Virus record (IMG/VR): IMGVR_UViG_3300042381_000431
Span: 1-30,180 of that record
Origin: a virus
DNA: 30,180 bases
Strand: one strand, 5' to 3'
Numbering within the stretch: position 1 is the first letter of the stretch; every line of letters begins with the position of its first letter. The notes beneath the pieces are model-generated. The model worked only from the letters and a program-made list of their open reading frames with translations. It did no database searches and had not been told where the DNA came from. A program made the translations under genes and the position numbers. Shown one piece after another: positions 1 to 30,180 of this stretch.

Positions 1-45
1 GATTGCAGTCGTCAATGACTGTTTAAAGTCTTTTTAGGACATGGG

Positions 46-85
46 CAAAAGAAAGCCCTTGAGCAGTCGGAACCACTCAAGGGCT
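46..85 (-). terminator. Intrinsic terminator closing the late operon
   Basis: On the minus strand a perfect 10-bp stem (AGCCCTTGAG pairing with CTCAAGGGCT, positions 85-76 and 63-54) encloses a 12-nt loop and is followed by the T-rich tract TTCTTTTG. It starts 12 bases after the stop codon of the last gene at 98, so it would end the transcript of the whole tail/lysis region. Bases 1-45 beyond it hold no gene I can support. Confidence 0.85.
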
Positions 86-97
86 GGGACGATGAAC

Positions 98-433
98 TTA
101 CTCAGCAGGAACCACCGGCTCGACCGGCTTATTCTTCTCAGCCTGATAAGCAATCAAATCCGGCAAACACAACGCAACCGCAGCAAAAGCCTCCGCAGCG
201 GAAGGAATCGCGTTCACAGCCTCCCAAAATGGCAGGCGAACTTCCCGCCGATCCGAAAGAAGCCGGTCGCCAGTAGCCTGGTCAAATGGGACATACTCAA
301 CATAGATGCTGTCTTGTTCCCCCATAGACCGCGCCGAAATGGCAAGGTCCATGATGTAGATTTCGTTGTAGGTCTTAGACGGAACCTCTGGACGTTCTGC
401 CGGAGTATCGAGGGGGATGGTAATAGTGGCCAT
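98..433 (-). CDS. Hypothetical phage protein, 111 aa
   Basis: I do not recognise this protein. It begins MATITIPLDTPAERPEVPSK and is mostly polar and acidic, with an Ala-rich helical stretch (roughly residues 75-95) and a Pro/Glu-rich tail. It has no signal peptide or membrane segment. It is the last gene before the terminator at 46-85 and follows the coiled-coil gene 440-631 with only six bases between. The start has no Shine-Dalgarno sequence; the leader reads CTAATAACACATG, like other leaders in this window. Its place at the end of the tail-fibre and lysis block makes a tail-fibre accessory or chaperone role possible, but that is inference from position only. Confidence 0.7.
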   Translation of the reverse strand: MATITIPLDTPAERPEVPSKTYNEIYIMDLAISARSMGEQDSIYVEYVPFDQATGDRLLSDRREVRLPFWEAVNAIPSAAEAFAAVALCLPDLIAYQAEKNKPVEPVVPAE

Positions 434-439
434 GTGTTA

Positions 440-631
440 TTAGGTGGTGGGTTGTGATTCAGCCTTGGCCTTGTCGGCTTCGGCTTGATCTATTTGAGTC
501 AGGATGGCGATTGCGCCTTTGATCTGCGTCTCTTCGGACTCCAGTTGCTTGAGCCGCTCCCGCAGATCATGCTGCTCGGCGAGGTTGGCGTTGCGACTGG
601 TGACTAGGTTTTGTTTGTAGGTTGGGGTCAT
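440..631 (-). CDS. Small coiled-coil protein, 63 aa
   Basis: The product is dominated by a heptad-like helix, roughly residues 17-58 (AEQHDLRERLKQLESEE and onwards), and is rich in Gln, Glu, Lys and Ala, so a coiled coil is likely. I chose the ATG at 631 (MTPTYKQN) over an in-frame ATG at 661, because the earlier one would overlap the tail protein gene by 16 bases. The 631 start also has an AACAATCCCACAC leader like those of its neighbours. Similar short helical proteins often follow tail-fibre genes in phages; a chaperone or trimerisation role is inference. No membrane segment or signal peptide is visible. Confidence 0.65.
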   Translation of the reverse strand: MTPTYKQNLVTSRNANLAEQHDLRERLKQLESEETQIKGAIAILTQIDQAEADKAKAESQPTT

Positions 632-645
632 GTGTGGGATTGTTA

Positions 646-1611
646 TTAGCCGACGTTCCAAGCGGAGCCGGTGCTGTAGACTGGGACTGTGACACTGCCG
701 AGACCAACCACTGCGCTACCGAAAACCGGAGTCAGGGCATCGTTGACAAACGAGCGAGCACCCACGCCAGCAGTTGATGCGGAAGGGAGTGCAGATACGG
801 CAACGGCAGGCACCTTGATCCAAGACGTTGAGCCTGCTGCGGCTCCCGTGAATTTAATGCCTGCGCCATCACGGGCGATTGCTGGTTCGGAGTTTGTGGT
901 GCCGCCAAGATTTAGACGATTAAAACCATTGATGGCAGAGTTGTAAAACTCAATAAGCCCATCGCCGGATGAGGCCATGACTGATCTTGTGGTCCCCCAT
1001 TGGATTCCCTGATTAGCACCAGCTTGAAGAATCCCACCTACGCGCAGGCTGAAAGTTCCACTGAGCGTTAAATCAGACGCTACCGTAACCGCACCCGCCG
1101 CAGCAATCGACATCCGCACCACCCCACCAGTCACAAAATCAATCGGACGCGCCGCCATCCCGCTCCCACTACCCAGAAATTCAGTCCCGATCTGTAGGTT
1201 GCCCGGAGTCGGACCATTCCAATCCATCACGGCCCGCTCGTAGATGCTGGCGCTGGTGTAGGTGTTGTAGATTCGCAAGGTCTGTTTAACGGTCCCGTTC
1301 CGCTGGGCTAGGATTCCGGCGGCGTCTTGCAATAGATTTGTGCCAGTCGCACCCAAAAGTGTCGAAGTGCTCGACCATGAAATACCAGCCGTGTCGATTA
1401 AATTAATGGCACGGGCAACTCCAAGGTAACCGGCTGTTTGCAACGCGGCAGCACTGGTTGAAAATACGTTAGCTGTTGCGGTGTTGGTGACCCCTAAGCT
1501 ATTAAACGTCGGCGCGTCCGTTTGGCCTAGGCCGATGGCGGATCTGATCGCAGCGTTGTTGGCTGCACCAAGCATGGTGTCTACGTTTCCAGATACAATT
1601 AAGTCAGGCAT
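646..1611 (-). CDS. Tail fibre-like protein, 321 aa
   Basis: The sequence is Ala/Ser/Thr/Gly-rich with many short beta-strand-like stretches and few charged residues, typical of elongated phage fibre proteins. The N-terminal third (MLGAANNAAIRSAIGLGQTD, then repeats of the type FNSLGVTNTATANVF) resembles fibre repeat modules. The C-terminal segment (about residues 270-321, including ALPSASTAGVGARSFVND and VPVYSTGSAWNVG) is a pattern I know from the ends of many phage tail and fibre proteins. It starts three bases after the stop of the 53-aa gene at 1615. It could be a second receptor-binding protein beside the esterase spike at 3470-5866, or a virion decoration. The fold assignment rests on composition and the C-terminal motif, not on alignment. 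Confidence 0.75.
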   Translation of the reverse strand: MPDLIVSGNVDTMLGAANNAAIRSAIGLGQTDAPTFNSLGVTNTATANVFSTSAAALQTAGYLGVARAINLIDTAGISWSSTSTLLGATGTNLLQDAAGILAQRNGTVKQTLRIYNTYTSASIYERAVMDWNGPTPGNLQIGTEFLGSGSGMAARPIDFVTGGVVRMSIAAAGAVTVASDLTLSGTFSLRVGGILQAGANQGIQWGTTRSVMASSGDGLIEFYNSAINGFNRLNLGGTTNSEPAIARDGAGIKFTGAAAGSTSWIKVPAVAVSALPSASTAGVGARSFVNDALTPVFGSAVVGLGSVTVPVYSTGSAWNVG

Positions 1612-1614
1612 ATT

Positions 1615-1776
1615 TTAGGGGCGAGTGTAGATTGAGGTTCCGTCTGGTCGCAAGTAGCGGGAAGTGCCGTCTGGTTGCCGGTAAATTCCACCAGCGGAGG
1701 CAATCGGCGCACGAATGCCAATGCCAAGTTTGCCCTTGCCCTTGATTGACGGAACGGATGGAACGGATGCTGGCAT
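1615..1776 (-). CDS. 53-aa protein with a tandem PDGTS repeat
   Basis: This short gene exactly fills the gap between the genes at 1778-2101 and 646-1611: its ATG at 1776 lies one base after the upstream stop and its TAA at 1615 is three bases before the next ATG. The protein begins MPASVPSVPSIKGKGK, has a Gly/Ile-rich middle, and ends with two imperfect copies of a nine-residue unit (RQPDGTSRY and LRPDGTSIY). I do not recognise the family. The tight fit, clean frame and neighbouring structural genes support a real gene; the Gly-Thr-Ser turn repeats suggest a small beta-structured tail or fibre component. Confidence 0.6.
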   Translation of the reverse strand: MPASVPSVPSIKGKGKLGIGIRAPIASAGGIYRQPDGTSRYLRPDGTSIYTRP

Positions 1777-1777
1777 A

Positions 1778-2101
1778 CTAGGTCAGTGGAGTGGCGTTGA
1801 CTGTGATTGCGACGTTGGCCGCACCGGAGTGGACACGCACTGCGTTGGTAAAGTCCAGAACAATGGACTCGCCAGCAGCAAGCCGGGAGGAGTTGGCCGT
1901 ATGGGCAGCAGACTCCGTGTTGACGGTGACCGTGCCGGGTTCCGCTCCGCTGGCTACCAGCGCCGAGTTAAGTGAATGCCCTTGGTGGAAGTAGCAGGCA
2001 ACGGTGGCGCTGACGTTTTCAAGCAGGAGCTTGCCTTGGCCAAGCTGCGGGGTAAAAACGATGGCTTGGTTGTTTGCTGAAGCGTTTACGGTAAATTGCA
2101 T
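1778..2101 (-). CDS. Small beta-rich structural protein, 107 aa
   Basis: I do not recognise this protein. It is rich in Ala, Val, Thr, Asn and Ser, with alternating hydrophobic and polar residues (for example GKLLLENVSATVACYF and ESIVLDFTNAVRV), consistent with an all-beta fold. It has no signal peptide and no membrane helix. I chose the ATG at 2101 (MQFTVNAS), eight bases after the endolysin stop at 2110, because upstream sequence in this frame lies inside the endolysin gene and looks like an out-of-frame shadow. Its place between the endolysin and the fibre-like gene suggests a virion decoration or tail accessory protein. Confidence 0.7.
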   Translation of the reverse strand: MQFTVNASANNQAIVFTPQLGQGKLLLENVSATVACYFHQGHSLNSALVASGAEPGTVTVNTESAAHTANSSRLAAGESIVLDFTNAVRVHSGAANVAITVNATPLT

Positions 2102-2109
2102 AATGGTAT

Positions 2110-2598
2110 TTAAGTGAGGACTTTGCGAAGTGATTCGTTGCGGTTCAGCCAGCCCTTCAAGAACTTGCGGAACTGCGGACGCTTGCCGAGTGCAAGGTAG
2201 TGGTCGCCACGCTGGCGCAGTACTGACATCGCCACAGGACCGTCTGGGGATGCCGCTGCTGCGGCCAAGGTCACCGGGCCTAGTCTCCCGTCGTCCTCGA
2301 CATTCAAGGCGCGTTGCAGCCACCGCACGGCTTGTTTAGTCCCACAATTGACGGAGCTGTCCATCACTGCCCATGCGGTTCTGGTTTGCAATTGGTCGCC
2401 TGCGATTGCCCGCCAGTAATCGTTCCGGTAAATCGCTTTGGCCTTCGCTTCGGTCAGTGCGCGGATGTTGACCGTTGGGTGACTACGCTGATCGATCCCG
2501 TACTTCGTTGGTCCCCCTGGGTCACCGGGCACGTTCTCGTAGACCGTCCCTTCCCAAGGCAGCAACCAACGAAAGTACTGGTCGAAGGAGTAGTTCAT
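2110..2598 (-). CDS. Endolysin, GH108-type muramidase with peptidoglycan-binding tail
   Basis: This 162-aa protein should cut cell-wall glycan at the end of infection. The N-terminus matches the glycosyl hydrolase 108 pattern: a probable catalytic Glu16 in PWEG, then DPGGPTKYGID (residues 26-36). The C-terminal half (about residues 85-160) resembles the peptidoglycan-binding domain that normally accompanies GH108, with WLQRALNVEDDGRLGPVTL. The length is normal for the family. There is no signal peptide, so release would depend on a holin. Its ATG overlaps the stop of the preceding membrane protein gene (ATGA), placing it last in a coupled lysis cassette. It is distinct from the GH24 lysozyme fused to the virion protein at 15947-17953. 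Confidence 0.92.
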   Translation of the reverse strand: MNYSFDQYFRWLLPWEGTVYENVPGDPGGPTKYGIDQRSHPTVNIRALTEAKAKAIYRNDYWRAIAGDQLQTRTAWAVMDSSVNCGTKQAVRWLQRALNVEDDGRLGPVTLAAAAASPDGPVAMSVLRQRGDHYLALGKRPQFRKFLKGWLNRNESLRKVLT

Positions 2599-2819
2599 TT
2601 GTCAGTCGCCTTTTCCCGCTCGTAGTATGCCTGCGTGGTCGTGACCGGCTGGGTCTCAAGGTCAAGGCTGGCGTCGTGGTAACGACTGTGGCTTGGTGAA
2701 GGCTTAGGCTCATCAGCACTTGCCCGAATCAGCACAGCAACAAACCATCCAACAGCAAACGCTGAGAACAGGATCAACCAGAGGTGGTCCTTAAAGGTAA
2801 GGTCTTCGGTATCGTTCAT
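2595..2819 (-). CDS. Small membrane protein of the lysis cassette, 74 aa
   Basis: The N-terminus is short and acidic (MNDTEDLTFKDH), followed by one clear transmembrane helix at about residues 13-33 (LWLILFSAFAVGWFVAVLI) and a hydrophilic tail ending in charged residues. The start overlaps the end of the lipoprotein gene (ATGA at 2819-2816) and the stop overlaps the endolysin start (2598-2595), so the three genes are translationally coupled. A holin, pinholin or inner-membrane spanin role is plausible from context. The soluble tail has no long coiled coil, which argues mildly against a classical Rz protein. The family is not recognised. Confidence 0.72.
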   Translation of the reverse strand: MNDTEDLTFKDHLWLILFSAFAVGWFVAVLIRASADEPKPSPSHSRYHDASLDLETQPVTTTQAYYEREKATDK

Positions 2820-3061
2820 GGCATTGGAAGGACAGGGTTTTTGCCGGGACCATTGGCGACCATGTTGTACGCCTCTTCGGTAGTGATCAGCGCAGGTTCC
2901 TCGCTCTTCAGCAGCGGCCAAGACCAAGTGCCGCCAATTTTGCCGGATAAACCGCCGGGTGTTCCGTTGCCGGGTAGCCCGATCTCTGCGGTCAGACTGA
3001 TGCAGGAAGGCAGCGTGCCGCAAAGCATTACGGCGCATAATGTGAAGAGGGTTCGTTTCAT
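2816..3061 (-). CDS. Small lipoprotein, possible outer-membrane spanin (Rz1-like)
   Basis: The 81-aa product begins with a typical lipoprotein signal: basic MKRT, a hydrophobic core, and the lipobox-like LPSC ending at Cys20. The mature part of about 61 residues is rich in Gly and Pro and contains no further membrane segment. A short lipid-anchored protein inside a lysis cassette fits the o-spanin (Rz1) role of disrupting the outer membrane, which would imply a Gram-negative host; this is inference. The pairing differs from lambda, where Rz1 is nested inside Rz: here the gene stands alone and overlaps the next membrane protein gene by four bases. The start at 3061 has an AACAATAACACCAATG leader with no Shine-Dalgarno. 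Confidence 0.72.
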   Translation of the reverse strand: MKRTLFTLCAVMLCGTLPSCISLTAEIGLPGNGTPGGLSGKIGGTWSWPLLKSEEPALITTEEAYNMVANGPGKNPVLPMP

Positions 3062-3066
3062 TGGTG

Positions 3067-3222
3067 TTATTGTTTAGCGTCAACGGCACTGTAGCCCATG
3101 ACGAGCACACCAATACCCACCAAAGCCTGAGAAATCCAGATATATTCTGGGGGCAGGCTCAGTCCAAGACCTTGACCAAGCGCAGCAAGCAATCCTCCAA
3201 AGGTAGTTCTCCAGTTTTTCAT
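3067..3222 (-). CDS. Holin-like small membrane protein, 51 aa
   Basis: The protein starts MKNWRTTFGGLLAALGQGL and has a second hydrophobic stretch at about residues 28-46 (YIWISQALVGIGVLVMGYS), ending in a short charged tail. An MKNWRTT-type start followed by two weak hydrophobic segments is common in small phage proteins annotated as holins, near endolysin genes. The ATG at 3222 overlaps the stop of the upstream gene (TTATGA), and the lipoprotein gene starts five bases after its stop. I read it as the best holin candidate in the cassette, although the three small membrane proteins here cannot be separated functionally by sequence alone. Confidence 0.7.
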   Translation of the reverse strand: MKNWRTTFGGLLAALGQGLGLSLPPEYIWISQALVGIGVLVMGYSAVDAKQ

Positions 3223-3458
3223 AATGTTTTTTGTGCGTTGATTGAGCAGGACAGGGTAGTGGTATTCGGCGCTTTCCATGTGGGCTTGTTCGGGCAGTCC
3301 GTGATCGGGCACCCGTAGATGGCACGCTCTAGGATGTCGATCCGCACCTCCTGTTTGTCCCTCGCTTGCAGGCATTTCTCAGAGCGTTGGAACAGGATGA
3401 CGATTGCTCCGGTCAGGGAACCAATCGCGGTGATGACAAGTGGATCGGCAATTTCCAT
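3219..3458 (-). CDS. N-terminally anchored small protein of the lysis cassette, 79 aa
   Basis: A transmembrane helix at about residues 7-23 (LVITAIGSLTGAIVILF) is followed by a charged, helix-forming stretch (EKCLQARDKQEVRIDILERA), then a Cys/Pro-containing tail with CPITDCP. This N-terminal anchor plus charged helix resembles an inner-membrane spanin or a phage membrane protein of unknown function. It follows the tailspike stop by 11 bases and overlaps the holin-like gene by four. The start at 3458 has the leader CTAATCTGACAAACC, without a Shine-Dalgarno sequence. Function is inferred from topology and position; no family is recognised. Confidence 0.68.
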   Translation of the reverse strand: MEIADPLVITAIGSLTGAIVILFQRSEKCLQARDKQEVRIDILERAIYGCPITDCPNKPTWKAPNTTTLSCSINAQKTL

Positions 3459-3469
3459 GGTTTGTCAGA

Positions 3470-5866
3470 TTAGATGGTCAAGCCTCGGGCCAACAGTCGG
3501 CTTTGCGATCTGGCGTACAATTCGTTGAGTTGGGTTGGGGTCAGAGTGGAATCAAACAGGACGACCTCGGCAATTTCCAAAAGGTTATCGGTGTTACTAA
3601 ATGGCACATAGCAATTGCCCACCCCAATGTTTCTCGTGGATACGGTGCGTACCGTAGCGTCTTCAAGGAAGCTACCTCCACCAATCATTCCACCAACCTT
3701 GCCTGCGTTGCTGGTAAATGCAGCCCATACCCAATCACCAACTACCACTGCTCCATCTGCCCAAAGGCGACCAAACGACACTCCCGGCGAAGAAACTGTC
3801 AATTGCAGCGGGGTGCTTCCGTATGCCAAAATACCAGCACCGTCTTCTGTAACGATACGGTTTGTACCAGCAATGAGAACATAATCCCCAGCCGTATCGA
3901 CTGGACGCTTGAAGACAATCCCAATGGTATAGTTTGCCCGGTCAGCCAATGTTGTTGTCAATCCATTAATGTATCCAGCCAGACCAGCAGGGCAAACCAC
4001 TGCATTGGCGTTGTAGTTCACCGTAGTTACTGGAGTCAGCGTCCGTGTGTTTACGATGCCTGTCAAACTGGACGAGTTGGTGTTCAGCACCCAGTGTTCC
4101 CATGCGGTTGTTTCAGGTCCGGCGGTAGGTTGCGGGAAATTAGGGCTATCGATGCGCGTTGCTGTTGCTGTAAATGCTGGGCACCAGTGTTGCAGCACTT
4201 GCTGTGTTCCGTTGATCCAGACGCTGTCCGTGGTGCTGTCGGTAAGGTTGCCACCAGCTCCGTTGATCCATGTGCTCATGGTATAGTCCAAGCCGTACCG
4301 GACTTGAAGGGCACCAGTAATTGCCCGGGAAGCCAAGAAGATAACTTTTGTTCCACTGATCGTGATTGACGTAAATGGCACGGTGCCGGTCGTATCAACA
4401 AGCTTGAACCCATGATTAGTTAGTGCAGGAACCCGAGTCGTGTTCAGCACCAACGGAGCGGTCGGCACATCAAAGTAAACCACCACCCGCAACGCACCTT
4501 CCTGCACCGCTTCAACGAACCGGATACGCTGCACTTGGCGACGCTCCAACAAGTCAGACCATGCTCGCGCAAACCGGAATCCGATCTCTTGGTAACCCGC
4601 CGCAGATGGGTGGATGTTTGACCCAGGAGCTAATGGCACGAAATAGATTGGCGTGACCAGATGTACGTTGTCCAACGAGTCCGCTTGTAGTTGCGCCAAC
4701 GCCACGCCGTTTGACGTCGTGATGTATGCGGTCGTTTGGTACGTCAAGGTCACCGCTGCCATGTCCAACGTGATTCGGTTGGCCAAGCCGGAGAAGGCAG
4801 CAAAGTAAGTGGACTGACTCATGCTCGCGGCGGCATCAGTCTCGCCCTGTAGCCAGCAGACGGCAGACGTGGTGTACGTCTTGCCAGCGGCAACTGCCAG
4901 TTCCCGTGCATTTGTGTCGTAGGAAACAAGCCGGGTGTACGGAGCAGTGCCATAAACCAGCCCGGTAATTGATGAACCACCAACGCCAGCAGTGGCAGAA
5001 AACACAACCAGATCATCCTCACCAATCGCCAGCCTCCGCTGCGTAATGCCGGAAGCCATGGAACTACATGGCGTTTCTCCTTGGTTGCTTACGGGACGCT
5101 CAAACAATGCAGCAGACGAATCAAGTGCTGCTCCAACTGGATTGTTTGGACCTGTTGCAAAAGTAAGGTGGTTATGCACCGCAGAGATGTGGGCAATTGG
5201 ATTGCCGTCTGCCCCCACAGAAAGAGACTGTCCGTGCCAGTAAATACCAGTCCGCTCAGCCACGGTCACCCCAACACTGCCACGGGAAACGTATCGATCA
5301 TCGCCTTCTGCTTGGGTCAGCACTTCGTCCGCCGGGTTGGGGTAAATCGTCCAGTCACCAGCCGCCAAACTTTGGGCAATGTAAACGGTGTTGTTGTTGG
5401 TCTGCACCCCAAGCTGGCCAAGTCGTTTTGGTATCTCGGTGGTCCTTGCCACGTCGTTGGCCCAAATTGCTGTGTCCATCACTCCCTCAGATGGCAGAGA
5501 AAACCCACCGTCGCCAGCCTGTGCAGCCAACATGGTCAGACGATCCAGTGACTGCTCCAAGGTCACGCTGGAAAGTTTGCCGCCTTCGGGCAAAACCAAC
5601 GGCTGCAAGTAGTTTAGAAACCGGAAGATTTGGACGGTGGTGGTTGACGGGTATGCAGCAGCAGTGGTCACATATGCGGACGCACCAACTGGTTCGTGGA
5701 CCGTGTACTGTGCCGTGGTCAGCACCGTTGGCGTTGCTGCGCCAGTTGCTTGGACTTGTACTCTGACGTCAGCAGCTTCCAGATACGGGAACGTGATGTC
5801 ATAACGGAGCGACGTAGAGGCGTTGCCAGCGTAGGTGATTGCTCGTAGCTCAGTATCCAGTGCCAT
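3470..5866 (-). CDS. Tailspike/tail fibre with SGNH acetylesterase and lectin-like domains
   Basis: This 798-aa protein is the likely receptor-binding spike. Residues 1-115 resemble the T7 gp17 N-terminal virion-attachment domain (ITFPYLEAADVRVQVQ, then LEQSLDRLTML). A catalytic domain follows at about 200-440 with SGNH/sialate-acetylesterase-type blocks: YWHGQSLS with nucleophile Ser214, WLQGETDA (338-345), and IHPSAAGYQEIG with His419. This family removes O-acetyl groups from surface sugars. Residues 640-798 resemble a LamG/concanavalin-type lectin module (YTIGIVFKRP, IAEVVLFDSTLTPTQLNELY). It sits at the T7 gp17 position, after the ejection proteins and before lysis. The start at 5866 lies 52 bases after the giant gene stop. 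Inference: the spike deacetylates a capsule or O-antigen while binding it. Confidence 0.88.
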   Translation of the reverse strand: MALDTELRAITYAGNASTSLRYDITFPYLEAADVRVQVQATGAATPTVLTTAQYTVHEPVGASAYVTTAAAYPSTTTVQIFRFLNYLQPLVLPEGGKLSSVTLEQSLDRLTMLAAQAGDGGFSLPSEGVMDTAIWANDVARTTEIPKRLGQLGVQTNNNTVYIAQSLAAGDWTIYPNPADEVLTQAEGDDRYVSRGSVGVTVAERTGIYWHGQSLSVGADGNPIAHISAVHNHLTFATGPNNPVGAALDSSAALFERPVSNQGETPCSSMASGITQRRLAIGEDDLVVFSATAGVGGSSITGLVYGTAPYTRLVSYDTNARELAVAAGKTYTTSAVCWLQGETDAAASMSQSTYFAAFSGLANRITLDMAAVTLTYQTTAYITTSNGVALAQLQADSLDNVHLVTPIYFVPLAPGSNIHPSAAGYQEIGFRFARAWSDLLERRQVQRIRFVEAVQEGALRVVVYFDVPTAPLVLNTTRVPALTNHGFKLVDTTGTVPFTSITISGTKVIFLASRAITGALQVRYGLDYTMSTWINGAGGNLTDSTTDSVWINGTQQVLQHWCPAFTATATRIDSPNFPQPTAGPETTAWEHWVLNTNSSSLTGIVNTRTLTPVTTVNYNANAVVCPAGLAGYINGLTTTLADRANYTIGIVFKRPVDTAGDYVLIAGTNRIVTEDGAGILAYGSTPLQLTVSSPGVSFGRLWADGAVVVGDWVWAAFTSNAGKVGGMIGGGSFLEDATVRTVSTRNIGVGNCYVPFSNTDNLLEIAEVVLFDSTLTPTQLNELYARSQSRLLARGLTI

Positions 5867-5918
5867 GGGGGAGACTACGGGTTACCTCGCCGGAGGAAAT
5901 CAAGACGGAAATCCTCGA

Positions 5919-8900
5919 CTACTTGCCCTTCTGCTCCTCGCGTAGTCGCTCCAGTTCCCGCAGGTTCTTTGCCGCCTTGTCCACCTTGGCTTGGGCTTCC
6001 TCCTCGGCAGTCTTCTCGGCAGGCGGATTTAACTCCTTGTCCTTCAGTCGGCGCATCTTGAGTTCGTGCGAGATGGATTCCTCCTCGGTTTCAATGTAGT
6101 TGTCGAGCAAGTCAAAGGCAGTCGATCCCACCCGTGCCACTACAGCAAACCGGGCATCGCCGGTCATGATCGCAGTGCCAATTGCCGTGCCTCGGATGAC
6201 GTCCGAGGTCATCTCGTAAGGCTCGACCTTGCCCTTCTCTGAGGTGACCATTCGCACCCCGCGCCCTGCCCACGATCCGGCAGAGGTCAGGATGCTCTCA
6301 TTGATTGCTGGACCGCTCTTGAAGGCAGCGCCAACGGCATCGATGGCAGGTCCAAACATTGGCAGTGCAGACCATGGCCCGATTGCCGCAGCAATGAGGT
6401 AGTCAGACAACTGCCAGTGCAGCGGATCAAAGACGTCGTCGCCATCGTCGTCGTCGTTGGCATCGCGCCATGCGTTGGTGATCGTCTGCATGATCAAGCC
6501 GGTAACCACATGGTCAACGATCACAAGTTTAACAAGCCGCCCCCAATCCTTCTCAGCGTAGGCTTCCATCTGAAGTGCCATCTTCTGCCGGGGATCGGAC
6601 TGGAAGGAGAAGATCGCCCGCGCCATGGCGTTGCGCTCCATCTCCACGGTGCTCTTGTCGAGGAACTCGGTGGGCTGGGTGACGTCAGCAATCGACTGCT
6701 CGGTCGCTGCCAGTGCCATCCTCTGAGCTTCCTCTGGGGCAATGCCATCCTTGAGGAACTCCCGTAGATGGAAATCGTAGGCAATGGCAACGGAACCACT
6801 GGTGAAGATTGCGTCACTGTATGCGTGAAGGGCCATGCCTCCCTCCATAAATGCCTTCAACGCACCGGGACGCATCGTTGCTATCCGAGCCATGCCTGCC
6901 TGCATTTCGGGACTCATCCCGCTATTGATGCGGCGTTGGATGATCTCGCTGCTTTGGAAGACGGAGCCTTTACCAACCCACCAGTTCAAGCGTCCGCCAA
7001 ACAACCGGACGATCCCTTTTAGGTATTGATCCGGCGGCATCTTGCGAGCCATGCCAAGCAGGTTCAGGACGTTGGTGAATGCGGACTTGAAATTCCACGC
7101 CAAGACTGCGACTGCCCGTGCCCCTCCCATGTTGGACAGTTGGCTTTCAAACCATCCGGGTTTCTGGGTCAAGCCGCCCTGCTCCATGGCATCCATCCAC
7201 TTGTCCATCAGTTCTGTGCCGATCTTACCGTGCTTAACGGCAAGTGATCGCCGGATTTCCGGTTTGCTCATCACGCCCCGCATCTCCCGTGCAAGCTCAG
7301 CAAAGGCTTTGAAGTGGGCCACCTGCCGCATGTGATCAAAGAAGACGTCTATGGCATTCACGATCCGGGGTTCTGCTCCGTGCTTTTCAACACGTTCCTT
7401 GAGCATGCCGGTGCTCATCCCGCCCTGTGCCATGATCGGCCCACCACTCGGGTCAGGATTGGCAAGCTCTTTCCTCTGCTGACTCCAGAATTTCAGCGGT
7501 GAGTAGTTCTCAATTTGCGGCAGGTTCACGCCAAACATTCCGGCAAAGACTGCATTCAGGTCTCCCCATTCGTTGGTGTACCGGGAAGCGATCCAGTCGC
7601 GGATGGCTTTAGCTTCGGGCGACATGAACGCTTCCACCTGGGTAATCGTCTCCTCGGTGTACCCGTGCGCCTCCATTGGTGCCCGTCCCTGCGCCTGCCG
7701 CCACATGAGGGATATGTGCATAGCCTGCCCTTGGGAGAGCATGATCTCGCTGCCCACCGTGCTGCCGCTGATCTTGGTCAAAGAGATCGTGTCCTTCGGT
7801 CGCTTCTCAAGGATGTTGGCATCCAGTGCTACTCGCATCTCTGCCTTCTCTGCGTCGGTGTATTGTTCTGCCAGTTCCGGTGCCTTCCCGGCAAGGATGT
7901 TCTCGGCAGTATTGACCGGAATCGTCTCGCGGGACTTCTTCATTTTGTCCGTGATCAGCACCCCGGACTTCTCCACAGGTTCGACAATGTCGTCGTACAA
8001 CTTCCGATCACCTTTCCAGCCCTTGCCGTAAAGCCGGTCCTTCAGGTCGCGCCAGTCTTTCTGCAAGGCTTGGAACTCAATGGTGCGTTTAATGATTGCC
8101 TTCCGTGAAGCTGCCGTCCACCGCTTGAACAACTCGGAGTCCTTCCCAAACAATGCCCGCATGGCCCCGCTAAATCCTGACGATCCGGCGCGGAACTCTC
8201 CAAGCTCACTGGTCGAGTTAAGCCGGTCTGAGTCGGTGGTAGGTCCATCAAGCGCATCCACTCCGCCGTTAGCAAGCCGGGTATTCTCGTTTAAGCGGTT
8301 CTCTTCCTTGATGCGCCACTTAGTCCGCTCCCGTTTGTAGTTTTCTTTTAGCCAAGTCAATGCGTTGGCCAAGTCCCGTGCCGTCCGGGTCTTTCCGTTC
8401 AGGTCGCCAAACATCACCGCAGCTTGCAGCTTCTCAGCCAGCACCGGCACCGCGTCAGGATCGTCCATGCGTGCCTTCTCAATGGCATCACTGAGTTCCA
8501 TGATTGCCTTGTTTGTCTCCTCCTCGGACATGCCAGCCGCAGCCTTCACCGCATCAAACAGAACGTGTCCTTCAGCACCCAGCTTGCCGCCGGGTTTCTT
8601 GCCACTCGCACGCTTGGCATCGCCCTTCTTGATCAGGTCTTTGATCTGCTCGACGTAGTCTTTGCGTAGGTAGTTCTCGACTGCGTTGTTAAGCTTCTCC
8701 ACCCGGTCCTTTAGGTATTTCTCCATGGATGCGTTCGTCCGCAATCCAGCAAGGGACACAAACCCGCCAACTTTGTTGCGAACCTCGGCAGGGAACGGCA
8801 TCAGGATCGTGTCCAGTGCGGCAAGATAATCCAGCATCGTAGCGCGTTGCTCACGTTCGCCAGTCTTTTGAGCGTTGGCTTTGCGTTGCGCTGCTTGTTC

Positions 8901-11900
8901 CTGCTTCAGAAGCTTGACCTCTTGCTGCTCCTTGGCCCTTGCCGCGTCCGTTGCCTTCTGCTGCTTGGTCTCCAGTGCCAACTTCTCCGCACGCTGCTGT
9001 GCTTGGAGCGTGGTCTGCTCCAGCCTCTGCCTGACCTTCAGCGCATCCTTCTGGTCTGCCGTCCATCCGTCTGCCTGTGCGCCTCCAGCCTCAATGTCTG
9101 CCTTCACGCTCAGGTCTTGCAGTGCAGTCTCATGCTTTACCTTCAGTTCCTTGAGTGCCTCCTCGTCTGCACGCAGTCTCTGCTGCTCCTCCGCACTGTA
9201 ACGATCCACCACCCCAGCCAAGGCAGTCGCCTGCTGCTGCTCCATTTGAGCCATCCCAGCATCGTTTGCTGCGGTCGCTACGTCGTCACGGAAGCCAATG
9301 TCCCGCGCCATTCTGCCCAAGTTCTCTGATGCCCTCTGCATCATCTTGAACCGGACGTCAGGATCAATGGCGACCTTGTCCAGTTGCGCCTTGATGTTCT
9401 CAAGACCGGCTGCGGTGGTTATGCTGTAGCCTGTGCCAGCAGCGACAGCTTGCTTTAGTGCTTCAAATCTGTCTGTATCAAGCCCAAGCGTCCGCAATTG
9501 CGCGGGAGTCAGCTTTGTGGAGGTAAGAGTTTCGAGAGTGGTATTAGCTCCTCGGGGTACGACTGCTCGACGTCCACCAATAGTCCCTCCAGCACTTCCT
9601 CCGGCGGGGACATCCCCCTGTACTCCGTCACCGATTGGCCCACGAATTTCCTCAGGAGTTGGTTCTGAAGTGGCCCAAGTGCCCGCATTCGATTCGTCGT
9701 ACACACGTTGTCCAACCTCGTCCGCAATAGTTTCTGTTCTGATTCCTCCATGGGACATGATTACCCGATCCGGCATCTTTTGTCCATCCCAACCTTGCGA
9801 CGTCCAATAATCCTTTAGGGCAGCTTCTTTGTGCGCTCGTTCTGTCTCAGTCTTTCCAAGCTTGTTGCGGTCGTACGGTATTACAATGCGATTGCCTTCC
9901 CTGTCTTGCGGAGCAGTCCAACCGTGCTTTGCAAACGCCTCTGGTAGCACTCCGTTTGGATTAGCTGCGGTTGGTACGGCGTAGACTTCCAAGCGGTTTG
10001 CTCCTGCCTCAATGGCCCGCGCCACGATTAATGGAAGCATCCCCTTCACGCCGGTATTGTTAATCACGGATCGAAGTTCCCGAGTTCCGTCCGGCATCAA
10101 GTGAACTGAAAAACCAACGTCACGATCACCTACTTGCTTGCCAAGGGTGTACAGTTCAACGGTTCCGGCTTTGACCAGTTCCTGCATTTCCGCTTTAGAA
10201 TACTGGCGCATTGTGTTTGCCGCCTCTGATCGGGCCTGCATGTATAAGAACTCCGCCAGTCCTTTGGTGCTTCTTTTTGTAATGGTGCTCCAAGTGCCTT
10301 CTACCGCTTCAGTAAATGCTCGGATAGCAGGTGGATTGACTCCCATTTCACCAAGTTTTTGAACTGACTCAATGTCCGCAAACAATTCTTCAGTGAGTAA
10401 TTGACCATTAATTCCTTTTGGCATTCTTGTGAGCAGAAAAGCAGGACGCCCCATTGCCCCCGGTTTTTCCCCCTTCTTAATCTTTTCTGCATTAACGGCA
10501 TCAGACGCTGCCTTAAATTCCGTAATCATGCCCGGAATTGCAACATCCAAAGGAATGGGTGTTCTGAAGTGGGCAATCATTCGGCCAGGAATAATTGTGT
10601 CGTAAGACATGTGTTCTGGAACGCCAAAGTTTGAAGCACCAAGGTCGTTGCGTAGCACCCAGTTGCCGTCAACTTGCGTTGCCATTCGGTCGATATCGAT
10701 AAGCAGCATCGACAACATCGATCCCGGCTCTACTCCATGATATGAAGCGTCACGGGTGCTCAATAGCGTTCTGGCGGCAGAAGGAGACCCAAGAGCAATT
10801 GCTTCGGCAGATTGGGTAACGTCAACCACCTCTGCCCTGTTTTCAAAGCTCAAGCGTCCAAATACGATTGGAGCGTCTGGATTGGTAAAATCAGGGAAAT
10901 TATTGAGTGCCTTGCTTCTGCCTCTAATAAGAGTCAGTAATTTTTGGTTGTCCTCTGGGTTGATTACTTCAGTGCTGATGGCATGCGCCATGTCAGCTAC
11001 AAAAACCATGCCGTTGTTGGCGTTGGATTTGTGAGTCTCCTGATCCATTGCGTTGGGAGCAAGCAGGGCATAGTGTCGCCCGGTCTTTTCGTCCTTCCAA
11101 ATAACGCCGGTTTTGACCATGTCGCGGAGTAAAGCAATTACTCCATCACGCGAAGATGCCCACGCGGCAGTTGTTTCTTCAGAACCTTTTACATAATGCA
11201 TCAAAGGGTAACCTGCGCCACCTTGCATAGGTACTCCACGAACGCTTCCAGATGCTCCCAGCAAGTCAGCCATAGCAAGGAAAAACCTTTTTCCAATGTA
11301 TTTCTTAGGAATCATTGTCGGCACCTCTTTTGCGTCAGCCACTTCATTGGCGGCAACAGTCGGACCAGTGGGATGCCCCTGCCCATTTAACACGCTGGCA
11401 ATCCTATTCCCGGCAGCAATTTCCTTTTGTCTCTTCTCTTCTTGTTTGGCTTGCTCCTTGGAAGTGGGAGCAATCGAGTACCCAATGTTCTCGGACTCAG
11501 GATTGAACCGCTGGCTCAGCGGGATGACGTTGCCCTGATCGTCGTAGGTGATTGGGTCGGCGGATTTGATTTGGTTGGGGCTTGGAATAATTATTGAAAC
11601 GCCACCCTCAACTGCATTATTGTAAAGGATCGCATCAAAGCCAGATGCGTCAAAATTCTTCCGCATTGATCTTCCAACGCTCTGTCTCCACGCACGATCC
11701 GCAGATTTGCTTTTTTCTGCTTCAGCGTTTCGACCAGTAGGTACGTCACTTAAAATATCCATCCCAAACTGGTTTTCTCCTACAAGTCCCCGTGGTCCTT
11801 CCAGTTCGATAACCTTTCCATTTGGCAACGTGACTTCGCTTTTAGGATTAAGGCTTTTCTTTAGTTGATCTAATCGCGCAGTAATTTCTTCAACTTTGGC

Positions 11901-14900
11901 AAACTCCTCTGGGAAGGCTTGTCTTTCCCGTTTTTTCTTTTCATCCACCCAAGCGGTGATCCCTTGTTGTTCTAGGATTTCAACCGGGACGTCAATTTTG
12001 GCATTTGCGGTTTTATTGTACAGATCGTCATTGGCAATTTTTAGCTCTTCTGCCAACGCCGTTACTTTAGGTCCATGGTCTGCGAGAATCCGTTTGGTTT
12101 CTTGGATGTTGCCGGGGGCTAAAGCATCACCACCAAGTGGATTTGTGATGCGAAGGTAAACTCCGTAAAGCTGCGGATTTGTAGGTGCATCTTTAGCCCC
12201 ATAAAGTTCGTCCATAAATCGACGAGCAACGGATTCTTCTTCTGCAAAATGCGCCCCAAGGAATGTATTTGGATCAGCAGTGTTTCCAGACTTTGTGTTA
12301 ATTGTGTTTCGTTGCGTATTGAAAGTGACAAACCCTCCGCTCGGAGTGCCATGCCATGCCGCAACATTATACCCCGCCGCCTTCGCCGCCTCATCGACCA
12401 ACGCCTGCTGGGTAGCTACATCACCGGATTCAACCGCTGCCATGTAGTCTGCGTCCCGCTTGGTGCTGATTGAGTAGCCGGTTGCGTCTGCTTGCTCGGT
12501 TGGATCAAACAACGCTTGGTCGCCAATGTTGTCCAGCACCACCTTGTAGGTTCCGTCTGCCTGCTTTTCAAATACCCGAACGGCAGAGTCTTTGGTGACG
12601 CTTCCAATCTCAGCGGTGACGTATCCGCTTACTTCACTCGTCTTAGTCCATTGACCTTCCACGGGATTAACCTCCAAGACATAGCGGCCCTTGTATCTTG
12701 CCGCCTGTCCTCCGGTGGCTGCATACAACACAGGGTAACCGCCCATGTCGTTCACTTTTGAATTTGGGTTTGGACGGAAGTAGCCAATGTTCTGGAAGTC
12801 TGCCCAAGCGTTGTCGTCAATTACCCGGTAGTAACGGTCTGGACGGTAGAGGATGTTGTCCTTTCGCGTGGTGGTGTACTCATTATTGATCGCTTCCTTC
12901 AGTGGCTTAGGACGACGCAGTTCCTTGTTGTGGTCGTAAATCAGTGGACTGATTGAATACGACATTTGGGTGTCGGTGTCCTGTGCTGCAAACGATTCAA
13001 CGGAAGGCAAGGGACTGACTGAGTACCCAAACGTGCTGGTTCCCTGCCCGGTCTCTAGGTTGTAGGTAGTCGGCACCGCTTCCGCCACCTTCGCCTCCAG
13101 TGCGTCCTGCTCTTTCAATCCTACAGACTCGCGGATCATTGCTTCTAGATCGTCAAGCAGTCCTGCGTCTCTGGCTTTTTGTAGCCGGTACACCTGACCC
13201 ATGATGCCTTTGAGGTAGTCGAGATACTCGCGCATCTTGGCAAAGGCGGAAGGCGTGACTCCTGCCGCTTCAGCGGATCGCAGTCTCTGCCGCTCGGAAC
13301 GGATGCTGGAAGCCATCTCAGACCGTGCCCCTGCGGTGATCTTGTTGCCTTTACCTTTACGGGTGCCGGTGGTGTACAAGCGGACCAGAGAAGACCATGC
13401 TTCGGTGATCCCCGTCTCCGTGTTGTCGAGCAGGTACTTGTCCCCGGTAGACTTCTCAATGCGCTCAATAATGCCACGCATTGTTTCCAGACTTGTGTTG
13501 CCAGCAATGACCGCTTCCCGCAAATCGTTTTCTGCCTGCTCCTCGACAAGGTCCAACGTCCGCCCCTCCCGAAATACGAGCGAGATGGACTTTGCCACGT
13601 TGCCCTTTGCCTCGGTCTTGGATCGTCCCAGCACAATCATTCCGTCCAATGCCGCAGCACTGTCTGGGTTGTTCTTGTCGCGCTCCAGCACCTCCATGCC
13701 CGCTTTCTTGCGCTCCTGATCGGCCCGGTCCCAGATCGATTCCACCCACTGCTCTTTGTTCTGGGTGGTCGCGTCCTCAAGTTCCTGCAACAAAGACCCA
13801 GATTTATTGGAAAGCTGGATTGTGCGTCCCGGCTGCATCATGCTGGTAAACTCTCCCAATGCGTCAAGGAACGTCTCCTCGCGGGCCATACCCCGTGCCT
13901 TAACAATGGACCGCACCGTCGTCATTGCCTCCTCGGCAGTAGTGTGCGGGATGGCAGTGCCGTCCGTGTCGTCTACTACATTAAACCCATTAGTGGTGCG
14001 TGTAATGCTCACCCCTGCCGTCTTCATCTCGTTCAGTTCAACCTGCCCCTGCGCCATCTGAGCATCGACCTGTGCAGCTACCTGCTGCTGCGCGGCAATA
14101 GCACCCGGCGTTTGCACGTTCCGGTTTGGGTATTCGGCAAAGTATGCTGCCTTCCGCTCTGCTTCCGGCATGGCAACGATCTCCGCAGCCTTGGCTGGAG
14201 TGATGCCAAAAGCCTCAAGCTTTGTCTGATCACCAAGCATTTCGGTCAACGCTTCCTGTGCCCGTCTTGAGCTTTTGATGCCACTGTAACCGCCACCAAA
14301 CACGGACAGTGCCATAACTGTCAAGAATACTTCAGGTCGCCAGAACCCGCCTTCTTCCTTGAATTGGGAAATCTCACCTTGGAACTTGCTCTGCTCTGCC
14401 ATGTTCCACCCAAGCTTCTCACCAAGCAGTCCAGTAAGTATAGGTGCCGCAGCTTGCCCTATTTCTTCTCCGTATTCTGCTGCTTGAATGGTCCCCATCT
14501 TAGACAGCACCCGGAACGTGGTCGAGGTCTCAAGCGCCGGACCCACCCCCATCACCTTGCTGCCAGCCTTTGCCGCAGTCAGTCGTGCAATTGTTGACGT
14601 TGGCACAAAGTTAAACAAGTACACGGCACGCTCAATACCAGCTTGCACCGCTCCGGTGATTTGTGAAGCCATTTGAGCCGTTGCAGGATCGTTGCCTTCC
14701 TCGCGCAGCCTCTGATATTCCTCGTCAGCATATCCGCCTTGTGCGATAATAAATCCAACCTGCGGGAGTATGATCGGAGCCATTGCTCCAAAAGACGTTC
14801 CAACGTCAATGGCAGTGCGTTGAACGAATCGGCCAAGGGTTGTGTTCTCTGGCTTTACTGGATCAATTGTGCCTTCTAAAATGCCAATTGCCTGCTGGGC

Positions 14901-15950
14901 AGTTTCGTTCCTAGTGATTTTTGCATCTAAAATGTCCCGTGCTTTTTGCACCTCTGCTTCGGATGCATTCCGTCCACCAGCAAACGCTCCAGCAATTCCG
15001 GCATAAGGCCCAAGCATTAAACCAGTGCCGGTGTTTGCCGCAATCAAACGACGGGAAACAGCTTGCTCTACAGTTTCTCCATCCCTAATCACAAGCCCGC
15101 CTCCTTGGTTTAGTTCAGACTTTGCCAGCAACATTGCGCCACGGTCAGCATTAGATGCATATCCACGCAGTTGCCCAATTAATCCGCGTTGTGCGCTTAC
15201 CAACGCCTTGTCAATCACGGCTCCGGTCATGTCGGTGCCGCCCTCTGATTTAAGCATCGCAATCACCATGCCCCGGTCTTCAGTGCCCAGCATTGCCAAT
15301 TGATCAATCGCCCCTTCAATCCCTGCCTGCGAATCACCACTGAGCCGATCCTCTTTGCCCTTTGAAAGCATGCCGTAAATCTCCCGCGCCAGTGGACGCA
15401 ATGGTGCCGCTCTTTCCTCAAGCCGCATCCGCACATCAACCCAGTGATGCAGCAAGTCCTTTGCATCCATTTCATCCATGCCTGGCAAAGCTTGCGCGTC
15501 CGCATTGATGCGGTCCACTTCAGCAAAGCGATCCTTTTCCTTCATTACTAATGCAGACTTTGATGCATCACCGCTGAAGTATTCAGCATACCCACGGTAG
15601 TCCTTGCGCTTCGTAAGGGCTTTGGACATTTGCCCGTAAAATGCATCCTCGTCATCTTTTGCCGCCATCCATTCTCCGCCAGACTCGTCACCCAGACGAC
15701 TGTAACTGTTCTCTGCCATCTTCTCTGCATAACCTGCACGCACGGTATCCCATCGCTCATTGACCAGTAAAGGATCAAGCCCGGTATCCAGTGCCACTGC
15801 CGCCATGGAAGCCAGCCGTTTCTTTTCCTGTTCGATCAATGGACCGGAAGCCTTCAAGTGCGCGTCAATTCCTGCGCGTCGGTCGGGAGGTAATCCGCCC
15901 AGCCAGTTGTCAAAATTCAGGACGATGTTTTCAGAGTCAATTTCGTTCAT
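5919..15950 (-). CDS. Giant polyvalent ejection protein (gp16 position), 3343 aa
   Basis: Last gene of the ejection-protein block, where T7 carries gp16 (about 1300 aa). Visible modules: helical N-terminus with hydrophobic segments near 302-325, 380-405 and 540-557; an ART-like module around 1030-1150; a second ADP-ribosyltransferase-like module at 1165-1465 with HGTP (His1200), LGAHFAEEES and VEGG (Glu1448) ending in PNQIKSA; an unassigned region 1500-1900 (MIPKKYIGKRFFLAMADLL, GGAGYPLM); a GNAT-like module at 1930-2030; a Gln/Glu/Lys-rich coiled coil at 2235-2370; and a C-terminal region at 2935-3300 resembling LPD38 of phage polyvalent proteins. Five YS[IV] tags separate the central modules. 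There is no signal peptide and I see no T7 gp16-like transglycosylase. The start overlaps the lysozyme gene (ATGA). Inference: virion protein ejected into the host, carrying effector or protective enzymes. Domain limits are approximate. Confidence 0.9.
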   Translation of the reverse strand: MNEIDSENIVLNFDNWLGGLPPDRRAGIDAHLKASGPLIEQEKKRLASMAAVALDTGLDPLLVNERWDTVRAGYAEKMAENSYSRLGDESGGEWMAAKDDEDAFYGQMSKALTKRKDYRGYAEYFSGDASKSALVMKEKDRFAEVDRINADAQALPGMDEMDAKDLLHHWVDVRMRLEERAAPLRPLAREIYGMLSKGKEDRLSGDSQAGIEGAIDQLAMLGTEDRGMVIAMLKSEGGTDMTGAVIDKALVSAQRGLIGQLRGYASNADRGAMLLAKSELNQGGGLVIRDGETVEQAVSRRLIAANTGTGLMLGPYAGIAGAFAGGRNASEAEVQKARDILDAKITRNETAQQAIGILEGTIDPVKPENTTLGRFVQRTAIDVGTSFGAMAPIILPQVGFIIAQGGYADEEYQRLREEGNDPATAQMASQITGAVQAGIERAVYLFNFVPTSTIARLTAAKAGSKVMGVGPALETSTTFRVLSKMGTIQAAEYGEEIGQAAAPILTGLLGEKLGWNMAEQSKFQGEISQFKEEGGFWRPEVFLTVMALSVFGGGYSGIKSSRRAQEALTEMLGDQTKLEAFGITPAKAAEIVAMPEAERKAAYFAEYPNRNVQTPGAIAAQQQVAAQVDAQMAQGQVELNEMKTAGVSITRTTNGFNVVDDTDGTAIPHTTAEEAMTTVRSIVKARGMAREETFLDALGEFTSMMQPGRTIQLSNKSGSLLQELEDATTQNKEQWVESIWDRADQERKKAGMEVLERDKNNPDSAAALDGMIVLGRSKTEAKGNVAKSISLVFREGRTLDLVEEQAENDLREAVIAGNTSLETMRGIIERIEKSTGDKYLLDNTETGITEAWSSLVRLYTTGTRKGKGNKITAGARSEMASSIRSERQRLRSAEAAGVTPSAFAKMREYLDYLKGIMGQVYRLQKARDAGLLDDLEAMIRESVGLKEQDALEAKVAEAVPTTYNLETGQGTSTFGYSVSPLPSVESFAAQDTDTQMSYSISPLIYDHNKELRRPKPLKEAINNEYTTTRKDNILYRPDRYYRVIDDNAWADFQNIGYFRPNPNSKVNDMGGYPVLYAATGGQAARYKGRYVLEVNPVEGQWTKTSEVSGYVTAEIGSVTKDSAVRVFEKQADGTYKVVLDNIGDQALFDPTEQADATGYSISTKRDADYMAAVESGDVATQQALVDEAAKAAGYNVAAWHGTPSGGFVTFNTQRNTINTKSGNTADPNTFLGAHFAEEESVARRFMDELYGAKDAPTNPQLYGVYLRITNPLGGDALAPGNIQETKRILADHGPKVTALAEELKIANDDLYNKTANAKIDVPVEILEQQGITAWVDEKKKRERQAFPEEFAKVEEITARLDQLKKSLNPKSEVTLPNGKVIELEGPRGLVGENQFGMDILSDVPTGRNAEAEKSKSADRAWRQSVGRSMRKNFDASGFDAILYNNAVEGGVSIIIPSPNQIKSADPITYDDQGNVIPLSQRFNPESENIGYSIAPTSKEQAKQEEKRQKEIAAGNRIASVLNGQGHPTGPTVAANEVADAKEVPTMIPKKYIGKRFFLAMADLLGASGSVRGVPMQGGAGYPLMHYVKGSEETTAAWASSRDGVIALLRDMVKTGVIWKDEKTGRHYALLAPNAMDQETHKSNANNGMVFVADMAHAISTEVINPEDNQKLLTLIRGRSKALNNFPDFTNPDAPIVFGRLSFENRAEVVDVTQSAEAIALGSPSAARTLLSTRDASYHGVEPGSMLSMLLIDIDRMATQVDGNWVLRNDLGASNFGVPEHMSYDTIIPGRMIAHFRTPIPLDVAIPGMITEFKAASDAVNAEKIKKGEKPGAMGRPAFLLTRMPKGINGQLLTEELFADIESVQKLGEMGVNPPAIRAFTEAVEGTWSTITKRSTKGLAEFLYMQARSEAANTMRQYSKAEMQELVKAGTVELYTLGKQVGDRDVGFSVHLMPDGTRELRSVINNTGVKGMLPLIVARAIEAGANRLEVYAVPTAANPNGVLPEAFAKHGWTAPQDREGNRIVIPYDRNKLGKTETERAHKEAALKDYWTSQGWDGQKMPDRVIMSHGGIRTETIADEVGQRVYDESNAGTWATSEPTPEEIRGPIGDGVQGDVPAGGSAGGTIGGRRAVVPRGANTTLETLTSTKLTPAQLRTLGLDTDRFEALKQAVAAGTGYSITTAAGLENIKAQLDKVAIDPDVRFKMMQRASENLGRMARDIGFRDDVATAANDAGMAQMEQQQATALAGVVDRYSAEEQQRLRADEEALKELKVKHETALQDLSVKADIEAGGAQADGWTADQKDALKVRQRLEQTTLQAQQRAEKLALETKQQKATDAARAKEQQEVKLLKQEQAAQRKANAQKTGEREQRATMLDYLAALDTILMPFPAEVRNKVGGFVSLAGLRTNASMEKYLKDRVEKLNNAVENYLRKDYVEQIKDLIKKGDAKRASGKKPGGKLGAEGHVLFDAVKAAAGMSEEETNKAIMELSDAIEKARMDDPDAVPVLAEKLQAAVMFGDLNGKTRTARDLANALTWLKENYKRERTKWRIKEENRLNENTRLANGGVDALDGPTTDSDRLNSTSELGEFRAGSSGFSGAMRALFGKDSELFKRWTAASRKAIIKRTIEFQALQKDWRDLKDRLYGKGWKGDRKLYDDIVEPVEKSGVLITDKMKKSRETIPVNTAENILAGKAPELAEQYTDAEKAEMRVALDANILEKRPKDTISLTKISGSTVGSEIMLSQGQAMHISLMWRQAQGRAPMEAHGYTEETITQVEAFMSPEAKAIRDWIASRYTNEWGDLNAVFAGMFGVNLPQIENYSPLKFWSQQRKELANPDPSGGPIMAQGGMSTGMLKERVEKHGAEPRIVNAIDVFFDHMRQVAHFKAFAELAREMRGVMSKPEIRRSLAVKHGKIGTELMDKWMDAMEQGGLTQKPGWFESQLSNMGGARAVAVLAWNFKSAFTNVLNLLGMARKMPPDQYLKGIVRLFGGRLNWWVGKGSVFQSSEIIQRRINSGMSPEMQAGMARIATMRPGALKAFMEGGMALHAYSDAIFTSGSVAIAYDFHLREFLKDGIAPEEAQRMALAATEQSIADVTQPTEFLDKSTVEMERNAMARAIFSFQSDPRQKMALQMEAYAEKDWGRLVKLVIVDHVVTGLIMQTITNAWRDANDDDDGDDVFDPLHWQLSDYLIAAAIGPWSALPMFGPAIDAVGAAFKSGPAINESILTSAGSWAGRGVRMVTSEKGKVEPYEMTSDVIRGTAIGTAIMTGDARFAVVARVGSTAFDLLDNYIETEEESISHELKMRRLKDKELNPPAEKTAEEEAQAKVDKAAKNLRELERLREEQKGK

Positions 15951-17953
15951 TGGTCAAAAAGTGCTGCCTCACGTTTACGCCGGTTCACCAAGCCTTTCAA
16001 CTCCTCACCTCCTGCTTTGGTGTAAAGCAGCAGTCGGCGTTTTACTTCCTTCATGTCTCCGTTGCTTGTCTCAAGCAAGTAGCCGCCACGCCCGGTGTTG
16101 AAGTCAAAAGAAATCAAAGCGTTGCGTTGGTTGTCTGACAAAGTCACCCCAGCCTTTTGTGCCGCGCCATCAATTCTTCCTGCGTGCATGGACAATTCCT
16201 CACGCAATCTAGCGTCTGCCTCTTCTTTACTCAGCACTTCGCCTTCAGACTTTGCCCGTGTTCCGTAACCTACGGAAGTCTGCTTGTAGTCTCCGTAAGC
16301 TTCTGGGATAAACGACTCCATTTCTTTAACGGCATCAACTAAGGTCTCGTCCAATGCGCCTGACGGACCACTTGGCCCAACATCTCCCTGTGCTCCCAAG
16401 TTTGGAGGGGTTGCGCTCACTGGCTTGTAGTCTCGCATCATGTTCTCAAACGCTCCCATCCTAGTGCCTTCTGGAATAAGCGTCCTCAGTTGCAACTTCA
16501 CAGCAGGAAGACTGTTTGCCTCGTTCGGGTTGTCTCGGAACCAGTCATTCATTTTCATCTCAATGACCGTCTGTGCATTCAGCGCATTCTGTTTCGCCAC
16601 AGGATCGTCCTTGAAGACCATCTCACTGGTAGGCTTTCCATCAGAACCAAGCTTGGGAACTTTAGTCCTCCACGGCACGGCTCCGGTTTCGGAGTCAAAC
16701 AGAACGTCCAGTGACTTGCTGACGTTTTGCTGAATCTCAGGACGAACCGATCCCTTTGGCGGCAGTGCGCCATACTTCCTGTAGAGTTCACCAGTAATCT
16801 CGCCTGCACTGCTTTGCGTGACCCGTGTCCCAATGTCCTTGACCAGTTCAAAATATTTGGTGCGGTCTGGGTCTTGACTTGGGTTGTAGTCTTTGACCTT
16901 CTGCCGCATTTCTACTGCGTTTCTTACTCCATTTGTCTCACGGTCCAACGCCTCTGCCTGTGCGTTGCGGTTTTTGAGCATGTCTTTGGCTTTTTGCCGC
17001 AGGGCAGGCGTAAAGTGAACGCTCTCGTATGCATCAATGTGCTCGTCGGTGCTGTAAACGTTGCCAACAATGCCATTGGCTACGTCGTCAATCACCTCAG
17101 AAGCCCGTCCATTAGACGTTTGCTTGATTGCGGATCGCAGACGCTCAAGATTGGATGGGCTATGTGTTCCGAAAGCGCCGCTGTCCAAGGCTTTAATGGT
17201 TGCCTCTTCCCCGCCTTCCGTTGCTGCCTTGATTGCAGTGTCCTCGGCGGCATCAAAAGCATCTGCCTTGGCTTTCTTGATGTTGTATTCTGCCCGATCC
17301 TTCATCTTGCCCTCAATGGTCGCCAGCTTGGACTCACTCCATCGTCCAGTGTCACGCATGTTTTGCCCAATGCCTAGAGCCGTTGCCATGTCGCCCTTAT
17401 CAAATGCTCGGATCAGCGCACCTTCCATTTTCTCGCTCTCAAGCTCAAACACTTTGCTTGCTGAGGATATTTGAGTGGCAGTCGCTTGCCGCTTAGACCA
17501 CCGCTCCAGCCGAGTACTAATTGCCATCCTTGCGTCAGGAGATAAGTCTTGCTTCAGCAATGACTCGTTCAATGACTTCATGCGTCCTTCCGCAATTCCG
17601 ATCCACTTTGTGGTGTCTGGCTCAACTGCAATGTCTGCGGCAATGGCTTGCTCTTCCAGTTCCATTGCCTCGGCTGCATCCAGTTCCTTTAAGTGATTGA
17701 TGGATTTGTTCCGTTCAATCAAGAGGTTGGTAATTGCCGCGCCTTCACCGGCAATAGCCTGCCCAATGGCACCCACTTGCTGCTCGGCAACGATAAACCC
17801 TCGCGGATCGACTTGGGCAACGGCACCTGCTGCACGAATGGATGCGGAGTTGTCGGTGCTTAGACCTTCAATCCCGGCAGATTTCTGGAATCCCCCGAGG
17901 TTGGTCGTGGTCTTGGGGAGTTGCTCGTAGGGGATGGGGATGCCTCTTGCCAT
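15947..17953 (-). CDS. Internal virion protein (gp15 position) with C-terminal GH24 lysozyme
   Basis: Residues 1-500 of this 668-aa protein are mostly charged alpha-helix (for example ELESEKMEGALIRAFDKGDM), as expected for a T7 gp15-like ejection protein. A Gly/Pro linker (GDVGPSGPSG, 523-532) leads to a T4-type lysozyme domain at about 535-668. Its active-site string has Glu546 and Asp555 at the nine-residue spacing of T4 lysozyme Glu11/Asp20, then SVGYGT, and it closes with NRRKREAALF. The third catalytic-site residue appears as Ser560 instead of the usual Thr. Role: local peptidoglycan cutting during DNA entry. The start lies one base after the gp14-like stop and the end overlaps the giant gene by four bases. 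In T7 the wall-cutting domain is at the N-terminus of gp16, so here that activity sits on a different protein. Confidence 0.88.
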   Translation of the reverse strand: MARGIPIPYEQLPKTTTNLGGFQKSAGIEGLSTDNSASIRAAGAVAQVDPRGFIVAEQQVGAIGQAIAGEGAAITNLLIERNKSINHLKELDAAEAMELEEQAIAADIAVEPDTTKWIGIAEGRMKSLNESLLKQDLSPDARMAISTRLERWSKRQATATQISSASKVFELESEKMEGALIRAFDKGDMATALGIGQNMRDTGRWSESKLATIEGKMKDRAEYNIKKAKADAFDAAEDTAIKAATEGGEEATIKALDSGAFGTHSPSNLERLRSAIKQTSNGRASEVIDDVANGIVGNVYSTDEHIDAYESVHFTPALRQKAKDMLKNRNAQAEALDRETNGVRNAVEMRQKVKDYNPSQDPDRTKYFELVKDIGTRVTQSSAGEITGELYRKYGALPPKGSVRPEIQQNVSKSLDVLFDSETGAVPWRTKVPKLGSDGKPTSEMVFKDDPVAKQNALNAQTVIEMKMNDWFRDNPNEANSLPAVKLQLRTLIPEGTRMGAFENMMRDYKPVSATPPNLGAQGDVGPSGPSGALDETLVDAVKEMESFIPEAYGDYKQTSVGYGTRAKSEGEVLSKEEADARLREELSMHAGRIDGAAQKAGVTLSDNQRNALISFDFNTGRGGYLLETSNGDMKEVKRRLLLYTKAGGEELKGLVNRRKREAALFDQ

Positions 17954-17954
17954 A

Positions 17955-18755
17955 TCAAATGATGGTGTCGCTTATGTTGCGAATTGGAGTCGAATCTTTG
18001 TAGCCCTTGTAGGGAGTGCTGGTGGTCCGGCGGTAGGAATAAGCATCCCGCGCCATGCCGCCAATGCCAGAGATCAGGTTGCCAGTTGCGGCTGAGCGCA
18101 TGCCAGCAGACTGCGCTCGTTCGCCAAAGAGGTTCAAGCGTGCCTGACTTGCTCCCATGGCAGCGTTGTTCCGTGCCGCAGCAGCAGCAAGCAAGCTCAT
18201 GCCAACGTCGATGCCTGCGGTCTCGCCCCGGATCGTTTCCAGATCAGCGGAACGGAAGCCCTGACGGCGGGAAATCTCGTCGGCGTAGCGCATCTCCTCT
18301 TCGGCCAAGGCTTGTGTCTCGGCACCTTTGACCAGCAGTTCCAGTGGCGATCCAGTTGTGTCCACGATGCCTCGGGATGCGGTAGCTGCACGCTGTTGGG
18401 CCAGCATTCTGGCAAAGTCTTCCCTGCTCCTGCGGATGTTATTCTGCGCGTTGCCGCTCTCCCGCTCTGTCTGTGCCCTGATCCCTGCTGCGTTGGCGTA
18501 GGCGGCTTGCTGTGCCTTACCCTGCTTGATTGCCTCAAGCTGCGCCTGTGCTGCCTGCATGCTGCCCTGTTGCTGCGCTCCCTGTGTGGCGGCTTGGGCG
18601 TTCATCAACGCAAACTGAGCGTTTGTTGCAGCAGCGTTTTGGCTGGCTTGATAAGATACCCCCGCACCAACGCCGGTAGCGACCACCGATCCCACTTTAA
18701 AAATAGTGCCCCCAATTTTTGTAATTGCAGCAACTGTTGCTGGATTAAGTGCCAT
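17955..18755 (-). CDS. Internal virion protein, gp14-like, 266 aa
   Basis: A Gly/Val/Ala-rich hydrophobic N-terminus (about residues 5-38, TKIGGTIFKVGSVVATGV) could insert into the host envelope, as proposed for T7 gp14. It is followed by a long Ala/Gln-rich helical region (AQAATQGAQQQGSMQAAQAQ) and the motif TASRGIVDTTGSPLELL near residues 124-140, a pattern I associate with phage internal virion proteins of this class. The C-terminus is basic and Tyr-rich. It shares a TAATG overlap with the gp13-like gene and is followed directly by the lysozyme-bearing ejection protein, matching T7 order 13-14-15-16. The family call rests on order, length and composition, not on alignment. Confidence 0.8.
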   Translation of the reverse strand: MALNPATVAAITKIGGTIFKVGSVVATGVGAGVSYQASQNAAATNAQFALMNAQAATQGAQQQGSMQAAQAQLEAIKQGKAQQAAYANAAGIRAQTERESGNAQNNIRRSREDFARMLAQQRAATASRGIVDTTGSPLELLVKGAETQALAEEEMRYADEISRRQGFRSADLETIRGETAGIDVGMSLLAAAAARNNAAMGASQARLNLFGERAQSAGMRSAATGNLISGIGGMARDAYSYRRTTSTPYKGYKDSTPIRNISDTII

Positions 18756-19186
18756 TAATTTGGATTGTAAAAGATTGAGGAGACGTACTGGGTCTCGCCG
18801 GACTCAAAGCCCATCTGCCGCAGGATGCGTGCAATGGACGGCAATGTGGTTGCGCGGAAGACTCTAAACTCTGCCGGTGGCTCAACTGACGTCCCGGCCA
18901 ACCTAATGCAGGCTTGGACTGCCACCTTAAATGCCGCAGTTGATTGCGCCAAGGACAGGCTCGGACGAGAGATTGCGCCCTCCAACATGGCAACGCCAAC
19001 GCCATAACACTCGTAGCACCACAGCACCACCATTGGGCCGGACTCGTCGCAGACAATCACCCCAAGTGGGGGAAGGATCGCCACTGGAAACGTGGAGGAC
19101 TCGCGCCAGTTCCACCACTCGGCAACCATGACCGCGTCATCTGGCGTATAAGGCCGGACGGTCAGGTGAGGAAGATCATCGTGCAT
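18755..19186 (-). CDS. gp13-like small GNAT-type protein, 143 aa
   Basis: The product has a layout like T7 gp13 (138 aa), which precedes gp14 and is needed for assembly of the internal core. It starts with a beta strand and helix (LTVRPYTPDDAVMVAEWW), carries a hydrophobic middle (GPMVVLWCYECYGVGVAML) and ends in a GNAT-like strand-helix pattern (FRVFRATTLPSIARILRQMG followed by Phe). I see no clear acetyl-CoA pyrophosphate loop, so enzyme activity is doubtful. It overlaps the nozzle gene by 11 bases and shares TAATG with the gp14-like gene. The position between the nozzle and gp14 genes supports the gp13-equivalent call. Confidence 0.72.
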   Translation of the reverse strand: MHDDLPHLTVRPYTPDDAVMVAEWWNWRESSTFPVAILPPLGVIVCDESGPMVVLWCYECYGVGVAMLEGAISRPSLSLAQSTAAFKVAVQACIRLAGTSVEPPAEFRVFRATTLPSIARILRQMGFESGETQYVSSIFYNPN

Positions 19187-21479
19187 AGATACCAGTATGG
19201 GCTACCACCATCAAAATATTCAAGGGCTGAGCACTGTCGGTGCGAATTTCAAAGTTTGTGCCGTCAAGGAACCCGGCTTGGTGGTAAATGGGTTCTGTCA
19301 GTCCAGTGAACAACGGCACTGCCGCGTCCATCGTTGGATTTGGGTTGCGGAACAGGAAGGGCCGGAAAGGGCCAACGTCGCTGTCACCTGTGGACATGGC
19401 ACCAGATAGGTGCAGCCTGACTCGAAGTTCTGGGGTGCGGTGCTGCAATCCCTGCGCGGTGCCGTCCTGTAGTTGGAGATCGGACAAGAAAGGCTGGATG
19501 CGGGACAAGAACGGAAGTCCCACAATCACATGGTCGCCACCACCTGGGAAGTCGTCGTAGTCCAACGTGATTTGCCCGCCAATCACTTTGCGTGGTGCCT
19601 GCTCTGCACCGTCCAAGATGACAGAGACCACCGCTCCTTCTAAGTGCCCAAGCCCACTGACCACAAGTGTTGGAAGGACCATCTCTTGCCGGATCGCAGA
19701 GTCCAAATACGTCAAAGTCACCCGGTAATCTGCACCGTCGTCCACGGTCGTCCAGTGGTCCGGGGGGAACCGCTCAATAAACCGCTTGGTCACGCCGTCA
19801 ATCTCGCGCAGGACAGAGAACCAGACCTCGTCAGCATCCTTGTCACCATAGATTGTACAGACTGACTCCACGAATCCACTTGTGGGATGTTGTGCCCATG
19901 CGACCACCTCAGACTCCCGCCGGTAGGTGCAGGACAGGAGCATGCCGTCGTTGGTCACTGCCCAGATGATGCTGTCTGGGTTCTGTGCATAACCGAATTG
20001 TTTGAACCCGGACTTGGTCATGTGCTCGGAAAGCTGCGTCAGGTCCGGTGCCTTGTACCCTTGCTCGTCGAAGGCGAAGACGTACTCACGCAGTGCCCTG
20101 CGCCCCCGCTGCACGAACAGGACGACGCTGCCCACCAGTTGTGCCTGTAGGTCAGCACTACCAAACTTGGTTTTCCGCTTGGAGTACGGTGGGTTCGTTG
20201 GCGAGATCACGCCGTCACCGCTGTCCAGCAGCCACTCGTCCCCCTCGGTGCCTACGATCAACCCTTCCTGAGAAGCCAGCCAGACAATCGGGTTGGCTTC
20301 CTGTGCTGCTACCTGCACAGCATAGGACGAGTCCTCAAAGTCCAGAAGCTGGAAATTGTTAAAGTCGTTGATGGCACTGCCCCAAATCTTCTGCGGTTCT
20401 GCGGCGTTGCCTGCAAACGTCAGTCGTTGCTGGTGGATTGCACAAGCCCGAGGATAACCGCGCCGGGTAGACCATGCGCCCTCTGCCCAGTCGAGCGTAG
20501 CGGTGGTGGCTTCCAGTGCCTTGATGACGGTCACGTTGGCAACAGTCGATGACGTCACGCCGGTCACCTTGACCAGACCATGGATTGATGGATCGATGGC
20601 AGCAAGTTCGGCCCGAGGATCAGGAGTGCCTGTGTGGGAACCGGCAACATACCGCATCCGCATTGCCGTCTCAACGTCTACCGTGCCATTGGCTTGGATG
20701 TTGTTATCCTTATCTGCGCCCCATGACCGCAGTGTCTGCCAAGTGCCGTCCACCTTTTGAACCTCAAGGAACAGTTCTCCGGCCCATTTCCCAAAAGTAT
20801 AAAGCTCCCACGCACCCAGCACCCGCAGTGCCGTTGTAGTAGCCGTTGCCGTCAGCGGAAGCTGTTCTGTAGCCACTGCCCTGCGGTGGGTGATCTGGTA
20901 GTAGCTCCCCACGTTCTCGGTGGTGAAGTGGGCAACGGAGCTTGTCAAAGTGCCGCTGCCGGTCATGACGGAGCACCGCATCGTGCCGGTCGTGTCGTTC
21001 AGGTCACGCATTGCTGGCCAATTCCAAGCGAAGTCAGCAAGCGTCCAACTGGTGTCGGATACCCGGCGCAGTTCCTGTGGGTGGAAGCTTGGATGAGTGA
21101 AAAAGATCAGGTTGTTTACCTGCACCATCTGGATGCCAAATAGCTGCGCCTCGGTCCATGGGGCGGCAAGCTCAAGCGGCACGCCACCAGACAGCACCAA
21201 GGCACCGTCCTTCCAGAAGCGCAGGTATCCATCACCAAGCTCCAACACGAACCGGGATGTGGTGCTGAAGTTGAACGGCAGCAACCGGCACTGCTTCGTG
21301 TTGTATTTGGCTTCCCCTAGATACAGCATTCCCGGACGACGACGCACCCCGCCCAGCGTCCGAGGAAGGAAGTTCCGGCATACCCGGCAGGCTTTCTTCA
21401 GCGACTCAAGGTCCACGCGACCCATCAGGTCCGGCGTAAGTTCCCCGGCGTTGAATGCATTGGTTAGTATCCGTGCCAT
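19176..21479 (-). CDS. Tail tubular protein B (nozzle), gp12-like, 767 aa
   Basis: The N-terminus carries the signature of podovirus nozzle proteins: NAFNAGELTPDLMGRVDLES, then CRVCRNFLPRTLGGVRRRPG and LLPFNFSTTSRFVLELGDGY (roughly residues 8-85). The rest is beta-rich, as expected for the nozzle, and the length is close to T7 gp12 (794 aa). The central part contains phrases common in this family (IWGSAINDFNNF, VQRGRRALREYVFAFDEQGY). It assembles below the gp11 ring and forms the tip of the short tail through which DNA exits. Its ATG overlaps the gp11-like stop by one base (TAATG). Confidence 0.93.
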   Translation of the reverse strand: MARILTNAFNAGELTPDLMGRVDLESLKKACRVCRNFLPRTLGGVRRRPGMLYLGEAKYNTKQCRLLPFNFSTTSRFVLELGDGYLRFWKDGALVLSGGVPLELAAPWTEAQLFGIQMVQVNNLIFFTHPSFHPQELRRVSDTSWTLADFAWNWPAMRDLNDTTGTMRCSVMTGSGTLTSSVAHFTTENVGSYYQITHRRAVATEQLPLTATATTTALRVLGAWELYTFGKWAGELFLEVQKVDGTWQTLRSWGADKDNNIQANGTVDVETAMRMRYVAGSHTGTPDPRAELAAIDPSIHGLVKVTGVTSSTVANVTVIKALEATTATLDWAEGAWSTRRGYPRACAIHQQRLTFAGNAAEPQKIWGSAINDFNNFQLLDFEDSSYAVQVAAQEANPIVWLASQEGLIVGTEGDEWLLDSGDGVISPTNPPYSKRKTKFGSADLQAQLVGSVVLFVQRGRRALREYVFAFDEQGYKAPDLTQLSEHMTKSGFKQFGYAQNPDSIIWAVTNDGMLLSCTYRRESEVVAWAQHPTSGFVESVCTIYGDKDADEVWFSVLREIDGVTKRFIERFPPDHWTTVDDGADYRVTLTYLDSAIRQEMVLPTLVVSGLGHLEGAVVSVILDGAEQAPRKVIGGQITLDYDDFPGGGDHVIVGLPFLSRIQPFLSDLQLQDGTAQGLQHRTPELRVRLHLSGAMSTGDSDVGPFRPFLFRNPNPTMDAAVPLFTGLTEPIYHQAGFLDGTNFEIRTDSAQPLNILMVVAHTGIYAR

Positions 21480-22111
21480 TATGGGTAGATTTCAGTGTTG
21501 ACGGGATCAGGGTAGTTGGGGAACCCAGCACCGTATCTGGCAGAGGTGTAGGAGTCCATGCGCTCGTGGTACGGGATGACTCTTGTCATGGTCTCAGCGG
21601 CGTTGGTCTCCTCGGCCCTTGCCCTTGCCGGTGCAGCCAGTGCGTCAAGCATCTGGATGGCAGAGGTCTGGAGAGTAAAGGAAGGAGCAATCGCCTTGGC
21701 AAGCTCGTAGCCAAAGAACTCACAAAAGTTGGCATCCCACAGGCTGACCTGCTCCACTCGCCGCAGGTATCGCAGCTTGCATGTGGTCAGGTTGGTCAGC
21801 ACCTCGGCGCCTTCGACCTCAAACGGCACGCTACCCACGCCGGGAGGACATCCGTTGATCTCCAGCACCCTGAGACAGTCGCTGGGCAACGGATAAGCGT
21901 AGGTGTATTCAAACGCCGGAGCGGTCGCAGATGCCGTCAGTTGCATCCGGCGCACCGCGAAATTCCATGGGTACGCACGCATGAGGTTGTCCCGCACTGC
22001 GTCAAACATCCGGCGCACATGCTCCGCCGTCACGGTGTTCTCTGACAGGTCTGCGATCCGTGCCATTCCAATATGCCCGAGGGCAAGGTTTGCGAGTGTC
22101 GTTTCAGTCAT
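21479..22111 (-). CDS. Tail tubular protein A (adaptor), gp11-like, 210 aa
   Basis: The pattern TLANLALGHIGMARIADLSE followed by VRRMFDAVRDNLMRAYPWNF (about residues 5-55) is typical of podovirus gp11-like adaptors, which form a ring between the portal and the nozzle. Length is close to T7 gp11 (196 aa). I chose the ATG at 22111 (MTETTLAN) over an in-frame ATG at 22126, because the latter lies inside the U-tract of the terminator hairpin at 22125-22159. The C-terminus ends DPVNTEIYP and overlaps the nozzle start by one base. Because a terminator lies just upstream, expression depends on read-through or a promoter that I cannot identify. Confidence 0.9.
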   Translation of the reverse strand: MTETTLANLALGHIGMARIADLSENTVTAEHVRRMFDAVRDNLMRAYPWNFAVRRMQLTASATAPAFEYTYAYPLPSDCLRVLEINGCPPGVGSVPFEVEGAEVLTNLTTCKLRYLRRVEQVSLWDANFCEFFGYELAKAIAPSFTLQTSAIQMLDALAAPARARAEETNAAETMTRVIPYHERMDSYTSARYGAGFPNYPDPVNTEIYP

Positions 22112-22124
22112 GAGCGTAAATAGC

Positions 22125-22159
22125 AAAACCCCCGACCCGGCACAAGTCCAGGCCGGGGG
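22125..22159 (-). terminator. Strong intrinsic terminator after the capsid/cement genes
   Basis: On the minus strand the 31-base palindrome from 22159 to 22129 forms a 12-bp GC-rich stem (CCCCCGGCCTGG with CCGGGTCGGGGG, two G-U pairs) around the loop ACTTGTG, followed directly by TTTTG. It lies 18 bases after the stop of the cement-like gene and 14 bases before the gp11-like ATG. T7 has its Tphi terminator in the same place, between gene 10 and gene 11. Confidence 0.92.
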
Positions 22160-22177
22160 CCAACCAATGAACCAATT

Positions 22178-22636
22178 TTAGCGCTTCTTGCGGTAAGCGA
22201 TCTCGACGTCGAACGAGGCTCCGGCGTTGGTCGTTGTGACCACCGTAAGGAAGACACGCAGGGCATCAGTCTTGCCAAGGACGGGACGAATAAGGGCGTC
22301 ATTTGCCACATACGCGACCTTTTCTGCTCCGGTGTAAGACACGGCAGTGGTCAAGTCGGCAGCAGTCCCGGCAGCGTTTACTTTTTGCAGTTTTTTGGTG
22401 ATGCTAAAAGTGCCAGTCACTTTGCGGTTAAAGCAAAGTTCTGGGATGATTTCAATGTTGTCAGCGGGAAGTTGGCTGGTAAGGACGATATTGCTGTCAG
22501 CGTCCTCAGTGCCAGTAAGGGTTACGCGGAACTTGGCGTAGCGCACTTCTTGCTCCACTGCCGCTTGATCGACGACGGTGTAGAGGGATGGTGTGCGGCG
22601 CTTTGTTTCAATATCAGAGTAGAAGGTAGAAGGCAT
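22178..22636 (-). CDS. Probable capsid cement/decoration protein, 152 aa
   Basis: This beta-rich 152-aa protein follows the major capsid gene by 42 bases. It has no signal peptide; strands such as RYAKFRVTLTG, NIVLTSQLP and ALRVFLTVVTTTNAG alternate with polar loops, and the C-terminus is basic (EIAYRKKR). In Bordetella phage BPP-1, whose virion is of the same podovirus type, the gene after the capsid gene (bbp16) encodes a small capsid-cementing protein; position, size and predicted fold agree, but I cannot align them. It shares a terminator-bounded unit with the capsid gene, as expected for a protein needed in hundreds of copies. The leader CTAGAAAAACATCATG ends like that of the capsid gene (ACATCATG). 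Confidence 0.72.
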   Translation of the reverse strand: MPSTFYSDIETKRRTPSLYTVVDQAAVEQEVRYAKFRVTLTGTEDADSNIVLTSQLPADNIEIIPELCFNRKVTGTFSITKKLQKVNAAGTAADLTTAVSYTGAEKVAYVANDALIRPVLGKTDALRVFLTVVTTTNAGASFDVEIAYRKKR

Positions 22637-22678
22637 GATGTTTTTCTAGTTAAGGGGTAGGGGTTTCATGGCTTGCGA

Positions 22679-23626
22679 TTAAGGGGACTCATCGCAGTAG
22701 ATGACCTGCACTTTTTCGTCCTTCACGCGAACGGCACCAAAAGCAGCGTAGCTCATGATCTGGAGAGCATGGCGCTTGGTGGGAAGCTTGTCGATCTCAA
22801 GTCGCTGGGAGATCGGAGAGACCTTAAAGGCGGACTTGGTGAATGCAACGCAGGTGCGGACGTCGGTGCTGGCGCTACCAGTGGTGAACAGACGGTTGCT
22901 GATGATGGTGTTAAAGCCCATCAGCTTGGTCGGCTTGCCGGTCTGGCTATCGGAGAGCCACTGACCAACGATCTTGGCCCAGATGTCGTTCGGAGCGGCA
23001 GCAACGAAAGTGACGAGGTCCAGCTTCTGGCGAGGGCTGATGGCGAGGTAAAGCTCTTCCTGCTCGACGTCCACTTCAGCGGTCTCAAAGCGTTTTACGG
23101 CTTCCAGAATCTTGTACGGGGTCAGACCAATGTTGGTGGCAGCACCAGTCAGAGCGTAGTTCACTGCAATCTCAGAGGTAGCAGGAAGGGCAATGCTGGT
23201 GTTGAACGGATCGGCACCACCAAGGCTGGCGGCAGTGGCGGCTTCGATGAACACGGAGTCCATCTTGCGGTTCAAGCCAGCCTTCATGTTCATGATGATA
23301 TCAGAATCAGGAAGGGCTTGGGTGTTGAGCCACTGGTTGTCCCATTGGTCGCGCTTGATGCCGACTTCAAACTGGCGCTGGTAGCCTTTGCGCTTACCAC
23401 CACCAACGTCGGACGGGTTGCTGTCGCCAAAGCGTTGACCAGTGGTCTCAGCAGCTTCGATGATATCAAGGTCGGTCCAAACGTATTCTTTGGAGGACCA
23501 AGCGGATTCAAGGGTGCCAGCAGAAGCGAACTTCTGATTGGCTTGTTGCAGTTCCATTTCCCATTGGGTGGAGAACTGTCGGCGGAAGTGATCGGGGATC
23601 GTGAGTGAAGCAGAATAATCGGACAT
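22679..23626 (-). CDS. Major capsid protein, 315 aa
   Basis: The protein matches the podovirus HK97-fold capsid type: N-terminal MSDYSASLTIPDHFRRQFST, the helix EMELQQANQKFASAG, FEVGIKRDQWDNQWLN near residues 86-101, and a C-terminal AFTKSAFKVSPISQRLEIDK. Length is in the normal range for T7/BPP-1-type shells without an extra domain. It follows the scaffold gene and precedes the cement-like gene. It sits downstream of a terminator (23780-23814) and a structured 5' leader, and upstream of a second terminator (22125-22159), so it probably has its own strong promoter. The start has no Shine-Dalgarno; the leader is CTCACATAACATCATG. Confidence 0.92.
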   Translation of the reverse strand: MSDYSASLTIPDHFRRQFSTQWEMELQQANQKFASAGTLESAWSSKEYVWTDLDIIEAAETTGQRFGDSNPSDVGGGKRKGYQRQFEVGIKRDQWDNQWLNTQALPDSDIIMNMKAGLNRKMDSVFIEAATAASLGGADPFNTSIALPATSEIAVNYALTGAATNIGLTPYKILEAVKRFETAEVDVEQEELYLAISPRQKLDLVTFVAAAPNDIWAKIVGQWLSDSQTGKPTKLMGFNTIISNRLFTTGSASTDVRTCVAFTKSAFKVSPISQRLEIDKLPTKRHALQIMSYAAFGAVRVKDEKVQVIYCDESP

Positions 23627-23640
23627 GATGTTATGTGAGT

Positions 23641-23760
23641 GAGAATTTCAATCTCGCTGCATCATCCGGTAGGCCGGTCTCGGGCCGTATCTGCTGCGCC
23701 GACTTGGAGAGTTAAGCCGGATGTCCGGGACTCAGTCGTGCATCACTACGGGATACCCTT
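23641..23760 (-). promoter_or_regulatory. GC-rich structured leader region upstream of the capsid gene
   Basis: This gene-free stretch separates the terminator from the capsid ATG. On the minus strand a perfect 7-bp inverted repeat (CATCCGG and CCGGATG, positions 23724-23718 and 23671-23665) encloses 46 bases that can form an inner GGCC/GGCC hairpin around CGAGACC. A shorter GTCC/GGAC repeat lies just upstream. I find no tRNA-like T-arm, no open frame longer than a few codons and no sigma-70-like promoter pair. As a leader of the most highly expressed gene it could hold a phage promoter, an mRNA-stabilising hairpin or an RNA-processing site. The function is not known. Confidence 0.45.
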
Positions 23761-23779
23761 ATTTCCAATTGCAAGACAG

Positions 23780-23814
23780 AAAAAGAGCCGCCCCGGAACT
23801 TTCCAGAGCGGCCC
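23780..23814 (-). terminator. Intrinsic terminator between scaffold and capsid genes
   Basis: On the minus strand a stem of about 13 bp runs from GGGCCGCTCTGG (23814-23803) to CCGGGGCGGCTC (23796-23785), with G-U pairs at three positions and a very short AAAGTT-type loop, followed by TTTTT. It starts 14 bases after the scaffold stop. It would stop most transcripts coming from the packaging/portal genes before they reach the capsid gene. Confidence 0.85.
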
Positions 23815-23828
23815 TGATTCGATTGACG

Positions 23829-24725
23829 TCAAGTTGGTGATGCCTGTTTCCACAGTGCAGCGACCTTTGCTCGGACTGCTGCCGAGTTGGGGTGACTAGC
23901 GTTGCGGAAGGCTTCGTACTCTGGGTTGCTCTTGTCTCCCATGATTGATTTGGCGAGTTGTTCCGGCCCGAGGTTGGCAACGGCTGCACCACTGACCAGT
24001 TTCGACTCACCGAGTTGACCGGCAAGCTGGGCGAAGGCAGCAGTCATGTCTACTCCAGCAAAGAGTGGGGACTTGGGATCAAATAGTTCCCGTGCGTTGG
24101 GTAGATTCATCGTGGTCGCCAACCGGGCAGCAAGGGACAGGTGAGTGTCCACCTTGTCGCCCCAGCGTTTTGCCATCTCGCCCCGCTCGTACTCGGCCAA
24201 TTGAGCCGCCTCCGCTTGCTGTGACGCCGTCGCACCAGTCAGCCTGTCCATGTCATACTGCACCAAGGCTTGAGCCTGCTTAGGGGTCAATCCAAGCTCG
24301 TGCGCCTTGTTGGCGAAGGCTTTGGCCGCGTCGTCGCTCCATTCAACGCCGTCAGGCAACGCGGATGGCTTGTCGAACTTGTAGCCATCAACGGTTTCTG
24401 GCACTCCGTAGAGCTTCTTGAGTTCACTCTGGTATGCCGCCTGTACTTCCGGCGCAGCATCAGCGGCAGGAATGGTCAGACCGGGCGGCTTCGCCCTGGC
24501 TGCGGTCATGTTCTCCTTGAGGCTCTTGGTGATTCCCTTGAGGTCTTTGAAGTTGGCAAGCAGGGCGCGATCCTCTTCGTAGTCGGCAGGAAGCTTGGTC
24601 TGCCACTCCGGCACGAACTGACCGTCCGGCGTGAAAATGGATTGCTGCCATGGCGCATCCACTGGTGCGGCGGCAACTGGTGCGGCTGGGGTTGTCTGTT
24701 CGACGGGTACTAGTTCTTCGGGCAT
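23829..24725 (-). CDS. Capsid assembly scaffolding protein, 298 aa
   Basis: The sequence has the usual phage scaffold layout: a Pro/Ala-rich start (MPEELVPVEQTTPAAPVAAA), the phrase LPADYEEDRALLANFKDLKG near 44-63, VPETVDGYKFDKPSALPDGV near 106-125, then a highly charged helical body (AYERG-like repeats and KRWGDKVDTHLSLAARL), and a short basic C-terminus (VRAKVAALWKQASPT) suited to binding the capsid protein. It lies between the portal and capsid genes. I chose the ATG at 24725 rather than one at 24773, because the earlier sequence translates to an unlikely MEGQVRPPNLTKT and the 24725 start has the AACCAAAACCAACACAACC leader seen before other genes here. Confidence 0.88.
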   Translation of the reverse strand: MPEELVPVEQTTPAAPVAAAPVDAPWQQSIFTPDGQFVPEWQTKLPADYEEDRALLANFKDLKGITKSLKENMTAARAKPPGLTIPAADAAPEVQAAYQSELKKLYGVPETVDGYKFDKPSALPDGVEWSDDAAKAFANKAHELGLTPKQAQALVQYDMDRLTGATASQQAEAAQLAEYERGEMAKRWGDKVDTHLSLAARLATTMNLPNARELFDPKSPLFAGVDMTAAFAQLAGQLGESKLVSGAAVANLGPEQLAKSIMGDKSNPEYEAFRNASHPNSAAVRAKVAALWKQASPT

Positions 24726-24742
24726 GGTTGTGTTGGTTTTGG

Positions 24743-24814
24743 TTAGATTAGGTGGCCGTACTTGGCCTTCCACTCGACGACGGCAGGGGTCTTAGTCCCC
24801 TCCGATAAAGTCAT
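24743..24814 (-). CDS. Possible 23-aa mini-protein or frameshift extension
   Basis: A 23-codon frame starts with ATG inside the last codons of the gene 24792-25199 and ends 17 bases before the scaffold start. The peptide ends AVVEWKAKYGHLI, which looks protein-like and resembles the WK-x-KYG motif in some small phage proteins. It is in the +1 frame relative to the gene it overlaps, so it could be an independent mini-gene, a remnant, or a C-terminal extension reached by frameshifting. No Shine-Dalgarno sequence is visible. This is a weak call. Confidence 0.25.
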   Translation of the reverse strand: MTLSEGTKTPAVVEWKAKYGHLI

Positions 24815-25199
24815 CGGTGGGCACGGAGGGATCGGTGCCCTCGTGCGTTGCCCCACTTCCGCTGGTTCGTAGTCTTGCTTTGCGGGAGGGCTTACCGGCT
24901 TCCTGTTGTATGGCCGTTTCTGGCGTGATGGTTGGTTCATGGTTAAGGATGGTTGATGCGGTGGCTTCTGCTTCGCTGTAGCGCAGGAGCAGGTTGACCA
25001 CATCGGCGCGGCCAATCTTGCGGTAGGTCTCCAAAGCATCCTTGCCCACCGGAGCAAAGTAAGGATGCGCGACGGAGCACAGCGCCTTCTTCAGGATCAC
25101 GCCGGACTGACCGGAGAACGCACTGCGGCAGGCAGCGGCGAACTCGTCCAACGGGATCGTCTGGAACAGTGCCTGCTCAAGTGGAGTTAAGGTGCCCAC
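24792..25199 (-). CDS. Small portal-adjacent protein, 135 aa, GTG start
   Basis: Residues 15-75 form a helical domain (LDEFAAACRSAFSGQSGVIL, then ETYRKIGRADVVNLLLRYSE) followed by a Ser/Thr/Asp-rich, probably disordered tail ending DDFIGGD. The segment with DALETYRKIGRADVVNLLLR recalls the small Bbp19-type proteins located between portal and scaffold genes in podoviruses, a low-confidence match from memory. It starts with GTG overlapping the portal stop (TAGTG), and no internal ATG would preserve the helical domain. The role is unknown. Confidence 0.72.
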   Translation of the reverse strand: MGTLTPLEQALFQTIPLDEFAAACRSAFSGQSGVILKKALCSVAHPYFAPVGKDALETYRKIGRADVVNLLLRYSEAEATASTILNHEPTITPETAIQQEAGKPSRKARLRTSGSGATHEGTDPSVPTDDFIGGD

Positions 25200-26833
25200 T
25201 ACGCTGCGCCTCCCATTGCTCCTGCGGCTTGCATTGCCAGTTCAGGGTTCTTGACTGCTGCCTCGGTAATAGCTTCCTGCTGCTGTGCCATTTGCTGAGC
25301 TTCTGCCCGTGCCTGCTGCATCATAGCCTTGTCCTCAAGGGATCGGAAGTACTTGGAAGGCACTCCTTTGCCGCGACCAATGTCACGCTGTGCAGCAGAC
25401 AAGTCCCAGTCGTCCAGTAGTTCTGGCTGGGCTTGAATCAGCGGGAAGAACGTCTCAATGGTGCTGGCAAACGCCTGCTCCTTTTGCGCTTCGATGGCTT
25501 GAGACATCCGGCTGATCTGGATCGTCTGAGGGTACAGCAAACGCCACTGACCGGCGGCATCCTGAATGAAGGCTTCCTGCGGCGGTTGTGGGAACCGTCC
25601 CGCTTGGAAGAGGATCATGAAGACACGCTCCAGCAGTGGATTGATCAAGTCCGTGGTCAGCAGAGTGAATGCCGGTGAAATGCGTGCCAATTGCTCTGCC
25701 TGCCGTGCCCTGACCTCGGTGGCGGTGACTTGCCGTTCAAGGTTGGCGAACTGCTCAAACAGCGGCATGTGGAAGGCCCGCTTGATGCGAGTGTCCACCC
25801 GGTTCACGAGGTCCAGTCCCACCCGGTAGTCGGAAGGATCGGCCCAGACTTGTGGGGCATCGCTCATGTCGCTGACCTGAGTAACTCCACCCGGCCCAAG
25901 GTCCACCATGCCAACGGCTCCGGTCTTGGTGATGACCCGAGGATTGACCTTCAGGTTGGCCATTGCTGCCATCAGGCTTTCAAGGTAGTTGCTCCCGCGA
26001 ATGTCAGCAATTGACAGCATCGCAGGGGAGACTCCGTAGGGCGATTCCTCGCTCCACTTGAGCCAGCGGGAGACCATCACCGGCATCGACTCAAAGCCGT
26101 CTTCCTTGACGATGGTCTTGCTGTGCTGGTGCAGATAACAAGACGCAATCGGCATGCCCATTGGCCCACCGGCAGGGTTGCGGTCCTTGCGGTCCCGAGG
26201 GTACACGGCATGGATAAACTGGTGCTTTGTGTGCCGCTTGTTGCCTTCGACGTCCTTGATGCAGACGGCAGGTGCCTGATCTCCAAACTGCTCAACCGCT
26301 TGGTTGGCAGTAAGAGTGAAGAAGCGGAAGACGCGATCCACGGTTCCTTCGTCGTTCTCGGCACAGGCAAATGTGCCAGCGTGCCAGCATCGGAAGTTGA
26401 GCGGACGATCCTTCCCGGCTTCGGCGGACAAACCAACGGTGCCAAACGCACCAAGGTCCAGATACCCGAGGTGGACAGCGTGGTAAAAGTTGCTGTTGGC
26501 TAGTGCTTTGTGTGCTCTCGCGGTGCAATCTGAAAGCCACATGTTGACTGCCTCGCTGCCGTTGACTGACTCGTTGGCTTCCCACTGGAACCAGTTTTGC
26601 TGGCTTGGGGTGACCCATGAGGTCATGCCGCTTGCCAGCGTATTGAGCGCATCGACAGCAACGTCAGACTGTAGCCTAGTGTCCTCGGTGAAACTGCTGC
26701 CCTGCTGAGTGAAGCCCAGCCTGCGGAGCGGCAATGCATGGTCAGCGCACTGCTGCCAGATGCTCTGGAAGCATGACATTTCTGCCTGCAACTGTGCAGC
26801 CTCTAGGGAGAGTTTCTCGGCTTTTGCGTCCAT
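25199..26833 (-). CDS. Portal (head-tail connector) protein, gp8-like, 544 aa
   Basis: This is a podovirus portal protein, which forms the dodecameric ring through which DNA is packaged and ejected. Visible family features are DTRLQSDVAVDALNTLASGM and MTSWVTPSQQNWFQWE near residues 51-85, SRWLKWSEESPYGVSPAML near 252-270, and LERQVTATEVRARQAEQLAR near 352-371, all typical of T7 gp8-like portals. The C-terminus is a Gln/Ala-rich helix. Length is close to T7 gp8 (536 aa). Its ATG overlaps the preceding stop by one base (TAATG) and its stop overlaps the GTG of the next gene. Confidence 0.94.
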   Translation of the reverse strand: MDAKAEKLSLEAAQLQAEMSCFQSIWQQCADHALPLRRLGFTQQGSSFTEDTRLQSDVAVDALNTLASGMTSWVTPSQQNWFQWEANESVNGSEAVNMWLSDCTARAHKALANSNFYHAVHLGYLDLGAFGTVGLSAEAGKDRPLNFRCWHAGTFACAENDEGTVDRVFRFFTLTANQAVEQFGDQAPAVCIKDVEGNKRHTKHQFIHAVYPRDRKDRNPAGGPMGMPIASCYLHQHSKTIVKEDGFESMPVMVSRWLKWSEESPYGVSPAMLSIADIRGSNYLESLMAAMANLKVNPRVITKTGAVGMVDLGPGGVTQVSDMSDAPQVWADPSDYRVGLDLVNRVDTRIKRAFHMPLFEQFANLERQVTATEVRARQAEQLARISPAFTLLTTDLINPLLERVFMILFQAGRFPQPPQEAFIQDAAGQWRLLYPQTIQISRMSQAIEAQKEQAFASTIETFFPLIQAQPELLDDWDLSAAQRDIGRGKGVPSKYFRSLEDKAMMQQARAEAQQMAQQQEAITEAAVKNPELAMQAAGAMGGAA

Positions 26834-27159
26834 TAGTAGCTAGTTGCGCCACCCAGCATGGCGGTAGGGTTGTTTGCCACCATGCCTGATGCCATGCCCT
26901 GCACTCCGCTCGGAGTCACGCTCTGATTGAACCCATACTTCCGGCGGCGACTCATCCGCATCTCACGCCCAGCGGCAGCAACGTCGGCACTGGACCGGGT
27001 CGGACTAGGAGCAGGCGCTTCGTATGTAGGCAACTGGACGGCTTCAGCCTGCTTCATCTGCTGCTGCATCATTTTCATCTGGGTGTTGAAGTTCTTCTGC
27101 GACTGCTGGTTCGCCTGCTTCTGCTGCTTGACGGCTTTGTCGTTGTTGGGTTTTTTCAT
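26833..27159 (-). CDS. gp7.3-like basic protein before the portal, 108 aa
   Basis: The product begins with a Lys/Gln/Asn/Met-rich helix (MKKPNNDKAVKQQKQANQQS, then KMMQQQMKQAEAVQ), has a Pro-rich centre (LPTYEAPAPSPT) and ends with a basic patch MRMSRRRKYGFNQS and a Gly-rich tail. T7 gp7.3 (99 aa, tail assembly) sits directly before the portal gene and has the same order: basic helix, then a basic RKK patch near a Gly-rich end. The homology is inferred from position and composition. Its first 116 bases overlap the gene 27044-27505 in another frame. Confidence 0.7.
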   Translation of the reverse strand: MKKPNNDKAVKQQKQANQQSQKNFNTQMKMMQQQMKQAEAVQLPTYEAPAPSPTRSSADVAAAGREMRMSRRRKYGFNQSVTPSGVQGMASGMVANNPTAMLGGATSY

Positions 27160-27505
27160 CGATTTTGCTGATCAGGTTGGCCAATTGATACCACTTTGGG
27201 TTACCCCTTCTCGTAAAAGCAAGCCAATCCTTGCTCGGCCAAGTGCCGGATCGAACCAATCCAACCACTCTGCGTAAGTCACCAACCATGAGCCAGATGT
27301 ACCATGCGTCGCCTGCTGTATCGATTTCCCACGGATCGTCTAATTTATCCTCGGGCCAATCGCTACGGACGGGACGGAAAAGCAGCACAAAATCATCTGA
27401 TGCAATCAAAGTGCCACCACTGGCTAAATGAGCGGTGACGTCCTCAATCCAGCTTGATCCGCCAACTGCGGCGGTCATCTCTTCCGCTTTGTCCCATGCA
27501 TTCAT
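27044..27505 (-). CDS. Hypothetical 153-aa protein between endonuclease and portal-region genes
   Basis: I do not recognise the family. The N-terminal 110 residues look globular and mixed alpha/beta (WIEDVTAHLASGGTLIASDD, DTAGDAWYIWLMVGDLRRVV, KDWLAFTRRGNPKWYQLANL); the last 40 residues are Gln/Glu/Ala-rich and probably disordered, and are encoded where the gp7.3-like gene overlaps. It has no signal peptide or membrane helix. Its ATG overlaps the endonuclease stop (ATGA at 27505-27502). The pattern DLRRVVG...LAFTRRG with an aromatic-rich core is faintly like the gp13-type GNAT proteins, but I would not call it one. Role in head assembly is inferred only from position. Confidence 0.72.
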   Translation of the reverse strand: MNAWDKAEEMTAAVGGSSWIEDVTAHLASGGTLIASDDFVLLFRPVRSDWPEDKLDDPWEIDTAGDAWYIWLMVGDLRRVVGLVRSGTWPSKDWLAFTRRGNPKWYQLANLISKIDEKTQQRQSRQAAEAGEPAVAEELQHPDENDAAADEAG

Positions 27506-28017
27506 GAAGCGCAGGCAAATTGCCCGTGATGAATGCTTGCTGCCTCTCTGTAGGCGTGTGCAGCGTCTTCAATGGCGTCAAAATCCCCAAGGAATTTGCG
27601 TTTTCCGGCAATTGTTATTTGAACTCTCCATCGGTTCCCGACTTTATATGCCCCTTTAACCCCAGAGGAGTTGTTCTTGTATGGTCCCTTATTGTAGCTA
27701 TTTTGATTGCTTGTAGCCAAGCGCAGGTTGCAAATTCGGTCGTCAGCAGAATTCCTATTGATGTGATCAATTTCATTTGGTGGCCAGTAGCCATTGGCTG
27801 CAAACCAGATAATCGCCGACCTTTGGGAGAACCGGCCATTAATGCAGATTCTCCAATAGTTTCCTACAAGCCCTCCAGCTACGTCACCTGCAAATGCCCC
27901 ACCTTTTCTATTTACCTTCCATATCACCTCACCCGTTTCCGGGTTGCAGTGAAATAGATCAATAATGGTCTGATGGCACGGATGTGCTCGGGCTTTTGCA
28001 TGGGTGGATTTCTTCAC
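27502..28017 (-). CDS. HNH homing-type endonuclease with AP2 DNA-binding domain
   Basis: This 171-aa protein has an HNH nuclease core at about residues 70-107 (PPNEIDHINRNSADDRICNL, with His85 and Asn98 as likely key residues, then RLATSNQN) followed by an AP2-type DNA-binding domain at about 116-165 (NSSGVKGAYKVGNRWRVQI, GDFDAIEDAAHAYREA). This pairing is standard for free-standing homing endonucleases in phages. It starts with GTG at 28017; no in-frame ATG precedes the nuclease core. It sits between terminase and head genes, where T7-like genomes carry no conserved gene, so it is probably a mobile insertion. Its stop nevertheless overlaps the next gene (ATGA). Confidence 0.9.
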   Translation of the reverse strand: MKKSTHAKARAHPCHQTIIDLFHCNPETGEVIWKVNRKGGAFAGDVAGGLVGNYWRICINGRFSQRSAIIWFAANGYWPPNEIDHINRNSADDRICNLRLATSNQNSYNKGPYKNNSSGVKGAYKVGNRWRVQITIAGKRKFLGDFDAIEDAAHAYREAASIHHGQFACAS

Positions 28018-28076
28018 CCTACATTTATAAGCTACCTCTATTTAGCAATGCAACAGGTATAATTCCCCATGCATGA
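28018..28076 (-). promoter_or_regulatory. AT-rich gap with a possible promoter before the endonuclease
   Basis: This 59-base gap between the large terminase stop and the endonuclease start is visibly richer in A and T than the flanking genes. On the minus strand TTGCAT is followed after 18 bases by TATAAA, a fair sigma-70-like pair just upstream of the GTG. It may be a promoter brought in with the endonuclease. The match is imperfect and the call is weak. Confidence 0.3.
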
Positions 28077-29387
28077 CTAGGCACTGTATTTCTTCACGGT
28101 TGGAGGAGCAAAGAATTGATGCCCCAGACTATTCCGGCCCACCATCCCTTGCAGCATGGCTTCCCCAATGTAGCGGAAGGCGTCTGCCGTATGGCTTGAC
28201 CAGTCATGCACCGGCTCATTGGCAATGTAGCCCTTGGCCTTGTCCTCGCGCCTGTGGTACCACTCCAGTGCGTTGATACCGGCAGCGCACTGCGGCAGTG
28301 CAAAGCGGCAGCGGGGCAGCACCTCGCGCATCCTGCTGATGCCGTGCCAGATGTTCTGAGTGCGGGGCACCACCCGGATGTTGGCCAACCCAGCGTTTTG
28401 CAATTCCTGCTTAAACGACAGGGAGTTCTTCTGGGTCGCCTCGGCATCGTGCGGCAGTAGGTGACCGGCGTAGCTGTAGCCCTTCTTGATCATGTGGGCC
28501 ACTCGTTGTGCGGTGCCAAGTTGCAGTCCGCTGTCATGATCGATGACCCTGATCTCCCCTCCGATCTCTTGAAAATACCAGACCGCAGTGTTCTCCGGTG
28601 CCCCTAAGTCCCATGCCGTCCAGACAAGCGATCCACGCTCCCAGACGACGTCCTTGGATATCCGGTTGTCGGCCCTCGCTTCGTCCAGCAGATCAGCGTA
28701 GATGGCACCAATAAGGCCGATGGAAAAGTCGCAGTAGTACTCCTGCCGGATCATCTCCTCGCGCATGCCGGAGCGGCGTTCCTCCTGCACATCGTCGGCA
28801 CTGAGTGCTCCAGTGTCCTCCACGCTGAGCCTCTCTACATGCCAGTCCGGGTTCTCCCGGTTCGTCTCCAATAAGTCATAGAACCAGTTCTTCCCTCGCG
28901 GCGTTCCGTTGAAGATGCACCACCCACCGTTCTCCCGCAGGATCGGACGGATGTAGTCCCATGCCAGTGGGTTGTGCTGGGCTGACTCGGAGAAGATCAC
29001 GCCAATGGGGTTGCCGCCAACGACGTCGAGCGTGTCGGTCCCGAGGATTTGGATCGTGCTGCCATTGACCAGCGTGATCTTCATCTGCTGCTCGTTTGTC
29101 TTCGCCACAAGCTCCGGCGGCAGGTGGTCGATCACCTTCATGCCTGAGTTGGCATCGATGTTGTCCCACATGGCTTTGCGCCCGAGGACGGCAGTGGGGA
29201 AGAAGTAGGCGTAGTTGCCCATCTTCTGCGCTGCCATGATGGCCATGATGTTGAGGAAGGTCTTGTCTTTACCCGCCCTTCGGTGCCACACGCAGATGCC
29301 CCGCTTCACGCCGTCTTGGCAGATGGCTTGCATGATGCCCCGCTGATACGGTCGAGGCTCGAACCTGTGGGGCAGGGTGACGGTCAT
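28077..29387 (-). CDS. Terminase large subunit (packaging ATPase and nuclease), 436 aa
   Basis: The protein drives DNA into the prohead and cuts the concatemer. The ATPase half shows a Walker A variant WHRRAGKDKT (34-43), Walker B with the catalytic acid in GVIFSESA (129-136, Glu134) and the coupling motif IFNGTPRGKNWFY (158-170). The nuclease half has the expected acidic residues Asp260 in WTAWDLG, Asp314 in LPHDAEATQ and Asp402 in SHTADAFRY. These are hallmarks of the terminase-like family with GVxFSE-type Walker B. Length is normal to slightly short. It overlaps the small subunit gene by four bases (ATGA). Unlike T7, the terminase genes lie upstream of the portal rather than after lysis. 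Confidence 0.95.
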   Translation of the reverse strand: MTVTLPHRFEPRPYQRGIMQAICQDGVKRGICVWHRRAGKDKTFLNIMAIMAAQKMGNYAYFFPTAVLGRKAMWDNIDANSGMKVIDHLPPELVAKTNEQQMKITLVNGSTIQILGTDTLDVVGGNPIGVIFSESAQHNPLAWDYIRPILRENGGWCIFNGTPRGKNWFYDLLETNRENPDWHVERLSVEDTGALSADDVQEERRSGMREEMIRQEYYCDFSIGLIGAIYADLLDEARADNRISKDVVWERGSLVWTAWDLGAPENTAVWYFQEIGGEIRVIDHDSGLQLGTAQRVAHMIKKGYSYAGHLLPHDAEATQKNSLSFKQELQNAGLANIRVVPRTQNIWHGISRMREVLPRCRFALPQCAAGINALEWYHRREDKAKGYIANEPVHDWSSHTADAFRYIGEAMLQGMVGRNSLGHQFFAPPTVKKYSA

Positions 29388-29740
29388 ACCCGGTTGATGG
29401 TGATAATCAACTTGTTGTCGGAGCCGTCCGGCCCGAGTTCGTTGTCTGCTCTGATGGCGGCGATCCGGTCGTTGTCCTTCTCTGCGCCTCTGGCGATCTG
29501 GGCGAGGATCGTGCGCTTTTCGATCAGGTCCATGACTACACCACCGGCTCGGTCCTCGGCTTTCATCCTGAGTCTCTGTATCTCAGCGGTGATTCCGGCT
29601 TTTTCCGGGTTGCGTTCTGACATGAGTCTTGCGCTGTCTTTTTCTGGGTTCTTGGATTTCGGGAATGCCTTGGCATAGGATTCGGTGACCCCGAGTCCTG
29701 CCGCGATCCCGGCTGCAAATCTGAGTTGTCCTGCTGTCAT
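29384..29740 (-). CDS. Terminase small subunit, 118 aa
   Basis: The product binds phage DNA and hands it to the large subunit. It has an N-terminal helix-turn-helix-like region (QLRFAAGIAAGLGVTESYAK, then AFPKSKNPEKDSARLM), a central helix (AEIQRLRMKAEDRAGG) and the phrase EKRTILAQIARGAEKDNDRI followed by AAIRADNELG, a pattern widespread in phage small terminases. The C-terminal tail (DNKLIITINRV) probably contacts the large subunit. Size is normal. It immediately precedes the large subunit gene with an ATGA overlap. The start at 29740 has no Shine-Dalgarno (leader GGACTACTAAGCATG). Confidence 0.88.
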   Translation of the reverse strand: MTAGQLRFAAGIAAGLGVTESYAKAFPKSKNPEKDSARLMSERNPEKAGITAEIQRLRMKAEDRAGGVVMDLIEKRTILAQIARGAEKDNDRIAAIRADNELGPDGSDNKLIITINRV

Positions 29741-29775
29741 GCTTAGTAGTCCACGGAAACCGGGTTGCTGTCAAT

Positions 29776-29967
29776 TTACAGTTCCCCTAGTCCGTACATC
29801 CACGGCATCTTCTCCTTCCCGCCAGAGATAAGGTTCAAGCGTGACTTCAGTTTACCGTATGTCTCCTCGTTGTACTTTCCTTTGCGGATGCTGACCCCGT
29901 TGCGTTCAGCGCCAGCGGTTCGGTTGGATCGGTCATGGTTGTTCGACGGTAATTGATTTGGCTGCAC
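29776..29967 (-). CDS. Small basic hypothetical protein upstream of terminase
   Basis: The C-terminal 50 residues look like a real protein (NGVSIRKGKYNEETYGKLK, then ISGGKEKMPWMYGLGEL) and the frame ends 35 bases before the small terminase. The start is uncertain: in-frame candidates are a GTG at 29967 (used here, 63 aa) and ATGs at 29997 or further up, all overlapping the end of the preceding gene. A well-placed ATG at 29936 overlaps that gene's stop (ATGA) but is in another frame and reaches a stop after 29 codons, so a frameshift is possible. The family is not recognised; position next to terminase suggests a packaging-related or DNA-binding role. Confidence 0.5.
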   Translation of the reverse strand: MQPNQLPSNNHDRSNRTAGAERNGVSIRKGKYNEETYGKLKSRLNLISGGKEKMPWMYGLGEL

Positions 29968-30180
29968 CTTGGCAGCGTGAGCATTGCACGGAGCCATTGG
30001 CTTGGGACATCCACTCGCCGGTCTTGCCGCAGTAGGCTCGGGTGCCATTAAGGGGCAGCAGGTGGGAGACGGCGCGGGAGTCGGTGCCAAGGCATGATTG
30101 CCATCGGTAGATGGGTACAGGAACCTCGCCTGCCTCTAGACGGGAGAGACAGGCGAGGACGTCGGCGGATCGGTAGAGCG
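29933..30180 (-). CDS. Partial Cys-containing hypothetical protein, cut by the window edge
   Basis: An open frame runs in from the right edge and ends at the TGA at 29933, giving the last 81 residues. The visible part includes SADVLACLSRLEAGEVPVPI, then YCGKTGEWMSQANGSVQC and a CSRC motif. Cysteines about 16 residues apart plus a C-x-x-C could form a small zinc ribbon. I prefer this frame over the overlapping Pro/Ala-rich one, which looks like a shadow. The N-terminus lies outside the window, so neither length nor start can be given. Confidence 0.5.
   Translation of the reverse strand, partial: LYRSADVLACLSRLEAGEVPVPIYRWQSCLGTDSRAVSHLLPLNGTRAYCGKTGEWMSQANGSVQCSRCQGAAKSITVEQP

What the first reader, a model, noticed from the sequence alone, without database searches (positions are those of the whole stretch)
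22125..23814. Capsid and cement genes insulated by two terminators
Seen: strong intrinsic terminators at 23780-23814 and 22125-22159 enclose only the capsid and the small downstream gene, within an otherwise tightly overlapping late operon. Known: T7 isolates gene 10 with a strong promoter and Tphi. The downstream terminator is at exactly the T7 Tphi position. Inference: a dedicated strong promoter lies between 23627 and 23780, and gp11 and later genes rely on read-through.
Basis: partly seen in the sequence, partly recalled or inferred. Interest (0 to 1): 0.55.

Follow-up and report, generated by a model that had tools for sequence, protein, structure and literature searches.

The report
Insulated phage capsid cassette, conserved leader
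This phage keeps its capsid gene and one small neighbour gene between two strong transcription stop signals, behind a nearly unchanging leader; in many related phages the same slot holds a previously unlisted structured RNA that probably controls how much capsid protein is made.

Summary
T1 (23784-23815) and T2 (22127-22161), both on the minus strand, are the two strongest intrinsic-terminator hairpins in the whole 30 kb on either strand, and they enclose only the major capsid gene and one small gene. Both are kept in all relatives whose sequence reaches them; in a relative whose capsid is 75% identical they are kept as hairpins although the sequence differs.

The T7 reading is only partly right. 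T2 is at the Tphi position, but neither this lineage nor its relatives show a T7-type RNA polymerase, and no sigma70-type promoter stands out in the window. Relatives do have good predicted promoters in that slot (13 of 52, 0.65 expected).

The bigger result lies in the slot itself. In many relatives the capsid leader is a covarying structured RNA, absent from Rfam in all tests made. Covariance model R2 hit only capsid leaders: 54 of 54 hits in 100 sources. Two hairpins carry the same internal loop and change it in concert.

The window's own leader is nearly invariant, but it is NOT a detectable member of that RNA family. Promoter, read-through and leader function there remain inference.

The parts
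23784..23815 (-). T1: intrinsic terminator hairpin after the scaffold/protease-like gene, U-rich tail to about 23776
   Evidence: conserved in place in L012 with a different sequence
23627..23783 (-). Leader between T1 and the capsid start codon; 113 of 114 bases of its 3' part (23627-23740) identical in L010, where third codon positions of the capsid gene are 72% identical
   Evidence: Its fold is not unusually stable (z -0.56 and -0.53)
23667..23687 (-). Hairpin with asymmetric loop CGG-C-CCG(AGAC)CGG-CCUA-CCG, at the place of hairpin P4 of the relatives' RNA but with a non-canonical bulge
   Evidence: by eye, shared with L012; model R3 and the descriptor do not match it
23737..23750 (-). 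Weak hairpin CG-UAG-UG(AUG)CA-CG at the place of hairpin PA of the relatives' RNA
   Evidence: by eye; the L012 counterpart is UCC-GCAG-UGUG(AACG)CACA-C-GGG
23641..23655 (-). Short hairpin just 5' of the capsid start (GAGA/UCUC)
   Evidence: by eye
22679..23626 (-). Major capsid protein, 315 aa
   Evidence: phrog_3437 E 5e-34; relatives HTVC010P and others
22178..22636 (-). Small gene, 152 aa, possible capsid cement/decoration protein
   Evidence: no family match; beta-rich AlphaFold model, weak match to a GP4 capsid chain
22127..22161 (-). T2: intrinsic terminator hairpin between the small gene and tail tubular protein A, the T7 Tphi position
23829..24773 (-). Upstream neighbour: scaffold/protease-like gene
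   Evidence: phrog_3742 and phrog_458
21479..22111 (-). Downstream neighbour: tail tubular protein A (gp11-like)
   Evidence: phrog_394 E 5e-45; start read

Best explanation
The region is an insulated capsid expression cassette of a podovirus transcribed, most likely, by the host RNA polymerase: T1, conserved leader, capsid gene, small structural gene, T2. Shown: the two terminators, their conservation, and a leader more conserved than the genes around it. Inferred: T1 cuts off most late-operon transcripts so that the capsid message starts in the leader region; T2 ends most of that message, so capsid and its partner are made in excess while tail genes depend on read-through or other transcripts; the leader sets capsid translation or mRNA stability. 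In many relatives the leader is a defined RNA (hairpin PA, P2, P3, hairpin P4, then a hairpin that often covers the ribosome-binding site). PA and P4 carry the same internal loop and change it together, which suggests that both meet the same partner (a phage protein such as the capsid protein itself, or each other). The window has its own version of this leader, not detectably the same RNA.
For: Strongest two terminators of the window; kept through divergence. Leader 113/114, T1 32/32 and T2 35/35 in L010 against 72% at capsid third codon positions. Four relatives (L004, L006, L007, L009) carry a small-gene allele only 58-59% identical, yet T2 is 97-100% identical. No phage RNA polymerase found (PF00940: 0 of 10, 0 of 11 non-T7 records, with T7 itself at 9.9e-110; PF04998: 0 of 9). 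Relatives: RNA motif in 32 of 69 leaders against 18 of 8160 background windows; in 25 of 57 later leaders with the cut-off already fixed; model R2 54 of 54 hits at capsid leaders; covariation 274 double-change cells against 83 shuffled; third bulge base of PA and P4 equal in 61 of 62 leaders; capsid ribosome-binding sites more paired than those of other genes (median unpaired 0.22 against 0.48, p 6e-8); promoters 5' of PA in 13 of 52, 0.65 expected.
Against: The window leader does not match descriptor or models and is not unusually stable as RNA (z about -0.5). No promoter stands out in the window, and no short leader motif is repeated elsewhere in it or in 24 kb of a close relative beyond what control words give. 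None of the 18 genes listed shows a clear Shine-Dalgarno site by eye, so covering of that site cannot apply in the window. T1-like hairpins are rare in the wider family (8 of 67, 2.9 expected). Many relatives carry the RNA inside an operon with no predicted promoter. No transcript data exist here.
Confidence: 0.6

Rival explanations
1. Plain T7-like arrangement: a dedicated promoter in the leader drives capsid and small gene up to T2; the leader is only promoter DNA plus a passive 5' UTR, and DNA-level function explains its conservation.
For: T2 at the Tphi position; promoters in the same slot in 13 of 52 relatives; the window leader is not unusually stable as RNA.
Against: No promoter recognised in the window. 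In relatives the RNA structure itself covaries and occurs without a predicted promoter (by eye in Pelagibacter phages, L074, L079, L081). Near-identity extends over more than 110 bases, longer than a promoter needs.
Confidence: 0.28
2. RNA antiterminator like HK022 put: the leader transcript binds RNA polymerase and lets it pass T2 and later terminators.
For: The relatives' RNA has two stem-loops, each with an asymmetric loop, and T2-like hairpins lie downstream. put is about 70 nt with two stem-loops (passages of PMC9378689).
Against: The RNA sits directly 5' of the capsid gene and R3 found no other copy in the records searched; it is coupled to covered ribosome-binding sites; HK022 25000-34000 gives no match to R3 or the descriptor, though put's exact place in that stretch was not checked. 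An antiterminator just before a terminator that should limit the message would be self-defeating.
Confidence: 0.1
3. Leaky terminators only: one long late transcript, with T1 and T2 trimming it to set stoichiometry, no own promoter; the leader protects a processed 5' end.
For: No promoter found in the window; relatives with the RNA inside operons.
Against: A -27.5 kcal/mol terminator just before the most needed gene would lower capsid messages unless a promoter follows; relatives place promoters there.
Confidence: 0.22
4. Self-cleaving or processing element in the leader.
For: A conserved leader at a likely message 5' end.
Against: No Rfam ribozyme match in the window or 39 relatives' loci; conserved bases are split between two similar loops rather than forming one core.
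Confidence: 0.06

Closest known systems
T7 gene 10 unit (phi10 promoter, gene 10, Tphi; NC_001604)
   Same: Terminator between the capsid unit and tail tubular A; capsid set apart from the rest of the late genes.
   Different: No T7 RNA polymerase found in this lineage; an extra strong terminator 5' of the capsid gene; one more gene inside the unit; a long conserved leader; no promoter recognised.
HTVC010P-type Pelagibacter phages and allied podoviruses (Vibrio, Alteromonas ZP6, Manatee Spring phages)
   Same: Capsid family and gene order. In the Pelagibacter phages L016, L017, L086-L089 and L091 the capsid leader carries the two-loop RNA.
   Different: The window's leader is not detectably that RNA; the Pelagibacter loci show no T1-like hairpin at the cut-off used.
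HK022 put RNA
   Same: Two stem-loops near the 5' end of a phage message.
   Different: put lies downstream of early promoters and binds RNA polymerase (passages); this RNA is tied to the capsid gene; no sequence or model match in the HK022 stretch searched.
Autogenous mRNA leaders such as the B. subtilis rplJL leader (PMC4538822, search listing and abstract start only)
   Same: A leader structure controlling its own operon.
   Different: No binding partner known here; two copies of one loop in opposite strand order.

Membership tests
T7-type insulated capsid unit | Terminator between capsid gene and tail tubular A | tested here: met
   T2 22127-22161; T7 layout
T7-type insulated capsid unit | Dedicated promoter directly 5' of the capsid gene | tested here: inconclusive
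   none stands out in the window; predicted in 13 of 52 relatives
T7-type insulated capsid unit | Phage-encoded single-subunit RNA polymerase reading that promoter | tested here: not met
   PF00940 0 of 10 and 0 of 11 non-T7 records, T7 control positive; the window record is a fragment, but 38-44 kb contigs of close relatives were included
Two-loop capsid-leader RNA of the relatives (named here) | Hairpins PA and P4, each with bulge R-N-A plus an A.C or G.U pair, in opposite strand order | tested here: not met
   window and L012 fail; L012 has a PA-like hairpin only
Two-loop capsid-leader RNA of the relatives (named here) | Match to covariance model R3 | tested here: not met
   no match at the leader in window, L010 or L012, also with filters off for window and L012
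Two-loop capsid-leader RNA of the relatives (named here) | Position directly 5' of the major capsid gene | tested here: met
   relatives
HK022 put antiterminator | Binding to the RNA polymerase zinc-binding domain and terminator read-through | not testable with these tools
   needs transcription assays
Any Rfam 15 family | Score above the family's gathering cut-off | tested here: not met
   window 0 matches; 19 loci only a tRNA in L048; 20 loci 0

The most novel reading that the evidence does not exclude
The capsid mRNA leaders of this podovirus superfamily, the abundant Pelagibacter phages included, are one new class of cis-regulatory RNA. Two copies of one internal loop, in opposite strand order and a nearly fixed distance apart, are read by a single phage-encoded partner, most simply the capsid protein or a dimer of it, which thereby limits its own synthesis. 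The window lineage carries a diverged version matched to its own partner and to a host that starts translation without Shine-Dalgarno sites.
Probability: 0.3. Interest if true: 0.82.

Novelty: new variant of a known kind. Interest (0 to 1): 0.6.

Why it matters
Capsid protein must be made in large excess over tail parts. T7 solves this with its own polymerase, promoter and terminator; these phages show no such polymerase, so they need another way. The insulated cassette and, in relatives, a capsid-linked RNA give a concrete, testable answer for a very common group of environmental phages, including HTVC010P-type phages of SAR11. The RNA is not in Rfam in the tests made here, its two loops change in concert, and it can be tested with simple reporters.

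Tried and rejected
Anti-start pairing: CGGACAU in the window leader complements the first seven bases of the capsid gene, but L012 has no counterpart (by eye), so it was dropped.

A closing helix P1 around P2 and P3 in the relatives: its strands are GGCC-like and so self-complementary by construction, and by eye it is absent from the second leader type; dropped.

Repeated promoter motif: 14-base words of the window leader are not repeated in the window or in 24 kb of a close relative beyond what random words show.

N4-type virion RNA polymerase in the 3343-aa protein: no such PDB match (only an unrelated match at E 0.059). Multi-subunit polymerase domain PF04998: 0 of 9.

put-like antiterminator: no match in HK022 25000-34000; the exact put coordinates were not established.

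Portal-based extra loci as a second check: of 15 loci, 5 had a capsid gene and 0 of 5 passed the two-loop score; four (one close group) have a P4-like hairpin only and L124 has a PA hairpin only, by eye. This is against a universal motif.

First promoter test over 260 nt: 9 of 45 leaders scored at least 9, and over all leaders there was no excess against random windows of the same loci (mean control fraction 0.53). Only the test anchored at PA shows the excess, and the PA positions of about 20 of those 52 were set by eye, window and L012 among them.

Choices that could flatter the counts: the descriptor was shaped on the 69 leaders; background windows come from overlapping loci; the later set is one capsid clade picked with A5, whose five members belong to the first set; 78 of its 80 loci were given to the script (L192 and L215 left out) and 57 kept after dropping short or repeated leaders. 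R2 was searched in 100 sources that hold none of its 12 training loci but do hold near copies of a few; R3 was trained on 52 matches, so most hits are training genomes. R2 itself was built after both leader sets had been read.

Papers: library searches gave no description of such a capsid leader in their listings; only passages of PMC9378689 and PMC4802629 were read. That is no proof that it is not in print.

Full report
OBSERVATION. On the minus strand, the hairpins at 23784-23815 (T1) and 22127-22161 (T2) each have 14 pairs and a U-rich tail. The count of terminator-like sites in 12000-30180 is what chance gives (17 found, 18.9 expected), but in strength these two stand apart: -28.3 (T2) and -27.5 kcal/mol (T1), the best of 38 candidates on both strands of the window; the third, at + coordinate 85, is -22.3. 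Neither was equalled by any of 200 shuffles. They enclose only the major capsid gene (22679-23626, phrog_3437) and a 152-aa gene (22178-22636).

CONSERVATION. One search gave 12 relatives. In the 11 close ones T2 is 34-35 of 35 identical; T1 is 31-32 of 32 in the 10 that reach it; the leader bases held are 97-100% identical. In L010 the 3' leader is 113 of 114 and the T1-to-start stretch 153 of 157, while capsid third codon positions are 72% identical. In L004, L006, L007 and L009 the small gene is a 58-59% identical allele, yet T2 is 97-100% identical: the small gene seems to be exchanged between fixed flanks. In L012 (capsid 75% aa) the leader is 45% and T1 44% identical, but both terminators persist as strong hairpins (-23.6 and -27.2).

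POLYMERASE AND PROMOTER. T7-type RNA polymerase (PF00940) was not found in the window or nine other records, nor in 11 non-T7 records, where T7 itself scores 9.9e-110. The 3343-aa giant protein has no PDB match to a virion polymerase. So host polymerase is the likely reader (inference). The window shows no sigma70-type promoter in the slot (best score 6.5, reached by 28% of random stretches). In relatives, 13 of 52 leaders have a promoter score of at least 9.5 within 58 nt 5' of hairpin PA, 0.65 expected; for 12 of the 13 the spacer is 17 and for one 16, and the -10 box ends 8-17 nt 5' of PA. ZP6 has a perfect TTGACA-17-TATAAT. An earlier, unanchored test over 260 nt showed no overall excess.

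THE SLOT IN RELATIVES. Reading capsid leaders from viral contigs and phage records showed a shared plan: hairpin PA with a bulge on its 5' strand, P2 with a GGAAAG-like loop, P3, hairpin P4 with the same internal loop on its 3' strand, then a hairpin near the start codon. The loop is S-[R N A][R']-T / T'-[Y]-S'. With a fixed descriptor, 32 of 69 distinct leaders score at least 38, against 18 of 8160 background windows of 230 nt; the PA-P4 gap is mostly 40-54 nt or 6-21 nt. The cut-off was then applied to 57 later leaders: 25 score at least 38, 29 at least 34. A second small check was negative: 0 of 5.

CONCERTED LOOPS. Among 62 leaders scoring at least 38 (55 different capsids), the third bulge base of PA and P4 is A/A in 50, G/G in 11, A/G in 1 and G/A in 0 (Fisher 2e-11). 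On the capsid tree the G/G rows lie in four separate places, among them L050 beside L040, L041 and L044, and L211 beside L015 and L193; the tree tool gave no formal count of origins because one group was too small. Within a module the third base and Y are A.C 93, G.U 23, A-U 8, G-C 0, as for an A.C/G.U wobble pair.

COVARIANCE MODELS. R1 (8 short forms; 9 pairs with double changes, 19 cells against 6.8 shuffled) finds L211 at E 6e-4 and L056 at 0.034, both at the capsid leader; its third and last listed match, L079 6072-6114 at E 0.94, is not at a leader. R2 (12 long forms) was run on 100 sources outside its training set, 556 kb on both strands: 54 matches with E up to 1, 47 below 0.1, 41 below 0.01, all on the + strand. 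Fifty-three end within 120 nt of the assigned capsid start; the 54th (L070) overlaps an uncertain start and ends before the capsid match. Forty-six of the 100 sources had no match, among them window, L010, L012, L014, L036-L038, L042 and L043. On 52 aligned matches, 20 of 22 pairs have double changes, 274 cells against 83 shuffled (that alignment is fitted to the model, so it leans towards it; the MAFFT alignments do not). R3 found 12 more matches with E up to 2 in 51 sources, all at capsid leaders by their coordinates, none in window, L010, L012, T7 or the HK022 stretch. In 16 long records, 11 have exactly one match, each at the capsid gene, though most of these are training genomes. Rfam 15: nothing in the window, only a tRNA in 19 loci, nothing in 20 more.

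TRANSLATION. For 52 capsid genes with a Shine-Dalgarno site the site is unpaired with median probability 0.22, against 0.48 for 106 other ORFs of the same loci (p 6e-8); it is lower than the locus mean in 22 of 29 loci. The window's genes show no clear Shine-Dalgarno sites by eye, so this cannot carry over directly.

TERMINATORS IN RELATIVES. T2-like hairpins (<= -18) lie within 800 nt of the capsid stop in 19 of 42 loci (4.2 expected), many at 530-630 nt, after one small gene. T1-like hairpins occur in 8 of 67 (2.9 expected), some of which (L076 at -62, L070 at -109) may be leader hairpins themselves.

THE WINDOW'S OWN LEADER. It is nearly invariant, but its fold is not unusually stable (z about -0.5), unlike L012's (z -3.1). 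By eye window and L012 share CGG-C-CCG...CGG-CCUA-CCG at the P4 place and C-G-YAG-UG at the PA place; both fail the descriptor and R3, also with filters off. I therefore do not file it as a member; a diverged version is possible but unproven.

LITERATURE NOTE. In passages of PMC4802629, a promoter predicted for the structural gene ORF8 of Vibrio phage OVC8 reads AGAGTCCGGA-AACGGGTA-GCTC, which by eye is a P4 hairpin GAG-U-CCG(GAAA)CGG-GUAG-CUC; the 'promoter' listed for ORF9 looks like a hairpin with a T tail right after ORF8.

VERDICT. Terminator observation confirmed; T7 analogy apt for T2, unproven for the promoter, not met for the polymerase. The most likely reading is an insulated capsid cassette with a control leader; the wider RNA family is well supported, its function is not.

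Noticed in passing
22178-22636 and L004, L006, L007, L009: The small gene after the capsid exists as two alleles 58-59% identical in DNA between near-identical flanks, as if swapped by recombination at the conserved leader/terminator borders.
   Followed up: partly
5919-15950: Giant 3343-aa protein with a sub-threshold ART-PolyVal match (E 3.9e-6, below the Pfam cut-off); no PHROG match.
   Followed up: partly
27502-28017: HNH endonuclease gene (phrog_99, E 1e-58) between the terminase and portal genes.
   Followed up: no
L071 and L055 capsid leaders: Two tandem copies of the PA-type hairpin 5' of the capsid gene, one of them at the usual distance.
   Followed up: no
L048 3707-3778: A tRNA gene (56 bits) directly 5' of the capsid leader in one phage; the near-identical capsid leader of L047 is preceded by other sequence.
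   Followed up: no
window, 18 genes: No clear Shine-Dalgarno sites by eye; starts often follow A/C-rich stretches such as AACATCATG, suggesting a host with other initiation habits.
   Followed up: no
PMC4802629, Vibrio phage OVC8, promoters 2 and 3: Predicted promoters in print appear to be the P4 leader hairpin and a terminator hairpin.
   Followed up: partly
L014, L038, L042 upstream of the capsid leader: An inverted repeat overlaps the predicted promoter, so that upstream transcripts would form a hairpin which promoter-born transcripts would lack.
   Followed up: no
window + coordinate 85, minus strand: Third strongest terminator-like hairpin of the window (-22.3), near the end of the record.
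   Followed up: no
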